NCBI RefSeq assembly: GCF_014279895.1
Contig: NZ_CP047954.1
Span: 682,001-746,000 of the forward strand
DNA length: 64,000 nt
Direction of reading: 5' to 3'
Source: Synechococcus sp. M16.1
GTDB taxonomy: Bacteria > Cyanobacteriota > Cyanobacteriia > PCC-6307 > Cyanobiaceae
Shown: positions 1 to 64,000 of the stretch, piece after piece
Numbering within the stretch: the first letter of the stretch is position 1
Layout: every line of letters starts with the position of its first letter
Program-made: the position numbers and the translations under genes
Notes under the pieces: model-generated
The model's input: only the letters and a program-made list of their open reading frames with translations
Databases searched by the model: none
Told to the model about the DNA's origin: nothing

Positions 1-224
1 ATGACCTCGCCCTGACCAGGGCCGTGGCCGATGCGGTCCCCATCCCGGTAATCGCCTCCGGTGGTGCGGGTTGCCTGGATCACATCGCTGAGGCGTTGGA
101 CGTGGGCCCCGAGGGAGGCCATGCTTCCGCAGCCTTGCTGGCCTCGTTGCTGCACGACGGTGTTCTCACCGTGGAACAGATCAAGCAAGATCTGCTTTCC
201 CGTGGCCTGACGATCCGTCCATGA
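1..224 (+). CDS. hisF: Imidazole glycerol phosphate synthase subunit HisF, C-terminal part
   Basis: This is the last ~73 codons of HisF, the cyclase subunit that makes imidazole glycerol phosphate and AICAR in histidine synthesis. The frame is open from base 3 and ends at the TGA at 222-224. The visible part has the family stretch [23 protein letters not shown], split here as DLALTRAV and PVIASGGAG, which is the phosphate-binding end of the (beta/alpha)8 barrel. The HisH partner is not in the window. The start lies before base 1, so nothing can be said of its promoter. The stop overlaps the ATG of the next gene (ATGA), suggesting coupled translation with menG. Identity is secure although only the tail is present. 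Confidence 0.93.
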
Positions 225-922
225 AGCCTGGTGATCCCGCGGCGGTGGAACAGCTGTTTGACGCTGTCGCTCCTCGCTACGACCGCCTCAACGATGTGCT
301 CAGTTTCGGGTTGCATCGCCAGTGGAAACGTCAGTTGGTGCGCGCCCTCAAGCCGGTGGCTGGTGAGCACTGGCTGGATCTGTGCTGCGGAACGGGGGAC
401 CTGGCCTTGGAATTGGGGCGATGTGTTCGCCCCGCTGGTGCTGTCACTGGTCTCGATGCCGCCGCTGCTCCGCTTGAGCGCGCCCGCCAGCGCCAGCGCC
501 AGCAGCCCTGGTTGCCGGTGACCTTCCAGCAAGGGGATGCTCTGCAAACCGGCTTGCCCACTGCCTGCGTGGATGGTGCGGTGATGGCCTACGGATTGCG
601 CAATCTGGCTGACCCCCTGCAGGGGCTGAAGGAACTGCGCCGGCTGTTGAAGCCCGGCGGGCGTGCCGGGGTGCTGGACTTCAACCGTTTGCCCCAAAGC
701 GGCGCGGCGGCTGCCTTTCAGCGCTTCTATCTGCGTCGCCTGGTGGTGCCCGCTGCCTCCTCTGTGGGTTTACGGGAGGAATACGCCTACTTGGAGAAAA
801 GCCTGGAGCGCTTTCCTGCGGGGCCTGAACAGGAGCGGCTGGCACGGCAGGCGGGATTTGCCGAAGCGAACCACCGCTCGCTCGTGGCCGGGCAGATGGG
901 CGTTTTGATCCTTAGGGCATGA
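221..922 (+). CDS. menG: Demethylphylloquinone/demethylmenaquinone methyltransferase (MenG/UbiE family)
   Basis: A 233-aa SAM-dependent methyltransferase of the UbiE/MenG family. In cyanobacteria this enzyme methylates demethylphylloquinone, the last step to the photosystem I quinone. The N-terminus has YDRLND at residues 20-25 and SAM motif I (DLCCGTGD) at 53-60; later MAYGLRNL and LKPGGR are the other family motifs. Length is normal. ATG 221 overlaps the hisF stop by 4 nt, which supports both the start and coupled expression. The phylloquinone role is inferred from the organism type; sequence alone shows only the family. Confidence 0.92.
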
Positions 923-984
923 ATCTTCGCCTGCGTCGCTTGCGACACACCCCGCTGCTGACGTAGGAAAGCTGAAGAGAACGT

Positions 985-993
985 TAAGGGGAG
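985..993 (+). promoter_or_regulatory. Strong Shine-Dalgarno sequence for a TTG start
   Basis: AAGGGGAGG lies 8 nt upstream of TTG at 1002. It is one of the clearest ribosome binding sites in the window and is the reason for choosing the non-ATG start of the 116-aa protein. Confidence 0.6.
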
Positions 994-1001
994 GTTCCGG
1001 T

Positions 1002-1352
1002 TTGGCGTTTCCGCGGCCGAAGCTGCTGCCCCGCATTGAAGAGCTGCTTCAGGAAGTGCAGTGGCTGGATGGCCTGATCCTGATCACCGACTCCGACCGC
1101 GCCTGTTTCGTCTCCTTCTCGCAGGTGGATCCACTGTTGCGTCGCCTGCGCCAGCGCCCCAAGGGCCCTGAGGTCGCTGAAAAGCTGTGCATGTCCTTGC
1201 TGGATTGCCATGGCAAGGGCGGTGCAAAGCCCGTCCTGGTTTTTCAGGGGGATGGCAGTTTCTGGCTCGGAATGATTGGTCCCAGCGGCAACAATCCGCA
1301 TCGCCATCACGCCATCGCGCACCTGCACCGTTGCCTGGCTTTGGAGGGCTGA
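1002..1352 (+). CDS. Small conserved cyanobacterial protein of unknown function
   Basis: A 116-aa soluble protein with no domain I can name. It begins AFPRPKLLPRIEELL and has no signal peptide or membrane segment. The start is decided by a strong ribosome binding site: AAGGGGAGG at 985-993 sits about 8 nt before a TTG codon at 1002, and no ATG fits. The central part is rich in hydrophobic strands (LDGLILITDSD, KPVLVFQGDGSFWLGMIG), suggesting a compact alpha/beta fold. It lies on the same strand as glyQ, 42 nt upstream of it. Function unknown. Confidence 0.75.
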   Translation: MAFPRPKLLPRIEELLQEVQWLDGLILITDSDRACFVSFSQVDPLLRRLRQRPKGPEVAEKLCMSLLDCHGKGGAKPVLVFQGDGSFWLGMIGPSGNNPHRHHAIAHLHRCLALEG

Positions 1353-1394
1353 CCGGCCACTGGGCAGAATCGGAACCCAGGACGCCCCGGCCCA

Positions 1395-2285
1395 GTGCAT
1401 TTTCAGGACATCATCAGCACGCTCAACCGGTTCTGGGCAGACCAGGGATGTCTGTTGCTGCAGCCCTACGACACCGAAAAGGGTGCCGGCACCATGAGCC
1501 CCCACACGGTGCTCCGGGCCATTGGCCCAGAGCCCTGGGCCGTGGCCTATCCCGAACCCTGCCGTCGCCCCACCGATGGCCGTTATGGCGACAACCCCAA
1601 CCGGGCCCAGCACTATTTCCAGTACCAGGTGCTGATCAAGCCATCCCCAGATGGCATCCAGGAGACCTACCTGGCGTCATTGGAGGAGTTGGGCATCAAG
1701 GCCGCTGACCACGACATCCGTTTCGTCGAAGACAACTGGGAGTCCCCAACCCTCGGCGCCTGGGGTGTGGGCTGGGAAGTGTGGCTCGACGGCATGGAGG
1801 TGACCCAGTTCACCTATTTCCAGCAATGCGGCGGCATCGATTGCAAGCCCGTTTCGATTGAGATCACCTACGGGCTCGAGCGGCTGGCGATGTATCTCCA
1901 AGACGTGGAAAGCATCTGGGACCTCAGCTGGAACAGCGAGCGCAGTTACGGCGAGATCTGGCTGCCGTTTGAAAAGGGGCAGTGCCACTTCAACTTTGAG
2001 GCCTCCAATCCCGAGCGGCTCAAGCAGTTGTTCGCCATCTATGAAGCGGAAGCGGCAGATCTGATCGAGAAGCAGCTGCCGGCACCGGCCTTGGATTTCG
2101 TTCTGAAGTGCAGCCACACCTTCAACCTGCTGGAGGCCCGTGGCGTGATTTCCGTGACGGAGCGCACCGCCACCATCGGTCGGATCCGCAACCTGGCCCG
2201 CAAGGTGGCCGAGGCCTGGCTGGCGGAACGGGAGGCCCTTGGTTTCCCGCTCTTGAAAGGGGGAACTCTCGAGACAGCGGCCTGA
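1395..2285 (+). CDS. glyQ: Glycyl-tRNA synthetase alpha subunit
   Basis: A 296-aa alpha subunit of the bacterial alpha2beta2 glycyl-tRNA synthetase, which holds the ATP, glycine and acceptor-end sites. Typical stretches are [14 protein letters not shown] near the start, [19 protein letters not shown], and the [27 protein letters not shown] region (given here as QQCGGIDC and [14 protein letters not shown]). Length matches the family. GTG 1395 is the start that gives the conserved [13 protein letters not shown] opening. The glyS beta subunit is not adjacent, as is common in cyanobacteria. The comEC reading frame begins right after the stop. Confidence 0.96.
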
Positions 2286-2345
2286 TGGTTTCTGCGTCGA
2301 CGTCGTTCTGCTGATGCCATTGCCCTCTGTCTCCTGGCGCTCCTT

Positions 2346-4234
2346 GTGCTTCGAGGGGTGTTGTGGGGAGCGCCACCGCCGAGCCGATCCGATCCATCTC
2401 GCCTGATCCAGACGCCACCGGCGGCCGTGGCGATCAGCGGGCGCTTGCTTGCCGATGTGCGCCGTTTTCCCTCGGGGTGTTCCGGTCTGTTGGAGGTGGA
2501 TCGGATCGATGCTCGTCGGGTCGACGGGCGAACCGAGCTGCAGTTGCCTGAGTGCCCTGCACCCCTGCTGCAGGGCTGGCGTGTCGAGGCCACGGGGGTG
2601 TTGAGGCGTCCGCTGCCAGCGGTACACCCACTGTTGCCGGGATCGGCAGAACGTCTAGCCCGCCAAGGCAGTTGGAGTCAGCTGCGGGCCGAGAGCATCG
2701 AAGTGCTGCAGCGTCCATGGACGCCGTTGGCTGATCTGCGGCGCGATGTTGCTCAACGGCTGCAACAGGCCGTGGGGCCGCGGCGGGGCGGTTTCCTGGC
2801 TGCTCTGGTGCTGGGCAGCGCCCTGGTGCAGCTCCCGGAAGACATCCGAGCGGCGTTCCGCATGGCCGGCTTGTCCCATGCCCTGGCGGCATCGGGTTTT
2901 CACCTCTCCGTACTGCTCGGCAGTGTGCTGATGCTGGCCCGCCGCTGGCCTCCTGGCCTGCGGCTTCCCCTGGCGGCCACGGCGCTGCTGCTGTTTCTCT
3001 GCCTTGCCGGAGCCCAGCCATCGGTGGTGCGGGCGGTGCTGATGGCTGCGATGGCCTTGCTGATTCGTGAGGCAGGTCATCACAGCCGTCCAGTCGGTGT
3101 GTTGTTGTTGACGCTCAGCGGCATGTTGCTGTTGCGCCCGGCCTGGGCCCTATCGATTGGTTTTCAACTCAGTGCGGCGGCCACCGCTGGGCTGATCCTG
3201 ACGGCTCCTCGTCTCGAGAAGGCTGTTCAAGCGTGGTTGCCGGATCGCTGCCAGGGCCTGGCAGCAGCGTTGTCCATCCCCGTGGCGGCCTTGCTCTGGA
3301 CGCTGCCGCTGCAGTTGCTCCATTTCGGTGCCATGCCGTTGTACGCGCTGGTTGCGAATCTGCTTGTTGCCCCGCTGCTGGCGCCGCTCACGCTGCTGGC
3401 CATGCTCTCGGCACTGTTGGTTCTCGTGGGGCCTACGGCTGTGCTGCCCCTGCTGCTGTGGCCTATTCATCAGTTGGCGGGCCTGGTGATCACCATGGCC
3501 AGCTGGATCAGCCACTGGCCTGGGTCACAACTGCTCACCGGACGTCCCCAGATGTGGGTGGTTGCCCTGCTGGTACTGGGCTTGCTGCCTTGGTTGCTGG
3601 GGGCAGGGCCCTGTCGCCGCTGCTGGGCTTGCTGCCTTGGTTGCTGGGGGCAGGGCCCTGTCGCCGCTGCTGGTCGTTGATCCCCCTGGTAACCGCCCTG
3701 CTCGTCCACGGCCTCGTGCAGTTGGGCGATGGTTTGTTGACGGTGGAGCGGTTTGATCGTCACTGGTTGCTTGGTCGCCATCGTGGGCGTGCCGCTCTGG
3801 TGAGCACCCATGGCGATGCGCGCAGTTGCCGGATGGCCAAGAAGCTCGCCGCTGTGCACGGCCACGCCCGTTTGGACTGGGTGCTGCTTTTGGATCCTGT
3901 GGCGACAGACGTGCTGGCCTGCTGGCAAGCGCTGACCCACCGCGTTGAGGCTCCCCAGCAAGGCCAAGCTCCCATCGCCATCGGCCAGGTGCTTCGGAGT
4001 GATGGCCTATCGGTGCAGCGCCTGCAGTCTCGCTCCGGAGCACTGGTGATGCGGGTGGGGCATCAGCGCTGGCAGCTGGTCCCAAGCCCTCAGGCCTTGT
4101 GGGCACTGCAGCAGCTGCAGCGATCAGAACCCCGGCAGCAGATCACCGGAACCTGGCTGGGGTTTAAGCCTTCCGCCCCCCAGCGCCGTTGGCTTCGGAA
4201 GAATGGAGCAGGTGCCCGGTTCGTCGGCCTTTAA
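2346..4234 (+). pseudogene. comEC: ComEC/Rec2 DNA-uptake channel, frameshifted by a 47-bp tandem duplication
   Basis: ComEC is the inner-membrane channel for DNA uptake in natural transformation. Frame 1 (2346-3680, 444 aa) carries the OB-like N-terminal part and the multi-span competence domain (for example GFLAALVLGSALVQLPED and MAGLSHALAASGFHLSVLLG). The rest, a beta-lactamase-like C-terminal part beginning SLIPLVTALLVHGLVQLGDG, is in another frame and ends at 4234. Between them a 47-bp unit occurs twice (3578-3624 and 3625-3671). Because 47 is not a multiple of three, it shifts frame; deleting one copy joins the two frames exactly. The start is also unsure: the frame is open back to the glyQ stop, and GTG 2346 falls inside the first apparent membrane segment. 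Confidence 0.85.
3578..3671 (+). repeat. Perfect 47-bp tandem duplication inside comEC
   Basis: Two identical 47-bp copies, 3578-3624 and 3625-3671, each starting GGGCTTGCTGCCTTGG and ending TCGCCGCTGCT. Counting flanking bases, identity runs over 51 bp (3576-3626 against 3623-3673). Perfect identity suggests a recent event, or an assembly artefact. Confidence 0.95.
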
Positions 4235-4259
4235 ACTGCGGGAACGCCTGAGGGCGTGT

Positions 4260-4346
4260 GGAGAGGTGGCAGAGTCCGGTTGATCGCGCACGACTCGAAA
4301 TCGTGTAGGGGTAACACCCTCGTGGGTTCGAATCCCACCCTCTCCG
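4260..4346 (+). tRNA. tRNA-Ser (CGA)
   Basis: A class II tRNA of 87 nt. The acceptor stem GGAGAGG (4260-4266) pairs with CCTCTCC (4339-4345), discriminator G at 4346. The anticodon loop is CTCGAAA with anticodon CGA (reads UCG). A long variable arm and the T arm GTGGGTTCGAATCCCAC are present. CCA is not encoded; a short T run follows. Confidence 0.95.
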
Positions 4347-4486
4347 TTTTTGTTGATCGTTGAATAGGTCGGACGTGGCGATTGCTTGATTAAGAGTTCA
4401 TGAATCAAGGTCTCTAGCGGCTTATTGCAAATGCTTGATCTTTGAACTTATTGATTGGGTTTTTAGAGGGTATTTCTGAGCTGTTT

Positions 4487-4780
4487 TTATGAATGAAATA
4501 GCAGAACAAGCCCCTGCTCCACTTGATGAAATTCTCGTTCCTCTCGGCTGAGGTCGAGCCCCACATTGAGCCCTTCTTTGAGTGCGTCCTCAAAGGGCGG
4601 TGTTGATGGCGGAGCGCTGTCAATCCAAAGTGCCGCTATCCCCACCGCTGTGGCATGCCAACGGAATCGGCTCGTTTTGCCGATGTCCGGTTCATTCAAC
4701 GCCTCCTCCAGGAGGATGTTGATGGTGATGTTCGTGCTGGACATGTGCACCAGCATCGTGATCTTGGCCTGCTCCTGCAA
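4487..4780 (-). CDS. Small hypothetical protein in an AT-richer gap
   Basis: An open frame of 97 codons opposite to the neighbouring glycosyltransferase. The product looks protein-like: a short hydrophobic start (SSTNITINILLEEALN), then mixed polar sequence ending HQVEQGLVLLFHS. Later starts at M9 or M13 are possible. I recognise no family. The 475-bp stretch between tRNA-Ser and the glycosyltransferase has no other candidate gene; the part at 4347-4486 is clearly AT-richer than the surroundings and shows nothing I can name. A competing frame on the plus strand (4566-4871) overlaps the glycosyltransferase start and looks less like a protein. Confidence 0.4.
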   Translation of the reverse strand: MQEQAKITMLVHMSSTNITINILLEEALNEPDIGKTSRFRWHATAVGIAALWIDSAPPSTPPFEDALKEGLNVGLDLSREEREFHQVEQGLVLLFHS

Positions 4781-4821
4781 TGAGCTGAGAGACTTCGTAG
4801 TGTTCGCTTCACTCCAGAGGG

Positions 4822-6051
4822 ATGGCCTCGGCTTCGGATCACCTCCCGCAGCGCATCGCTCTGGTTCATGAGTGGTTCTCGCCTCGTTCTGTCGGTGGAG
4901 CAGAACAGGTTGTTCAAGAGGTTGATTCCCTTCTGCGCAGCCTCGGCTGCGAGCCGCAGATGGCGGCCCTGATCGACGCCGAATCTCGACGGCCGGGCAG
5001 TTGGTTGCACGGACGCTCCATCCTCACCAGCCCGATTCAGCGCCTGCCGTGGGGGCGCAGCCATGTGCAGCAGTACCTGCCGCTGCTGCCCTTTGCGATC
5101 GAACAGATCGATCTTGGTGCTGCAGAGCTGGTGATCAGCAGCAGCCACCTGGTTGCCAAGGGTCTGCTGACGTCTCCGGACCAGCTGCACATCAGTTATG
5201 TGCACACACCCGTGCGTTACGCCTGGGACCAGATGCACGCTTATATGCAGCGTTCGGCGCTGGCTCGGCGTGGTCTGGGCCCTTTGATTCGCTGGCAGTT
5301 GCATGCTCTGCGGCAATGGGACCAACTCAGTGCTCAGCGGGTGGACCACCTCATTGCCAACTCCCGTTTCACGGCGCGTCGAATTCGCAAGTACTGGGGG
5401 CGGGAGGCCCGCGTGATCCATCCCCCCGTGGAGGTGGAGCGCTTTCGCTGGAATGCCGATCGAGACGACGTCTACCTCTGTCTGTGTCGTTTGGTCCCCT
5501 ACAAGCGGGTGGATCTTGTGGTGGAAGCCTTCAATCGCCTGGGCCTACCCCTGCTTGTGGTGGGGGATGGTCCGGAGAAGGCGCGATTGGAGGCTCTGGC
5601 TGGTCCCACGGTCACCTTGCTCGGCCGTCAGTCCCAGCAGCAGGTGGAAGCGCTCATGGCCCGTTGTCGGGCATTTGTCTACGCCGGCCTAGAGGACTTC
5701 GGCATTGCTCCGGTGGAAGCAATGGCGTCCGGAGCTCCGGTGATTGGGTTGGGGCGGGGTGGTTTGTTGGACACGGTGCGTTGTGCGGCTGCAGGGATTC
5801 CTGAGCCCACTGGGGTGCTGTTCCCTGAACAAAGTGTCGAGTCGTTGGTGCAGGCCGTGGAGTGGTTTGAACAAGAATGCATTTGGCGTTCTCTGGATGC
5901 AGAAGCCATTCGTGCGTGGGCCGAGCGCTTCAGGCCGGAAGCCTTCGCTGCGCGCTTTGAATCGGCTCTGCGAACAGCTTGGAGTGCTCATCAGCGGGGC
6001 TGTGCCGTTGCAGCGAGTGACCCTGCGGAGATGCCTGTGCTGCACCTGTGA
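4822..6051 (+). CDS. Glycosyltransferase, GT4 family (group 1)
   Basis: A 409-aa retaining glycosyltransferase of the GT-B fold. The N-terminal half begins RIALVHEWFSPRSVGGAEQV, the usual acceptor-domain opening. The C-terminal half has RLVPYKRVDLVVEAF, LLVVGDGPEKARLE and the donor-binding EX7E region around EDFGIAPVEAMASGAPVIG. There are no membrane segments. Its stop overlaps a GTG of the following sugar-transferase locus, so the two probably act together in making surface polysaccharide or another glycan. The sugar and acceptor cannot be told from sequence. ATG 4822 is the only good start. Confidence 0.88.
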   Translation: MASASDHLPQRIALVHEWFSPRSVGGAEQVVQEVDSLLRSLGCEPQMAALIDAESRRPGSWLHGRSILTSPIQRLPWGRSHVQQYLPLLPFAIEQIDLGAAELVISSSHLVAKGLLTSPDQLHISYVHTPVRYAWDQMHAYMQRSALARRGLGPLIRWQLHALRQWDQLSAQRVDHLIANSRFTARRIRKYWGREARVIHPPVEVERFRWNADRDDVYLCLCRLVPYKRVDLVVEAFNRLGLPLLVVGDGPEKARLEALAGPTVTLLGRQSQQQVEALMARCRAFVYAGLEDFGIAPVEAMASGAPVIGLGRGGLLDTVRCAAAGIPEPTGVLFPEQSVESLVQAVEWFEQECIWRSLDAEAIRAWAERFRPEAFAARFESALRTAWSAHQRGCAVAASDPAEMPVLHL

Positions 6052-6082
6052 CGTTGAGTGTGGTGAGTCCCAAGTTGAGCCT

Positions 6083-6841
6083 TTGACCTCGGCCTCCCGG
6101 CCATCCTTGATTCAGTCCGCAGGGCGTGCAGCTCGCCGTGGCAAGTACAAGCCTCACCTTGCGCTGATCTCAGCCCCGCCATCGGATCTTTCGACCGGCA
6201 CTCTTATCCGCCATCAGAACCGTTGGGGCAGAGTCTTTAAGCGCAGCGGAGACATTGTTTTTTCTCTCGCCGTACTCAGCATCGGTTCTCCGTTGTTGCT
6301 GCTTCTGGCGGGATTGGTGAAGCTCAGTTCACCGGGGCCTGTGTTTTACGTACAGCGTCGGGTGGGCCGGAACTACCAGCGTTTTGGCTGTATCAAGTTC
6401 CGCACCATGCGGGCCGATGCGGATGCCGTTCTTGCGCGTGTTCTGGAGGCAGATTCCTCGCTGCGTGCTGAGTTCGAGCGTGACTTCAAATTGAAACGTG
6501 ATCCCCGAATCACTCCCCTGGGCCGTTTCCTGCGCCGCTCGAGTCTTGATGAGCTACCACAGTTCTTGAATGTTCTTCGTGGCGAAATGAGCGTGGTCGG
6601 TCCACGCCCAATCGTCGAGAAAGAACTCGTTCGTTATGGCCCTTACATGGATGAAGTTGCCTCAGTCCGCCCTGGGTTGACCGGCCTTTGGCAAGTGAGT
6701 GGCAGAAATAACTTGAGTTACAAGAAACGGGTCAAGCTTGATCTGGCCTATGCCCGTGGTCGTTCGTTCGGCCTGGACTTTGCCATCATCCTGCGCACAT
6801 TTGGTGTGTTGATCCTGCCGATGGATCGCGGTGCTTACTGA
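6083..6841 (+). CDS. Polyprenyl-phosphate sugar-1-phosphate transferase (bacterial sugar transferase family)
   Basis: About 252 aa of the family that loads the first sugar phosphate onto the lipid carrier for exopolysaccharide or O-antigen-like glycans (WbaP/RfbP C-terminal domain). It has one hydrophobic segment (VFSLAVLSIGSPLLLLLAGLV), then KFRTMR, RRSSLDELPQFLNVLRGEMS, VGPRP and RPGLTGLWQVSGRN, the family's hallmark motifs. The start is unclear. GTG 6048 overlaps the upstream stop but its frame ends at TGA 6084; the coding frame has only TTG 6083 or a later TTG, and no ATG until mid-gene. A small frameshift near the 5' end is possible. It probably functions with the GT4 enzyme just upstream. 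Confidence 0.85.
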   Translation: MTSASRPSLIQSAGRAARRGKYKPHLALISAPPSDLSTGTLIRHQNRWGRVFKRSGDIVFSLAVLSIGSPLLLLLAGLVKLSSPGPVFYVQRRVGRNYQRFGCIKFRTMRADADAVLARVLEADSSLRAEFERDFKLKRDPRITPLGRFLRRSSLDELPQFLNVLRGEMSVVGPRPIVEKELVRYGPYMDEVASVRPGLTGLWQVSGRNNLSYKKRVKLDLAYARGRSFGLDFAIILRTFGVLILPMDRGAY

Positions 6842-6848
6842 CTTGTGC

Positions 6849-7868
6849 TCAGCGGCTTATCGCCCATTGGATGATCCCAAGACCACTGAGCCAGACGATC
6901 TCCAGTCGGCTTGATGCCTTTAGAACCTCTCTAACCAGAGGCCCGTTTGCCGTTGGTTGGCCGGCCCCAAGCACAGGTTTCTGCACCAAGCGCTCTCCAT
7001 ACTTGTTCTCGCCGCCAAGTTGGATTCCGATGCAGTGGGCGTAGATCGCTTCTGCACGACCTGCATTGGGGGATGGATCCGCAGAGCCATCCCGCTCTGC
7101 CGCCTGCACCCGTTGCGCCCATTGTGTCCAGGGTGGGCAGACCAGGGGCAGCGTAAGCATGACCAGACGGCAGGGCAGCCAGGTGAGCAGATCATCGAGG
7201 CGAGCGCCGGCTGTCCCCAACCAGCGCAGCCGGCCGCTGCGGTAACCGAGCATGGAATCCAGCGTGCTGCTGGCCTTGAAGACCCAGGCCAGCGCCAGCG
7301 GACCAGGGCCAGAGGGCAGGACCATCCACAGCAGGGAACCGATCCCCATCCAGAACAGTGGTGCGAACACGCCATCCACAGCATTTTCTGAGGCTGTTTC
7401 AGCTGCGGCCCTGAGCAGTCCCGTGCGATCCAGACTCTGAACGTCGCGTCCAACGATCCAGCTCAAGTTCCGGCGGGCTGGCTCGAGATCCCCCTCCGTT
7501 GCTGAGGGCAGTGCATCCACCACGGCGAGCACACTGTCCTTGAGGCTGCGAGCCGCCAGGGCGCTGGCGAGGCTCAGGGTCAGTACCGGAATGCTGAGCC
7601 ATCCCCATGGGGAGGGAAGCCACAGCAGCCGCTCCAGACACCAGCCCGTCAAAACGCTGCCAAGCACAAGGATCAGGCTGATCAAGCCTCCCCCGATCCG
7701 CAGCTTGATCGGATGGTCCCCCGCCCATCGCTCGACCCAATGGCGCAACTGCTGAATGCTCCACCCCATCACCACCACGGGGTGGAGCCACCGGCGCGGG
7801 TCACCGATCAGCCGATCAAGCACGGCTGCCCCGATCACCAGCAGGCCTCCCAGCGCTTCTGAACTCAT
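6849..7868 (-). CDS. cobD: Adenosylcobinamide-phosphate synthase (CobD/CbiB)
   Basis: A 339-aa integral membrane enzyme that attaches aminopropanol phosphate to adenosylcobyric acid late in cobalamin synthesis. Family features include LDRLIGDPRRWLHPVVVMG near the start, the RRNLSWIVGRD motif, AAAETASENAVDGVFAPLFW and the late GGENKYGERL motif. Four or more hydrophobic spans are visible. I start at ATG 7868 (SSEALGGLLVIGA) rather than a frame extension to 7895, because the extension runs into the terminator of ilvC. cbiET elsewhere in the window belongs to the same pathway. Confidence 0.93.
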   Translation of the reverse strand: MSSEALGGLLVIGAAVLDRLIGDPRRWLHPVVVMGWSIQQLRHWVERWAGDHPIKLRIGGGLISLILVLGSVLTGWCLERLLWLPSPWGWLSIPVLTLSLASALAARSLKDSVLAVVDALPSATEGDLEPARRNLSWIVGRDVQSLDRTGLLRAAAETASENAVDGVFAPLFWMGIGSLLWMVLPSGPGPLALAWVFKASSTLDSMLGYRSGRLRWLGTAGARLDDLLTWLPCRLVMLTLPLVCPPWTQWAQRVQAAERDGSADPSPNAGRAEAIYAHCIGIQLGGENKYGERLVQKPVLGAGQPTANGPLVREVLKASSRLEIVWLSGLGIIQWAISR

Positions 7869-7893
7869 GGGAGGGGCGTGGCCAGAAACCAAC

Positions 7894-7933
7894 AAAAATC
7901 CCCGCTCTGCACCGTTAGGGCAACAGAGCGGGG
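7894..7933 (-). terminator. Rho-independent terminator after ilvC
   Basis: On the minus strand CCCCGCTCTG and CAGAGCGGGG form a 10-bp perfect stem (7924-7933 with 7900-7909) round a 14-nt loop, followed by ATTTTTG. It lies about 55 nt past the ilvC stop and before cobD. Confidence 0.85.
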
Positions 7934-7987
7934 GGTGAGCTGAGGGATGGTGTCTGATGCCACCGGCTGTTCAGCGCTTGCGCAGGA

Positions 7988-9019
<1,032 letters not shown>

Positions 9020-9045
9020 TTACGCAGCGGCCTGCCCCGTTCGGT

Positions 9046-9648
9046 TCAGGCCTCGTTCGGATGGGAGATGACGCGGTCGATCAGGCCGTATTCCTTGGCT
9101 TCTTCGGCGCTGAGGAAGTAGTCCCGGTCGGTGTCCTTCTCGATCTTCTCGAAGCTCTGGCCACTCATGTCGGCCAGGGAGCGGTTGAGCATCTCCTTCA
9201 TCCGCAGGATCTCCCGTGCTTCGATCTCGATGTCACTGGCCTGGCGACGGCTGGTGCCTCCGAGGGGCTGGTGAATCATGATCCGGCTGTGGGGCAGGGC
9301 GACCCGCTTGCCTTTGGTGCCAGCCGCGAGAAGGAAGGCACCCATGGATGCAGCAAGGCCAACGCAGATGGTCACCACCTCGCTCTTGACATATTGGATG
9401 GTGTCGTAAATCGCCAGTCCAGCCGTGACGGAGCCGCCGGGGGAGTTGATGTAGAGGTAGATCGGCTTGCTGCTGTCTTCCGAGTCCAGATAGAGCATCT
9501 GGGCCACCAGGCTGTTGGCGATGCCGTCATTGACCTCAGAGCCAAGGAAGAGGATCCTCTCCACCCCGAGACGGGTGTAGATGTCGACCCAGCGCTCCAT
9601 CTGGCTGCCGGGCAGGCGGTAGGGAACGCTGGGGGTACCGATCGGCAT
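9046..9648 (-). CDS. clpP: ATP-dependent Clp protease proteolytic subunit (ClpP3-like)
   Basis: A 200-aa ClpP with a complete catalytic triad: Ser101 in GLAASMGAF, His126 in [11 protein letters not shown] and Asp176 in TDRDYFLS. The N-terminus [13 protein letters not shown] resembles cyanobacterial ClpP3. It is 53 nt downstream of clpR on the same strand. In Synechococcus elongatus ClpP3 and ClpR form a mixed essential core with ClpC, so the same complex is likely here. The ClpP3 assignment rests on the clpR neighbour and the N-terminus; the protease call itself is certain. Confidence 0.95.
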
Positions 9649-9701
9649 GGTTCAGAACGTTGATGAAGGAAGGGCAGGAGGGTTGGGTCTGATGCCGTCG
9701 G

Positions 9702-10379
9702 TCAGACGGGGGGATTGCCAGGCAGGTCCTTGCGGCTGCTGAGCACGCGGTCGATCAGTCCGTACTCAACGGCTTGTTGAGGAGTGAGGTAGCTCATCCG
9801 GTCGGAGTCCTTGCTCAGCTCCTCTACAGAACGACCTGTGTTGGTGGAGAGGATCTCGAGCATTGCCTGCTTGTTGTGCAGCACTTCTTTGGCCCGGATC
9901 TGGATGTCCGTCGCCTGGCCGCGGGCGCCGCTGCGGGGCTGGTGCAGAACGATGGAGGAGTGAGGCAACGCGGCCCGTTGACCTTTGGTCCCTGCCGAAA
10001 GAATCACTGCCGCCGTGCCCATGGCCTGGCCGATGCAGATGGTGTGCACCGGAGGCTTCACATAGCGGAGGGTGTCGCAGATGGCGAAGGCTTCGGTCTC
10101 GAATCCGATCGCATCACCCGAGTACCAGCTGGTGCCAGTGGAGTTGATATAGAAGTAAATCGGCTTCTCTGGGTTGTCGAACTCCAGATAAAGCAGCTGA
10201 GCAATGATCAGCTCAGTCACATCGATGCCCATCTGACGCTTGGCGTCGTCGTCAGAGAACAGGGGCAAGCCCAGGTAAACGATTCGCTCCTTGAGCAGGA
10301 GTGAGGGAAGGTCTGGAGGTGGTGTGCGCATCACGGCGCTGTCGCCGTAGTACGGGGCCGAAGTTGTCATCTCCACCAT
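9702..10379 (-). CDS. clpR: Inactive Clp protease subunit ClpR
   Basis: A 225-aa ClpP paralogue lacking the nucleophile. In the ClpP alignment GLAASMG becomes GQAMGTA, so the active-site Ser position is Gly121, while His146 (SSIVLHQP) is kept. It also has the ClpR-type insertion SWYSGDAIGFETEAF before the first catalytic region. Such subunits are structural members of the cyanobacterial ClpP3/R ring. It is followed by clpP on the same strand, as expected. Start ATG 10379. Confidence 0.94.
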   Translation of the reverse strand: MVEMTTSAPYYGDSAVMRTPPPDLPSLLLKERIVYLGLPLFSDDDAKRQMGIDVTELIIAQLLYLEFDNPEKPIYFYINSTGTSWYSGDAIGFETEAFAICDTLRYVKPPVHTICIGQAMGTAAVILSAGTKGQRAALPHSSIVLHQPRSGARGQATDIQIRAKEVLHNKQAMLEILSTNTGRSVEELSKDSDRMSYLTPQQAVEYGLIDRVLSSRKDLPGNPPV

Positions 10380-10394
10380 CGCGGTGGGGCGAGC

Positions 10395-11552
10395 CTAGCC
10401 GGGGTCAGCGGGCTTGCGGTTGCTGGTTTTGGCCGGTTTTCCCTGACTTTTCGATTTGGATGAGGGCTTGGTGTCGGTTGATGCATCGTTCTCGTCCAAC
10501 CGTGCAAACACCATGCGCCCGGTTGGGGTTTGCAGGGCACCGGTCACCACCACAGGTTTGCGTTGGCCGATCAGCGATTTCGCCTCGTTGACCACCACCA
10601 TCGTTCCGTCATCGAGGTAGCCGACACCCTGGCTGTCCTCCTTGCCCTCTCGCACGATCTTGAGTTTGAGCTCATCGCCGGGTTGCACTTCAGGCCGCAA
10701 CGCGATCACCAGCTCACTCAGATTCATCACCTTCAGGTCTTTGACCTGGGCCACCTGCGCCAGGTTGAAGTCTGCGGTCACCAGCGTGCCGCCGGTGTCA
10801 GATGCCAACTGCAGCAATCGGTCGTCCGTTCCCTTGCCGTCGTAACGGGTGCTGTTGATCACCAACCGCCGCCCGTAGGTTTCCCGCAGATCCTTCAGAA
10901 GCTTCAGGCCACGTCGGCCCTTGGCCCGCTTTTCGATGTTGGTGGAATCCGACAGCTGCTGCATCTCATCGATCACCGATTCGGCAACGATCACCTGCCC
11001 TTCCAGCAATCCGCAGGCGAGCATGCCGCGGATCCGGCCATCGATGATCACGCTGGTGTCCAGGATCTTGGCCGTGGCGGGGGTCAGCACCCCATCAGCC
11101 ACCAGCAGCGCCTCCGTGCTCGCGGGATTGAACAGGCGCAGCAGCGTGCGGCCGTGAACTTCCGCCAGGTTGCTTCCGAGAATGCCAAAAAAGACATTGC
11201 TCACCACCGCCAGAAGGGGTTTGAGCAGAACAATTCCTCCGGAGAACGGAAGCAGCAGAACAGGCAGCAGCAGCAGGTTGGCCACCAGCAACCCCAGGAT
11301 CAGGCCGACAGCCCGGCTCACCAGCAGATCGGTGGGCATGGTGCGCACCTGTTGCATCAGGCGCACCCGCAGCTTTTTGAACACCAGGCCTGCGATCAAG
11401 CCAATGCCACCGCCAGCTCCGCTGAGCTGGAGACGCAACTGTTCAGCATTGGTGGTTGCACTCACCAGGCCGTCGGGCAGCAAGTGAATCCCCATCCACC
11501 CGGCAGCTGCACCGGAAACCACAAACAGAAGCAGGATGAGCGGATCCACCAT
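10395..11552 (-). CDS. Membrane PIN-TRAM domain protein (YacL-like)
   Basis: A 385-aa protein. The N-terminal third has several hydrophobic spans (ILLLFVVSGAAAGW, LILGLLVANLLLLPVLLLPF). A PIN nuclease domain follows, beginning AKILDTSVIIDGRI and with the acidic residues D of LDTS, E of AESVIDE, D of TDDRLL and D of TADFNL. A TRAM domain (LKLKIVREGKEDSQGVGYLDDG) ends near residue 350, then a Ser/Lys-rich tail. This is the architecture of Bacillus YacL. The RNA target is unknown. I start at ATG 11552; the frame is open 67 codons further but that extension runs into hemW. The clpR start follows 16 nt past its stop. Confidence 0.88.
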   Translation of the reverse strand: MVDPLILLLFVVSGAAAGWMGIHLLPDGLVSATTNAEQLRLQLSGAGGGIGLIAGLVFKKLRVRLMQQVRTMPTDLLVSRAVGLILGLLVANLLLLPVLLLPFSGGIVLLKPLLAVVSNVFFGILGSNLAEVHGRTLLRLFNPASTEALLVADGVLTPATAKILDTSVIIDGRIRGMLACGLLEGQVIVAESVIDEMQQLSDSTNIEKRAKGRRGLKLLKDLRETYGRRLVINSTRYDGKGTDDRLLQLASDTGGTLVTADFNLAQVAQVKDLKVMNLSELVIALRPEVQPGDELKLKIVREGKEDSQGVGYLDDGTMVVVNEAKSLIGQRKPVVVTGALQTPTGRMVFARLDENDASTDTKPSSKSKSQGKPAKTSNRKPADPG

Positions 11553-11591
11553 GGGTTCAGGTCGTGGCAGCTCGATCCGGATGCCAGAAGC

Positions 11592-12797
11592 ATGCCTTAT
11601 CCCATCCCGCCCCGCAGCGCCTACCTCCACATTCCCTTCTGCCACCGGCGCTGTTACTACTGCGATTTCGCCGTGGTTCCCCTGGGGGACCAGGCTCGAG
11701 CCGACAACGGGCCTGGCAGTCGCTCGATCCGTGAGTACCTCAGCCTGCTGCATCGGGAAATCGCCTCTGCCCCAGGGGGTCCTCCCTTATCCACCGTGTA
11801 CATCGGCGGGGGAACGCCATCGCTGTTGTGCCCCGATCAGATCGGAGCACTGATCGATGCCTTGGCCAACAAATTCGGTCTTCAACCGGGTGCGGAAATC
11901 ACCCTGGAGATGGATCCGGCCACCTTTGATGCCGCGCAGTTGGCCTCCGTTCTGGCCCATGGCGTGAACCGCATCAGCCTGGGGGGGCAGAGCTTTGATG
12001 ATGCGGTGCTCGAGCAGCTGGGGCGTCGGCATCGCCAGAGCGACCTCCATGCGGCGATCGACTGGCTGGTTCAGGCCTGGCGCGATGGCGCGCTTCGGTC
12101 CTGGAGTCTCGATCTCATCCAGAACCTCCCGGGCCAGACCCTGGCCGGGTGGGATGCGCAGTTGGATCAGGCCATTGCCAGTCAGGCTCCCCATCTCTCG
12201 ATTTACGACCTCTCGGTGGAGCCGGGCACGGTGTTTGATCGCCAACGAACGCTTGGCCTGTTGCAGCTGCCGGAGGACGACCTGGCCGTTGCCTTGATGG
12301 AGCGGACCACACAACGGCTGTCGGCTGCTGGACTCAGCCGCTACGAGATTTCCAACCACGCCCGTCCGGGCCATGCCTCCCGTCACAACCGGGTGTACTG
12401 GAGCGGTGCCGGCTGGTGGGGTTTTGGCATGGGAGCGACATCAGCACCCTGGGGGGTGCGTTTGGCGCGACCCCGCACCCGCGCCGCCTACGCGGAATGG
12501 CTGGATCATCCTCCTGAGGAATCAGTCGCCGAGGCTGGGCTCCCTCTGGATGATCAATTGCTGGTGGGTCTGCGGCGCCGGGAAGGGGTGACCCTTCAAG
12601 GTCTTGATGCCGATGCCCTAGTGCGCCGCTGGCAACCTTTCGTTGAGCGTGGATGGCTGCAGCAACGGGCAGGCCGTTGGTGCCTCACCGACCCCGAGGG
12701 CATGGCCCTCAGCAATCAGGTGCTGATTGAGGTGATTCTGTGGTGGGAAGAGTGTTGTTCCGGGTCTGCTGGACCCAACCCTTCAACGCGTCGATGA
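11592..12797 (+). CDS. hemW: Radical SAM protein HemW (HemN-like heme chaperone)
   Basis: A 401-aa radical SAM enzyme. The cluster-binding motif CHRRCYYC gives Cys17, Cys21 and Cys24, followed by [18 protein letters not shown] and [11 protein letters not shown]. HemW proteins lack the extra N-terminal region of true HemN and act as heme chaperones; annotation as coproporphyrinogen III oxidase is a common over-call. ATG 11592 lies 40 nt from the divergent PIN-TRAM gene. The 3' end overlaps panB by 89 bp on the opposite strand; the last recognisable family part is [13 protein letters not shown]. Confidence 0.9.
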
Positions 12798-13524
12798 ACA
12801 GGCGGCGGCCATCCACCAGCGCTGGGCTGAAGGGAGGTTGTTTGGCGGTGAGCCCCAGCAGGTCTGCGGTGACGCGCACCTGGCCGTCGCAGCTGTCACC
12901 TGCCCCGATGCCGATCACCGGGATGGTCAGGGCCTGCTGCACCCGGCGCGCCAGCTCGGCAGGAACATGTTCCAGCACCAGGGAGAAGCAGCCCTTCTGC
13001 TCGAGGGTGTGCGCCTGATCAACCAGGCGTTCCTGGCTGATGGCGTCCGTGGCCTGGCGCCTGTACCCCAGGCGATGCACGGCCTGCGGGGTGAGGCCCA
13101 GATGCCCCATCACGGGAATGCCCATGCGCACAAGACGGTCGATTACGGCGACAACCTCGGGTTCCGCCCCCTCCAATTTCACCGCCGCTGCGCTGGACTC
13201 CTTCAACAAACGCCCTGCAGCCGCCACGGCGCGGTCTTCGCCGCACTGGTAGCTGAGAAAGGGCAGGTCACAGACCAGCAGGGGCTGATCGGCCGGCATG
13301 GCCGTCAATCCCCGGGCGACTGCCTGGGTGTGATGGAGCATCTGGTCCAGGCTCACCGGGAGTGTTGTGGCATGGCCCAGCGCCACCATCGCCAGTGAAT
13401 CACCGATCAGCAGCACGTCTGCACCGGCGGCCTCGGCCAGAGCTGCAGAGAGGCTGTCCCAAGCGGTGAGCACGGCGATGGGTTGGCCCTTCTGCTTGAA
13501 GCGGGTCAGATCAGAAGGACGCAT
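12709..13524 (-). CDS. panB: 3-Methyl-2-oxobutanoate hydroxymethyltransferase
   Basis: A 271-aa enzyme that adds a hydroxymethyl group from methylene-THF to ketoisovalerate, the first committed step of pantothenate synthesis. Family stretches are [58 protein letters not shown] and [15 protein letters not shown]. Asp of GDSL is a metal ligand. The ~20-residue C-terminal tail is not conserved and overlaps the end of hemW on the other strand. It starts about 40 nt from the SRP RNA gene. Confidence 0.95.
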
Positions 13525-13566
13525 GCAGCTTCAGAACCCCTCGGGGGCTCATTGCTAGCATTCGGC

Positions 13567-13663
13567 CGATTCGGGCCCATGCGGCTCTGACGCCCAAATC
13601 TGGTCAGGACCGGAAGGGAGCAGCCACACGGGATGCTCAGGGCAGGCGTGGGTTCCGGGTCAC
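13567..13663 (+). ncRNA. ffs: Signal recognition particle RNA (small bacterial type)
   Basis: The conserved apical loop region GGTCAGGACCGGAAGGGAGC (13601-13620) is diagnostic of SRP domain IV. The flanks pair: TTCGGGCCCATGC at the 5' side with GCGTGGGTTCCGGG at the 3' side, allowing G-U pairs. About 97 nt; the ends are estimated from the pairing. The protein partner Ffh is at 41804. Confidence 0.9.
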
Positions 13664-13677
13664 CACAATCAATTGAG

Positions 13678-13701
13678 CTGTCAGACCGTGGGGTCTGACA
13701 G
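13678..13701. terminator. Hairpin between SRP RNA and ftsZ
   Basis: CTGTCAGACC and GGTCTGACAG form a perfect 10-bp stem with loop GTGG. It sits 5 nt past the ftsZ stop and 15 nt after the SRP RNA, so it may end both transcripts. There is no strong T run on either side. Confidence 0.55.
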
Positions 13702-13706
13702 CAATC

Positions 13707-14816
13707 TCACAAGCTTCCGTTGTCCTGTTGCTGACGGCGACGCAGGAACTCAGGAATGCGGGCGCCGTTCTCTTCGGGTTCCCCACGATTCAGCATTCCG
13801 GGCACGGAGCGGCTGCGCTCGCTGCGGTACGGCTGCTTGTTCTCGAAGCCTGTAGCGATCACCGTCACGTGGATCTCCCCTTCGAGGGCCTCATCCACCA
13901 CAGCGCCCACGATGATGTTGGCTTCGGGATCGACAACGTCGTAAATCACCTCGGAAGCAGTGGTCATGTCCTCCAGGGTCATGTCTTTACCACCGCTGAT
14001 GTTGATCACACAGCCCTTGGCGCCATCGATGCGCTCGGTTTCCAGCAGCGGGCTTGCAATCGCGGCTTGGGCTGCTTCCACGGCTCTTGAGCGACCGGAA
14101 CCGATGCCGATGCCCAGCAGTGCTGTGCCTGCTTCGGTCATCACGGAGCGAACGTCAGCAAAGTCAACGTTCACCAGGCCCGGGCAGGTGATGATGTCGC
14201 TGATGCCTTTGACGCCCATGCGCAGGACGTCGTCCGCACTCCGGAAGGCTTCCTGAAGGGGAGCTCCGCCGATGGCATCACGCAGGCGGTCGTTGGGGAT
14301 CACGATCAGGGTGTCCACGTGTTCCGCCAACCGAGCGATGCCTTCGTCGGCCTGACGCATGCGACGACGGCCCTCGAAGCTGAACGGCTTGGTCACGATG
14401 CCCACCGTGAGAGCACCGACTTCACGGGCGACTTCGGCCACCACTGGTGCTGCACCAGTTCCCGTTCCACCGCCCATGCCAGCGGCAATGAACACCAGAT
14501 CGGAGCCCTGCAGTGCATCGTGCAGATCCGTGCGGGATTCTTCGGCTGCCTTCTGGCCGATGGTGGGGTTGCCGCCGGCACCCAGTCCGCGGGTCAGGGT
14601 CTGCCCCAACTGCAGCCGTTGCTGGGCCTGCGACTGGATCAGGGCCTGGGCATCGGTGTTCAGAACGCGGTATCCAACCCCCTCAAGATCGCTGAGGATC
14701 ATGCGGTTGACGGCATTGCTCCCGCCACCCCCAACGCCGATGACCTCGATGCGGGCGGACTGGCTGGGCTGGATACCAGCTGCCGTGAAAGACCCTGAGC
14801 CGCTCACCATCTCCAT
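13707..14816 (-). CDS. ftsZ: Cell division GTPase FtsZ
   Basis: A 369-aa tubulin-like protein that forms the division ring. It has [13 protein letters not shown] near the N-terminus, the tubulin signature [11 protein letters not shown], and the T7-loop segment [11 protein letters not shown]. The conserved C-terminal peptide is IPEFLRRR, which binds partners such as SepF or ZipN; zipN/ftn2 is also in this window. Length and domain order are normal. It lies downstream of ftsQ with a 117-nt gap that may hold its own promoter. Confidence 0.97.
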
Positions 14817-14933
14817 CGTCGAGGCAGAACCGTGTGGTTGCGTTGCATTATGTCCCTGAAGCCTTGTCTCGGCTTCAACAGATCACAAACCAGGAGCTGA
14901 GGTTGTGGTCTCCAGATTTTCCACCCGAAGGTT

Positions 14934-15779
14934 TCAGGGTTCAGTTTTGGGCTGCTTGGGGGCGGGTGGCGCCGGCAGTTGCAGTTCCGGGCGGTCCGGA
15001 TTGCTGAGATCAAGGCTGCTGTGATGGGCCCCGCGCAGGTGCTTTGGCAACGTCCGGTTCAGATGGAGGATCGTTTCGATCTGGGTGTTTAAGAGGGCCG
15101 GTTCGCCACCGAGATCAATCCGGCCAAGCTCGGTGGTGATCAGACTGATGTTGCCGTCGGGATCAAGCACGATGGCTTTCAGCATCCCGGCGAAGCGATT
15201 CCGTTCTTGCAGCAGCGCAGCGACCTGACCGCGTTGCGGGCCATTCCAGCCGCGCACCATGATCTCCGTGAGCGGATCTGCTACGGCGTCGCTCAGGGGA
15301 ATCCATTCACCTGCGGCGTTGAGCAGACCCCGTTCCCGTCCAGCGGGTCCCCGACGCTCAGCGCGTGCGATGGGAATCTCCGGCTTCAGGCTGATGACGA
15401 GGCGAGCGGGGAACATCCGGCGCTGCACGTGAGCGCTGTGAACCGGTAAGACCCCGACCAGCTGTTGTTCCAGCTCCCTCGGACTGACCTCCAGCAGGGG
15501 TGAGGGAAAGCGCAGCTTGCCCGCCTCGATCACCTGATTGGTCTCAAGGGCAGCACCGCCGGTCAGGATGACAGCCTCAGGGCTCCGCAGCGTCCAGCCA
15601 TGGCGCAGCAAGATCCAGCTGAATCCGCCACTGAGCAGCAGCAAGGCCACAAAGCGCCAGAGCTGCAGCAACAGGGTCTGGCGGCGCTGCCGGCGTAAGT
15701 CCCGCCGCCGGGCAACCTGCGCGGAAACCGGCCGTTGGGAGGATTTGTTGTTGGTCGAGACCCGGCTCACAGGTCGCAT
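14934..15779 (-). CDS. ftsQ: Cell division protein FtsQ (POTRA domain)
   Basis: A 281-aa bitopic membrane protein. A basic cytoplasmic N-terminus rich in Arg (RRRDLRRQRRQ) precedes one membrane span (FVALLLLSGGFSWILL, about residues 44-59), then a POTRA-type segment (AVILTGGAALETNQVIEAG ... FPARLVISLKPEIPIARAERR) and a C-terminal FtsQ domain. The tail is Pro-rich. Position just upstream of ftsZ and near ddl matches the division cluster. It overlaps the preceding small membrane protein gene by 13 nt. Confidence 0.9.
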   Translation of the reverse strand: MRPVSRVSTNNKSSQRPVSAQVARRRDLRRQRRQTLLLQLWRFVALLLLSGGFSWILLRHGWTLRSPEAVILTGGAALETNQVIEAGKLRFPSPLLEVSPRELEQQLVGVLPVHSAHVQRRMFPARLVISLKPEIPIARAERRGPAGRERGLLNAAGEWIPLSDAVADPLTEIMVRGWNGPQRGQVAALLQERNRFAGMLKAIVLDPDGNISLITTELGRIDLGGEPALLNTQIETILHLNRTLPKHLRGAHHSSLDLSNPDRPELQLPAPPAPKQPKTEP

Positions 15780-16177
15780 CGGGCCCGTGCCATCAGCTGC
15801 TCACCCCAGCTGCGCGCGCGGTCGGCATCAGAGAAGGGCACATCCATCTGCAGATCTTTCCCGATGAGGCGCAGCCGACAACGCCCCTGGGATTCGTCGG
15901 TGAGGGGCGCATCACCGGACGCCAGCGACATCAGCTCCACAAGCTCGAGTTTGCAGACGTCAAACGAGCCCTGATCCTGAAAACTTCCCGCCTCGAAGCT
16001 GCTCCAGTGCAGTTCACCGTCTTTCAGACGGGCACCACCACAACCATCGAGCTTGGCGAGTTCGGAGCCTTCGGCCCAGGTGCAAAACAGGTTTTGGCGC
16101 CGCCGTTCCAGCCATCCGAGCGATGCCAGCAGCACAAAGGCCAGCAGCAGAGGAAACCAGAGCAGTCCGTGGCTCAT
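15767..16177 (-). CDS. Small membrane-anchored protein between ddl and ftsQ
   Basis: A 136-aa protein with one N-terminal membrane segment (LLWFPLLLAFVLLASLGWL) and a soluble domain with four or so cysteines (for example NLFCTWAEG, KLDGCGGARL, FDVCKLEL, QGRCRLRL). I recognise no family. It overlaps ftsQ by 13 nt and follows ddl by 23 nt on the same strand, so co-transcription with the division and wall genes is likely. A role in that process is only an inference from position. Confidence 0.75.
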   Translation of the reverse strand: MSHGLLWFPLLLAFVLLASLGWLERRRQNLFCTWAEGSELAKLDGCGGARLKDGELHWSSFEAGSFQDQGSFDVCKLELVELMSLASGDAPLTDESQGRCRLRLIGKDLQMDVPFSDADRARSWGEQLMARARCDL

Positions 16178-16200
16178 GGGTTAGGCGAAGGACGCTGCGT

Positions 16201-17253
16201 TCATTCTCCTGCGGTTTGGATCAGTTTGTGCACCAACTGTTCGAGTGTTACGCCGCTGGCCGCCCAGAGCATCGGGAACATGCTCTGGGCCGTGAAACCA
16301 GGCAGGGTGTTGATTTCGTTGATCCAGAGCTGATCGTTGGCGTCGTCGTAGAAGAAATCCACCCGACCCATGCCGTTGACGCCCACGGCAGCGCAGGCCT
16401 GTAGGGCCTGGGCGCGGATGCGGTCAGCCACTTCATCCGTCAGAGGAGCAGGAATCAACGTGGTGCTGCGCCCTGCGGTGTATTTCGTCTCGTAGTCGTA
16501 CCAGTCCGCATCAAAACGAACTTCACCGATCACCGACGCTTCGAGCATGTGTCCCCCCAGGACGGCGCATTCCACCTCTCGGGCGTTGACGCCCTGCTCC
16601 ACCACCAGCCTTGGATCGAGCGCTGCAGCCTGATTGAGGCCTGCTTCCAGTTCTTGGCGGGAACGCACCTTGCTGATGCCCACCGAGGAGCCGAGATTGG
16701 CGGGCTTCACAAAGCAGGGGTAGTTCAGTTCGCGTTCAATCCGATCCATGAGGGCCGATCGGCTGATCGCGTTCTCGAGTTCGGATGCGTGCAGGGCCAC
16801 ATAGGGCACCTGGGACAGCCCGGCGCTGGCGAAAGCAGATTTCATCGCCTGCTTGTCCATGCTGACGGCTGAGCAGAGCACGCCGGCACCAACGAACGGT
16901 TTGCCGGTCAGCTGGAACAACCCCTGAATGGTGCCGTCCTCTCCATTGGGACCATGCAGCACCGGGTACCAGAGTTCGACCGCATCACATCCCTCCGGAA
17001 ACCCCTGGAATCCTGATGGGGGCAGAGGTGGGTTGAGCTCCGGTGCGGTTTCGGAGGCCAGGGTTGCTTCGGACAGATCTGTTCCCCACCAGCGACCAGC
17101 ACGGTCGATGTAGATCGGCTGCACCGTGTATCGCTCTCGGTTCTCCCCGCTGCGCAGGCCTCGGACGACGGTCGCCGCAGATCGGATCGACACGTCGTGC
17201 TCTCCAGAGCGGCCTCCAAAGACGAGCCCGACCGTGATGGGACTGGACGGCAT
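16201..17253 (-). CDS. ddl: D-alanine--D-alanine ligase
   Basis: A 350-aa ATP-grasp ligase that makes the D-Ala-D-Ala end of the peptidoglycan stem. It opens [20 protein letters not shown], and has [30 protein letters not shown] and the Mg-binding end [11 protein letters not shown]. Length is normal. The neighbours ftsQ and ftsZ make this part of a division and cell wall block. Confidence 0.96.
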
Positions 17254-17304
17254 GAATGCGGCGACCCCTGAGCGGTGGGAGCGCCAAAGGTATCAGCGTT
17301 GTGC

Positions 17305-18699
17305 TCAGTGGGGCAGGGGGCTGCCGCTGAGTGAAAAGGAGCGCACCGCATCGATGCGCACCGGCACGAGATCGCCCGCTTCGTAGGCACGACCATCCGC
17401 TCCGGTGGAGCTGAAGAAGGTCAGGCGATTGGTGCGGGTTCGCCCCATCAGCTGCGATGGGTCCTTGGGGTTGATGCCCTCCGCCAGCACTTCTTCCGTG
17501 CGCCCCTCGTAGCGGGCATTGGCCTTGCGGGCGCAGCGTTCCACCAGGGCATTGATTTCGCGCAGGCGTTCCACCTTCACCTCCTCCGGCAGCTGGTTGT
17601 CCCAATGGGCTGCAGGGGTATTGGGCCGGGGTGAATAGGCCGCTGTGTTCACCTGATCGAAACCGATCTCTTCGATCAGATCGAGGGTGCGGCGGTACTG
17701 CGCATCGGTTTCGCCAGGGAAGGCAACGATCACATCGGCACTGAGTGAGGCATCGGGCATGCGCTCACGGATGCGGTCGATGATCCGCCGGTAGCGCTCA
17801 ACGGTGTAGCCCCGGGCCATGGCCTGCAACACGTCGTTGTCCCCGCTCTGAAACGGAATGTGGAAGTGTTCGCAGAGCTTGGGCAGGTCGGCACAGGCAT
17901 CGATCAGCCGCTCGGTGAAGTAGCGCGGATGGCTGGTGGCAAAACGGATCCGTTCAATGCCCTCCACGTCGTGGACGTGATGGAGCAGATCCGTGAGGGT
18001 GTGTTGGCGGCGACCCTCCGGCGTGATGCCCGGCAGATCGCGGCCGTAGGCATCAATGTTCTGGCCGAGCAGAGTGATCTCCTTGTAGCCCTGGGCGGCA
18101 AGACCCTCCATTTCCAGCTTGATCGCCTGGGGCAGCCGTGATTGTTCCTTGCCGCGCACGGAGGGCACCACGCAGTAGGTGCAACGTTCGTTGCAGCCGT
18201 AGATCACATTCACCCAGCCACAGATGCTGCTGTCCCGGCGGGCCGTGGTGATGTCTTCAAGGATGTGGTGGTCTTCGGTGGCGACCACCTGCTGACCGCT
18301 GTCCACCTGCAGCAGAAGGGTTTCAAGCCGATTGGCGTGTTGCGGTCCCATCACCAGATCCAGCTCCGGCACCCGCCGGAGCAGGGACTCGCCCTCCTGC
18401 TGAGCAACGCAGCCCGCCACCACCAGGGTGAGATTGGGGTTGCTGCGTTTCCTCTGGGCCTGTCTGCCGAGGTAGCTGTAAACCTTCTGCTCGGCGTTGT
18501 CCCGGATGGTGCAGGTGTTGTAGAGCACCAGATCGGCATCCAGTTCGGCTGACGCCTCCCGATAGCCCATGGCCTCCAGGATTCCCGCCATCCGTTCGGA
18601 GTCCGCCTTGTTCATCTGGCAGCCGAACGTGGTGATCCAGTAGCTGCCGCGCTGGGGGTTGGCGGTGGCGTCAGTGGCGAGGGGGGCGGAGGCGACCAA
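17305..18699 (-). CDS. miaB: tRNA-2-methylthio-N6-isopentenyladenosine synthase MiaB
   Basis: A 464-aa radical SAM methylthiotransferase acting at A37 of tRNAs that read U-starting codons. The N-terminal UPF0004 domain holds Cys in [25 protein letters not shown] and [10 protein letters not shown]; the radical SAM motif is [17 protein letters not shown]; a TRAM domain ends the protein. All cluster ligands are present. It is the most upstream gene of the minus-strand group that leads to ddl, ftsQ and ftsZ. Confidence 0.96.
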
Positions 18700-18749
18700 A
18701 TCTCTGGCTCAAGCCTTCTCAGTGTGAGTCACAGCGGTGTTGTGTCAGT

Positions 18750-19356
18750 TTGGAGATTGACAGCCGGATGGCGATGGGCTGGGCCCTCACACGGTTTTCG
18801 CTCACCAAGGCCGTGCCCCTCATGATCAGCAGGGGCACCACAGCTGCCGCGGTGCGGTTGGAGCTCAGGTTGGAACGTGATGGGCTGGTGGGCCGCGGCG
18901 AGACCGGGGGATTTGAGACCGGCCACCGAGCCTTCGCCCTTGAGGCTGTGGAACAGGAACTGCTGGGGCTTTTGCCGCAACTGGAAGCTCTGGATCCCCA
19001 CCGTCCGCAACGGTTTGAGCCCCTGCTTGCATCCCTGAGTCCCTTGGCCCGTTGTGCCATCGACCTGGCCTTGTGGGACTGGCATGGGCAACGGCTCGGC
19101 CATCCGCTGTGGCGGCTCTGGGGATTGGACCCAGCCGAGGGTGTGGCCACCACAGAATCCCAGGCGAGCTGGGCGCGGCCTGATGGGGCTGCTGAGCCAG
19201 CCAAGGTGGCCGCTGTCGCCCTCAACACCTCCCGCCTTGATGAGGCTCAGGCTCGAGACGAGGTGGAGCGCATCCGCCAGACGCTGGGTCTGCCCTGCAC
19301 AGATCCGATCCGCTGGGGAGCAGAACCGCTTCTCAGGGGCTTTGTTGAATTGTTGA
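18750..19356 (+). pseudogene. Truncated enolase-superfamily gene (dipeptide epimerase/MR-MLE type)
   Basis: The first ~130 residues match the N-terminal capping part and barrel entry of the mandelate racemase/muconate lactonizing family: AVPLMISRGTTAAAVRLEL, GRGETGGFETGH, LSPLARCAIDLALWDWHGQR and PLWRLWGLDP. After GLDP the family pattern stops. The barrel with its metal ligands and catalytic Lys is missing, and the frame runs on through tRNA-His on the other strand. Intact relatives are about 340-370 aa. It is most simply a 3' truncation or internal deletion. The two genes beyond tRNA-His (amidohydrolase, FAD oxidase) may once have worked with it. Confidence 0.7.
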
Positions 19357-19359
19357 GAG

Positions 19360-19433
19360 GGCGAGCGAGGGGATTCGAACCCCCGAATAGCGGCGCCACA
19401 AGCCGCTGCCTTAACCACTTGGCGACGCCCGCC
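19360..19433 (-). tRNA. tRNA-His (GTG)
   Basis: Read on the minus strand: G-1 then GCGGGCG (19426-19432) pairing with CGCTCGC (19361-19367), discriminator C at 19360. The extra G-1 against C73 is the identity mark of bacterial tRNA-His. The anticodon stem AGCGGC/GCCGCT holds anticodon GTG. T arm GGGGGTTCGAATCCCCT. No encoded CCA. Confidence 0.95.
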
Positions 19434-19474
19434 GCGTCCGTGAGAATCTACCAACACGAGCTGCAGCCTGCCTG

Positions 19475-19906
19475 GTGTCCCCTTCATCGCGTCCGCAAGG
19501 TCGGTCTGCTCTGGCGATGTTGGCGGGGGGGATTGCAGCGGTCGGGGTGATCTCGCTGGTGGTGTCCAACCCGTCGTTGGAGGACTATCAAGCTCACGCC
19601 GGTGATCAGCTGGTCCGGTTGGGCACCAAGGAACTGTGCGACGAGCCGACCCTGCCGATGGTGCTGCGTCTCTGGATTCGCAATTGCCCTGAGCTGATTG
19701 CCTCCCAGCGGGATGCACTGGCGGCGTTGGCGGGTCAGTTCACCACCCGTCGAAACTTATTGGTGGCCAGTCTGTATTCCACCCGGATGGAAAGGAAGGA
19801 GATGCTGCCCGGTCTGCGCCTGCCTGGGTTTGAAGTGCTCAGCCTTGGTGTGGCCGGTCGTTTCGTGGTCCTCAGCACCGATGCCAGCAACGGTGCTGAG
19901 CGGTGA
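19475..19906 (+). CDS. DUF4359-like protein with N-terminal membrane anchor
   Basis: A 143-aa protein. A hydrophobic segment (LAMLAGGIAAVGVISLVV) acts as signal anchor and is followed by NPSLEDYQAHAGDQLVRLGT, which resembles the DUF4359 opening in cyanobacteria. The rest has two Cys (KELCDEP, IRNCPELI) and a closing GRFVVLSTD. The start GTG 19475 is the best available; it lies 42 nt from tRNA-His. The stop overlaps the start of the amidohydrolase. Function is unknown; family placement is from memory of the pattern. Confidence 0.7.
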   Translation: MSPSSRPQGRSALAMLAGGIAAVGVISLVVSNPSLEDYQAHAGDQLVRLGTKELCDEPTLPMVLRLWIRNCPELIASQRDALAALAGQFTTRRNLLVASLYSTRMERKEMLPGLRLPGFEVLSLGVAGRFVVLSTDASNGAER

Positions 19907-21183
19907 TGGACGTCCCGTCGCTTGAGTCCAAGCCGGGGAGTGGCGTCCTTGAGGCCTGGGCGCCCCTGGGACTGCTGGATTTCGCCCCTTCAACGCCCTT
20001 GCCGGAGGTTGAGAAGCAAGGGCTGACGCCCGTGCGCTTGGCCTGGGAGCAGGGGCGTCTGCGGGAGCCCCAGCCCCTGTCTGCCGAACGCGTGCCACCG
20101 TCTCGAATGGTGTTGCCGCGCTTGGTCGACTGCCATGTCCATCTGGACAAGGCCTACACCTGGCAGGAGCATCCCAACCTCAGCGGCAGCTACGGGGGTG
20201 CCCTGGAGGCCAACCTGCGGGAGCACAGCTCCCGAACCGTGGCCTGCGTGCTTCAACGCGGAGAACGCGCCATGGAGAGAGCATTCGCCCATGGGCTGCG
20301 GGCCATGCGCAGCCATGTGGACAGTGGTGGCCCTGGCGCTGAGCCCAGCTGGGATGCCTTGCTCACCCTGCAGCAGCGCTGGCGCCGCCGCATCGACTTG
20401 CAGCTGGTGGCGCTGGTGCCCTTGGAATTCTGGTGTTCAGCTGAAGCGGATGCTCTGGCGCGTCGTGTGGCCGCCAGTGGCGGCTGCCTTGGTGGTGTTC
20501 TGACACCTCCTTGTGGATCGGCCGTGGTCACGGAGCAGTTGGAGGTGTTTTTGCGCCTGGCTGATCGCCACAACTGCGGCGTCGATCTCCACATCGATGA
20601 GGCGGATCACGGTGCGGCGCAGGGCATGGTTCAGCTGTTGAAGGCCCTGCAGCGCGTGCCGGTGCAGGTTCCCGTCACCTGCAGCCATGCCAGCAGTCTT
20701 TCCCTTCTGCCGGCGTCCTCTCTGGCGCGGTTGGCAGAGCGCATGGCAGCAGCGCAGCTGAGTGTGATTGCCCTGCCCCTGACCAATGCCTGGTTGCTCT
20801 CACGGGCGGACGATGCCACCCCCCTTCAGCGTCCGCAGGCTCCGATCCGTCAGTTGCAACGTTCCGGTGTTCCGGTGGCGGTGGCGGGTGACAACGTGGC
20901 CGATCCCTGGTTCCCGGGAGGTGACTTCGACCCCTTGGCCCTGCTGGCCGCATCGATTCCGTTGACTCAGTTGTTGCCCTGGCAGCGTCTGGGCCTGGCC
21001 CCTTTCACCACGGCACCGCCCGCCATTATTCAACTGGAATGGGATGGGGTGCTGCGGGCCGGCGCTCCTGCCGATCTGATCAGCATGGAGGGCCAGGGAT
21101 GGTCGGACCTGATCCGTTCTGCTCCGCAGCGTCAGGTTCTAGTGGACGGCCACTGGCAGTCGTCGCCAGGCGCTAGACCCTGA
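19906..21183 (+). CDS. Cytosine-deaminase-like amidohydrolase
   Basis: A 425-aa metal-dependent amidohydrolase of the CodA-like group. Motifs in order are VDCHVHLDKAYTW (metal His pair), RSHVDSG, HIDEAD (metal His, catalytic Glu), TCSHASSLS (metal His) and VAGDNVADPWFPGGD (metal Asp). These fit cytosine or isoguanine deaminases and related enzymes, but the substrate is not provable. ATG 19906 overlaps the upstream stop by one base (TGATG); GTG 19903 is an alternative. An FAD oxidase gene follows 3 nt later, so the two form an operon. Confidence 0.82.
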   Translation: MDVPSLESKPGSGVLEAWAPLGLLDFAPSTPLPEVEKQGLTPVRLAWEQGRLREPQPLSAERVPPSRMVLPRLVDCHVHLDKAYTWQEHPNLSGSYGGALEANLREHSSRTVACVLQRGERAMERAFAHGLRAMRSHVDSGGPGAEPSWDALLTLQQRWRRRIDLQLVALVPLEFWCSAEADALARRVAASGGCLGGVLTPPCGSAVVTEQLEVFLRLADRHNCGVDLHIDEADHGAAQGMVQLLKALQRVPVQVPVTCSHASSLSLLPASSLARLAERMAAAQLSVIALPLTNAWLLSRADDATPLQRPQAPIRQLQRSGVPVAVAGDNVADPWFPGGDFDPLALLAASIPLTQLLPWQRLGLAPFTTAPPAIIQLEWDGVLRAGAPADLISMEGQGWSDLIRSAPQRQVLVDGHWQSSPGARP

Positions 21184-21186
21184 CCA

Positions 21187-22551
21187 GTGTTCCGCCACGC
21201 CATGGGTCGCGCCGAAGCCTTGATTGCCCTGCGGCAAGCCCTCAGCGTTGATCCGGAACTGGAGTTGTTGGATGAACCGGGGGAGCTGCAGCGCCATTCC
21301 CGGGACGCTTTTGAGTACTCCCCCGTGCTGACGCCGCGGCTGGAGGCCTGCCGTGCTGAGTTGGTGGTGCGTCCGCGCACGGTGGATGCCGTTGAACGGC
21401 TGGCTTCGGCCTGCGCCGAGCACCAGGTTCCCTTAACCCTGCGCGGCTCTGGGACAGGGAACTACGGCCAGTGTGTGCCTCTGCAGGGCGGCGTGGTGAT
21501 GCTCACCACGGCCCTGCGGCAGATCCGCTCGATTGATCCGATCACCGGGGTGGTGACCGTGGAACCGGGCTGTGTGATGCGCGATCTGGATCAAGAGTTG
21601 CGCCGCCATGGACGCCAGCTGCGCTTGATGCCCAGCACCTGGCGCAGCGCCACCATTGGCGGCTTTGTGGCAGGGGGCTCTGGGGGCATCGGTTCCCTGC
21701 GCTGGGGCTTCCTGCGGGATCCAGGTCATCTGCTCGGGTTGGAGATCGTGCCGCTACGCCCCGATGCCCGGCGCCATCAACTCGGCGAGATGGATGCGGA
21801 GGCTTTGAATCACGCCTACGGCACCAACGGCATCATCACGGCCCTCAGCCTGGCCACAGCTCCAGCGGTCAACTGGCACCAGGTGAGCGTGGACTGCGAG
21901 CACTGGGAGCAGGCGATTGAGCTGATGCAACGGATCGCTGCCTCGGCCTTGGATCTCCATTTGGCGAGCCTGCTTGAACAGCCGCTGTTGCCCCGGATGC
22001 CCAGCTGGGGTGGTCCTGCCGTCTCGGCGCACCGGCTGCTGTTGCTCGTTGCCCCCGATGGGCTCAACAGCCTGCAACGGATGGCGCAGTCAGCTGGCGC
22101 CATCCTGCGGGATCTCGGCCCTGAGGATCTCTCCGGGGGCAATGGCTTGCGCGAGCTGAGCTGGAACCACACCACCCTGCATGTGCGGGCTTCAGAGCCG
22201 GGATGGACCTACCTGCAGATGTTGTTGCCGCAACCGGAGGCCCCAGCGATGGCGGCCTTGAAGCAGCGCTGGGGTGATGCCCTGCTCTGGCATCTCGAGC
22301 TTGTGCGTCAGCAGGGCTGTCCTCGGCTGGCGGCTCTGCCGCTCGTGCGTTGGCAGGGGGCAGATCAGCTGAACCGGTTGATGGACGACTGCAGGGCCGC
22401 GGGTGCCGTGTTGTTCAACCCCCACGTGATCACGGTTGAAGACGGCGGCCTTGGCGTCATCGATGCCGATCAGGTGGCGGCCAAGCAGCGCTTTGATCCC
22501 GAGGGCCTGCTCAATCCCGGCAAGCTTCGAGGTTGGGAGGAGCGCTCCTGA
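21187..22551 (+). CDS. FAD-linked oxidase (GlcD-like)
   Basis: A 454-aa flavoprotein of the PCMH-type FAD-binding family (glycolate oxidase subunit D/lactate dehydrogenase group). The FAD site region is VPLTLRGSGTGNYGQCVPLQGGVVMLT (given as LTLRGSGTGNYG and PLQGGVVML), then VTVEPGCVMRDLD and IGGFVAGGSGGIGSLRWG. The C-terminal part ends FDPEGLLNPGK, typical of the family. Substrate unknown. Only 3 nt separates it from the amidohydrolase upstream, implying one transcript and a shared or sequential pathway. GTG 21187 is the start; ATG 21202 is an alternative. Confidence 0.85.
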   Translation: MFRHAMGRAEALIALRQALSVDPELELLDEPGELQRHSRDAFEYSPVLTPRLEACRAELVVRPRTVDAVERLASACAEHQVPLTLRGSGTGNYGQCVPLQGGVVMLTTALRQIRSIDPITGVVTVEPGCVMRDLDQELRRHGRQLRLMPSTWRSATIGGFVAGGSGGIGSLRWGFLRDPGHLLGLEIVPLRPDARRHQLGEMDAEALNHAYGTNGIITALSLATAPAVNWHQVSVDCEHWEQAIELMQRIAASALDLHLASLLEQPLLPRMPSWGGPAVSAHRLLLLVAPDGLNSLQRMAQSAGAILRDLGPEDLSGGNGLRELSWNHTTLHVRASEPGWTYLQMLLPQPEAPAMAALKQRWGDALLWHLELVRQQGCPRLAALPLVRWQGADQLNRLMDDCRAAGAVLFNPHVITVEDGGLGVIDADQVAAKQRFDPEGLLNPGKLRGWEERS

Positions 22552-22554
22552 GGA

Positions 22555-23076
22555 TCAGCAGCCCAAGCTGTCGAAGGTGGAAACTCCGGTGCTGGGGTTG
22601 ATGCCATCGGCCTCGCTGCACAGCCGGCGTTGATCATCACGATCGAGCAGGGCATCCGTGAAATCGGCCCCCTCGATCTGAGCGTTGCTGAAGCTGCTGC
22701 CCGACGCAATGATCCCCGTCAGCACGGCATTGCGTAGATCGGTGGCGACGAAGTCGGCGCGATCCATCAGGGCGTCGGAGAGGTCAGCTCCCTGGAAATC
22801 AGCTTCGGCGAAGGCCCCTTGGGTGAGGATCGCGCCATGCAGGTTGGCGCCTCGGAAATTCGCTCGGCGGCCCACGGCTCCGGCGAAGGATGTGTTGGCC
22901 AGGTTCTGCCCCTCGAAGTCGCCGTTGCTCTGGTTGGTGAGCGTGTAGTCCACCTTTTCCTGGAACAGGGCACGATCCTGCAGTCCCACCTCAGCTGAGG
23001 TGTCCAGGGCCGGGGCCGGCGTTGCCATGAGCAGGAGGGGCATGAGAAGGCCCAGCAACCGGGAGATTCGCAGCAC
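22555..23076 (-). CDS. Secreted pentapeptide-repeat protein
   Basis: A 173-aa protein with a signal peptide (LLGLLMPLLLMATPAPALDTSAE, cleavage probably after PALA-like ALD). The mature part has A(D/N)LXX repeats: FEGQNLANTSFAGAV, ANFRGANLHGAILTQG, ADFQGADLSDALMDR, ADFVATDLRNAVLTG, ADFTDALLD. These form a right-handed beta helix. A Cys pair lies near the C-terminus (RLCSEAD, SLGC). Such proteins are numerous in cyanobacterial lumen and periplasm; the function is unknown. It ends 3 nt from the convergent FAD oxidase. Confidence 0.85.
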   Translation of the reverse strand: MLRISRLLGLLMPLLLMATPAPALDTSAEVGLQDRALFQEKVDYTLTNQSNGDFEGQNLANTSFAGAVGRRANFRGANLHGAILTQGAFAEADFQGADLSDALMDRADFVATDLRNAVLTGIIASGSSFSNAQIEGADFTDALLDRDDQRRLCSEADGINPSTGVSTFDSLGC

Positions 23077-23096
23077 AGTTCACGCCCAAGCTGTGC

Positions 23097-24311
23097 TCAC
23101 TCTGCCGTTACAACGCCGCGAGCGAACAGGTCACCGATCAGATAAAGCGATCCGGCAACAATCGGCATCGGTGTCGGCCATCCATTGCTGCTGAGCTGGT
23201 GCAGCACGCTTTCGAGGCCGTCGGCCTCCTGCAGCTGGTGCTCGAACTGGGGCAGATCCTGGAGGAGGGCCGACCGGCTCCAGCTCCTGTGGCTCGGCAC
23301 CGGAATGATCCAGGCCTGGTCCTGGGGCTGCAGCAGCGTCTGGAGCATGGCGATAGCGTCCTTATGGGCTTGAATCGCCAGGATCCAAACAACACCGTTG
23401 CAGGCACCACTCCACTGGCTGCGTTCTTCGGCCAGCTGCACTGCGGCTGGTGGATTGTGGGCTCCATCGAGGCGAAGCGTGTGGACGCCCCAATGCACGG
23501 TTTGCAGGCGACCGGGCCAGTGGGCTTTGGCGAAGCTCTCCTGAATCACCGCCTCAGGCAACGACCAGCCCAAGCCCGAGAGGGCTTGCAAGGCACCGAG
23601 GGCCACAGCGGCGTTGCTGCGCTGAATGGCGCCGGGCAAGCCCAGTTGCCAGCTTGAATTCAGCGGCTTCACCCAGTGGAGCGTGGCCTGCTGAGTGCGG
23701 CAGGTTGTTTCCAGGACCTCCTGCACTTCAGGGGCTTGGGCGCCACTGATCACGGTGGCCTGAGGCGGGATCGCTGCCGCTTTTTCGGTTGCGATGGCGG
23801 TGAGGCTGTGGCCCAGGTGCTCGCAGTGGTCCATCCCAATGCTGGCGACGGCCACCACAGGACGGCAGGGATGGGCCGTGGTGGCATCAAGCCGTCCCCC
23901 CAGCCCCACTTCCAGCACCAGCAGGTCGCAGGCGTGCCGGTGGAACTCCAGCAGGGCGGCGGTCACCAGCAGTTCAAACGGGGTGAGCCGATGCCGTTCG
24001 TTCAGGGGCTGGAGCGCCTGCAACCGGCTGCGCAGGGTTTCAATCGCAATGGGGCTCCCCTGGATCCGGATGCGTTCACACCAGCTCACCAGGTGAGGGG
24101 AGGTGGTGACCCCGCAGCGGAGGCCGGCGGCACAGAGGGCTGATTCCAGAAAGCTGACGATGGATCCCTTCCCGTTGGTGCCCAGCACCTGAATCGCGGG
24201 AATCGTCCGACAGGGATGGTTGAGCTCGTGCAGGGCCGCATCCATGCGATCCAACTGCAGATCCATGCCACGCAGGTCGAAGCGTGGGATCAGATCAGAC
24301 AGATCGTCCAC
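23097..24311 (-). CDS. folC: Bifunctional folylpolyglutamate/dihydrofolate synthase
   Basis: A 404-aa Mur-ligase-like ATPase that adds glutamate to dihydropteroate and folates. The P-loop is VLGTNGKGSIVSFLES; TSPHLVSWCERIRI, LEVGLGGRLDATTA and RLDGAHNPPA are the other family marks. Start GTG 24311 lies directly at the argD stop (0 nt gap), which supports co-expression. It begins DDLSDLIPRFDLRGMDLQLD. Slightly short compared with E. coli FolC but complete. Confidence 0.94.
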   Translation of the reverse strand: MDDLSDLIPRFDLRGMDLQLDRMDAALHELNHPCRTIPAIQVLGTNGKGSIVSFLESALCAAGLRCGVTTSPHLVSWCERIRIQGSPIAIETLRSRLQALQPLNERHRLTPFELLVTAALLEFHRHACDLLVLEVGLGGRLDATTAHPCRPVVAVASIGMDHCEHLGHSLTAIATEKAAAIPPQATVISGAQAPEVQEVLETTCRTQQATLHWVKPLNSSWQLGLPGAIQRSNAAVALGALQALSGLGWSLPEAVIQESFAKAHWPGRLQTVHWGVHTLRLDGAHNPPAAVQLAEERSQWSGACNGVVWILAIQAHKDAIAMLQTLLQPQDQAWIIPVPSHRSWSRSALLQDLPQFEHQLQEADGLESVLHQLSSNGWPTPMPIVAGSLYLIGDLFARGVVTAE

Positions 24312-25493
24312 TCAGCTGAGGCTGGAGAGGGTCGCCGCAAGACGGCGCAGCAGCTCGCGCACCTCGCGCTTGTTGATGCTCAGTGGGGGCACCATGCGCA
24401 GCACCGAGGGGCCGGCCGCTACCAGCAGCAGACCGTGGTCGATGGCGGCTTTCGCCAGCGCGGGGGCCGTCCAACTGCTGCCCTCCCGGATCACGATGCC
24501 CTGCAGCAGGCCCCAGCCCCGCACGCCTTGCAGGTGCTCGGGGAAACAGTTCACAAGCTCCTGGAGCCCGTCGCGCAGTTGTTCGCCTCGGGCTGTGACG
24601 TTGGTCAGCAGATCTCGTCGTTCGATTTCGGTAGCCACCGTCAACCCCGCCCGGCAGGCAAAGGGATTGCCGCCGAAGGTGCTGGCATGGTCGCCGGGTT
24701 CAAACACATCAGCTGACGCGTTCACCAGCAGGGCACCAATGGCATGACCACCGCCTAGGCCCTTGGCCAGGGTGAAGGCGTCAGGGGTGATGCCCAGTTG
24801 CTCATAACCCCAGAGGCGGCCACTCCGCCCCATGCCGACCTGCACCTCATCAAGGATCAGCAGGATGTTTCGCTCCGTGCAGATCTCGCGCAGGCGTGAG
24901 AAGAAAGTGCGGTCTCCAGGGTTGACGCCACCCTCTCCTTGCAGGGGTTCAACCAGAACGGCCGCGATCGAGGGACCGGACTGTTCGTAGCGGTTGATCA
25001 GGGCTTCGAGGGCCTTCAGATCGTTGTAGGGGAAATAATCAAACCCGGTCACCATGGGCTCAAAACCCTTGTGGTACTTAGGTTGACCGGTGGCGGTGAC
25101 CGCCGCGAGCGTGCGGCCATGGAAGCTGGCTGCTGCCGTGAGGATCACCGGCTGTTCGATGCCGCGCCGTTGATGGCCGTGCTTTCGCGCCAGCTTGATC
25201 GCGGCCTCATTGGCTTCGGCGCCGGAATTGCAGAAGAAGACGCTGTCGGCACAGCTGTTGCGCACCAGCCAGCTGGCCAGCTCTTCCTGTTCCGGAATCC
25301 GATAGAGGTTGGACACATGCTGGAGCCGTCCCAGCTGCTTGCGCAGAGCCCGCTGCATGGCCCTGTCGCTGTGGCCCAGGGTGCAGGTGGCAATGCCAGC
25401 AACAGCATCCAGGTAGCGCCGCCCCTGGGTGTCCTTGACCCAGCAGCCCTTTCCCTTGGCCAAAGCCAAAGGGAAACGGCCGTAGGTGTTCAT
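24312..25493 (-). CDS. argD: Acetylornithine aminotransferase
   Basis: A 393-aa class III PLP aminotransferase of arginine synthesis. The cofactor Asp is in LILDEVQVGMGRSG and the Schiff-base Lys in TLAKGLGGGHAIG; FCNSGAEANEAAIKLAR and GRTLAAVTATGQPKY are further marks. I start at ATG 25493 (NTYGRFPLALAKGKG); the frame is open further but would overlap tRNA-Leu. The tRNA 3' end is only 13 nt upstream, so tRNA and argD are probably one transcript. folC follows immediately. Confidence 0.95.
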   Translation of the reverse strand: MNTYGRFPLALAKGKGCWVKDTQGRRYLDAVAGIATCTLGHSDRAMQRALRKQLGRLQHVSNLYRIPEQEELASWLVRNSCADSVFFCNSGAEANEAAIKLARKHGHQRRGIEQPVILTAAASFHGRTLAAVTATGQPKYHKGFEPMVTGFDYFPYNDLKALEALINRYEQSGPSIAAVLVEPLQGEGGVNPGDRTFFSRLREICTERNILLILDEVQVGMGRSGRLWGYEQLGITPDAFTLAKGLGGGHAIGALLVNASADVFEPGDHASTFGGNPFACRAGLTVATEIERRDLLTNVTARGEQLRDGLQELVNCFPEHLQGVRGWGLLQGIVIREGSSWTAPALAKAAIDHGLLLVAAGPSVLRMVPPLSINKREVRELLRRLAATLSSLS

Positions 25494-25506
25494 GACGGCG
25501 GAGGGA

Positions 25507-25589
25507 TGGGAGCCGGGGGACTTGAACCCCCAAGACCAGTGGCCGGCTGATTTTGAGTCAGCTGCGTCTACCAATTCCGCCAGGCTCCC
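25507..25589 (-). tRNA. tRNA-Leu (CAA)
   Basis: Minus strand, 83 nt. Acceptor GGGAGCC (25583-25589) pairs with GGCTCCC (25508-25514); discriminator A at 25507. Anticodon stem GCTGA/TCAGC with loop CTCAAAA gives anticodon CAA. D-loop and T arm GGGGGTTCAAGTCCCCC are normal. No encoded CCA. Confidence 0.95.
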
Positions 25590-25622
25590 GCAAAGGGATT
25601 GTATTGATTGAAGGGCCCCTCT

Positions 25623-26924
25623 TCAGAGGATGTTGCGCTTCACCTCAGCGCCGGCCGCGCTGAGCTTGGCTTCGAGGTCGTCATAGCCCCGATCAAGGTG
25701 CTTCAGACCAGCCACTTCGGTGATTCCTTTGGCGGAGAGGCCAGCCAGCACCATGGCAGCGGCTGCACGGAGGTCGGTGCCGGTGACGGGCGCCGCGCTC
25801 AGCTGAGCCACGCCTTCAACGATGGCTGTGCTGCCCTTGAGCCGAATCGATGCCCCCATGCGCTGCAGCTCGGCCACATGTTGCAGCCGGTTTTCATAGA
25901 TCTTCTCGCTGATCACGCTGGTGCCCTTCGCGGTGCACATCAGGGCCATGAACGGTGCCTGAAGATCGGTTGGAAACCCGGGAAACGGTTGGGTGGTGAT
26001 GTCCACGGCAGTGATCTCGCCGGGGGTGATCGTCACGGCTCTCCCCTTGATCTCGATGGAGCAGCCGCAATCTCGAAGCTTTTGGATCACAGCGCTGAGA
26101 TGCTCGGGAATCACGGGCTCCACCACCAGTGGTGAGCGCGTGATGGCGGCCGCCATCAGGAACGTTCCGGCTTCGATGCGATCCGGGATCACCGGATAGT
26201 TGGTGCAACCACGGAGCCGCTCCACCCCTTGAACGGTGATCACCGGGCCGCCAGCGCCGCTCACCTGGGCGCCCATGCTGTTGAGCAGGTTGGCCAGGTC
26301 CTGCACTTCAGGTTCCTGAGCAGCGTTTTCGATGGTGGAGACCCCATCGGCCAGCACCGCTGCCATCAGAATGGTTTCGGTGGCGCCAACGCTGGGGCAG
26401 TCGAGCACGATCTGAGCGCCTGTCAGGCGTTTTTTGCTGCCGGGCACTGAGGCCGTGACAATTCCGTGCTCCACGTTGACGACGGCGCCGAGGGCTTTGA
26501 GTCCGCGGATGTGTTCGACAACGGGACGAGCCCCGATGCGGCAACCCCCTGGAAGGGGGACCCGCGCATGTCCCAGGCGTCCGAGCAGGGGGCCAATACT
26601 GAAAAAACTGGCGCGAAGGCTGTTGACCAGCTCGTAGGGAGGTGCCGAGCCATTGAGCTCAGCGGAGGTGAGGCGAATGCAGTCCGACTGCCTGTCGACC
26701 TGAACCCCCAAAGCTTCAAGGATGGCGCTCATGCCATCGATGTCTGTGAGAGAGGGAATGTTGGTCAGCTCAATGGTCTCCTCACTCAGGAGGCTGGCTG
26801 TCATCAGCACCAGGGCGGAGTTCTTCGCACCGCTGACACGAAGTGTTCCCTTCAACGAATGTCCGCCGCTGACATTGAGGCGTTGCTTGAGACTCTCCTG
26901 AGACGCTTCTGCAACGGCCATCAT
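25623..26924 (-). CDS. murA: UDP-N-acetylglucosamine 1-carboxyvinyltransferase
   Basis: A 433-aa enzyme that transfers enolpyruvate from PEP to UDP-GlcNAc, the first committed step of peptidoglycan synthesis. LRVSGAKNSALVLM near the N-terminus holds the substrate Lys-Asn pair. The active-site Cys is in PGGCRIGARPV, so the fosfomycin-sensitive Cys form is kept. FPGFPTDLQAPFMAL and YENRLQHVAELQRMGA are family segments. Length is normal. The start may be either of two adjacent Met codons. tRNA-Leu(CAA) follows on the same strand. Confidence 0.96.
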   Translation of the reverse strand: MMAVAEASQESLKQRLNVSGGHSLKGTLRVSGAKNSALVLMTASLLSEETIELTNIPSLTDIDGMSAILEALGVQVDRQSDCIRLTSAELNGSAPPYELVNSLRASFFSIGPLLGRLGHARVPLPGGCRIGARPVVEHIRGLKALGAVVNVEHGIVTASVPGSKKRLTGAQIVLDCPSVGATETILMAAVLADGVSTIENAAQEPEVQDLANLLNSMGAQVSGAGGPVITVQGVERLRGCTNYPVIPDRIEAGTFLMAAAITRSPLVVEPVIPEHLSAVIQKLRDCGCSIEIKGRAVTITPGEITAVDITTQPFPGFPTDLQAPFMALMCTAKGTSVISEKIYENRLQHVAELQRMGASIRLKGSTAIVEGVAQLSAAPVTGTDLRAAAAMVLAGLSAKGITEVAGLKHLDRGYDDLEAKLSAAGAEVKRNIL

Positions 26925-26971
26925 TGATGAGCTGATCCCCTATGTCCGGATTTTGGCAACAGTCTTTGAGA

Positions 26972-26983
26972 CCGTCTAGACGG
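26972..26983. promoter_or_regulatory. 12-bp palindrome upstream of murA and tRNA-Leu
   Basis: CCGTCTAGACGG is a perfect palindrome in the 149-bp gap between the divergent murA and tRNA-Leu(CAG) genes. It could be an operator or chance; no factor can be named. Confidence 0.25.
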
Positions 26984-27073
26984 CCGGCGTCCAAACTGGA
27001 CAGTTTGTTGCGGGGCCGGGGCAGCCACTGATCGGCGATGCCCTATGTTCAACCGGTCGAACACGACACGCCA

Positions 27074-27157
27074 GCGGATGTGGCGGAATTGGTAGACGCG
27101 CTAGTTTCAGGTACTAGTGGTGGCAACATCGTGGGAGTTCAAGTCTCCCCATCCGCA
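27074..27157 (+). tRNA. tRNA-Leu (CAG)
   Basis: 84 nt. Acceptor GCGGATG (27074-27080) pairs with CATCCGC (27150-27156); discriminator A at 27157. Anticodon stem CTAGT/ACTAG with loop TTCAGGT gives anticodon CAG. The long variable arm and T arm GGGAGTTCAAGTCTCCC are present. No encoded CCA. Confidence 0.95.
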
Positions 27158-27189
27158 CTAACTTTGTCGGGTAGCAGCTCTCGACAACC

Positions 27190-27438
27190 ATGATCGTTCT
27201 CAAGATCTCCAACGCTTCGGAAGTTGTTGCTTCCAAGGTTGGCAAGTTCCTTGAGCTGCTTACTCCTGATTCCATCGATCACACCACCGTTGAGGATCAA
27301 GTGATCAAAAAGATGATCGAAAACCTTGCGGCGGAGGGAATCAAGGGGGAGATCGCAGCCATCAACGGCCTTGAGTTGGATGGCGAAAATCTGAGCGTTC
27401 ACAAAGGCCTGAACGTGCGCAAACACGCAGCGTTCTGA
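27190..27438 (+). CDS. Small conserved picocyanobacterial protein
   Basis: An 82-aa soluble protein of mixed charge, opening IVLKISNASEVVASKVGKFL and ending HKGLNVRKHAAF. The stretch DQVIKKMIENLAAEGIKGE suggests a helical core. I recognise no named family. It lies 32 nt after tRNA-Leu and ends just before the methyltransferase frame. ATG 27190 is a clear start. Function unknown. Confidence 0.75.
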   Translation: MIVLKISNASEVVASKVGKFLELLTPDSIDHTTVEDQVIKKMIENLAAEGIKGEIAAINGLELDGENLSVHKGLNVRKHAAF

Positions 27439-27542
27439 GTCGTTCTCTGGATTCCTCCTCTCCCCTGATCAGCAGCCGACGCAATCCCCTGGTCAAACGG
27501 CTGCGAACCCTGGCCACCCGTGCGGGGCGAGAGGCCGAGGGG

Positions 27543-28298
27543 GTGTTGCTTCTTGAGGGCACCCACCTGTTGCAGGAAGTTCTCAGGCAGGGCAACGCGC
27601 CCGAGGAAATCATCGCGACCGAAGCCTGGTTGCAAGGTCATTCGGCCTTTGCTGCACGTTGTTCCCAGACGCGGTGGCGGATCGTCACCGATGAGGTGTT
27701 GCGGGCTGCGCTCACAACGGTCACACCCGATGGTGTTGCCTGCCTGAGCCCCCTGGATCGACTGCCCACTGTCCCTCCAGAGCTGGATTTTCTCCTTGTC
27801 CTGGATCGGATTCAGGATCCTGGAAATCTGGGCACATTGCTGCGCACAGCCCTGGCGGCTGACGTCAACGCGGTCTGGATGGGAGCTGGTGTTGATCCCC
27901 TCGGCACGAAGGTGTTGCGGGCCTCTGCCGGTGCTCTGCTTCAGCTGCCGCATCAACGCTTTGGCCCGAGCGAAGCGATGGCGATTTCACAGCTTCAGCA
28001 GGAACTGAAGCGGCTGGTGGCCTTGGGTGTGCAGGTGGTGGCCACCCTTGTGCCCGATGCGACCAAGGCTGACCCCCCTATTCCCTACTGGGATCTCGAC
28101 TGGACGCTGCCGACGGCGCTGGTGCTGGGAACCGAGGGTGCAGGTCTGCATCCGGACCTGCAGGCCTGCTGCACCCATGCCGTCACGCTCCCCCACAGCG
28201 CACGGGTGGAATCCCTGAATGTGGCGTCTGCCGCTGTTCCTCTCCTTCTGGAGCGGCGAAGAGCGACAATGACCGCCACATCGCAGCAGTTCGGGTGA
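27543..28298 (+). CDS. TrmH/SpoU-family RNA 2'-O-methyltransferase
   Basis: A SPOUT-fold methyltransferase for rRNA or tRNA ribose. The knot motifs are LVLDRIQDPGNLGTLLRTA, ALVLGTEGAGL and ARVESLNVASAA, all intact. The annotated frame starts at GTG 27543, but conserved N-terminal sequence (SSRRNPLVKRLRTLATRAGRE) continues upstream without any ATG, GTG or TTG; the frame is open at least to 27438. CTG 27447 or 27465 may be the real start, giving about 25-32 more residues. The stop overlaps the lpd start GTGA. Confidence 0.85.
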   Translation: MLLLEGTHLLQEVLRQGNAPEEIIATEAWLQGHSAFAARCSQTRWRIVTDEVLRAALTTVTPDGVACLSPLDRLPTVPPELDFLLVLDRIQDPGNLGTLLRTALAADVNAVWMGAGVDPLGTKVLRASAGALLQLPHQRFGPSEAMAISQLQQELKRLVALGVQVVATLVPDATKADPPIPYWDLDWTLPTALVLGTEGAGLHPDLQACCTHAVTLPHSARVESLNVASAAVPLLLERRRATMTATSQQFG

Positions 28299-29737
28299 GC
28301 GACGCCAGCTTCGACTTCGACGTCATTGTTATTGGAGCCGGCTACGGCGGCTTCGACGCTGCCAAACATGCCGCCGAACACGGCCTGAAGACGGCGATCG
28401 TTGAATCCCGCGATATGGGTGGCACCTGTGTGAACAGGGGCTGTGTTCCCTCCAAGGCGCTGCTGGCTGCCAGTGGAAAAGTGCGGGAACTGGCAGACGA
28501 CAAGCACCTCGCGAGCTTCGGAATTCATGCTGCTCCTGTGCGGTTCGAGCGGCAGAAGATCGCCGATCACGCCAATCAGCTGGTTCAGACCATTCGCACC
28601 AACCTCACCAAAACCCTTGAGCGGGCAGGGGTGACGATCCTCCGAGGCCACGGCCGTCTGGAGGGCAGCCAGAAGGTGGGGCTACGGGAGCCCAGCGGGG
28701 TGGACAGGGTGCTGACCGCCAAGGATGTGATCATCGCCACAGGGTCTGATCCCTTTGTGCCGCCAGGCATCGAAACCGATGGCCGCACGGTGTTCACCAG
28801 CGACGAAGCCATCAACCTGGAATGGCTGCCCCGTTGGATCGCCATCATCGGCAGCGGTTACATCGGCCTTGAATTCGCTGATGTGTACACCGCCCTCGGT
28901 TGCGAGGTGACGATGATCGAGGCCATGGACAAGGTGATGCCCACCTTTGATCCCGACATCGCCAAGATCGCTGGGCGTCATCTGATTGATGGTCGCGATA
29001 TCGATGCGCGTTCCGGTCTGCTGGCCCGCAAGGTCACCCCGGGTTGTCCCGTGCAGATCGAACTGGCTGATTTCAACAGCCGTGAACTGGTGGAGACCCT
29101 TGAGGTGGATGCCGTTCTGGTGGCCACAGGGCGTGTTCCCAGCAGCAAGGGCCTCAATCTGGAGTCGCTCAATGTGGAGACGAACCGTGGCTTTGTTCCG
29201 ATCGACGACGCCATGCGCGTTCTGGTGAACGGCCAACCTGTTCCCCATCTCTGGGCCGTCGGCGACGTGACCGGCAAGCTGATGCTGGCCCACACGGCTG
29301 CTGCCCAAGGCACCGTTGCGGTGGACAACATCCTTGGCCATGGGCGCGAGATCGATTACCGCAGCATTCCGGCAGCCACCTTCACCCATCCCGAGATCAG
29401 CTCTGTTGGGCTGACCGAGGCGGATGCCAAAGCTTTGGCGGAGAAAGATGGCTTCCAGCTTGGTTCCGTTCGCAGCTACTTCAAGGCCAATTCCAAAGCT
29501 CTGGCTGAGCTGGACAGCGATGGCCTGATGAAGCTGCTGTTCAACAAAACCAGTGGTGAAGTGCTTGGCGCCCACATCTATGGACTACACGCCGCCGACC
29601 TTATCCAGGAGGTGGCCAATGCCGTTGCCCGGCGCCAGAGCGTGCGTCAGCTCGCCACCGAAGTGCACACCCACCCGACCCTCAGCGAGGTGGTGGAGGT
29701 CGCGTACAAGCAAGCTGCCGCCCAGCTGGCGGCCTGA
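28295..29737 (+). CDS. lpd: Dihydrolipoyl dehydrogenase
   Basis: A 480-aa flavoprotein disulfide reductase, the E3 of pyruvate dehydrogenase and the glycine cleavage system. FAD site VIVIGAGYGGFDAAKHAAEHG; redox pair in GGTCVNRGCVPSKALL; NAD site IIGSGYIGLEFAD; C-terminal dimer region HTHPTLSEVVEVAYK has the catalytic His-Glu. GTG 28295 overlaps the previous stop by 4 nt. pdhA, the E1 alpha gene, is at 38557. Length is typical for cyanobacteria. Confidence 0.95.
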   Translation: MSDASFDFDVIVIGAGYGGFDAAKHAAEHGLKTAIVESRDMGGTCVNRGCVPSKALLAASGKVRELADDKHLASFGIHAAPVRFERQKIADHANQLVQTIRTNLTKTLERAGVTILRGHGRLEGSQKVGLREPSGVDRVLTAKDVIIATGSDPFVPPGIETDGRTVFTSDEAINLEWLPRWIAIIGSGYIGLEFADVYTALGCEVTMIEAMDKVMPTFDPDIAKIAGRHLIDGRDIDARSGLLARKVTPGCPVQIELADFNSRELVETLEVDAVLVATGRVPSSKGLNLESLNVETNRGFVPIDDAMRVLVNGQPVPHLWAVGDVTGKLMLAHTAAAQGTVAVDNILGHGREIDYRSIPAATFTHPEISSVGLTEADAKALAEKDGFQLGSVRSYFKANSKALAELDSDGLMKLLFNKTSGEVLGAHIYGLHAADLIQEVANAVARRQSVRQLATEVHTHPTLSEVVEVAYKQAAAQLAA

Positions 29738-29776
29738 TCCCGTCCCAATTTTTCGTTCCAGTCTTTTCCCTCTTCC

Positions 29777-30664
29777 ATGGAGATCCGCCGTCGTCCCCCC
29801 AACCCCAAGGTGCGGGTGGCCCATCTCGAATATGCGGTGCCCCACGACGACGAGGAACCGCGTCACATCCTGGAGAAGATTGTCTGGGAAAAAGATCGTG
29901 AGATCGATGCCGCCCGCGACAAGGTTCCCCTCGACAACCTGAAGCAGCAGATTGCCAAGCTTCCCCCCACCAAGGATTTCCTGGGGGCGCTTCAGGCGGC
30001 CGCCACGAAACCTGCGGTGATCGCTGAGGTGAAAAAAGCGAGCCCCAGCAAAGGGGTGATCCGTGAGAATTTCGACCCGGTGGCGATCGCCAAGGCCTAT
30101 GCCGCTGGCGGTGCAAGCTGCCTCTCGGTGCTCACCGACAAAACCTTCTTCCAGGGTGGCTTTGATGTCCTGGTGCAGGTGCGTCAGGCCGTAGACCTGC
30201 CTCTGCTCTGCAAGGAGTTTGTGCTGAGCCCCTATCAGCTGTTCCAGGCCAGGGCGGCCGGGGCTGACGCGGTGCTGCTGATTGCTGCCATCCTTTCGGA
30301 TCAGGATCTTCGTTATCTCAACAAGGCTGCGGCGGCTCTGGGCCTCACCGTGTTGGTGGAGGTTCACGACGCCACCGAAATGGACCGTGTGCTGAGCATT
30401 GGTGGCTTCCCCCTGATTGGAATCAACAACCGTGATCTCACCAGCTTCGAGACGGATCTGGCCACGACCGAACGGCTGCTGGTCGACTTCAACGATCGGT
30501 TGAAGCAACAGGGGGTGCTGCTGGTGAGTGAATCGGGTCTGTTCAGTCGGGCCGATCTCGACCGTGTGCAGGCCGCCGGTGCCGGGGCTGTGCTGGTGGG
30601 GGAAGCCCTGATGCGGCAGCCGGATGTTGAAGCTGGTCTGTTGCAGTTGATCCAGCCCGGTTAA
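29777..30664 (+). CDS. trpC: Indole-3-glycerol phosphate synthase
   Basis: A 295-aa single-domain TIM-barrel enzyme of tryptophan synthesis. The N-terminal ~40 residues are the usual cyanobacterial extension ([20 protein letters not shown]). The catalytic region is [20 protein letters not shown], then [21 protein letters not shown] and [29 protein letters not shown] ends the barrel. Not fused to TrpF. It lies 39 nt after lpd, probably by chance of order rather than pathway. Confidence 0.96.
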
Positions 30665-30717
30665 GGCCGTTCCTCTTTCACTGCTGATGCACAATTGCAA
30701 CATTCAGGCGGTTCTTT

Positions 30718-31386
30718 GTGCTGATTAGCGTTTTGACCGGTGTTGCAGCCGGGGCCGTTCATGTGGTGGGTGGTGCTGATCACCTGGTGGCAATGGCGCC
30801 CTTCTCACTGAGCAAGCCATGGGCCGCCTTTCGTCATGCCCTGGCTTGGGGCGTTGGTCATTCCACAGGAGTTGTGGTTCTGGCGTTGATCGCCATCGGT
30901 CTGAAAGACCTGGCCCATGTGGAGGCCATGTCGTCTTGGGCAGAATTCCTCGTGGGCGTGGCCCTGCTTGTGGTGGGTGCCCTGGCCGTGCGCACGGCGT
31001 TCGGGCTTGAACTGCACACCCATGAGCACCGCCACGATGGTGCCGCCGAGCATCGTCATCTCCATCTGCATGTGCGCGGCGCCAGCAACCACCGTCGCCA
31101 CGTCCATGCCTCCTCGGGCCTGGGCTTGCTGCATGGACTGGCGGGGGCCAGTCACCTGCTGGCCGTGATCCCTGCTTTGGCCCTGCCGCCCCATGCCGCT
31201 GTGGGCTACCTCGTGGCTTACTTGCTTGGATCCATCGGCGCCATGGTGGCCGTTGTATCGGTTGTCTCGTTTCTCACCCTCCGCAGCGGTGCCCGGCTGA
31301 TGCCCTTCCTCGTGGGCGGTACGGGTGCTCTCTCAATCATCACCGGGGCCATCTGGCTGCAGAAGACTTCACCGGCTCTGTTCTGA
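30718..31386 (+). CDS. NicO/UreH-like nickel transporter (SodT candidate)
   Basis: A 222-aa membrane protein with about six hydrophobic spans. The first contains HVVGGADHLVAMAP, like the metal-binding HX4-5D(H) motif of nickel and cobalt permeases, and a second, LLHGLAGASHLLAV, repeats the pattern. Between them is a His-rich loop (ELHTHEHRHDGAAEHRHLHL, residues near 100-120), probably a nickel-binding segment. It converges on sodX with 18 nt overlap, and sodN lies next, so supply of nickel to the superoxide dismutase is the likely role. This is inference from context; a role in urease or export is also possible. Confidence 0.7.
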   Translation: MLISVLTGVAAGAVHVVGGADHLVAMAPFSLSKPWAAFRHALAWGVGHSTGVVVLALIAIGLKDLAHVEAMSSWAEFLVGVALLVVGALAVRTAFGLELHTHEHRHDGAAEHRHLHLHVRGASNHRRHVHASSGLGLLHGLAGASHLLAVIPALALPPHAAVGYLVAYLLGSIGAMVAVVSVVSFLTLRSGARLMPFLVGGTGALSIITGAIWLQKTSPALF

Positions 31387-31701
31387 TTCCCCGAGCGGGA
31401 GCCGGCCCACCACCTCACCAATCAACAGGTTGGCTGGCACCGCTCCGAGTTGGCGGCTGTCGGTGCTTTCAGCGGGGTTGTCTCCCAACAACCAAAGCCC
31501 TGTGCTGTCCATTCGGCTGAGGCGCTTGATTAGGCGCAGCCCGCTTCGCTTGGGATGCCAGGTCACGACCACGGATCCCAGGCTGGGTGCGGCCGTCTGT
31601 CCCAGCCGTCTGACTAGAACCCGGTCTCCCGGTTCAAGGCTGGGTTGCATCGATCGTCCTTCGATGCGCAGCAGCAGACGTCGCCCACAAAAAAGCAGCA
31701 A
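31369..31701 (-). CDS. sodX: Nickel superoxide dismutase maturation protease (S26 family)
   Basis: A 110-aa signal-peptidase-like enzyme. The catalytic Ser is in EGRSMQPSLEPGDRVLV and the Lys in GLRLIKRLSR, with WLLGDNPAESTDSRQLGAV as the closing box. In marine cyanobacteria this gene sits next to sodN and is believed to remove the SodN leader. It follows sodN by 50 nt on the same strand. Only TTG 31701 serves as a start; the frame upstream is open but has no better codon. Confidence 0.88.
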   Translation of the reverse strand: MLLFCGRRLLLRIEGRSMQPSLEPGDRVLVRRLGQTAAPSLGSVVVTWHPKRSGLRLIKRLSRMDSTGLWLLGDNPAESTDSRQLGAVPANLLIGEVVGRLPLGESEQSR

Positions 31702-31751
31702 CAGGTCGCGAAGACCTGCTGCTGCGATGGGGGGATTGGTTCTGTTTGAAC

Positions 31752-32225
31752 TCAGGATGCGGTGACCCAGGCGTCGGAACGGCCCTTGGACTGCCAGAAC
31801 ATGCCGTGGATTTTTTCAACGGCGGCCATCAGTTCCTCAGCCTTGGCCTGATCGATGTTCACCTTGCAGGCGCTGCAGAGCTTGGCTGCTTTCCAGAAGG
31901 TGTCGTGCAGGTCGGGGAAGGTGGCCAGGTGATCGGGCTTGAAGTAGTCGGTCCAAAGGATCAACAGTTCTTTCTTGGTCTTCTGTGCTTCCTCTTCCTT
32001 GATGGCCACGTAGCGGCCGAAGGTGTTGTTGTAAGCAGCCAGGGCAGCGGCGTCACCAGCTGCGGGAGCTTCCATCGCCTTCAGCTTTTTGGTCATCGAA
32101 AGCACGGCTTCGGCTGCCACGCGAGCGGAAGCCGGGTCGTACACGCCACAAGGACCGTCGCAGTGGGCTTCTGCCACGGGGGCAGGGAGGGCACATGCAA
32201 GGGCGGAAAGGGCCGAGCGCAGCAT
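31752..32225 (-). CDS. sodN: Nickel-containing superoxide dismutase
   Basis: A 157-aa precursor. The nickel hook HCDGPCGVY begins at residue 21, so removal of the 20-residue leader exposes His1, which with Cys2 and Cys6 binds nickel. The remainder is the four-helix-bundle domain (YFKPDHLATFPDLHDTFWKA). Mature length would be 137 aa. The next gene, sodX, encodes the leader protease. Marine Synechococcus and Prochlorococcus often use this enzyme in place of iron SOD. ATG 32225 is the start; its upstream region up to FKBP is 42 nt. Confidence 0.97.
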   Translation of the reverse strand: MLRSALSALACALPAPVAEAHCDGPCGVYDPASARVAAEAVLSMTKKLKAMEAPAAGDAAALAAYNNTFGRYVAIKEEEAQKTKKELLILWTDYFKPDHLATFPDLHDTFWKAAKLCSACKVNIDQAKAEELMAAVEKIHGMFWQSKGRSDAWVTAS

Positions 32226-32267
32226 CGGTTCAGAGCGGAATTGGCTTGAGATGAGCCTAGCTTCCGC

Positions 32268-32867
32268 TTACTTCCTCACGTCGAGCAGTTCCACCTCGAA
32301 GATCAAGGTTGCGTTGGGGGGAATCACACCACCGGCGCCACGGCTTCCGTAGGCGAGGTCGGAAGGGATCACCAGCTTGCGCTTGCCGCCCACTTTCATC
32401 CCGGCGACGCCTTCATCCCAACCCTTGATCACCCGGCCAGCCCCGAGGGGGAAGCTGAAGGGGGTTCCCCGGTCGTAGCTGGCATCGAACTGCTGCCCAT
32501 CTTCCAGGGTGCCGCGGTAGTGCACCACCACCGTTTGGCCGGGGTTGGCCTCGTCGCCGCTGCCCACCTCCAGCTCGATAATTTTCAGACCACTGGCGGT
32601 GATGGTGGGGTCTGGTGCATCGAGGGGGCCGCCGAGGGCTGAGGCGTCGGCAGGAGCGGAATCGTTGGCCATGGCGAAAAGAGTCGGGTTGGGGTCGTCA
32701 GGGTCGAGTTCGAAGCTCAACGCCTTCTGGGGTTTCGAAGCCTCGCTGCGAACGGCAGCAGGCTGCGCCGGTGCTGCGGAAACGGTGGAGGGGGCCACGA
32801 TCTGGCTGACCAGGGCCAGGAGCAGGCAGGCCACACAGACCGTTGTGCTGATGATGATGTCGCGCAC
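32268..32867 (-). CDS. FKBP-type peptidyl-prolyl cis-trans isomerase
   Basis: A 199-aa exported isomerase. An N-terminal membrane or signal segment ([20 protein letters not shown]) leads into a ~70-residue low-complexity linker. The FKBP domain spans about residues 92-199: [60 protein letters not shown] and [18 protein letters not shown]. Catalytic-pocket Tyr, Asp and Trp equivalents are present. Probably lumenal or periplasmic. Confidence 0.93.
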
Positions 32868-32918
32868 GGAAAGGCTTCTGTTGCGCTGATTCTGACCCCC
32901 GGTCCGCGGCGTCGGCGT

Positions 32919-33248
32919 TCATTCAGGCCGGTTCATCTGCCGCAGCTGTTGCTCGAGGCGATCAATGCGGCCGCGCAGCTCATCCACTTCCTTCTGGCTT
33001 GGAACGCCGAAGTCCTGGAGAAGGTTGTCGCGGTTGCGTTCCAGGTTGCGCCCCATCTGCTGTTCCAGTTCGGGGGTTTCCCCGCGCAGGGCCTTGAGCA
33101 CGTCGTCCACCAATGCGGACGCTTCGTTCGGATCCAGCCGGCCACTGCTCACCCAGTTCTGGGTGACGCCGCGCAGACGCTCAGCAACGAGGGTGGTGGT
33201 GCCCAGGCCGCGGAGCAGCAGTTGCTGAAGAGGATTCGCGGCATCCAT
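32919..33248 (-). CDS. Phasin-like coiled-coil protein
   Basis: A 109-aa mostly helical protein. The first half (PLQQLLLRGLGTTTLVAERL) resembles granule-associated PhaF/PhaI-like proteins; the second half is a heptad-rich coiled coil (VPSQKEVDELRGRIDRLEQQ). Marine Synechococcus are not known for polyhydroxyalkanoate, so a scaffold or other role is as likely. It starts 54 nt from the lnt start and runs away from it. Family assignment moderate. Confidence 0.65.
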   Translation of the reverse strand: MDAANPLQQLLLRGLGTTTLVAERLRGVTQNWVSSGRLDPNEASALVDDVLKALRGETPELEQQMGRNLERNRDNLLQDFGVPSQKEVDELRGRIDRLEQQLRQMNRPE

Positions 33249-33301
33249 GGCGACAGGTGGGCGGGTCCGATCCAGGATGCCTTTGGCCGGGACTGCTGAC
33301 C

Positions 33302-34717
33302 ATGGGCAATCACCAACTGCAGGCCGGATCGCGGGCCCTGTTGGGCGGCGTCCTGGCCGGCGTGGCTCCCTCCCTCGGCGGCCCCCTGCTGATGGTCCCT
33401 GCCCTGGCGCTGCTCTGGTCCGTGGTGGAGCGTCCCCGCTGGTCGGCGGCCTGGGGACTGCTGGCCGTTTTGATCAGCCACCGCTGGTTGCTGGCCCTGC
33501 ATCCACTCACCTGGATGGGCGTTCCCGCCTGGCTCAGCCTGCCTGTGGCACTGGCCCTCTGGTTGGCCTGCGGGAGCCTTGCCGCTCTGCTCCTGGCCGG
33601 ATGGTCTGTGCTGTCGCGGCGTCTGCCTCGCCGTTGGCCGCGTCCAGTGCGGCTGATGCTGCTGGCCGGGCTCTGGGCCCTGGCTGAACTGGTGCTGTCG
33701 GGGTCGCCGTTGTTCTGGATCGGCGTTGGCGGCACAACCCTTCCCTGGGACCGCCCCCTGGCGGGATTGGCCCGCTGGTTCGGTTCCGGAGGGCTGACCT
33801 GGCTGCAGTTGTGCTGGGGCTGCTGCCTGCTGGCGCTGTTCGAGCAACCCGCAGCCTGGCGTCGCTGGGGCCTGTTCGGATTGGCCAGTGTGCTTCTGGC
33901 CCATGGCTTGGGCAGCTGGCTGTTGTTGGCGCCGCCGCCGCCGGTCGGTTCCGTTGCTCTGGGGGTTTGGCAACCCGCTGTTCCCACGCGAGAAAAGTTC
34001 GATCTGGAGCGTCAACGGGCGCTTCCCCAAGCTCTGGTGGAGGCGATGCGTCAGCTGGAGCCCACCAGTCCGGCTGCTGTGGTGGCTCCGGAAGGAGCGC
34101 TGCCGGCGCGTTTTCAGCCGCCGGTTGAGGCTCCAGCGATTCCTTTGATCAGTGGCGGATTTCGTTGGGTGCGGGGTCAGCAACGCAGTTCTCTGTTGCT
34201 GTACGAGCCGCCCGACTGGTTTCCCGTGCCTCTGGCTGACAAGCACCGTCTGGTGCCGATCGGGGAATGGATTCCGCCCCTGCCCGCCGGGCTGAAGGCA
34301 GGACTGTCTGCGGTGGGTGGGTTGACCCCCGGTCCGGCCCCGAGAACGATGGCGGTGGTTGAACCCCCTGCGGCCGTCGCGATCTGCTACGAGATTGCCG
34401 ATGGTGTGGCTCTGGCCCGTGCCGCTGCCGATGGCGCCACCTGGCTTCTGGCCATTGCCAATCTCGACCCCTATCCGCTGCAGCTGCAGAAGCAGTTCCT
34501 GGCCCTGGCGCAGTTACGGGCGATCGAGACAGGACGGGATCTGCTCAGCGTCGGCAACACAGGCCCCACGGCGCTGATTTCGGCCAACGGGTCGGTGCAG
34601 TGGTTGCTTGCACCTGAGGCTCCAGGCGTCGCTGAGGCCCTCGTTCAGGTGCGCCAGCGCGTCACGCCCTATTCCCGTTGGATCAGCCCCCCACCCAGAA
34701 CGGTGTCGCCGTCGTAG
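33302..34717 (+). CDS. lnt: Apolipoprotein N-acyltransferase
   Basis: A 471-aa membrane enzyme that adds the third acyl chain to lipoproteins. The N-terminal ~190 residues hold several spans. The nitrilase-like domain contains the triad Glu in [12 protein letters not shown], Lys in [15 protein letters not shown] and Cys in [10 protein letters not shown]. The closing TPYSRW matches the usual end. I start at ATG 33302 (GNHQLQAGS) rather than 33257. The last 49 nt overlap mnmA on the other strand. Confidence 0.9.
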
Positions 34718-35820
34718 AAGACCGCCGCCTGGCCTGGCGTGATCGAGAACTGCTCCTCCTCAAAGCTGAGGCGGCAGCGGTGGGGCCGCTGCCGCTGCTG
34801 ATCGGCCTCAGTGGCCGGGAGGGGTGAAAGCTCCGCACGCACCGGCGCACTCCGGTAGCGCACTTGCACCTCAACGGTTCGTAGCGCCTCGATCGGGGCA
34901 ATCGACACCCAGTTCACCGCACCCACCACGCAGCTGTCTCGGCCGGCTTCGGCCCGGGGTGCGACGACCACTCGATTCATCGCAGCATCAAGGCGGATGA
35001 CGTGAAGCGGTTCGCGCCAGGCCACACCGAGCCCTTTGCGTTGGCCGATGGTGAAGTGTTCGATGCCGTCGTGCTCGCCCACAACAGTTCCGTCCGAAAG
35101 CACGATTTCCCCCTGCCGCGGGGGCAGATAGGCATCCAGGAACGCCCGCATCGATCCGTGGTGGTCGGCCAGGCAAAGATCCTGGCTTTCCGGTTTTTCT
35201 GCGGTGCGCAGACCGTGGCGGGCGGCTTCGAGCCTTGTGTCGGGTTTGGTCAGTTCCCCCAAGGGAAAAACGATGCGCCCCAGAACCTCCTGGGGCAGGT
35301 CGTAGAGGAAATAGCTCTGGTCCTTGCGGGTATCGAGGCCCCGCAACAGCTGATGGCGCCCTTGATCGCCGCCATGGCGGATCCGGGCGTAGTGGCCGGT
35401 GGCGATGCGGGGCAGCTTGCGCTCCTGCAGGGCCCAATCAAGCATCGGTCCGAATTTCACCGATCGATTGCACTGGGAGCAGGGCAATGGCGTGATCCCA
35501 TCGCGATAACCATCCACCAGCCGTTGCACGATCTCCTGCTGGAACGTCTCCCGTGTGTCCACCACGTGATGGGGAATGCCGAGCTGCTCACAGATGCCGG
35601 CTGCATCCACCAGCCCCTCGGCGCAACAGGCCCCTTTCCCGCTCATCAGCCAGAGGGTCAGGCCTTCCACCTGCCAGCCCGCTTCCACCAGCAGTGCCGC
35701 CGTCAGGGAACTGTCGACGCCTCCAGAGAGACCAACGGCCACGCGGTGCTCCCCGGGCCATTGCCGCAGGCGCTCAAGAGCAGCCTCTCCAGCGCGGGTT
35801 GTGGTGGATCCAACGGCCAT
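34669..35820 (-). CDS. mnmA: tRNA-specific 2-thiouridylase MnmA
   Basis: A 383-aa ATP pyrophosphatase that thiolates U34 of tRNAs for Lys, Glu and Gln. The PP-loop is [16 protein letters not shown]. The two catalytic Cys are in [15 protein letters not shown] and [12 protein letters not shown]. The C-terminal barrel ends [18 protein letters not shown]. The conserved end overlaps lnt by 49 nt. The ATG at 35820 is close to the divergent nnr gene. Confidence 0.95.
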
Positions 35821-35869
35821 GGGCGGCGCAGGGAGTTCTCTCCATAGTGAGGTCCCGGCAACGCAACTG

Positions 35870-37393
35870 GTGTGGCCTCCCGCTGATTCTGATCATCTGC
35901 TCGTGGATGCCGCGTCCATGGCCGCCTGCGAACAGAGGTTGTTCGACAGCGGCATGCCTGTTGCGGCCTTGATGGAGAAGGTGGGGCTGGCCATGGCGGC
36001 TTGGCTGCTGGCGCGCCGGGATCTGCTGCGCCATGGCGTGGTTGTCCTGGTGGGGCCCGGTCACAACGGTGGCGATGGTTTGGTGGTGGCTCGGGAGTTG
36101 CACCTTGCTGGCGTTGAGGTGTCCTTGTGGTGTCCCCTGCCGATTCGCAAGCCCCTCACCGCTGAACATCTGCGCCATGGCGAGTGGCTTGGTCTGCAGC
36201 GCCTGGCTGACGAGCCCGAACCCGGCGGAGCCGCACTTTGGCTTGATGCGGTGTTCGGTCTCGGCCAGAGTCGGCCGCTGCCTGAGTTCTTGGCGGATTT
36301 GTTCCGGCGTCGGCAGCAGCTGCAGCCTGGGTCGTTGATCAGTCTGGATCTGCCGTCAGGCCTTTGTTCCGACCAAGGAACCGTGCTGGGCGAGCAGGCA
36401 GCCTGTGCCTCGGTCACCCTCAGCGTTGGCTGGATCAAGCGCGGGTTGTGTCTGGACCCGGCCCGTCCCTGGGTGGGTGCGCTGGTGCGGATCGATCTTG
36501 GCTTGCCGCCTTCGGTGATGAGCAACGCCGCTGCGGTCTTGCCGCGCCGCCTGCCGGTGACAGAGGCCTGCTCGGCCCCGTTACCGCCGCTGCCGCCCAC
36601 GGCGATGAAGTACGAACGCGGCCGCTGCCTGGTGGTGGCGGGCAGTGATCGTTATCCCGGCGCAGCACATCTGGCGCTGCGGGGGGCCATGGCCAGTGGC
36701 TGCGGCTGTGTGCAGGCCGTTGTGCCGCCCCGTCTGCAATCCGGCTTGTGGCAGGTGTTGCCGGAGGTGATGCAACTGGAGGACGCGGTGATTCCAGAGC
36801 GGCTGGATGCGGTTTTGGTCGGTCCCGGTCTGGGGGAGTCCAGCCATTGGTGGAGCCAGTGGTCGGAGCAGATGCTCAGCGTCGCCGGTTTGCTGGTGCT
36901 CGATGCCGATGGCATCAACGGTCTGGCGGCCAGTCCGGAGGGGTGGCGTTGGTTGTTGAAGCGGCGGGGGCCCACCTGGCTCACGCCCCATGCGGCCGAG
37001 TTTGCGCGGTTGTTTCCAGACTGTGGAGCAGGTGACGCGCTGGTAAGGGCGATCTCCGCAGCCCGCTGCAGCGGTTGCTGCATTTTGCTGAAGGGGGCGC
37101 ATTCGGTGCTGGCGGATCCATCGGGTGCAGCCGTGGTGCTGACCGGCACGACCCCACGGGTGGCCCGCACCGGCCTGGGTGACGTGCTGGCCGGTTTTGC
37201 CACCGGTTGGGGTGCCCAGGCGGTGGCAGCACAGCAGCAGCCTGGGCTGGAAAGCTTGACGGCCGCTGCGGCTTTGCACGGTTTGGCGGCCGTTCGTGCT
37301 CGCTCCAGTGATGCTTCTGCGATTGCGGATTGTTTGAAAATCAATACAGCGCGGTGTCAGAAAAAGCAAACAACGATGTTCAACGAAGTCTGA
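35870..37393 (+). CDS. nnr: Bifunctional NAD(P)H-hydrate repair enzyme (epimerase + dehydratase)
   Basis: A two-domain metabolite-repair protein of about 507 aa. The N-terminal epimerase domain (YjeF_N/NnrE) has [19 protein letters not shown] and [12 protein letters not shown]. The C-terminal ADP-dependent dehydratase (NnrD) has [32 protein letters not shown] and [14 protein letters not shown], where GLGD replaces the common GSGD. GTG 35870 gives the conserved opening [20 protein letters not shown]; an ATG at 35819 in the same frame would overlap the mnmA start. The last ~20 residues are unconserved and AT-richer. Confidence 0.92.
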
Positions 37394-37572
37394 ACAAATG
37401 ATTCGTTTTGATTGCCTCGGCTGGCAGGTCTCAAAAGAGCTTTTCTTGGTTTTTAAATCTTTCGTAAATCTGAAATGTTGCGGTTTGCTGTTCTGAATCT
37501 GAAGGGTTGCTGAAAACACTTCGACATTCTTTCTGTTCGTAGGAAAGTCATCTCACTTCCGCAGCACCCAAG

Positions 37573-38511
37573 GTGTCCACAGCTTCCAAGCCGCTGGAGA
37601 CGCAACGCCGGCGCAGCAGCGACCCCGTCAGTTGGTATCTCGCCACCATCGGCAGAATTCCACTCCTCACCCCAGCTGAAGAAATCGAGCTGGGCAATCA
37701 GGTACAGGCCATGATGGCCCTCACCGAAGACGGTTCCCGTGAGTTCGAGGATGGAGAACTCACCACGGCACAGCGCCGTCTTCTGAGGATCGGTCGCCGT
37801 GCCAAAGAGCGGATGATGAAGGCGAACCTTCGTCTTGTGGTCAGCGTTGCCAAGAAATATCAAGGCAAAGGTCTGGAATTGCTCGACCTGATTCAGGAGG
37901 GCTCCCTCGGCCTGGAACGTGCTGTCGAGAAGTTCGATCCCACCCGGGGGTACAAGTTCTCCACCTATGCCTTCTGGTGGATCCGCCAGAGCATGACCCG
38001 CGCCATTGCCTGTCAGTCGCGCACGATCCGGCTCCCTGTCCATCTCAGTGAGCGGCTCACCACGATCCGCAAGGTGAGTCTTGATCTCGCCCACAAGCTC
38101 GGCGCCATGCCCAGCCGTGTGGAGATTGCCGAAGCCATGGACATCCCCTTGGATGAGCTGGATTCGCTGCTGCGTCAGGCGCTCACCACCAGCAGCCTGG
38201 ATGCTCCCGTCAACGGTGAGGAGGGGCGCAGCTTCCTTGGGGATCTGATCGCTGATTCATCCCTCGATGAACCGCTCGAGATCGTGGAACAGCGGATTCA
38301 TCATGAGCAGCTGGGCCGCTGGTTGAGTCACCTCAGCGAACAGGAGCAGCACGTTCTGCGCATGCGCTTCGGGCTTGAGGGCAACGAGCGGCACACCCTG
38401 GCTGAAATCGGACGCCTGATGGAGGTGTCTCGCGAGCGGGTGCGTCAGGTTGAACTCAAGGCGCTGCGCAAGCTGCGGAACCTCACCCGCCGTCTCCCGA
38501 GCGGCATTTGA
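37573..38511 (+). CDS. RNA polymerase sigma factor, group 2 (RpoD-like)
   Basis: A 312-aa sigma-70 protein without region 1.1. Region 1.2 is DPVSWYLATIGRIPLL; regions 2.3-2.4 are YKFSTYAFWWIRQSMTRAIA and SRTIRLPVH; region 4.2 is HTLAEIGRLMEVSRERVRQV. Its short N-terminus marks it as a nonessential, group 2 cyanobacterial sigma. Which one (SigB, C, D or E type) cannot be decided here. Start GTG 37573. The 179-bp gap before it is AT-richer than its surroundings and probably holds its promoter; I could not define clear boxes. Confidence 0.93.
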   Translation: MSTASKPLETQRRRSSDPVSWYLATIGRIPLLTPAEEIELGNQVQAMMALTEDGSREFEDGELTTAQRRLLRIGRRAKERMMKANLRLVVSVAKKYQGKGLELLDLIQEGSLGLERAVEKFDPTRGYKFSTYAFWWIRQSMTRAIACQSRTIRLPVHLSERLTTIRKVSLDLAHKLGAMPSRVEIAEAMDIPLDELDSLLRQALTTSSLDAPVNGEEGRSFLGDLIADSSLDEPLEIVEQRIHHEQLGRWLSHLSEQEQHVLRMRFGLEGNERHTLAEIGRLMEVSRERVRQVELKALRKLRNLTRRLPSGI

Positions 38512-38556
38512 GCCGCCTCGCGAGATGTTGGTTTCAACGGATCCCGTTCGGTTTAA

Positions 38557-39648
38557 TCAGTGTTCCGCCCAGATGTAGCGCGTGAGTTCTGCGGGATCTG
38601 GCTCGGGTGCCGAGAGGGCGAAGTCAACGCAGTCCTGAACGATGCCGTCGATCTCCTTTTCGATGGCGCGCAGCTCTTCGCTGTTCACCAGACCCGCTTG
38701 GGTCAGGTCCCGCTCGAGGGCTTTGAGGGGATCACGCTTGGCCCAGAACTGCTTTTCTTCCTCCGCCCGCAGTTCGTCCGGGTCGGCCAGGGAATGACCG
38801 CGGAAGCGATAGGTGAGGCACTCCAGCAAGGTCGGACCTTCACCCGCCCTGGCCCGTTCCACGGCGCGTTGGGCCGCTGCCCGCACCGCCAGAACGTCCA
38901 TGCCATCCACTTCTTCTCCGGCCATGCCGAAGGAGCTGGCCTTGCGCCAGATCTCCGGGTCACTGGTGGCCCGGTCGTGGGCCATACCAATGGCCCACTT
39001 GTTGTTCTCGACCACGAAAATGATCGGCAGCTTCCACAGCTGCGCCATGTTCATGCACTCGAAGAACTGACCGTTGTTGCAGGTTCCATCGCCGAAGAAC
39101 GCTGCTGTCACGGCGTTGCTGGAGGCATCACCGAGGGCGTCGCGCTTGTAGCGGCTGGTGAAGGCAGAGCCGAGTGCCACGGGAATGCCCTCAGCGATGA
39201 AGGCAAAGCCGCCAAGAAGGTGATGCTCCTTGGAGAACAGGTGCATTGAGCCGCCACGCCCCTTGCTGCAACCGGTCTCCTTGCCGAAGAGTTCGCTCAT
39301 CACTTCGCGGGCCGGCACGCCGGCACTCAAGGCATGCACGTGGTCGCGGTAGGTGCTGCAGAACCAGTCGTGCTGACGCTTCATCGCACCGATCACACCG
39401 GTGCTCACCGCTTCCTGACCGTTGTAGAGGTGCACGAAGCCAAACATCTTGCCCCGGTAGTACATCTCGGCGCATTTGTCCTCGAAGCGCCGGCCCAGGG
39501 TCATGTCCCGGTACAGCTCCAGACCGGTCTCCCGGTCCACGCTGGCCCGTTGTGCCGTCACCAATTTGGAGAGCCGTTCGGCATGGGGACCAGCAGTCGC
39601 AGTGCCAATCGGAGCGGAATCGACAGCGAGGTCCTGACCCATGTCCAC
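38557..39648 (-). CDS. pdhA: Pyruvate dehydrogenase E1 component, alpha subunit
   Basis: A 363-aa thiamine diphosphate enzyme subunit. The cofactor motif runs from [17 protein letters not shown] to [13 protein letters not shown]. The phosphorylation-loop-like region is [33 protein letters not shown] is typical. The beta subunit (pdhB) and E2 are not in the window; E3 (lpd) is at 28295. Acts in the cytoplasm, linking pyruvate to acetyl-CoA. Convergent with the sigma gene. Confidence 0.95.
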
Positions 39649-39737
39649 CTAAGGGATTGCAGTCAACTTTAAGGGCCAACCGACGAGCGATGGGCAAAAC
39701 CCCTGACACTGACTAAGATCCGCGTCTCCTCGCAGCG

Positions 39738-41735
39738 GTGCTGTTGGATCTGCCCATCGATCATTTCCGACTTCTGGGCGTCAGTCCATCGGCAGCCCCA
39801 GAGGCTGTTCTGCGCCGCTTGGAAACCCGCTGTGACAGTCCTCCGGATCAGGGCTTCACCCACGAGGTTCTGCTCCAAAGGGCCGATCTGCTGCGCCGCT
39901 CCGCCGATCTGCTGACAGATCCCGCCGACAGGGCCGAGTACGAAGCAGCCCTGTTGCGCCTCAGTGAATCCCATCCCAACGGCACGGTGGGCTTGGACCT
40001 TCCCACCAGCAGTGAGGTGGCGGGCCTGATGCTGCTCTGGGAGGCCAATGGCGCTCTCGAGGCCTTTCAGCTGGCGCGGCAGGGTCTCCAGCCCCCTCAG
40101 GCTCCCGCCCTCGGCAGTGGCCGTGAAGCGGACCTGACGCTCCTGGCCGCCCTGGCCTGCCGCGATGCTGCTGTGGAGGAACAGGACCAACGGCGCTATG
40201 AGTCGGCGGCCCAACTTTTGATCGACGGCATTGAGCTGCAACAGCGGATGGGCAAGCTGCCCGACCAGCAGCGCCAGCTGGAAGACGCCCTGCAGGGGCT
40301 GACTCCTTTCAGAATTCTCGATCTGCTCAGCCGAGATCTTGGTGATCAGGATTCCCATCAACGGGGGTTGAAGCTGTTGGATGAGCTGGTCGTGGCCCGT
40401 GGTGGTCTCGAGGCGACCGATGCCTATGGCGTTCAGCCCGGCAGCCTCAACCAGGAGGATTTCGAATCGTTCTTCCAACAGATTCGCCGCTTCCTCACCG
40501 TTCAGGAGCAGATCGATCTGTTCAGCCGCTGGTTTGAGCGGGGCGCAGCTGATGCCGGTTTCCTCACAGTTCTGGCCCTCACCGCAGCAGGGTTCTCGCG
40601 GCGAAAGCCTGAATTTCTCGAGCAGGCTCGCGATCGGCTGCAGACGCTTGCCAATGCCGACCTCGATCCCATGCCGCTGCTTGGCTGCCTGGATCTGCTC
40701 TTGGGCAACGTCAAGGATGCGGATCGGCATTTCGCGCTTTTGCGTGATCCGGATCTGCAGGCCTGGTTTTTGAACCATCCTGGTGATCGGTTGGCCGCGC
40801 AATGCGAGTACTGCCGGGCCTGGCTTGAACGCGATGTCTTGCCGGGATATCGCGACGTCGATGCCTCTGGTGTTGATTTGGATGCCTGGTTTGCTGATCG
40901 TGACGTGCAGGGCTTTGTCGATCGTCTCGATCGCAAGGCGTCGCGCCAGATCGGTGCCGAAGAAATCACCCTGGCCTGGGCAACGGCAGGCGATGCATCC
41001 CTTGCGGCCTCGAGCGACGCAGCTGAATCAGATCAGGACGTTGACTCCGAAGACACGGATGCCATGCCTTTCTGGCAGCAACGTTTTTGGCAGCCAAGTT
41101 GGTTCCGCCCCGCTGCTGCCGCTGTTGCACTGGTCGGGATCACCGTTGCGGGTTTCGCCCTGCTTCGACGCAACTGGGATCCTGCGCCGCTGCTGCCGGA
41201 AATCGCTTCACTCTCCGCTGAGGAAGAGGAGGTTGAAGGTAAGCAGGAGCTCGATGCCGTTTCATCCACGGTGGATGACGAGCTCCTGGATGACGAGCCC
41301 ATCGCGAGCCTGAAGCCCGACCTTGAGCCTTCAGCGCCCTCAGAACCACTACTCAGTAATGACCCCACGGAAGCCGAGCTTCAGGCTTTGCTCCAGGGAT
41401 GGCTTGATGCCAAGGCGTTGATGCTCTCCGGTGAGCCGGCTGAACTTTCCGTCGTGGCGAGGGAGCCCCTGGTGAAGCGCGTGGAGCAGGAGCGGGACGC
41501 TGATAAAGCTGCAGGGCGATCCAAGTCGATTGATGCCTCCATCACCACCATCGAGGTGGTCGATCGCAGCCCTCAGAGGATCGAACTGCTGGCCCAGGTG
41601 GCCTACAGCGATCGCCTTCAGGCTGCTGACGGCACCGTGATTGATGAGACGGCACCGACTGATTTCATCGTCACCTATGTGCTCGGCAGAGATGGAACCC
41701 AATGGCGTTTGCACGACTACATCCCGGGCTCCTGA
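39738..41735 (+). CDS. ftn2: Cell division protein Ftn2/ZipN (ARC6 homologue)
   Basis: A 665-aa cyanobacterial division protein that tethers FtsZ to the membrane. The N-terminal J-like domain begins LDLPIDHFRLLGVSPSAAPE and DRAEYEAALL. A long helical region follows. One membrane segment (FRPAAAAVALVGITVAGFALL, near residue 455-475) and then an acidic linker. The C-terminal IMS-like domain (EAELQALLQGWLDAKALML ... FIVTYVLGRDGTQWRLHDY) is the ARC6/PARC6 end. Start GTG 39738. ftsZ and ftsQ are elsewhere in the window. Confidence 0.92.
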   Translation: MLLDLPIDHFRLLGVSPSAAPEAVLRRLETRCDSPPDQGFTHEVLLQRADLLRRSADLLTDPADRAEYEAALLRLSESHPNGTVGLDLPTSSEVAGLMLLWEANGALEAFQLARQGLQPPQAPALGSGREADLTLLAALACRDAAVEEQDQRRYESAAQLLIDGIELQQRMGKLPDQQRQLEDALQGLTPFRILDLLSRDLGDQDSHQRGLKLLDELVVARGGLEATDAYGVQPGSLNQEDFESFFQQIRRFLTVQEQIDLFSRWFERGAADAGFLTVLALTAAGFSRRKPEFLEQARDRLQTLANADLDPMPLLGCLDLLLGNVKDADRHFALLRDPDLQAWFLNHPGDRLAAQCEYCRAWLERDVLPGYRDVDASGVDLDAWFADRDVQGFVDRLDRKASRQIGAEEITLAWATAGDASLAASSDAAESDQDVDSEDTDAMPFWQQRFWQPSWFRPAAAAVALVGITVAGFALLRRNWDPAPLLPEIASLSAEEEEVEGKQELDAVSSTVDDELLDDEPIASLKPDLEPSAPSEPLLSNDPTEAELQALLQGWLDAKALMLSGEPAELSVVAREPLVKRVEQERDADKAAGRSKSIDASITTIEVVDRSPQRIELLAQVAYSDRLQAADGTVIDETAPTDFIVTYVLGRDGTQWRLHDYIPGS

Positions 41736-41803
41736 GTTGCTTGCCCGGGTTGCTTGACCGTCGCTTTTTACGATCACCACATTGATCCAGGGGCGTAACG
41801 CCG

Positions 41804-43300
41804 ATGTTCGACGAGCTTTCAGCCCGTTTTGAGGATGCGGTCAAGGGGCTGCGTGGCCAAGACAGCATCAGCGAAACCAACGTCGATGGAGCCCTGAAGG
41901 ACGTCCGTCGGGCCTTGCTGGAAGCTGACGTCAGCCTGCCGGTGGTGAAGGAGTTCGTGGCTGAGGTCCGCGACAAAGCCGTTGGTGCGGAGGTGGTGCG
42001 CGGGGTCAGCCCGGATCAGAAGTTCATCCAGGTGGTCCATGAACAGCTCGTGGAGGTCATGGGGGGCGATAACGCTCCTCTGGCCAAGGCAGCTGAAGCT
42101 CCCACCGTCGTTTTGATGGCCGGTCTTCAGGGTGCCGGTAAAACCACCGCAACGGCCAAGTTGGGCCTCCACCTCAAGGATCAGGGGCGACGAGCCCTGA
42201 TGGTGGGCGCCGACGTTTACCGACCAGCCGCCATCGAGCAGTTGAAAACGCTCGGTGCTCAGATCGATGTGGAGGTGTTCAGCCTCGGTGCTGAGGCCAA
42301 ACCGGAAGACATTGCAGCCGCTGGTCTGGCCAAGGCGAAAGAGGAAGGCTTCGACACGCTCCTGGTCGACACCGCCGGTCGCCTCCAGATCGACACCGAG
42401 ATGATGGAGGAGATGGTGCGGATCCGCACCGCTGTGCAGCCCGATGAGGTGCTGCTTGTGGTGGATTCGATGATCGGTCAGGAAGCGGCCGAACTCACCC
42501 GCGCCTTCCACGACCAGGTGGGCATCACCGGAGCGGTGCTCACCAAGCTTGATGGTGATTCCCGCGGTGGTGCCGCCCTTTCGATCCGCAAGGTGAGCGG
42601 TCAGCCGATCAAGTTCATCGGCACCGGAGAGAAGGTGGAGGCCCTGCAGCCGTTCCATCCCGAACGGATGGCCAGCCGCATCCTCGGCATGGGTGATGTG
42701 CTGACGCTGGTGGAGAAGGCCCAGAAGGAGGTCGAACTCGCCGACGTCGAAAAGATGCAGAAGAAGCTGCAGGAGGCGACGTTTGATTTCTCGGACTTCG
42801 TGAAGCAGATGCGCTTGATCAAGCGCATGGGCTCGCTGGGGGGTCTGATGAAAATGATCCCGGGCATGAACAAGATCGATGACGGCATGCTCAAGCAGGG
42901 GGAGCAGCAGCTCAAGCGCATCGAGGCCATGATCGGCTCGATGACTCAGCAGGAGCGGGAAAATCCCGACCTCCTGGCGAGTCAACCCTCAAGGCGTCGC
43001 CGGATTGCCAGCGGCAGCGGCCATCAGGCCTCAGATGTGGACAAGGTGCTGGCCGACTTTCAGAAAATGCGCGGCTTCATGCAGCAGATGAGCCAGGGCA
43101 ACATGCCCGGCATGGGAGGTATGCCCGGGATGGGTGGAATGCCTGGGATGCCCGGAATGGGTGGCATGCCGGGCATGGGCGGAATGCCAGGAATGCCTGG
43201 AATGGGTGGCATGCCCGGGGGTGGAGGTCGTCCCGGTCGCGGTGGACCACCGAAGCGGCAGCGACCCGCCAAGAAGAAGAAGGGCTTCGGGGATCTGTGA
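41804..43300 (+). CDS. ffh: Signal recognition particle GTPase Ffh
   Basis: A 498-aa SRP54. The N domain opens [19 protein letters not shown]. The G domain has the P-loop [26 protein letters not shown] and [11 protein letters not shown]. The M domain includes [19 protein letters not shown] and [11 protein letters not shown], the RNA-binding part. The C-terminus carries a Met/Gly/Pro repeat of GMGGMPGMP type from about residue 433 to 474, then a basic end [16 protein letters not shown]. Its RNA partner gene is at 13567. rpsP follows. Confidence 0.97.
43102..43222 (+). repeat. Met-Gly-Pro coding repeat at the 3' end of ffh
   Basis: Imperfect repeats of about 12-21 bp (units such as ATGCCCGGGATGGGTGGA) code for GMPGMGG blocks. 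Third-position differences between units show it is not a very recent expansion. Confidence 0.85.
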
Positions 43301-43379
43301 GGGCGGAACGGTATGGTGGTTGTTTGGCGGGCCTTTGGGCGTCGCCGGACCACCTCTTTTCCTTCATTCCAGGGCCACG

Positions 43380-43787
43380 ATGATCAAGCTCCGCCTGAAG
43401 CGGTTTGGCAAGAAGCGGGAAGCGAGCTTCCGCCTCGTGGCCTGCAACAGCACCTCACGTCGGGACGGTCGTCCCCTGCAGGAGCTGGGCTTCTACAACC
43501 CGCGGACGAAGGAAACGCGCCTCGACACCGAGGCCATCCGTGAGCGTCTGGGTCAGGGTGCCCAACCCACCGATGTGGTTCGCACGCTGCTCGAGCGCGG
43601 CGGTCTTCTGGAAAAGACCGTGCGTCCTGCAGAGACCGTGGGCAAGGCCAAGCAAGCGGCCAAGCGTGAAGCTGATGCCAAGCAAGCCGCCAAGGAGGCT
43701 GCTGAGGCCAAGGCTGCAGCCGCTGAGGAGAAGGCTGCAGAAGCTGAAGCTTCTGATTCCGCAGAATCCGAATCCACCGAGGGCTGA
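43380..43787 (+). CDS. rpsP: 30S ribosomal protein S16
   Basis: A 135-aa ribosomal protein. The conserved core is [34 protein letters not shown] and [15 protein letters not shown]. After residue ~85 there is a long Ala/Lys/Glu-rich helical tail ending [12 protein letters not shown], which is common in marine picocyanobacteria and longer than E. coli S16 (82 aa). It lies 79 nt after ffh and 8 nt before phoH, suggesting an ffh-rpsP-phoH unit. Confidence 0.96.
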
Positions 43788-43795
43788 TCATTCCG

Positions 43796-44791
43796 GTGTC
43801 TGACGACGGCGAACGCGGCCGTTTCGTTCTCGACCTGCCTGATCCCGATGCTGCACTGGCCCTCGCCGGTGAAGCGGAAACAACCCTGCATCGCCTGGAA
43901 GCTCTGACAGGAGCCTCCATGGTGTTGCGGGGTCTTCAACTGGTGATCACCGGGCGGCCAACGCAGATTGAGAGGGCTGCTGCGGTTGTGGAATTGGTGC
44001 GCCCGATCTGGCAGGACGGCCAGTCGGTTTCACCTGTGGACCTTCAGTCGGCGCTGGGAGCCCTCAACACCGGCCGCGGCGATGACCATGCCGCCATGGG
44101 CGAGCAGGTGTTGGCGAAGAGCCAGAAGGGCAATCTGCTGCGCCCGCGCACCCTGCGCCAGAAGAAGTACGTGGATGCCATGGAGCGCCACGACCTCACC
44201 TTTGCCCTCGGTCCTGCCGGCACCGGCAAAACCTTTCTCGCCACTGTTCTCGCGGTTCGGATGCTCACCGAACGCAAGGTTGAGCGTTTGATTCTCACCC
44301 GGCCGGCTGTTGAAGCCGGGGAGCGCCTGGGCTTCCTGCCGGGCGACCTGCAGCAGAAGGTGGACCCCTATCTGCGTCCGCTCTACGACGCTTTGCACTC
44401 CCTGCTCGGAGCGGAGAAAACCACTGTGCTGTTGGAGAAGGGCGTGATCGAGGTCGCTCCCCTGGCTTACATGCGAGGCCGCACCCTGAGCGATGCCTTT
44501 GTGATCCTGGATGAGGCTCAGAACACCACGCCGGCTCAGATGCGCATGGTGCTCACCCGCCTGGGGGAGCGTTCGCGAATGGTGGTGACCGGAGACATCA
44601 CCCAGGTGGATCTTCCGTCCACCGTGCAGAGCGGTTTGGTGGAGGCGTCCGAGGTGTTGGAGGGCGTTGAAGGGGTTGCGGTCTGCCGCCTCACCGCTGC
44701 GGATGTGGTGCGCCATCCCCTCGTGCAGCGGGTGGTGGAGGCCTATGCCCGCCGGGACGAACGCAAAACGCCCAAAGTTCAGCGTCGATAG
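43796..44791 (+). CDS. PhoH-family ATPase
   Basis: A 331-aa P-loop protein of the PhoH/YbeZ type. An N-terminal KH-like segment precedes [14 protein letters not shown]; Walker A is [16 protein letters not shown] and Walker [33 protein letters not shown] and [19 protein letters not shown] close the domain. YbeZ-type proteins act in rRNA processing with YbeY and Era; era is 1.5 kb downstream. GTG 43796 is the start, 8 nt past rpsP. Confidence 0.93.
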
Positions 44792-44859
44792 GGAGATCCA
44801 CACCCCAATCCCTTGTCACCGCTGGCAGGATGTGATGAGTCTTTGGTGACCTGGTCGAC

Positions 44860-45591
44860 ATGCCAGCAAGTAGCAATTTCCAGGAGGCGATCCGCGAGGC
44901 GCAATCGAGCGCCCTCGTCGGCCCCAACGTCGTCAATAAAGCGCTGCCCTACGTCGGCGGCGGCATGGTGCTCACCTCAATCGGGGTGATTGGTGGTCTC
45001 TCGATGATGGCCACACCGCTGTTCATGCCCCTGTTCTGGGTGGCTGTGATCGGCAACCTGGTGCTGTTCTTCGTGGCGCAGAACGTCGCCTTGAAGGGCA
45101 ACAACGCCACAGCCTTGCCGCTGCTGTCGGTCTACAGCCTGATCACCGGGTTCACCCTGAGTGGCCTCGTGGCTTTGGCGGGGGCCGTTGCGGGTGTGGG
45201 TGCGGTCGGCACCGCCGCACTGGCCACCGGAATCACCTTCGTGATTGCCTCGATCGTTGGCCGTCGCATGAGCGATTCCGTTGGTCAGGCGCTCTCTGGA
45301 GTGGTGGGTCTTGGATTGATCGGCCTGATCCTGGCGATGGTCGTCCAGTTCATCGGCGGCATCTTTGCCCCTGCCATGTTCCATGGCACCAGCTTTGAGC
45401 TGATGATCGCCGGATTCGGCACCGTGCTCTTCGTGGGCGCCGCCTTCGTCGACTTTTACACGATGCCCCGCTCCTACCGGGATGACCAATACCTGGCAGG
45501 TGCCCTGAGCATGTACCTCACCTACATCAACCTCTTCATCTTCATCCTGCGCCTGATCATTGTGCTCAACGGTGGTGGTCGTCGCGACTGA
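44860..45591 (+). CDS. Bax inhibitor-1/YccA family membrane protein
   Basis: A 243-aa protein with seven likely membrane spans. The family pattern shows in LPLLSVYSLITGFTLSGLVA and AAFVDFYTMPRSYRDDQYLAGALSMYL, given in parts as FVDFYTMPRSYRDDQYLAGA and SMYLTYINLFIFILRL. In E. coli YccA binds FtsH and BI-1 members pass calcium; the role here is unknown. ATG 44860 has 68 nt upstream. A strong terminator follows at 45646. Confidence 0.88.
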   Translation: MPASSNFQEAIREAQSSALVGPNVVNKALPYVGGGMVLTSIGVIGGLSMMATPLFMPLFWVAVIGNLVLFFVAQNVALKGNNATALPLLSVYSLITGFTLSGLVALAGAVAGVGAVGTAALATGITFVIASIVGRRMSDSVGQALSGVVGLGLIGLILAMVVQFIGGIFAPAMFHGTSFELMIAGFGTVLFVGAAFVDFYTMPRSYRDDQYLAGALSMYLTYINLFIFILRLIIVLNGGGRRD

Positions 45592-45618
45592 TCGTTCAGG
45601 CTGATCGTCGCGACTGAT
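45579..45618 (+). repeat. 14-bp direct repeat with 26-bp period at the 3' end of the BI-1 gene
   Basis: TCGTCGCGACTGAT occurs at 45579-45592, over the last codons and stop, and again at 45605-45618, as if part of a 26-bp tandem duplication. Confidence 0.8.
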
Positions 45619-45645
45619 GATGCCAACGCAGTCGAATCAACCTTC

Positions 45646-45671
45646 GCCCCGGCCTGTCCGGGGCTTTTTTT
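45646..45671 (+). terminator. Rho-independent terminator after the BI-1 gene
   Basis: GCCCCGG (45646-45652) and CCGGGGC (45658-45664) form a 7-bp stem with loop CCTGT, followed by seven T (45665-45671). Confidence 0.92.
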
Positions 45672-45675
45672 ATGG

Positions 45676-45710
45676 CTCAGCCCTCAGCCCTCAGCCCTCA
45701 GCCCTCAGCC
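45676..45710. repeat. Five perfect tandem copies of a 7-bp unit
   Basis: CTCAGCC repeated five times without error. It abuts the terminator and runs over the last codons and stop of the minus-strand gene at 45698. Confidence 0.95.
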
Positions 45711-46219
45711 ACGGCATAGACGCTGTCTCCGATGGCTTGTTTCTGCTCGGCGTCGTACCCCCACTTCTCCAGGAAGGCGACGTCTTCACCGCGGTTGTCG
45801 AGTGCTGCGGCCAGCAGTTGCTCCAGGCGCTCTTTCACCTCCGCTGGTTCAAGCAGTCTGAGCAGTTCAATGCAACGGCTGCTGACCCGCTCCGAGCCGG
45901 CCTGCTGGGCCTCATCTCCCGTGCGCCGGTGATGCACAGCCATGGCGGTGCTCATGGCCAGATTGCGGACGCTCAGATCCACAACGCCAGCCCCGGCGCC
46001 CCGCAGTTGCCCCACGACGGCATCGGGCAAACGATCCATCAGCACGCTCTCGCCCGCCAGGCTCACCACGAAAAATCCCCGGGCACCATCGCGGCTGGCC
46101 ACCATTTCACCGATGCGGTCGGCCAGCACCTCATCGCTGATCTCCTCGTTGTCCCACTGCTGCAGCCAAGCCGCTGTGATCTCCATGGCCTGCTGGAAGG
46201 TGGGCTGCTGATCCGCCAT
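45698..46219 (-). CDS. Conserved cyanobacterial protein of unknown function
   Basis: A 173-aa soluble, acidic and mostly helical protein. It opens ADQQPTFQQAMEITAAWLQQ, has a central strand-rich part (RGFFVVSLAGESVLMDRLPD), then a helical end rich in Glu, Leu and Arg (ELLRLLEPAEVKERLEQLL). I recognise no family. ATG 46219 is preferred; an ATG at 46261 in frame would add 14 residues. The stop codon lies within the 7-bp repeat array, so a change in repeat number could alter the C-terminus. Divergent from era. Confidence 0.75.
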   Translation of the reverse strand: MADQQPTFQQAMEITAAWLQQWDNEEISDEVLADRIGEMVASRDGARGFFVVSLAGESVLMDRLPDAVVGQLRGAGAGVVDLSVRNLAMSTAMAVHHRRTGDEAQQAGSERVSSRCIELLRLLEPAEVKERLEQLLAAALDNRGEDVAFLEKWGYDAEQKQAIGDSVYAVAEG

Positions 46220-46251
46220 GGACCTTTTCAATTCCTGCCCTAAGGCTATGG

Positions 46252-46290
46252 GTCGATTCAACGGGCCGATCCAACGGGTCGATCCAATGG
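46252..46290. repeat. Three imperfect 13-bp tandem repeats upstream of era
   Basis: GTCGATTCAACGG, GCCGATCCAACGG and GTCGATCCAATGG lie end to end at 46252-46290, in the divergent gap 18 nt before the era ATG. Confidence 0.85.
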
Positions 46291-46307
46291 CGGCGCAGAC
46301 TTAGAGC

Positions 46308-47243
46308 ATGCATGCAACTCCCCTGCCAGAGGATTACCGCTCTGGCTTCATCGCACTGATCGGTCGCCCGAACGTGGGCAAATCCACGCTGGTGAATCAG
46401 CTGGTGGGGGAGAAAGTGGCCATCACATCGCCCGTGGCCCAGACCACCCGCAACCGCCTGCGGGCCATCCTCACCACGGAGGTGGCCCAGATGGTTCTGG
46501 TGGATACCCCTGGCATCCACAAACCCCACCACTTGCTGGGGGAACGGCTGGTGAAGAGTGCCCGCAGCGCCATCGGTGAAGTGGACCTGGTGGTGTTGCT
46601 GTTGGAGGGCTGCGAGCGCCCGGGGCGCGGTGATGCCTTCATCGTGAATCTGCTGCAGCAGCAGTCCCTGCCGGTGCTGGTGGCCCTGAACAAGTGGGAC
46701 AAGCTGGCGGAGGAGCACCGCTCTGAAGCGGAAGAGGCCTATGCAGCCCTGCTGCAGGAGACGAATTGGCCGGTGCACCGCTGCAGCGCCCTGTCAGGCG
46801 ATGGCTGCGCGGAGCTCACAGCAGCGATGGCGGCGCAGTTGCCCTTGGGGCCACAGCTGTATCCGCCCGAGATGGTGAGTGATCAACCGGAGCGGGTGCT
46901 GCTGGGTGAACTCATTCGTGAGCAGGTGCTTCTGCACACGCGGGAGGAGGTGCCCCACAGCGTTGCCGTCACCATTGATCGCGTTGAGGAGTTGCCGGCC
47001 AAGGGCAAGGGTGCGGGTCGCACGGCCGTGTTAGCCACGGTTCTGGTGGAACGGAAGAGTCAGAAGGGGATCCTGATCGGCAAAGGCGGGGCGATGCTCA
47101 AGACGATCGGCCAGGGGGCGCGGCTGCAGATGCAGGTGCTGATTGATGGCCCGGTGTATCTGGAGCTGTTCGTCAAGGTGGTGCCTGATTGGCGCAGCAA
47201 ACCGGCCCGCTTGGCGGAGCTGGGTTACACGGGGGATCAATAA
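46308..47243 (+). CDS. era: GTPase Era
   Basis: A 311-aa GTPase for 30S subunit assembly. G1 is IGRPNVGKSTLVNQLVG, G3 VDTPGIHKPHHLLG and G4 ALNKWDKL. The C-terminal KH domain shows in RTAVLATVLVERKSQKGILI and GKGGAMLKTIGQ. Length and domain order are normal. Start ATG 46308. It lies in a group with a phycobiliprotein lyase and trmD downstream. Confidence 0.96.
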   Translation: MHATPLPEDYRSGFIALIGRPNVGKSTLVNQLVGEKVAITSPVAQTTRNRLRAILTTEVAQMVLVDTPGIHKPHHLLGERLVKSARSAIGEVDLVVLLLEGCERPGRGDAFIVNLLQQQSLPVLVALNKWDKLAEEHRSEAEEAYAALLQETNWPVHRCSALSGDGCAELTAAMAAQLPLGPQLYPPEMVSDQPERVLLGELIREQVLLHTREEVPHSVAVTIDRVEELPAKGKGAGRTAVLATVLVERKSQKGILIGKGGAMLKTIGQGARLQMQVLIDGPVYLELFVKVVPDWRSKPARLAELGYTGDQ

Positions 47244-47280
47244 CGAGAAATGCCTGCCCCACGGCTGAGAGGATGGGCGC

Positions 47281-47742
47281 ATGAGTGAACAAGCCTTTCC
47301 CCCGGAAGACCCTGGCTCCTTTCTGAGCCTCTGCGACGGGGAGTGGATGAGCCTGCGCAGTTGCTTTGAGCTGGCTGCCGGTGGTGATGACGAGTGGCAC
47401 AGCAGTGAACGGGGTGAACTCACCGTTCGCTGCGTGAGCGAGCAGGGGGCTCTCGGCCAACTGCAGGTGCAGGCCCCAGGTGGAACCAGCAGCACCCTCA
47501 CCTTCGCCGCTGATGGACAGCTGATCCTCGATGGTGATTCCCCAGGCAACTGGAGGTTCTGGCCTGACGGCAGCATGGAGTTGAACCTCAGCCGGGCTGA
47601 CGGCGTGCAGGTTCAGGAGCGGATCTGGTTCACGCGGGCCAACCTGCGCCTGCGCAGCACCACGGCGGTGGATGCCCAGGGAACACCGGTGCAGGGCAGT
47701 TTCTGCACGGACATCCGCAGGGTGTCCAAACCCGCGGCCTGA
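47281..47742 (+). CDS. S-type (CpcS/CpeS family) phycobiliprotein lyase
   Basis: A 153-aa lipocalin-like chromophore lyase. The opening FLSLCDGEWMSLRSCFEL and the later QERIWFTRANLRLRSTTAV and GSFCTDIRRV are the CpeS/CpcS pattern. These enzymes attach bilins to Cys82-type sites. Which pigment or bilin this one serves (CpcS, CpcU, CpeS or CpeU like) cannot be told here. It is outside any phycobilisome cluster, 37 nt after era and 6 nt before trmD, so it is probably transcribed with housekeeping genes. Confidence 0.82.
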   Translation: MSEQAFPPEDPGSFLSLCDGEWMSLRSCFELAAGGDDEWHSSERGELTVRCVSEQGALGQLQVQAPGGTSSTLTFAADGQLILDGDSPGNWRFWPDGSMELNLSRADGVQVQERIWFTRANLRLRSTTAVDAQGTPVQGSFCTDIRRVSKPAA

Positions 47743-47748
47743 GGCGGC

Positions 47749-48954
47749 ATGGCCCCCTACCGCCTTGATGTGGTGAGCCTGGCGCCGCAGGCGTTTGCTC
47801 CTCTGCTGGAGCTGGGGGTGATCGGTCGTGCCTTCAACGCGGGCATTGCCGAGTTGCATCTGCACAACCCCAGGGACTTCGCCACGGATCGCCATCGCAA
47901 GGTGGACGACGAGCCTTACGGGGGCGGTGCCGGCATGGTGCTCAAGCCCGAGCCGGTGTTCGCCGCGATGGAGGCGATTCCCCGCAGTCCCCGCAGCCGG
48001 GTGCTGTTGATGTCACCGCAGGGGCGTCCCCTGCAGCAGGCGGATCTGCAGCGTTGGTCCAGTGACCACGATCAACTGGTTTTGCTCTGCGGTCACTACG
48101 AGGGCTTCGACGAGCGGATTCGCGGCCTGGCCGATGAGGAGGTGTCGATGGGTGATTTCGTCCTCACCGGTGGTGAGCTGCCGGCGATGACGGTGATCAA
48201 CGGTGTTGTGCGCCTGCTGCCCGGCACGGTGGGGACCGCCGATTCCCTGGTGGAGGAAAGCCACAGTGCACTCCTCCTGGAACACCCGCATTACACCCGC
48301 CCCGCCGACTTCCGCGGCATGACCGTTCCGGATGTGCTGCGCAGTGGCGACCACGGTGCCATCGCCCGGTGGCGCCAGGAGCAGCGGGAGCAGCGCACCC
48401 GCGAGCGGCGGCCCGATCTGTTTGCCCGCTGGCAGACCGCAACAATGGGTGCCCCTTCAGATCCCGTCATGGAGCTGCGCATCGGCAACGGATACGACAT
48501 CCATCGGCTGGTGCCCGGACGGGCCCTCATCCTCGGGGGTGTGACCCTGGACCATCCCGATGGTCTTGGCCTGGATGGCCACAGCGATGCCGATGTGCTT
48601 GTGCATGCGGTGATGGATGCGCTGCTCGGGGCCCTCGCCCTCGGTGACATCGGCAAGTATTTCCCCCCCACCGATCCCCAATGGAAAGGGGCCGACAGCT
48701 TGAAGCTGCTGAATCAGGTGGTGAAGCTGGTGAAGGAGCGAGGCTGGTCGGTGGTGAACATCGATGCGGTGGTGATCGCTGAGCGCCCCAAGCTCAAGCC
48801 GCACATCACCGAGATGAGCAGCCGAATGGCGTCTGTGATCGGCATCGCCCCCGATGCCGTGGGTGTGAAGGCCACCACCAATGAAGGCTTGGGTCCGGAG
48901 GGACGGGAAGAGGGCATCAGTTGCCAGGCTGTGGCCCTGCTGCAGCGGAGCTGA
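47749..48954 (+). CDS. trmD-ispF: TrmD-IspF in-frame fusion: tRNA (guanine37-N1)-methyltransferase plus MECDP synthase
   Basis: One open frame of 401 aa. Residues 1 to ~230 are a full Trm[52 protein letters not shown] and [13 protein letters not shown]. Residues 241-401 are a full IspF of the methylerythritol phosphate pathway: [33 protein letters not shown] and [20 protein letters not shown], with zinc ligands Asp and His in YDIH and HSD. There is no stop between; the linker is about [15 protein letters not shown]. In-frame ATG codons at 48445 and 48469 could also start a separate IspF, though neither has a clear ribosome site. Both activities are likely. Confidence 0.9.
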
Positions 48955-48957
48955 ACC

Positions 48958-49398
48958 GTGCATCGCCTCCGGTCTGTTCTGCTTAGGGTTATCGCACCTT
49001 GTTTGGCGCTGGTTCTCTTGTTGGGCGGGCTTTCGGAGACAGAGGTGCGGGCAGAGTGCGACCCGACACGTGGTGACTTGGTGGCTGTGGTGGAGCACCT
49101 GAGGCTGCAGGTCCCCCGGGAGAGCCGTGAGCAGTGGATGGCTGCGGAACGGGGCAGCTGGGAGCCCTGGCTGAAGCAACAGCCGGGTTTTCTGGGCCGT
49201 GATCTGTTCTGGGATCCGGCCACCGAAGAGGGAACGTTGCTGATTCGTTGGAGCAGTCGTAAGGCATGGAAATCGATTTCCATGGCCGAGGTGGAGACGG
49301 TTCAGGAGCGCTTCGAGACTTTGGCCCGCGAGCAAACAGGACAGCGCCAGGGCAACCCGTTCCCGCTGGTGTTTGAAGGGGAACTGTTGCCGCAGTGA
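48958..49398 (+). CDS. Secreted TIGR03792-like protein
   Basis: A 146-aa exported protein. The signal segment is VIAPCLALVLLLGGLSETEV with likely cleavage after VRA. The mature part has LRLQVPRESREQWMAAERGSW and a FLGRDLFWDPATEEGTLLIRW core, a ferredoxin-like pattern seen in the cyanobacterial TIGR03792 family, distantly like antibiotic-biosynthesis monooxygenases. Start GTG 48958, 3 nt after the trmD-ispF stop; its stop overlaps larB by 4 nt. Function unknown. Confidence 0.75.
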   Translation: MHRLRSVLLRVIAPCLALVLLLGGLSETEVRAECDPTRGDLVAVVEHLRLQVPRESREQWMAAERGSWEPWLKQQPGFLGRDLFWDPATEEGTLLIRWSSRKAWKSISMAEVETVQERFETLAREQTGQRQGNPFPLVFEGELLPQ

Positions 49399-50069
49399 CC
49401 ACGCCGGATGCTCGCCTCGATCTGCGGCGCCGTCAGCGGTTGGGCATGGTCGAGGCCGTGTGGGGGGAACACAAGACAGCCGATCAGATCATTGCCATCC
49501 TTGAAAGCTTTACCGCTGCAGGAGAACTGGGTCTGGTGACCCGGGTGGATCCCGAAAAGGCGGCACGGGTGTGTGAGGCGTTGCCGGCGGTGGAGCTGCA
49601 TGCCGACGCTCGCTGCCTCACCCTGGGTGCACTGCCTCCTGTGCCTGCGTCACCGGCTGTGGTGGCGGTGCTCAGCGGAGGCAGCAGTGATCGCACGGTG
49701 GTGGCGGAGGTCAGCTTGGCCCTGCGTTGCCACGGCATCGGCGTGGATCCTGTGATGGATGTGGGGGTGGCTGGATTGCACCGCTTGCTGGATCAACTGC
49801 CCCGTCTGGCAACGGCGCGGATCCTGATCGCCTGCGCGGGAATGGAGGGTGCGTTGCCGACGGTGCTGGCTGGTCTGGTGCCGCAACCGGTGATCGGCGT
49901 CCCGGTTTCGGTTGGCTATGGAATCAGTGCAGGGGGACGAACCGCTTTGGAAGGCATGCTCGCCAGCTGTGCCCCAGGCTTGACTGTGGTCAATATCGAC
50001 AACGGCTACGGCGCAGCCATGGCTGCATTGCGGATTCTTAGGGGCTGTGCCCCGGACGCTTCAAGCTGA
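49395..50069 (+). CDS. larB: LarB-family protein (pyridinium nickel-pincer cofactor carboxylase)
   Basis: A 224-aa protein of the AIR-carboxylase (PurE)-like fold. It has VVAVLSGGSSDRTVVAEVSLA, ILIACAGMEGALPTVLAGLV and PVIGVPVSVGYGISAGGRTALEGML, split as PVIGVPVSVGYG and GGRTALEGML. LarB carboxylates and hydrolyses nicotinate adenine dinucleotide for the nickel-pincer cofactor of lactate racemase; older cyanobacterial notes call it circadian phase modifier CpmA. larC and larE are not visible here. Start GTG 49395 overlaps the upstream stop. Confidence 0.88.
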   Translation: MTTPDARLDLRRRQRLGMVEAVWGEHKTADQIIAILESFTAAGELGLVTRVDPEKAARVCEALPAVELHADARCLTLGALPPVPASPAVVAVLSGGSSDRTVVAEVSLALRCHGIGVDPVMDVGVAGLHRLLDQLPRLATARILIACAGMEGALPTVLAGLVPQPVIGVPVSVGYGISAGGRTALEGMLASCAPGLTVVNIDNGYGAAMAALRILRGCAPDASS

Positions 50070-50073
50070 GGCT

Positions 50074-50211
50074 TCAAGCCGCAGCGGAAGGATCGATCTG
50101 GCCGAGACGCTGCAGCTCAGCGCTGTTGTGATCGCACTCCACCTGCTGAAGCGCATGCACAAGAGCATCCAGATCAGCCTGCGCCAGCTCACCGTCCTGT
50201 TGCCATTGCAT
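50074..50211 (-). CDS. Possible 45-aa small protein
   Basis: A short open frame in the 260-bp gap between larB and the DUF1517 gene. It reads QWQQDGELAQADLDALVHAL then QQVECDHNSAELQRLGQIDP, a clean helical, acidic composition. A TTG at 50232 would add seven residues (MAPDPRS-type). No ribosome site stands out. The rest of the gap to 50329 shows nothing I can name. Not a known family. Confidence 0.4.
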   Translation of the reverse strand: MQWQQDGELAQADLDALVHALQQVECDHNSAELQRLGQIDPSAAA

Positions 50212-50329
50212 GGAGCGGGGGTCGGGAGCCAACGCTGTAGGTGCGCAATCTGATTAAGCCAGGCTAGGCCTGATCGCTGGGGAGAAATACTCAGAAAACC
50301 TGTAGATGAGCCAGAAGGGGTCTTGCGTC

Positions 50330-51274
50330 TCAGAGGTGTTGGAGGTTGGGGTAGGCCGTCACCAGGTCGTTGGCGCTCAGCACATCTCCGCGGCCTTCCG
50401 GTTGCCAGATCACTTCCAGGGCCATGAGTTCGCTTGAGGCTGTGGAACCAAGAATGCGCAGGGTCTGGCGCAGATCTTCTCCGGTGTCAGCTCCGGCGAG
50501 CTTGGCCGATGCCGTGGAGGCCACCAGCAAGGTCACAACGATGAATTCGTTGGTGGCATCCGCGTCTCCAGTGCTGTTGCTCGTGTCCGTCGCCCGCTGT
50601 CCGCCGACGTTGCTGGTGAGCTCAGCGTCCAGCTTGCTGCGCTCGTTCATCGAGAGGCGATTGAACGTCGATTCAGCTGAACTGAAGGGAACACTGCCGC
50701 TCTCAGCATTGGCGTAAACCCAGAGGTCCGGTTGGCGCAGCAGAGCCAGGGTTGTCTCCTGCAGCAGTCTTTGCAGACCGGCGGAACTGCTGGTGTCTGA
50801 GGAGGCGGCCAAGGAGCGCAGATCCTCCTGCAGGGATTTGGCACTGGCCAGCAGGCCCACCTGCACCTGAATCATGTTCACGTTGCGCGGCATGGCCGGC
50901 GCTGCAGCAGCACCACCGATCGAGGGGGCATTACCAACGCCACGAAGGGCGTTCACCAGCACGCCTGCGACCGCCATCAGGATCAGCAGACCAAACAGCC
51001 CGCCCCCACCGAAGCCGAAGATGGGGATGAGGAAGGGGAAGCCCATCCCGCCGCCGCGGTAGCCACCGCCGTAGCTGCCACCCCGGTAACTCCCGCCGGA
51101 TCGCGGCATCGAAGGAGCGCGGAAACTGCCTCCTCCCATGCGCCCACCGCGGGCGGCATCAGCAGGCTGTGCCTGGAACAGGCAGAGCCCCACAATCACC
51201 AGCGGCAACAGGAGCGATGCGAGCAGTCGTCGGGATCGTGTCAACAGTCGGGGAGTGGCCACAGCAGCGCCCAC
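50330..51274 (-). CDS. DUF1517 membrane protein
   Basis: A 314-aa protein typical of cyanobacteria and plastids. A signal segment (LLASLLLPLVIVGLCLF) leads to a Gly/Arg/Ser/Tyr-rich part with RGGSYGGGYRGGGMGFPF-like runs, then a membrane span (LFGLLILMAVAGVLVNAL). The remaining soluble part carries VNMIQVQVGLLASAKSLQED and FIVVTLLVAST, the DUF1517 core. Function unknown. It is 18 nt from thiS downstream? No: thiS lies upstream on the same strand, 18 nt before this start. Confidence 0.85.
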   Translation of the reverse strand: MGAAVATPRLLTRSRRLLASLLLPLVIVGLCLFQAQPADAARGGRMGGGSFRAPSMPRSGGSYRGGSYGGGYRGGGMGFPFLIPIFGFGGGGLFGLLILMAVAGVLVNALRGVGNAPSIGGAAAAPAMPRNVNMIQVQVGLLASAKSLQEDLRSLAASSDTSSSAGLQRLLQETTLALLRQPDLWVYANAESGSVPFSSAESTFNRLSMNERSKLDAELTSNVGGQRATDTSNSTGDADATNEFIVVTLLVASTASAKLAGADTGEDLRQTLRILGSTASSELMALEVIWQPEGRGDVLSANDLVTAYPNLQHL

Positions 51275-51292
51275 AGCATTGATCAGGCGACT

Positions 51293-51511
51293 CTAGGAAC
51301 CACCACCAACGATGGTGACGATCTCAAGGGTGTCGTCATCCTTCACCACGATGCTGTCCCAGCGGCTGCGGGGTGCGATCACACCGTTGTGCTCGGCCAC
51401 CACCAGCTGGGGGTTGTTGGCCAGCAAGGCAACAACCGCCGCCAGGCTGGCGGGTTCCGGTGCTGGATCCAGCACGCGGGTTTCACCGTTGACCATCAGG
51501 GTGAGGGGCAT
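51293..51511 (-). CDS. thiS: Sulfur carrier protein ThiS
   Basis: A 72-aa ubiquitin-like protein that delivers sulfur for the thiazole of thiamine. PLTLMVNGETR opens it and VAEHNGVIAPRSRWDSIVV is typical. The end is IVTIVGGGS: the Gly-Gly needed for adenylation is followed by one Ser before the TAG stop. Known ThiS proteins end in Gly-Gly, so trimming would be needed unless the terminal Ser is tolerated. It lies 3 nt downstream of thiE. Confidence 0.9.
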   Translation of the reverse strand: MPLTLMVNGETRVLDPAPEPASLAAVVALLANNPQLVVAEHNGVIAPRSRWDSIVVKDDDTLEIVTIVGGGS

Positions 51512-51514
51512 GGC

Positions 51515-52573
51515 TCAGAACGTGGCGTGGTCCAGCTGCTGAAGCAGTTGCCGCGAGGCCAGACCGCTGTCATCTGCGTGCATGATCGCGCCGATCACGG
51601 CCGCGCGCTGGCCCCCTGCCGTGAGCAGGGCTGGCAGGTTGGCCGAGGTGATTCCACCGATGGCGAAGACGGGGCGTTGGCTGATCGCAGTGGCCTGCGC
51701 TAGGAGCTCCACACCAACAGGGTTCCGCTCGGGTTTGACGGCCGTGGAATGGATCGGGCCAAATCCGAGATAGTCGATTGGCTCCTGCTGAGCCTGATGA
51801 ACCTGATCGATGCTGTGGGTGCTGCGGCCCAGCAGACGATCAACGCCCAACAGATCGCGGGCTACCTCGCTGGGCATGTCGTCCTGGCCGAGGTGCACCC
51901 CATCCGCATCCACCGCCAGGGCCAGGTCCACACGGTCATTGATGAAAAACAGCGCCCCGAAGCGGTTGCAGAGCTGCCTGAGCTGCTGAGCCTCCCGCAG
52001 GCGATCGCGGTCGTTCCCCGCTTTGCAGCGGTACTGCACCATCCCCACACCGTTCCGCAGGGCGGCTTCCACCCGATCGCTCAGGTCATCGCAGGGGGTT
52101 GTGATCAGGCAAAGGCGAGCGTCCTTGAGCTTGTTGCGTCGCCTTGCTCCCAGGGTGGCGTTGAGGCAGGTCACCTCCAGGTCGTAAAGCCCGTAGCGGA
52201 TCGCTGCGGCTTCAGCGGCCAGCGCAGGATCGATGGTGCGGCCGTACTCCTCCAGCACCCGCAACGCCTCCTGCACCCGGGCGCAGTTGGCCGCCACCAC
52301 GTGGTCGGGGCTGTGGCGATCGAGTTGGGCCGGATGCTCCAGTCCGGCGCCGGTGTCGGTGCTGGTGGAGCGGGCCTGCTTGTAGCTGTCGTGATGGAGT
52401 CGCCCCAGGCGTTGACGCCAGTCCTTGAGGCGCACCACCAGATCCTGTTGCTCCAGCCCGAAGCGGCACCAGTCTTCAACCACCCTCAGGCCTTCCCGGG
52501 CACGGTCGAGGTTGGCGTCGATCAGGCGTGCCACCCGTGGATCCAGTGATGTCTCGCTTGGGGTTGGATTCAT
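51515..52573 (-). CDS. thiE: Thiamine-phosphate synthase with cyanobacterial N-terminal domain
   Basis: A 352-aa protein. The C-terminal ~210 residues are ThiE, coupling the pyrimidine and thiazole parts of thiamine: RLCLITTPCDDLSDRVEAAL, MVQYRCKAGNDRDR, FFINDRVDLALAVDADGVHL, GQDDMPSEVAR and DYLGFGPIHSTAVKPE, VFAIGGITSANLP. The first ~140 residues (RLIDANLDRAREGLRVVEDW, NCARVQEALRVLEEYGR) form the added helical domain found in cyanobacteria, of unknown role. I start at ATG 52573; the frame extends to 52639. thiS follows, so this is a thiamine operon. Confidence 0.92.
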   Translation of the reverse strand: MNPTPSETSLDPRVARLIDANLDRAREGLRVVEDWCRFGLEQQDLVVRLKDWRQRLGRLHHDSYKQARSTSTDTGAGLEHPAQLDRHSPDHVVAANCARVQEALRVLEEYGRTIDPALAAEAAAIRYGLYDLEVTCLNATLGARRRNKLKDARLCLITTPCDDLSDRVEAALRNGVGMVQYRCKAGNDRDRLREAQQLRQLCNRFGALFFINDRVDLALAVDADGVHLGQDDMPSEVARDLLGVDRLLGRSTHSIDQVHQAQQEPIDYLGFGPIHSTAVKPERNPVGVELLAQATAISQRPVFAIGGITSANLPALLTAGGQRAAVIGAIMHADDSGLASRQLLQQLDHATF

Positions 52574-52606
52574 GGCACCCTGTGGGCAACGGTTTCGGCG
52601 TCGGTC

Positions 52607-52726
52607 ATGGAGAACGGTGGTTCTGAGAGCACCATGCACGTTCTGGTCTGGGGAATCGTCCTTCTCGGCGGCATCGGCGTGTTCATCGTCTGGGGGCTGG
52701 TGAATGCCTATCCGACCGTGGCCTGA
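52607..52726 (+). CDS. 39-aa single-span membrane peptide
   Basis: ATG 52607 to TGA 52726. It reads ENGGSESTMHVLVWGIVLL then GGIGVFIVWGLVNAYPTVA. Residues ~10-33 form one membrane helix with a short soluble start. A second ATG at 52634 gives 30 aa. The size and shape match small subunits of photosystems or cytochrome b6f, but I cannot match it to PetG, L, M, N or a Psb protein. It converges on ribF with a 19-nt overlap. Too short for routine gene calling. Confidence 0.6.
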   Translation: MENGGSESTMHVLVWGIVLLGGIGVFIVWGLVNAYPTVA

Positions 52727-53697
52727 GAGCCGGTCTGAAGAATCTCGCGGGCCTGGGCTGCGTCGCGGCCGATCTGGCTGCTGAGCTCCTCGAGGCCGCT
52801 GAATTTGGTCTGGCCGCGCAAGCGCTGCACCGGCTCGACGCCCAGCTGCCGGCCTTCCAGTTCCAGGCTCTGATCAAGCAGGTGCACCTCCACGGCTGAA
52901 GGGGACGTGGGATCGATCGTGGGTTGGGGCCCGAGGTTCATCACGGCTGGCAGCCGATCGCCATCCCCATCAAGTTGGGCCCAGGCGGCGTAGACGCCAA
53001 GTCCTGGCAAGGCCTTACGGCCATCCACCTGGAGATTGGCGGTGGGCCAGCCCAGTTCACGCCCCAGGCCTCGGCCCCGCACCACCCGTCCCTGAAAGCG
53101 ATAGGCCCGACCCAGCAAGGCTTTGGCGGTGGTGAGGTCGGCCTGGTCGAGGGCCGCGCGGATGCGGCTGCTGCTCATCCGGCCCTCTTGGTCTTCAACG
53201 ATCGGCACCACCTTCACCTCAACGCCGCTGCGAGCCGCCAGCCGCTCCAGCATCTCGGCGTCACCGCGCCGCTGATGACCGAAGCGGAAGTTGGTGCCCA
53301 CGGCAATGCGCCGGGCCTGAAGTGTGTTCAGCAGCACGCTGGTGACGAAGTCCTCCGCACTCAGCTGAGCCAGCTCGCGGGTGAAGGGCACCAGCACGAG
53401 CTGCTGGATCCCCAGCGGTTCCAGCAGAGCGAGTTTTTCGCTGGGTAGATCCAGCCTCAGGCGTGCCTCCCCGAACAGCACCTCACGGGGATGGGGCCAG
53501 AAGCTCACCACCGAGGCAACGGCATCGTCCGGGCTGTCCTGGATGGCCTCGGCGATCACGCGGCGATGGCCGGCATGCAGGCCATCGAAACTCCCCAGCG
53601 CCAGGGCAGTGGGCCGACGGGCTTCCTCTGGAGAGCAGAGCGGAATCAAAGAGGTGCAGATGGGGCGCTTTGGTGGCAAGTTTGAACGACCGAGCAC
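52708..53697 (-). CDS. ribF: Bifunctional riboflavin kinase/FAD synthetase
   Basis: A 329-aa two-domain enzyme making FMN and FAD. The nucleotidyltransferase domain has ALALGSFDGLHAGHRRVIAE, VGTNFRFGHQRRGDAEML and MSSSRIRAALDQ. The kinase domain has YRFQGRVVRGRGLGRELGWP, TANLQVDG and GLGVYAAWAQLDG. Start at GTG 53697; a TTG at 53649 (IPLCSPEEARRPTALALG) fits the usual length and may be right. Divergent from the DUF3611 gene by 6 nt. Confidence 0.93.
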   Translation of the reverse strand: MLGRSNLPPKRPICTSLIPLCSPEEARRPTALALGSFDGLHAGHRRVIAEAIQDSPDDAVASVVSFWPHPREVLFGEARLRLDLPSEKLALLEPLGIQQLVLVPFTRELAQLSAEDFVTSVLLNTLQARRIAVGTNFRFGHQRRGDAEMLERLAARSGVEVKVVPIVEDQEGRMSSSRIRAALDQADLTTAKALLGRAYRFQGRVVRGRGLGRELGWPTANLQVDGRKALPGLGVYAAWAQLDGDGDRLPAVMNLGPQPTIDPTSPSAVEVHLLDQSLELEGRQLGVEPVQRLRGQTKFSGLEELSSQIGRDAAQAREILQTGSQATVG

Positions 53698-53703
53698 CAG
53701 GGC

Positions 53704-54264
53704 ATGCCAGACCGCCTCGATTTCCAGAAGTTGTCGTTCGGCGTGCGTCGGATGGGATGGATCCGGTTCTGGATCCAGGTGGTTCTCGGCATCGTTGTGG
53801 TGGGCGTTCTGCTGTTCAACAACATCGGCGGCAGCCTGGCCCGCAATTCCGAACGTGCCGTGGGCCTGGGGCCTGGTCTTTCGCTCACATCCCTGGCCTT
53901 CCTCGTGCTGCTGTTCAGCCTCTGGCAGGGCTGGCTGATCGTTCGGACCGGTCGAGCCATCGACAGCGCGGCCCGTCCCAGTCGGGGCGAGGTGGCGCGG
54001 CTGATCAAACGGGGGCTGTTGGCGGATCTTCTGGGTCTCACCCTCGCCACCATCGGCTATCAGGCCCTCGCTGGCAGCCTGTTCGTGCAGGCCTCAATGC
54101 AGACTCCCGGAATTGCCATCGGCGGCCGCGGCATGGCCGACAACCTGGCGATCACCTCCCTGGAAATGCTGTCTGTGCTCAGCAACACCCAGGTGCTGTT
54201 CGCCCACCTGATCGGGGTGTTGTTCTCCCTTTGGTTGTTGCAGCGGGTTTATCGCACCAGTTGA
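53704..54264 (+). CDS. DUF3611 membrane protein
   Basis: A 186-aa membrane protein with four likely spans ([71 protein letters not shown]). This pattern matches the DUF3611 family of cyanobacteria and chloroplasts (Tic20-neighbourhood or Ycf-like role untested). Start ATG 53704. The 3' end overlaps surE by 16 nt on the other strand. Function unknown. Confidence 0.8.
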
Positions 54265-55058
54265 TCCTTGAGCTTGAGCTGCGGCAGTCCGCTGAGGGGG
54301 CCCCGCCAGAACAGGTCGGGCTGGATCGGTGTGAGTGAGGGGGAATTGGCGTGGATCTGAGCCACATCACTGGGCCAATCCCTTGGGCCTTCTCCGGCTG
54401 ATTCCAGATCCTTCACGGCTTCTCCGGCCAGCCAGTAGTAGGCGCGACCACGGGGGTCTTCCCGACGGCTGAATTGCTCGTCGTAGCGCCGGATTGAGAG
54501 ACGGGTCCAGCGCAGTGCTCCCATCTCCTCCCGGGCACAGGGGGGGATGTTGAGGTTGAGCAGCAGGTTGTCGGGCCACTGGTCGGCGATGGCCTGTTCA
54601 CTCACCTCAAGGGCAAGGTCGGCGGCCGCCTGAAACTGACGCCACTGGAAGCAGGCGCTGCTCACCGCCAGGGAACGAATCCCCTCAAGGGTGCCTTCCA
54701 TGGCTGCGGCAACGGTGCCGGAGCAGAACACATCGGTTCCCAGGTTGGGTCCGTGATTGATGCCGGAGAGCACCAGGTCTGGCTTCTCCTTCACCAGTTC
54801 GAACAGGGCCAGCTTCATGCAGTCGGCGGGGGTGCCACTGCAGGCCCAGGCGGTGACCCCTGGGGCGAACAGTTCATCGGCCCGCTCGGCGCGGATGGGG
54901 GTCTGCAGGGTGAGGCCATGGCCGGTGGCCGATCGTTCCTGATCCGGGCAGACCACCGTCACCTGGTGGCCGCGGGCTGCCGCTGCGGCGGCCAGGGTTC
55001 GGATGCCGTCGGCGAAGACCCCATCGTCATTGCTGATCAGGATCCGCAGCGGGGCCAT
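54249..55058 (-). CDS. surE: 5'/3'-nucleotidase SurE
   Basis: A 269-aa metal-dependent phosphatase of nucleoside monophosphates. The metal Asp pair is in [17 protein letters not shown], further ligands Ser and Asn in [10 protein letters not shown] and [20 protein letters not shown]. Length is normal. Start ATG 55058, divergent from pheS with 71 nt between. Confidence 0.95.
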
Positions 55059-55129
55059 GGGGTCATATGCACTGAGGTGAACCTAAGCGGCATGGCTGCT
55101 TACAGTCGGCAGCTGTCTGTTCCATCCCT

Positions 55130-56137
55130 GTGAGCGCACCGGTCACCCTGCAGCAGCTCACCGACCAACTCGATGCCCTCGAGCAGCAGGCCGCGGCGGA
55201 GATCGCCGAGGCGGTTGATGCCGCTGCGCTGGAGCAACTGCGGGTCGGGCTGCTGGGCAAGAAGGGCCGCATCTCCGGTGTGCTGGGAGCGATGGGCAAG
55301 TTGCCCGGTGAGGAGCGTCCCCTGGTGGGTCAGCGCGCCAACGTGCTGAAAACGCAGGTGCAGTCGCTGTTGGGAGAGCGGCTGCAGGCCGTGAAGCAGG
55401 CGGCCATGGCGGAGCGCATCGCCAGGGAAAGCCTCGATGTCACTGCCCCGGCTTCCGGGGTGCGGATGGGGCATCGCCATCCCCTGATCACCACCACTGA
55501 AGAGATCGTCGATCTGTTCCTGGGCCTTGGCTACAGCGTGGCCGAGGGGCCTGAGGTGGAGCGGGACCACTACAACTTCACTGCGCTGAACATCCCCGAG
55601 GACCATCCGGCCCGGGACATGCAGGACACCTTTTATCTCGGTGGTGACCTGCTGATGCGGACCCACACCTCCCCGGTGCAGATCCGTCACCTCGAAGAGA
55701 ACCCGCCGCCGGTGCGGATCGTGGCTCCCGGACGGGTGTATCGCCGTGATGCCGTTGATGCCACCCACTCGCCGGTGTTCCACCAGGTGGAGGTGCTGGC
55801 CATTGATGAAGGGCTCGATTTCAGCCACCTGCGTGGCACGGTGATGGCCTTCCTCAAGGCCTTCTTCGGTGACCTGCCAGTGCGTTTCCGGGCCAGTTAT
55901 TTCCCCTTCACCGAGCCCTCCGCCGAGGTGGATGTGCAGTGGCGCGGCCGCTGGCTGGAGGTGATGGGCTGCGGCATGGTGGATCCCGCCGTGCTGGAAG
56001 GGCTGGGCCTCGATCCGGAGCGCTACAGCGGTTTTGCCGCGGGCCTTGGGGTGGAGCGCTTCTGCATGGTGCGCCATGGCATTGACGACATCCGCCGGCT
56101 GTACACCAGCGATCTGCGCTTCCTCGAGCAGTTCTGA
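55130..56137 (+). CDS. pheS: Phenylalanyl-tRNA synthetase alpha subunit
   Basis: A 335-aa class II synthetase subunit. The N-terminal coiled coil ([20 protein letters not shown]) binds tRNA. Motif 1 region [20 protein letters not shown]; motif 2 [19 protein letters not shown]; motif 3 [18 protein letters not shown]. The tail [16 protein letters not shown] is the expected end. GTG 55130 is the start. pheT is not adjacent. Confidence 0.96.
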
Positions 56138-56217
56138 TCGGGAACCTTCGTTACTGAGCGGCGTTCTGTTCTCGCGCGTCCCATAGGCTGAGGCTGACCT
56201 CTACCCGTCGTGGATCA

Positions 56218-57126
56218 GTGCCCCGGATCGGACTGATCGTCAATGACGGCAAGCCGCTGGCGGTGCAGACGGCCGACACGATTCAGCAGCGCCTGGAGGC
56301 TGCCGGCCATGCCGTGGAGCGGGCCAGCAGTTCCGGGGGAATGGTGGGCTTTGCCAACCCCGATCAGCACCTGCGCCTGCGCGGCTACAGCGCCTGTGTG
56401 CCCAAGGGCTTCGATCAATCGATGGTGTTGGCCATCGTGCTGGGGGGTGACGGCACGGTGCTTTCCGCCGCGCGGCAGACCGCCCCAGTGGGGATTCCGA
56501 TTCTCACGATCAACACCGGCCACCTGGGATTTCTGGCCGAGGCCTATCTCGATGATCTGGATCGCGCCCTCGATGTGGTGCTCACCCAGCAATGGACGAT
56601 CGAGGAACGCAGCAACCTCGTGGTGAGCGTGATGCGGGGTGATCAGCGCCGCTGGGAGGCGCTGTCTCTCAACGAGATGGCCCTGCACCGTGAGCCGCTC
56701 ACGAGCATGTGCCACTTCGAGATCGCCATCGGCCGCCACGCCCCGGTGGATATTGCCGCTGATGGTGTGATCCTCTCCACGCCGACGGGTTCGACGGCCT
56801 ACGCCCTCAGTTCCGGTGGGCCAGTGATCACGCCGGATTGTCCGGTGCTGCAACTCACCCCGATCGCGCCCCATTCCCTGGCCTCCCGCGCCCTGGTGTT
56901 CAGCGACCGTGAACCCGTCACGATTTTTCCAGCCACGCCGGAGCGGCTGATGATGGTGGTGGACGGCAGTGCCGGTTGCTACGTCTGGCCGGAAGATCGG
57001 GTGCTGATCCGCCGCAGCGATCACCCGGTGCGCTTTGTGCGCCTCGCCGACCATGAGTTCTTCCAGGTGCTGCGCAACAAATTGGGTTGGGGCCTGCCCC
57101 ACATCGCCAAGCCCGAGCGGGAATGA
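56218..57126 (+). CDS. nadK: NAD kinase
   Basis: A 302-aa kinase making NADP. It has the GGDGT motif in [26 protein letters not shown] and the [16 protein letters not shown] signature. The opening [11 protein letters not shown] follows GTG 56218. Cyanobacteria have two NAD kinases; which group this is cannot be decided here. The stop overlaps the ATG of the next gene (ATGA), implying translational coupling to the regulator. Confidence 0.95.
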
Positions 57127-57800
57127 ACGCTGATCCCCTGTTGCTGTTGGCAGGCCCTTCGGCGGTGTCGCTGGCGCCCCGTCTGGCTGCATCGGGCTAC
57201 GCCACCCTCGACTGGCTCAGTGCCGGGCCATCGGCCCATGCCCCTGAACCGGGTGAATCTCCAGTGGCCGCTGTTCTGGCGGCTGATCAGGCCGCATTGA
57301 TTCAAGACCTGCGCAGCCGTTTCGGGGCCATGCCGATCCTGTTGGATCTGGAACGCGACAGCGTTGAGGCCCGCGCCGCATGCCTGGGAAGCGGTGCCGA
57401 TGATTTCTGGCTTTCGGAGATCGGGCCCAGCGATCTGTTGTTGCGTCTGCGCCTGCACCGCACAATTCAACAGCGCTCGGGGCAGCGACCGCCGCTGCTT
57501 GAGCTGGACGATCTCAGTGTCGATCCCACCAACCGAACGGTGCGGCGGGGAGACCGTGTGGTGGCGTTGACGGCCCGGGAATTCATGCTGTTGCAGGTGC
57601 TCTTGCGGCGGCGCGGCCAGGTGTTGAGCCGCGAGCTGCTGCTTCAGGAGGTGTGGCAGGGGGAGCGTTCCAGCAGCAATGTTGTGGAGGTGTACGTGCG
57701 CTATCTGCGTCAGAAGCTGGAGGCTGGTGGTGAGCGTCGTTTGCTGCACACCGTGCGCGGCCGGGGCTACTGCCTCGGGCAGGTGTTGCCGGAGGCTTGA
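57123..57800 (+). CDS. OmpR-type response regulator with degenerate receiver
   Basis: A 225-aa protein. The C-terminal winged helix (about residues 127-222) is intact: [65 protein letters not shown] and [12 protein letters not shown]. The N-terminal receiver keeps the helix-strand outline, ending [20 protein letters not shown], but the acidic pair after strand 1 (LLLLAGPS), the phosphoryl Asp after strand 3 (VAAVLAAD) and the Lys of strand 5 (LSEIG for VKPF) are missing. Phosphorylation is therefore unlikely. ATG 57123 overlaps the nadK stop; DUF192 follows by 6 nt. Confidence 0.87.
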
Positions 57801-57806
57801 GCGGCC

Positions 57807-58250
57807 ATGGATGCCCTGCCCCCTGAGCCACCGCCGCAGTGGCTGCCGGTTGGGGCCCGCTGGTGCGTGGCCCAGCAGCGTTGCATTGATCTCGAGGTGG
57901 CCCGCAGTCCGGAGCAGCAGCGGCTGGGCTTGATGCAGAGGCCGGCTCTGCCGCCCTTGCGCGGGATGTGGTTTCCCTTTGCCACCCCCCAGCCGCAGCG
58001 CTTCTGGATGTTCAACACCCTTGCGCCTCTGGACATGATCTTTGTGCGCGATGGGCGGGTGCTCGATCTGGTGCCTGCCGTTCCCACCTGTGCTGCCCTG
58101 CCCTGTCGCTCCTACGCCGCCGATGCCGATGGCAATGGACGGGCTGATTTTGTTGATGCGGTGATTGAGATCGGTGCCGGTGAGGCGCAGCGGCTTGGCA
58201 TTGGCATCGGCGATCCGGTTCGGATCACCCCGCACAAGCCTTCGCCGTGA
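57807..58250 (+). CDS. DUF192 family protein
   Basis: A 147-aa protein. The DUF192 core is VARSPEQQRLGLMQRPALPP, MWFPFATPQPQRFWMFNTLA and PLDMIFVRDGRVLDL, followed by PCRSYAADADGNGRADFVDA and an IEIGAGEAQRLGIGIGD end. No clear signal peptide is seen, unlike many members. Function unknown. Overlap with a hairpin at its stop; converges on cbiET. Confidence 0.88.
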   Translation: MDALPPEPPPQWLPVGARWCVAQQRCIDLEVARSPEQQRLGLMQRPALPPLRGMWFPFATPQPQRFWMFNTLAPLDMIFVRDGRVLDLVPAVPTCAALPCRSYAADADGNGRADFVDAVIEIGAGEAQRLGIGIGDPVRITPHKPSP

Positions 58251-58270
58251 AGCCGGCTCAAGCCGGCTTC
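58249..58270. terminator. Inverted repeat at a convergent gene junction
   Basis: GAAGCCGGC (58249-58257) and GCCGGCTTC (58262-58270) form a 9-bp perfect stem with loop TCAA, spanning the stop codons of both DUF192 and cbiET genes. No T run follows on either strand, so termination is only possible. Confidence 0.4.
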
Positions 58271-59517
58271 GTTCCCGTCACGATCAAGGTGGGGTTCATC
58301 GGAGCCAGGCGGGTGCCATCCCCCAGCGGTTGTCCCCGCCAGGCCTGCAGTTGCTGCACGCGCACGGCCAATCCAGCGTTCTCGAGCAGTGGCCGAACGC
58401 TGGCCAAGGCCTCGATGCTCGTCAGGGGGATCACCACTACACCGCCACACCGCAGCCGCGTCAGCACCTCCTGCAGCAGGCGCTCCCGTTGAGCGCCCCC
58501 GCCTCCGAGCAGAACCCGGTCGGGCTGGCTGAGCTGGCTCGGGAGCTCGCCGTTCAGCACCGTAGTGGCGTCGGCCTCCAGCACCGCCGCAGGGCTGACG
58601 CCGAGCCGTTGTGCATTGCGTTGAATCAGTTGCGCGCCACCGGCGCGGCGTTCCACCGCCAGCAGTTGCAGCCCTGGGCGCAAGCGCAGCGCCTCGAGAC
58701 CAACGCTGCCGGTGCCGGCTCCCAGATCCCAGAGCACGCCCTGTGGCGGCAAGGCGAGTTCGGCCAGCAGTTGGATGCGCACCTCCCGCTTGGTCATCAA
58801 TCCGGGGTGATCGCTGTGCTGCAGGTAGAGCCCGTCATCGAGCCCGAACAACGGCAGCTGATGCGGATCCGGTGCGGGGGGTTCGCGGGCGATCAGCAGT
58901 GCAATCAGCAGTGGCTGCAGATCTGTTGGTAGTGCGGCGTGTGGGGCGATCAGCTGCACCCGTTCATCGGGGTGGCCGAGGTTTTCGCAGAGCCACAGGT
59001 CTGTGCTGGCCTCCAGCCCGCTGCTGCGCAATATCTGCTGCACGGTGATGGCGCCCCCCTGGTTCGGATCCGTCAGCACCGCCAGGGCTGCGGGTCGCTT
59101 CTGCAGGGTGCTGGCCAGGATTTCGGGGTCCCGTCCGTGCAGGCTCACCCAGTCGGCGTCCTGCCAGGGGCGCCCGATGCGGGAGAAGGCCAGCTGCAGC
59201 GATGTGGGGGCGGGATGAAACCGCAGCCGCTCTGCCCCGATGCGGTCGCAAAGGATGCGCCCCAGGCCGAACCAGAGCGGATCGCCGCTGGCCAGCACCA
59301 CTACAGGCTTTTCCGCAGGCCTGGATTGCATGCTTTCCACCAGAGCCCGCGGGTCATCGCTGCTGAGCAGCTCGGGCTTGGCGTCCCCCAGCCAGTCCTG
59401 CAGAGCAGCTTGCAACCGCTGCGGTGCTGCAATCACGGTGGCCGCCCGCAGCAGCGTCTGCTGTGGAGCGGGCAACGAGGCGGGTGCCCCGGCGTCGGTG
59501 CCGATCACATCGATCAT
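58258..59517 (-). CDS. cobL: Precorrin-6B C5,15-methyltransferase/decarboxylase (CbiE-CbiT, CobL)
   Basis: A 419-aa fusion of two SAM methyltransferases of cobalamin ring synthesis. The CbiE half (1 to ~200) has VVVLASGDPLWFGLGRIL and WVSLHGRDPEIL. The CbiT half has KREVRIQLLAELALPP, VLWDLGAGTGSVGLEALRL and RVLLGGGGAQRERLLQEVL. Both SAM sites look complete. Same pathway as cobD at 6849. Start at ATG 59517. Confidence 0.92.
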   Translation of the reverse strand: MIDVIGTDAGAPASLPAPQQTLLRAATVIAAPQRLQAALQDWLGDAKPELLSSDDPRALVESMQSRPAEKPVVVLASGDPLWFGLGRILCDRIGAERLRFHPAPTSLQLAFSRIGRPWQDADWVSLHGRDPEILASTLQKRPAALAVLTDPNQGGAITVQQILRSSGLEASTDLWLCENLGHPDERVQLIAPHAALPTDLQPLLIALLIAREPPAPDPHQLPLFGLDDGLYLQHSDHPGLMTKREVRIQLLAELALPPQGVLWDLGAGTGSVGLEALRLRPGLQLLAVERRAGGAQLIQRNAQRLGVSPAAVLEADATTVLNGELPSQLSQPDRVLLGGGGAQRERLLQEVLTRLRCGGVVVIPLTSIEALASVRPLLENAGLAVRVQQLQAWRGQPLGDGTRLAPMNPTLIVTGTKPA

Positions 59518-59549
59518 CCCGTCATTCTGGTGTGAGGGTTTGTGGGGCC

Positions 59550-60623
59550 ATGGCAGGGGGTGATCTGCTGGTGGATCGCTTGGTGGCTGGGGGCTTCCTG
59601 CGTCCTGCGGTGCTGCTTCGAGGCTTGCAGCTGCGTCGCCCGGCCCTCTCCTGCTGGAGGGTGGGCCTTTTGATGGGACTCAGTGGCCTGCTGGTGGAGC
59701 CCCTGGCTTGGCTGCAGTCGTGGCTGTGGGCTCGCCGCTTGCGGAAGGCGGAACTGCCGGACGATCCGATTGTGGTGATTGGTCACTGGCGCAGTGGCAC
59801 CACCTATCTGCATCAGTTGCTGGCCTGTGACCCCACGCTGGCCACGGCGCGCAATTCGCTCACCACGGCGCCGCAGGTGGCCTTGCTGCTCAAACCCTGG
59901 ATTCGCTGGGCACTCCAAGCGTGGATGACGCGGAAGCGGCCGATCGACGCGGTGCCCTGGGGTCCGAATGACCCCCAGGAGGATGAGCTCGGTCTGGCCC
60001 GACTCAGCATCGACACCAACATGGCGGGCATGGCCTTCCCCCTGGCCTATCCCTGGTTTTTCCGGCGCAATGTTCTGGGTTCCTCCGCTGCCTTCGAGCG
60101 GCAGTGGCTGCACTTCAGCAAGCTCACCTGGCTCCATGACGGCCAGGGGAAGGCGGGACTGCTGATCAAGAACAGCGCCCATTCCGCCCGGGTGGAGTTG
60201 GTGCTGCGCCACTTCCCCAGGGCGCGCTTTGTGCTCCTGCGGCGTAATCGGCAGGATTCGATCCGCTCGCTGGTTCAGGTGAAGCAGCGGTTGGGTTCAC
60301 TGGTGGGGCTTCAGCCCCTGCCCGATGCCGTCACCCAGGTGGAGGAAACGGTCGCTGCCCATCGCAAGCTGCTTGAGGCCTTTGAGGCGTCTCGGCACCG
60401 GATTCCTGCGGGGCAGTTGGTTGAATTGCCTTATGAGGAGTTGATCCGCCACCCCCTCGCTGCGCTGAAACGGATCTATGACGAACTCGGGCTCAGCAGC
60501 TGGCCAGTGGCGCAGGCCCCGCTGTCGGCTCGGATTGCCCAGGCCCGCAGCTACACCGCTGATCCGGTGACCCTGCCCTTGGCGGTGGAACAGCGCCTGA
60601 ACGACCTGATGGAGGAGGCATGA
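59550..60623 (+). CDS. Sulfotransferase-family protein
   Basis: A 357-aa protein of the sulfotransferase superfamily. The 5'-phosphosulfate loop is VVIGHWRSGTTYLHQLLACD (near residues 72-91). The 3'-phosphate region is KNSAHSARVELVLRHFPRAR, then FVLLRRNRQDSIRSL; ELPYEELIRHPLAALKRIYD ends the core. The substrate is unknown. An N-terminal hydrophobic segment (CWRVGLLMGLSGLLVEPLAWL) may anchor it. ATG 59550 chosen; the frame is open upstream. The stop overlaps the next small gene. Confidence 0.82.
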   Translation: MAGGDLLVDRLVAGGFLRPAVLLRGLQLRRPALSCWRVGLLMGLSGLLVEPLAWLQSWLWARRLRKAELPDDPIVVIGHWRSGTTYLHQLLACDPTLATARNSLTTAPQVALLLKPWIRWALQAWMTRKRPIDAVPWGPNDPQEDELGLARLSIDTNMAGMAFPLAYPWFFRRNVLGSSAAFERQWLHFSKLTWLHDGQGKAGLLIKNSAHSARVELVLRHFPRARFVLLRRNRQDSIRSLVQVKQRLGSLVGLQPLPDAVTQVEETVAAHRKLLEAFEASRHRIPAGQLVELPYEELIRHPLAALKRIYDELGLSSWPVAQAPLSARIAQARSYTADPVTLPLAVEQRLNDLMEEA

Positions 60624-60862
60624 CCCCAGCCCACGATCGTCGCCAACGCTTGCACGAGCTTGTGATTGCCTTGATTGCTCAGCAGGACGATCTGCCCCTG
60701 CTCGATCCCGATCAGCCCGACCTGGAGGGGACGGCCCCCGGCCGTTGGCTGGATCAGAACCGCCGCAGCCTGCATCGCTATCAAGCCTTGGTCCGCACGG
60801 CGGTCACTTTGGACGCCCTTCTGGATGCCGAAGACAATCCCTCACCACTGTCTGCAGGTTGA
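60620..60862 (+). CDS. Small hypothetical protein after the sulfotransferase
   Basis: An 80-aa soluble protein, acidic and helical (HDRRQRLHELVIALIAQQDD, WLDQNRRSLHRYQALVRTAV). No known family. ATG 60620 overlaps the sulfotransferase stop (ATGA), which favours a real coupled gene. Its stop lies inside the first copy of a 14-bp repeat. A partner role for the sulfotransferase is only a guess from coupling. Confidence 0.6.
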   Translation: MTPAHDRRQRLHELVIALIAQQDDLPLLDPDQPDLEGTAPGRWLDQNRRSLHRYQALVRTAVTLDALLDAEDNPSPLSAG

Positions 60863-60892
60863 TGTCTGCGGGCTGATGTCTGCAGGCTGATC
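60851..60892. repeat. Three imperfect 14-bp tandem repeats
   Basis: TCTGCAGGTTGATG, TCTGCGGGCTGATG and TCTGCAGGCTGATC lie end to end at 60851-60892, across the stop of the 80-aa gene and into the gap before the GH116 gene. Confidence 0.85.
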
Positions 60893-60949
60893 GCAACGGC
60901 TGGCTGATCGCGTCAAACCTGGCAATCTGGGGCGACTTTCGGCCCCTGC

Positions 60950-63448
60950 ATGGCTTCGTTCGGTTGGTCCGCTCTGAACTCCCTGCTGGGTCGCGGCAAG
61001 CAAGCCAAGGGCTGGCAGCCACCGGAGGCCTCCTGGAGCCGACCCTTCGGCCTGGGCTGGGACAAGCCCTACACGGTTCGCTATGCCAGCAACCTCGACG
61101 ACGGCCCCAACCACGGCATGCCGCTGGGGGGCTTCGGAGCTGGCTGCTTCGGGCGGGCACCCGACGGCAACATCAACCTCTGGCACCTCGATGGCGGCGA
61201 GCACTGGTTTGGTGTGCTTCCCGATTGCCAGTTCTCTCTGTTTGAAGGGAATGGTCGCGGCAAGCGTGCCCACGCCCTGGCGGTTCAGCCGGATCGGGAT
61301 GCTTCGCGGCCGGAAGCTGGCCAGCCGCTGAAGGCCTGGGAGTGGTACCCGGCCAGCACGCCGGATCGCAGCACCGGCACCTATTCCGCCCGTTACCCCC
61401 TCAGCTGGACCAGCTATGAGGGCGTGTATGACGCCGAGGTGCGTTGTGAGGCCTTCAGCCCGATCCTGCCCGGTGATTACCAGCGCACCAGCTACCCGGT
61501 GGCGGTGTTCGTCTGGACGCTGCGCAATCCCACGGATCAGCCTCTGGATTTGTCGTTGCTGCTGAGTTGGCGCAACACCACCGGCTGGTTCACCAACACC
61601 GATGCCTCGGCGGAGGTTCACTTCCGCGATGACGGCAGCCCCGAGCACAACTACGCCCCGGCCATCGGCAGCACCGCCGGCCAGCGCAACCGTTGCATTG
61701 ATGATGGCTCCCTGAAGGGAGTGGTGCTGGAGGGGAACGTCTCCAATCCCGTTGCCGAAGGTGAGGGCCAGTGGTGCATTGCCACAGCCGAGCAGCCCGG
61801 TGTGACGATCCAGCGCTGCAGTCGTTGGAATCCCAGCGGTGATGGGCGTGAGCTGTGGGACAGCTTCAGTGCTGATGGCTCCATCCCTGAAAGCAACAAC
61901 GACCGACGCAGTGGATCCGACGATCCCCTCAGTGCTGCGCTGGCGGTGCAGTGTCAGCTGGCCCCCGGACAGAGTATTGAGATTCCGCTGGTGATCAGCT
62001 GGGATCTGCCTGTGACGGCTTTTGCCACCGGCAGCCAGGCGCTGCGCCGCTACACCGATTTCTTCGCTGCGGATGCCAACCAGGCGGTTGCCATTGCCGC
62101 TGAAGCGCTGCGTGACTGGCGCAGTTGGCGACAGCAGATCGAGGCCTGGCAGCAGCCGGTGCTGCAACGCCAGGACCTGCCGGAACCGCTGCGGATGGCT
62201 CTGTTCAATGAGCTCTACGACCTCTGCAGTGGCGGCAGTCTCTGGAGTGCGGCATCACCGGAGGATCCCTACGGTCGTTTCGGCGTTCTCGAGTGCCTCG
62301 ACTATGCCTGGTACGAAAGTCTTGACGTTCGTCTCTACGGATCCCTGGCCCTGCTGCAGCTCTGGCCGGAACTCGATAAGGCCGTGCTGCGCAGCTTTGC
62401 CCGGGCGATTCCGGCCGCAGATGCCACCCTGCGCCCGATCGGTTGGTACTTCACCCAGGGCAAGGGCCGGGTGGAGGCTGACCGCAAGGTGAAAGGAGCC
62501 ACCCCCCACGACCTCGGGGCTCCCAACGAGATCCCCTGGGATGCGACCAACTACACCGCCTATCAAGACTGCAATCTCTGGAAAGACCTTGGCAGTGATT
62601 TTGTGCTGCAGGTGTGGCGCACGTTCAAGCTCGCCCCCAGTGGTGAAGACATCCGCTTCCTCGCCGATTGCTGGCCGGCGGCCGTGGAGGCGCTGCGCTA
62701 CCTGAAGACGTTCGACGTGAACAACGATGGCCTGCCCGACAACGGCGGTGCTCCGGATCAGACCTTCGACGACTGGCCCCTCAAAGGGGTGAGTGCCTAC
62801 TGCGGTGCCCTCTGGATTGCTGCGCTTGAGGCAGCCCTGGCCATTGCCCAGATGCTTCAGCTCAGTACCGGGCTGGATACCTCCGCTGAGCAAAGGGAAT
62901 TCAGCGGTTGGCTGGAGCAATCCCGGGGCAATTTCGACAAGCTGCTCTGGAACGGCGAGTACTACGACATTGATGCCGAGAGCGTCACGCCGGTGGTGAT
63001 GGCCGATCAACTCTGCGGCGATTTCTACGCACGGCTCCTGGGCCTGCCGCCGGTGGTGAGCGACAACAACAGCCGCAGCACCTTGAAGGCGGTGAAGGAG
63101 GCCTGCTTCGAGGCTTTCGATGGAGGATCCCTCGGTGTGGCCAATGGTCTTCGTCGCGATGGCACGCCGTTGGATCCCAATGGCACCCACCCGCTCGAGG
63201 TGTGGACGGGAATCAACTTCGGGATCGCCAGTTATTACCGCTTGATGGGAGACAAGCAGACGGCGCAAGCGATCTGCTCAGCGGTTGTCGAGCAGGTGTA
63301 TTCCGGTGGTCTGCAGTTCCGCACCCCTGAGGCGATCACTGCGGTGAACACCTTCCGGGCCTGTCACTACCTCAGGGCCATGGCCATCTGGGGGCTCTGG
63401 GCCACGGAGACCGACTGGATGCTCATCCCCGGAGCGGATGCCCGTTGA
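60950..63448 (+). CDS. GH116 glucosylceramidase-like beta-glucosidase
   Basis: An 832-aa enzyme of the GBA2 (non-lysosomal glucosylceramidase) type. The N-terminal beta domain includes MPLGGFGAGCFGRAPDGNIN and GGEHWFGVLPDCQFSLFEGN. In the (alpha/alpha)6 domain the nucleophile is Glu448 (GVLECLDYAW) and the acid/base Asp607 (QTFDDWPLKGVSAYCGALW), matching human GBA2 E527 and D677. LWNGEYYDIDAESVTP is also conserved. No signal peptide is seen, so it is probably cytoplasmic. Natural substrate unknown; glucosyl lipids or compatible solutes are possibilities. Start ATG 60950. Confidence 0.9.
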   Translation: MASFGWSALNSLLGRGKQAKGWQPPEASWSRPFGLGWDKPYTVRYASNLDDGPNHGMPLGGFGAGCFGRAPDGNINLWHLDGGEHWFGVLPDCQFSLFEGNGRGKRAHALAVQPDRDASRPEAGQPLKAWEWYPASTPDRSTGTYSARYPLSWTSYEGVYDAEVRCEAFSPILPGDYQRTSYPVAVFVWTLRNPTDQPLDLSLLLSWRNTTGWFTNTDASAEVHFRDDGSPEHNYAPAIGSTAGQRNRCIDDGSLKGVVLEGNVSNPVAEGEGQWCIATAEQPGVTIQRCSRWNPSGDGRELWDSFSADGSIPESNNDRRSGSDDPLSAALAVQCQLAPGQSIEIPLVISWDLPVTAFATGSQALRRYTDFFAADANQAVAIAAEALRDWRSWRQQIEAWQQPVLQRQDLPEPLRMALFNELYDLCSGGSLWSAASPEDPYGRFGVLECLDYAWYESLDVRLYGSLALLQLWPELDKAVLRSFARAIPAADATLRPIGWYFTQGKGRVEADRKVKGATPHDLGAPNEIPWDATNYTAYQDCNLWKDLGSDFVLQVWRTFKLAPSGEDIRFLADCWPAAVEALRYLKTFDVNNDGLPDNGGAPDQTFDDWPLKGVSAYCGALWIAALEAALAIAQMLQLSTGLDTSAEQREFSGWLEQSRGNFDKLLWNGEYYDIDAESVTPVVMADQLCGDFYARLLGLPPVVSDNNSRSTLKAVKEACFEAFDGGSLGVANGLRRDGTPLDPNGTHPLEVWTGINFGIASYYRLMGDKQTAQAICSAVVEQVYSGGLQFRTPEAITAVNTFRACHYLRAMAIWGLWATETDWMLIPGADAR

Positions 63449-64000
63449 AGCGTGGCGCTGGGGGATTCACCGAACTGGTTGCGGTAATCCCTGGCGAGGT
63501 GATTACGGCTCTGGAAGCCGTAATGGCAGGCAATTTCATGAACGGTGCTGCCGCCAATGGTCTGCTGCACCTCCGGGGAGCTGAGGGCGTGATGCACCTG
63601 GCTGAGCCGGATCTGTTTCAGCAACGCCATGGGGCCGGTGCCGAAGCTCTGGCGGCTGTGGTGAACGATCGAAGACCGCGAGGCGAAGATCGTGGCGCTG
63701 AGATCGTTGAGCGTGATCGCTTGGCCGGTGTTCTTGAACCCCAAGCCACCAGATCCTTCATCAGTCCTGCCCCCCACACCCAGTTCACCACTGGCTGTTC
63801 CCTGCAGCTGATGGGGTGACAACGCTTCCAGCACCGCCACTTCCACCAGATCCTCCTGGCCCCCTCCCATCAGCTGGGCCTGGATCAAGCTGCTGATCTC
63901 TGCAAACCGTTGGGGGTGGACGTTGGCGGAGTTGGACCTGTGGATCACCTCGAGCGTCTGGTGATCACCGGTGGCGGTGGCGAGCTGTTCAAATCGTGTC
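63367..64000 (-). CDS. AraC-family transcription regulator, partial
   Basis: The C-terminal ~210 residues of a regulator that continues past base 64000; the frame is open to the edge. The DNA-binding domain shows ITLNDLSATIFASRSSIVHH (first helix-turn-helix), FGTGPMALLKQIRLSQVHHAL and HEIACHYGFQSRNHLARDYR with GESPSATLQR. The upstream part (RFAEISSLIQAQLMGGG) is a ligand or dimer domain of unknown type. The last ~27 codons overlap the GH116 gene on the other strand by 82 bp. Confidence 0.88.
   Translation of the reverse strand, partial: TRFEQLATATGDHQTLEVIHRSNSANVHPQRFAEISSLIQAQLMGGGQEDLVEVAVLEALSPHQLQGTASGELGVGGRTDEGSGGLGFKNTGQAITLNDLSATIFASRSSIVHHSRQSFGTGPMALLKQIRLSQVHHALSSPEVQQTIGGSTVHEIACHYGFQSRNHLARDYRNQFGESPSATLQRASAPGMSIQSVSVAQSPQMAMALR

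Follow-up and report, generated by a model that had tools for sequence, protein, structure and literature searches.

The comEC gene of Synechococcus sp. M16.1 is split by a perfect 47-bp tandem duplication, and several genes of the type IV pilus are destroyed in the same genome. We consider it probable (roughly 0.83) that the split arose by slipped-strand duplication and became fixed while the type IV pilus/competence pathway was decaying. On this reading, a tandem duplication between short repeats, specific to the M16.1 lineage, would have hit comEC and put it out of frame between the channel and the C-terminal metallo-beta-lactamase (MBL)-like domain. The frameshift would have been tolerated and fixed because the whole apparatus for the type IV pilus and competence was being lost in the lineage. 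The tempting story of phase variation would thus give way to that of an abundant marine genus whose DNA uptake is decaying, with the M16.1 lesion as one step.

The tandem duplication and the two halves of comEC

The window, i.e. the whole stretch of 64,000 nucleotides that we analysed, contains the following features at the comEC locus:

1395..2285, + strand: glyQ (glycyl-tRNA synthetase alpha chain), as we take it to be from its protein sequence; upstream neighbour of comEC
2286..3680, + strand: comEC N-terminal frame with DUF4131 and the Competence channel domain (PF13567 and PF03772 by Pfam)
3578..3624, + strand: copy 1 of the 47-bp duplication, absent from the 33 other genomes covering the site
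3625..3671, + strand: copy 2 of the 47-bp duplication; the run at offset 47 spans 3576-3673
3674..4234, + strand: comEC C-terminal frame with the MBL-like domain, from alignment to a relative and a structure match
4259..4347, + strand: tRNA-Ser(CGA), found by ARAGORN; downstream neighbour of comEC

Of 20 genus loci, 19 had the same upstream neighbour, and the remaining one (G033) is cut by a contig end. The tRNA-Ser(CGA) gene also lay downstream in 19 of the 20 according to ARAGORN, which found none in the G018 stretch.

The two 47-bp units are letter-identical and lie head-to-tail inside comEC. At an offset of 47 the match extends to a run of 51 bases, with CTGG common to both outer ends; about 6×10−23 runs of such length are expected at this offset per 64 kb, given independent bases of the same composition. 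The perfect duplication reported in the initial annotation was thus confirmed, and so was the +2 frame shift ascribed to it (47 is 2 mod 3). The N-terminal frame (first listed start: GTG at 2346) ends at a premature stop at 3680. Aligned to an intact 633-aa relative (G002, L058), it shows 90.6% identity over residues 1-448; the C-terminal frame, which ends at TAA 4232-4234, shows 84% over residues 440-633. In the alignment to this relative, no further break was found between the two halves; apart from the duplication they are collinear with it. The gene is therefore not one uninterrupted reading frame, as the duplication breaks it. The last stop in the C-terminal frame lies at 3068, and the open reading frame listed from 3233 opens with ~340 bases that are outside the gene's own frame. 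These findings support a loss-of-function duplication in comEC. The N-terminal frame scored 170.5 bits for Competence (PF03772) and 40.8 bits for DUF4131, both above the curated cut-offs; in ComEC channels an N-terminal DUF4131 is a common companion of Competence. A truncated protein with the whole Competence domain may retain a residual role.

Pfam reported nothing in the C-terminal part; Lactamase_B was also missing from the intact relative G002. A structure model of the C-terminal part, built from seven sequences (mean pLDDT 84), gave as its top VIA match 9ic4, the beta-lactamase-like domain of Moorella ComEC (Z 9.3, rmsd 3.8, 167 residues), although many other MBL proteins scored within 1 Z of it. 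The best Foldseek matches of the model were proteins of the MBL superfamily (E 3×10−4), and 9ic4 was not among the 50 matches listed. The severed part is thus predicted to be an MBL-like domain, as found in many, though not all, ComEC proteins. The metal-binding motif of the MBL domain is HxHxDH; neither any of the seven aligned C-terminal parts nor the intact relative of 633 aa has it.

Slipped-strand mispairing leaves exact head-to-tail copies, flanked by short homology of a few bases, that shift the reading frame. No known difference sets the window duplication apart from such products. The homology between the repeats would be 4 bp as the sequence stands, or 6 bp if the base beside the first copy changed later. 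We scanned 464 kb of the M16.1 genome (the window and 20 evenly spaced 20-kb stretches) and found no second tandem copy with a unit of 20-299 whose exact run reached 0.9 unit or more, a threshold that older, diverged duplications would escape. Imperfect repeats do occur in the window. Within 222 kb of pilus and comEC loci of relatives, there were two near-exact tandem copies, with units of 21 and 51, both multiples of three.

Two further repeats were observed elsewhere in the window. A 7-base unit (CTCAGCC on the + strand) occurs in five perfect copies at 45676-45710, and this run crosses the stop codon of a minus-strand 187-aa open reading frame (45698-46261). At 43103-43219, an imperfect 45-bp repeat codes for the Met/Gly-rich tail of a 498-aa protein, which presumably resembles SRP54/Ffh.

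Derived state of the duplication and relics of the pilus genes

We examined the comEC locus in 46 other genomes, 25 of the genus and 21 of the family, the latter picked largely for a short- or broken-looking comEC. The duplicated site was covered (residues 425-455 of comEC) in 33 of them. A scan for near-exact tandem runs detected the 47-bp copy in none of the 33, and the duplication is therefore derived. The nearest relative at the locus is the metagenome-assembled genome G033 (91.2% over 5.2 kb). Its comEC has a single copy of the 47-bp unit and is uninterrupted over residues 158-633, the contig ending at 158, and its pilB, pilT, second pilT and pilQ are all open. The similarity of G033 to the window is higher over 3251-4250 than it is over 2751-2950. 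A recombinant origin of the C-terminal half was considered and dropped: the locus is a mosaic, but no breakpoint was seen at the duplication site.

NG86 estimates of dN/dS for the N-terminal part were 0.14-0.21 in pairs with M16.1 (G000) and 0.16-0.23 among six other genomes. For the C-terminal part they were 0.22-0.35 in pairs with M16.1 and 0.17-0.35 among other genomes. No relaxation was visible in either part, in a pairwise measure that is insensitive to short recent relaxation and gives no date for the break. Together with the identity of the two copies, this is consistent with a recent break, and the break of comEC is probably recent.

Of the type IV pilus genes looked for in M16.1, relics alone are left, with none of pilB, pilT and pilQ open. 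PF00437 gave no match above cut-off in the genome. The pilB-pilT-pilC locus is reduced to ~0.6 kb (G000:C1 ~20317-20959) holding residues 1-55 of pilB and 231-396 of pilC, and no pilT match was found between these remnants. Residues 1-60 are left of the second pilT (~546409-546588). The secretin match of the genome sits in a 231-aa frame with a TAG: it is a C-terminal fragment of pilQ (reference residues 439-687; 1944195-1944854), with no further pilQ in the 4.6 kb upstream. DprA, on the other hand, is open (363 aa, E 8.3×10−58). For ComEA (PF12836) there was one match, below cut-off, across 34 genus genomes; either the model misses these ComEA proteins or none is present.

In Synechococcus elongatus, natural transformation is described, in the portion of the source available to us, as requiring nearly all pilus genes as well as ComEA, ComEC, ComF and DprA (PMC7125226). 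Because of this dependence on the pilus genes, M16.1 should take up no DNA even with one copy of the repeat. The recent loss of DNA uptake put forward in the initial annotation therefore stands in part: a loss-of-function duplication is supported and its recency is consistent with our data, but the duplication as sole cause is too narrow an account because pilB, pilT, pilC, the second pilT and pilQ are destroyed as well.

As a separate observation, the second pilT of M16.1 has lost ~1 kb relative to G002 (L141 ~1910; G000:C1 ~546409), and the ends of the deleted segment in G002 have six common bases at the junction. The genome thus shows deletion as well as duplication at short repeats.

Other comEC lesions and alternative readings

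Looking within comEC itself, we found a second perfect tandem duplication in another species, G020. Its unit is 86 bp (86 is 2 mod 3) in a 90-bp run with ACTG at both ends (L054 2712-2887, residues ~449-477). It lies just downstream of the 47-bp site, with neither unit nor site in common. The second pilT of G020 has two in-frame stops and no pilQ match was found, whereas pilB, pilT and pilC are open. Two independent frame-shifting duplications in a single gene are noteworthy, though each lies in a genome with further decayed genes of the pathway. We do not claim a duplication hotspot, as the probability of two events being adjacent by chance is not small in a gene of 633 codons. Tandem runs in L050 (unit 156; outside the comEC match), L052 (unit 30; inserted DNA between the two comEC pieces of G018) and L103 and L111 (containing 97 and 195 N) were not counted as comEC duplications.

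Four breaks fall at residues ~412-477, namely those of M16.1 (duplication at 431-447), G020, G024 (a gap with frameshift at 412-454) and G006 (entry of a serine-integrase element at ~412-422). In seven other interrupted genus genomes the breaks or gaps lie elsewhere, some of them inside the channel. The insertion in G006 (~13.9 kb, L048 ~1247-15120; G006:C1) carries a large serine integrase, a Prim-Pol primase, a second resolvase and a terminase large subunit among the eight proteins scanned, and looks like a phage satellite with comEC as its attachment gene. A scan of viral_contigs with this integrase found no relative. In G150, from another genus, comEC has a likewise satellite-like insertion of ~15.8 kb at residue ~209 (L146 ~2630-18404; G150:C1), in which the four proteins scanned include a large serine integrase, Prim-Pol/VapE and also a terminase. 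The two insertion sites differ, and the integrases are 26% identical over 286 residues. In the comEC of G018, the inserted DNA measures ~3.3 kb, and its integrase match stays under the Pfam cut-off.

Transformation genes, comEC among them, have been lost through interruption in other bacteria as well. The parts of the literature that we draw on report an interrupted comM in Acinetobacter baumannii (PMC11472951), insertion of prophage Phi1207.3 with serine recombinases into comEC of Streptococcus pyogenes (PMC4260502) and interruption of Piscirickettsia salmonis comEC by transposable elements (PMC12955456). In contrast to these three, the lesion in the window consists of a short tandem duplication and involves no mobile element; interruption of comEC by mobile elements was found in the related genomes G006 and G150. 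A limited literature search returned no report of the 47-bp comEC lesion; one paper it listed (PMC2737636) contains comEC, frameshift and tandem duplication together.

Perfect tandem copies are inherently unstable, and the initial annotation had accordingly proposed a reversible on/off switch, in which some cells would regain the comEC frame through recombination between the copies or through slippage. The different, likewise frame-shifting duplication in the same gene of G020 would also fit a switch. However, a contingency gene is expected to have the rest of its pathway intact, and in M16.1 pilB and both pilT genes are gone and pilQ is no longer intact. Loss of one copy would leave these genes missing, so that the switch reading fails on this point. 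The pilus genes of G020 are impaired too, despite the three that are open, the two duplications differ in unit and site, and there are two copies only in each genome. Related species, moreover, break comEC in other ways, which indicates ordinary gene decay. We therefore regard the switch as highly improbable. An assembly artefact is unlikely. If contig ends overlapping by 51 bases had been joined without merging, the result would be a perfect duplication with a short overlap. Yet the genome is a single contig of 2,112,236 bases (99.99% complete), no other exact tandem copy turned up in the 464 kb scanned, other pathway genes of the same genome carry real lesions, and the repeat ends have the short microhomology that slippage predicts.

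The least probable reading, with hardly any credence from us, is a functional split gene whose channel half and MBL-like half are made separately and work together or apart. The Competence domain is indeed complete in the N-terminal part, the breaks of M16.1, G020, G024 and G006 all fall at residues ~412-477, and competent bacteria with a ComEC lacking the Lactamase_B domain exist according to part of one source (PMC6299819). Against this, no pilus machinery is left to feed the channel, the listed C-terminal reading frame opens with bases that are out of the gene's frame, and the seven other interrupted genomes break elsewhere. It is also very unlikely that the channel/MBL-like junction is a preferred breaking point in marine Synechococcus, where detachment of the MBL-like domain would be selected as an initial, and conceivably reversible, move towards ending DNA uptake. 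Slippage followed by fixation in a decaying pathway remains our preferred reading. The repeated and varied breaks in one slot offer a natural experiment on when open-ocean cyanobacteria abandon DNA uptake.

comEC and pilus genes across the genus

The N-terminal part of comEC was matched in 27 of 34 genus genomes, including that of the window, and in seven there was no match. The gene was uninterrupted in 11 (G001, G002, G003, G005, G007, G021, G022, G023, G030, G032 and, up to its contig end, G033), cut by contig ends in four (G009, G017, G025, G026) and interrupted or internally deleted in another 11 (G000, G004, G006, G008, G014, G018, G019, G020, G024, G027, G028). A weak match in G015 was left out of this count. 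In a family sample of 300 genomes, PF03772 was matched in 168, and in 133 of the 196 of good quality.

Nineteen genus genomes were of good quality (at least 90% complete, at most 5% contaminated), with comEC open in 10, interrupted in eight (M16.1 included) and absent from one (G029). All of pilB, pilT, second pilT and pilQ were open in nine of the 19, and comEC was open in seven of these nine, the exceptions being G006 and G008. At least one of the four pilus genes was broken or missing in the other 10, three of which (G001, G002, G023) had an open comEC. The association between comEC and the pilus genes was not significant at 0.05 (Fisher p=0.07, in a post hoc test that treats related genomes as independent). 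The five exceptions indicate that comEC and the pilus genes have no fixed order of decay. The trend in the genus fits decay of the whole pathway, with either side going first.

We had considered a third T2SSE ATPase as a competence-specific marker and rejected it; we take it as the second pilT, and G006 and G008 have it open despite a broken comEC. Two pilT genes are named in WH7803, according to the section of PMC7994388 concerned.

Marine picocyanobacteria are described, in the portions of two surveys available to us, as differing between strains in the pilus, ComEA and ComEC, the apparatus being absent or partly lost in marine strains without pilA (Aguilo-Ferretjans et al. 2021, PMC7994388; Life 2020 review, PMC7690421). 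These portions do not mention comEC pseudogenes. The marine survey scored ComEC by BLASTp match (PMC7994388, in the part available), a procedure that would presumably count fragments as well. In M16.1, by comparison, the gene is there in interrupted form, and the lesion responsible has been identified. Because comEC is present but interrupted in eight of the 19 good genus genomes, our results suggest that competence in marine Synechococcus could be overcounted where surveys score comEC by BLAST presence.

The three genomes with the reverse pattern are G023 (L061, L143), G002 (L058, L081) and G001 (L044, L144). In each, an uninterrupted comEC stands beside a pilB that is broken or all but lost, and pilQ was not found; either the loss of the pilus was very recent or ComEC has another role in these genomes.
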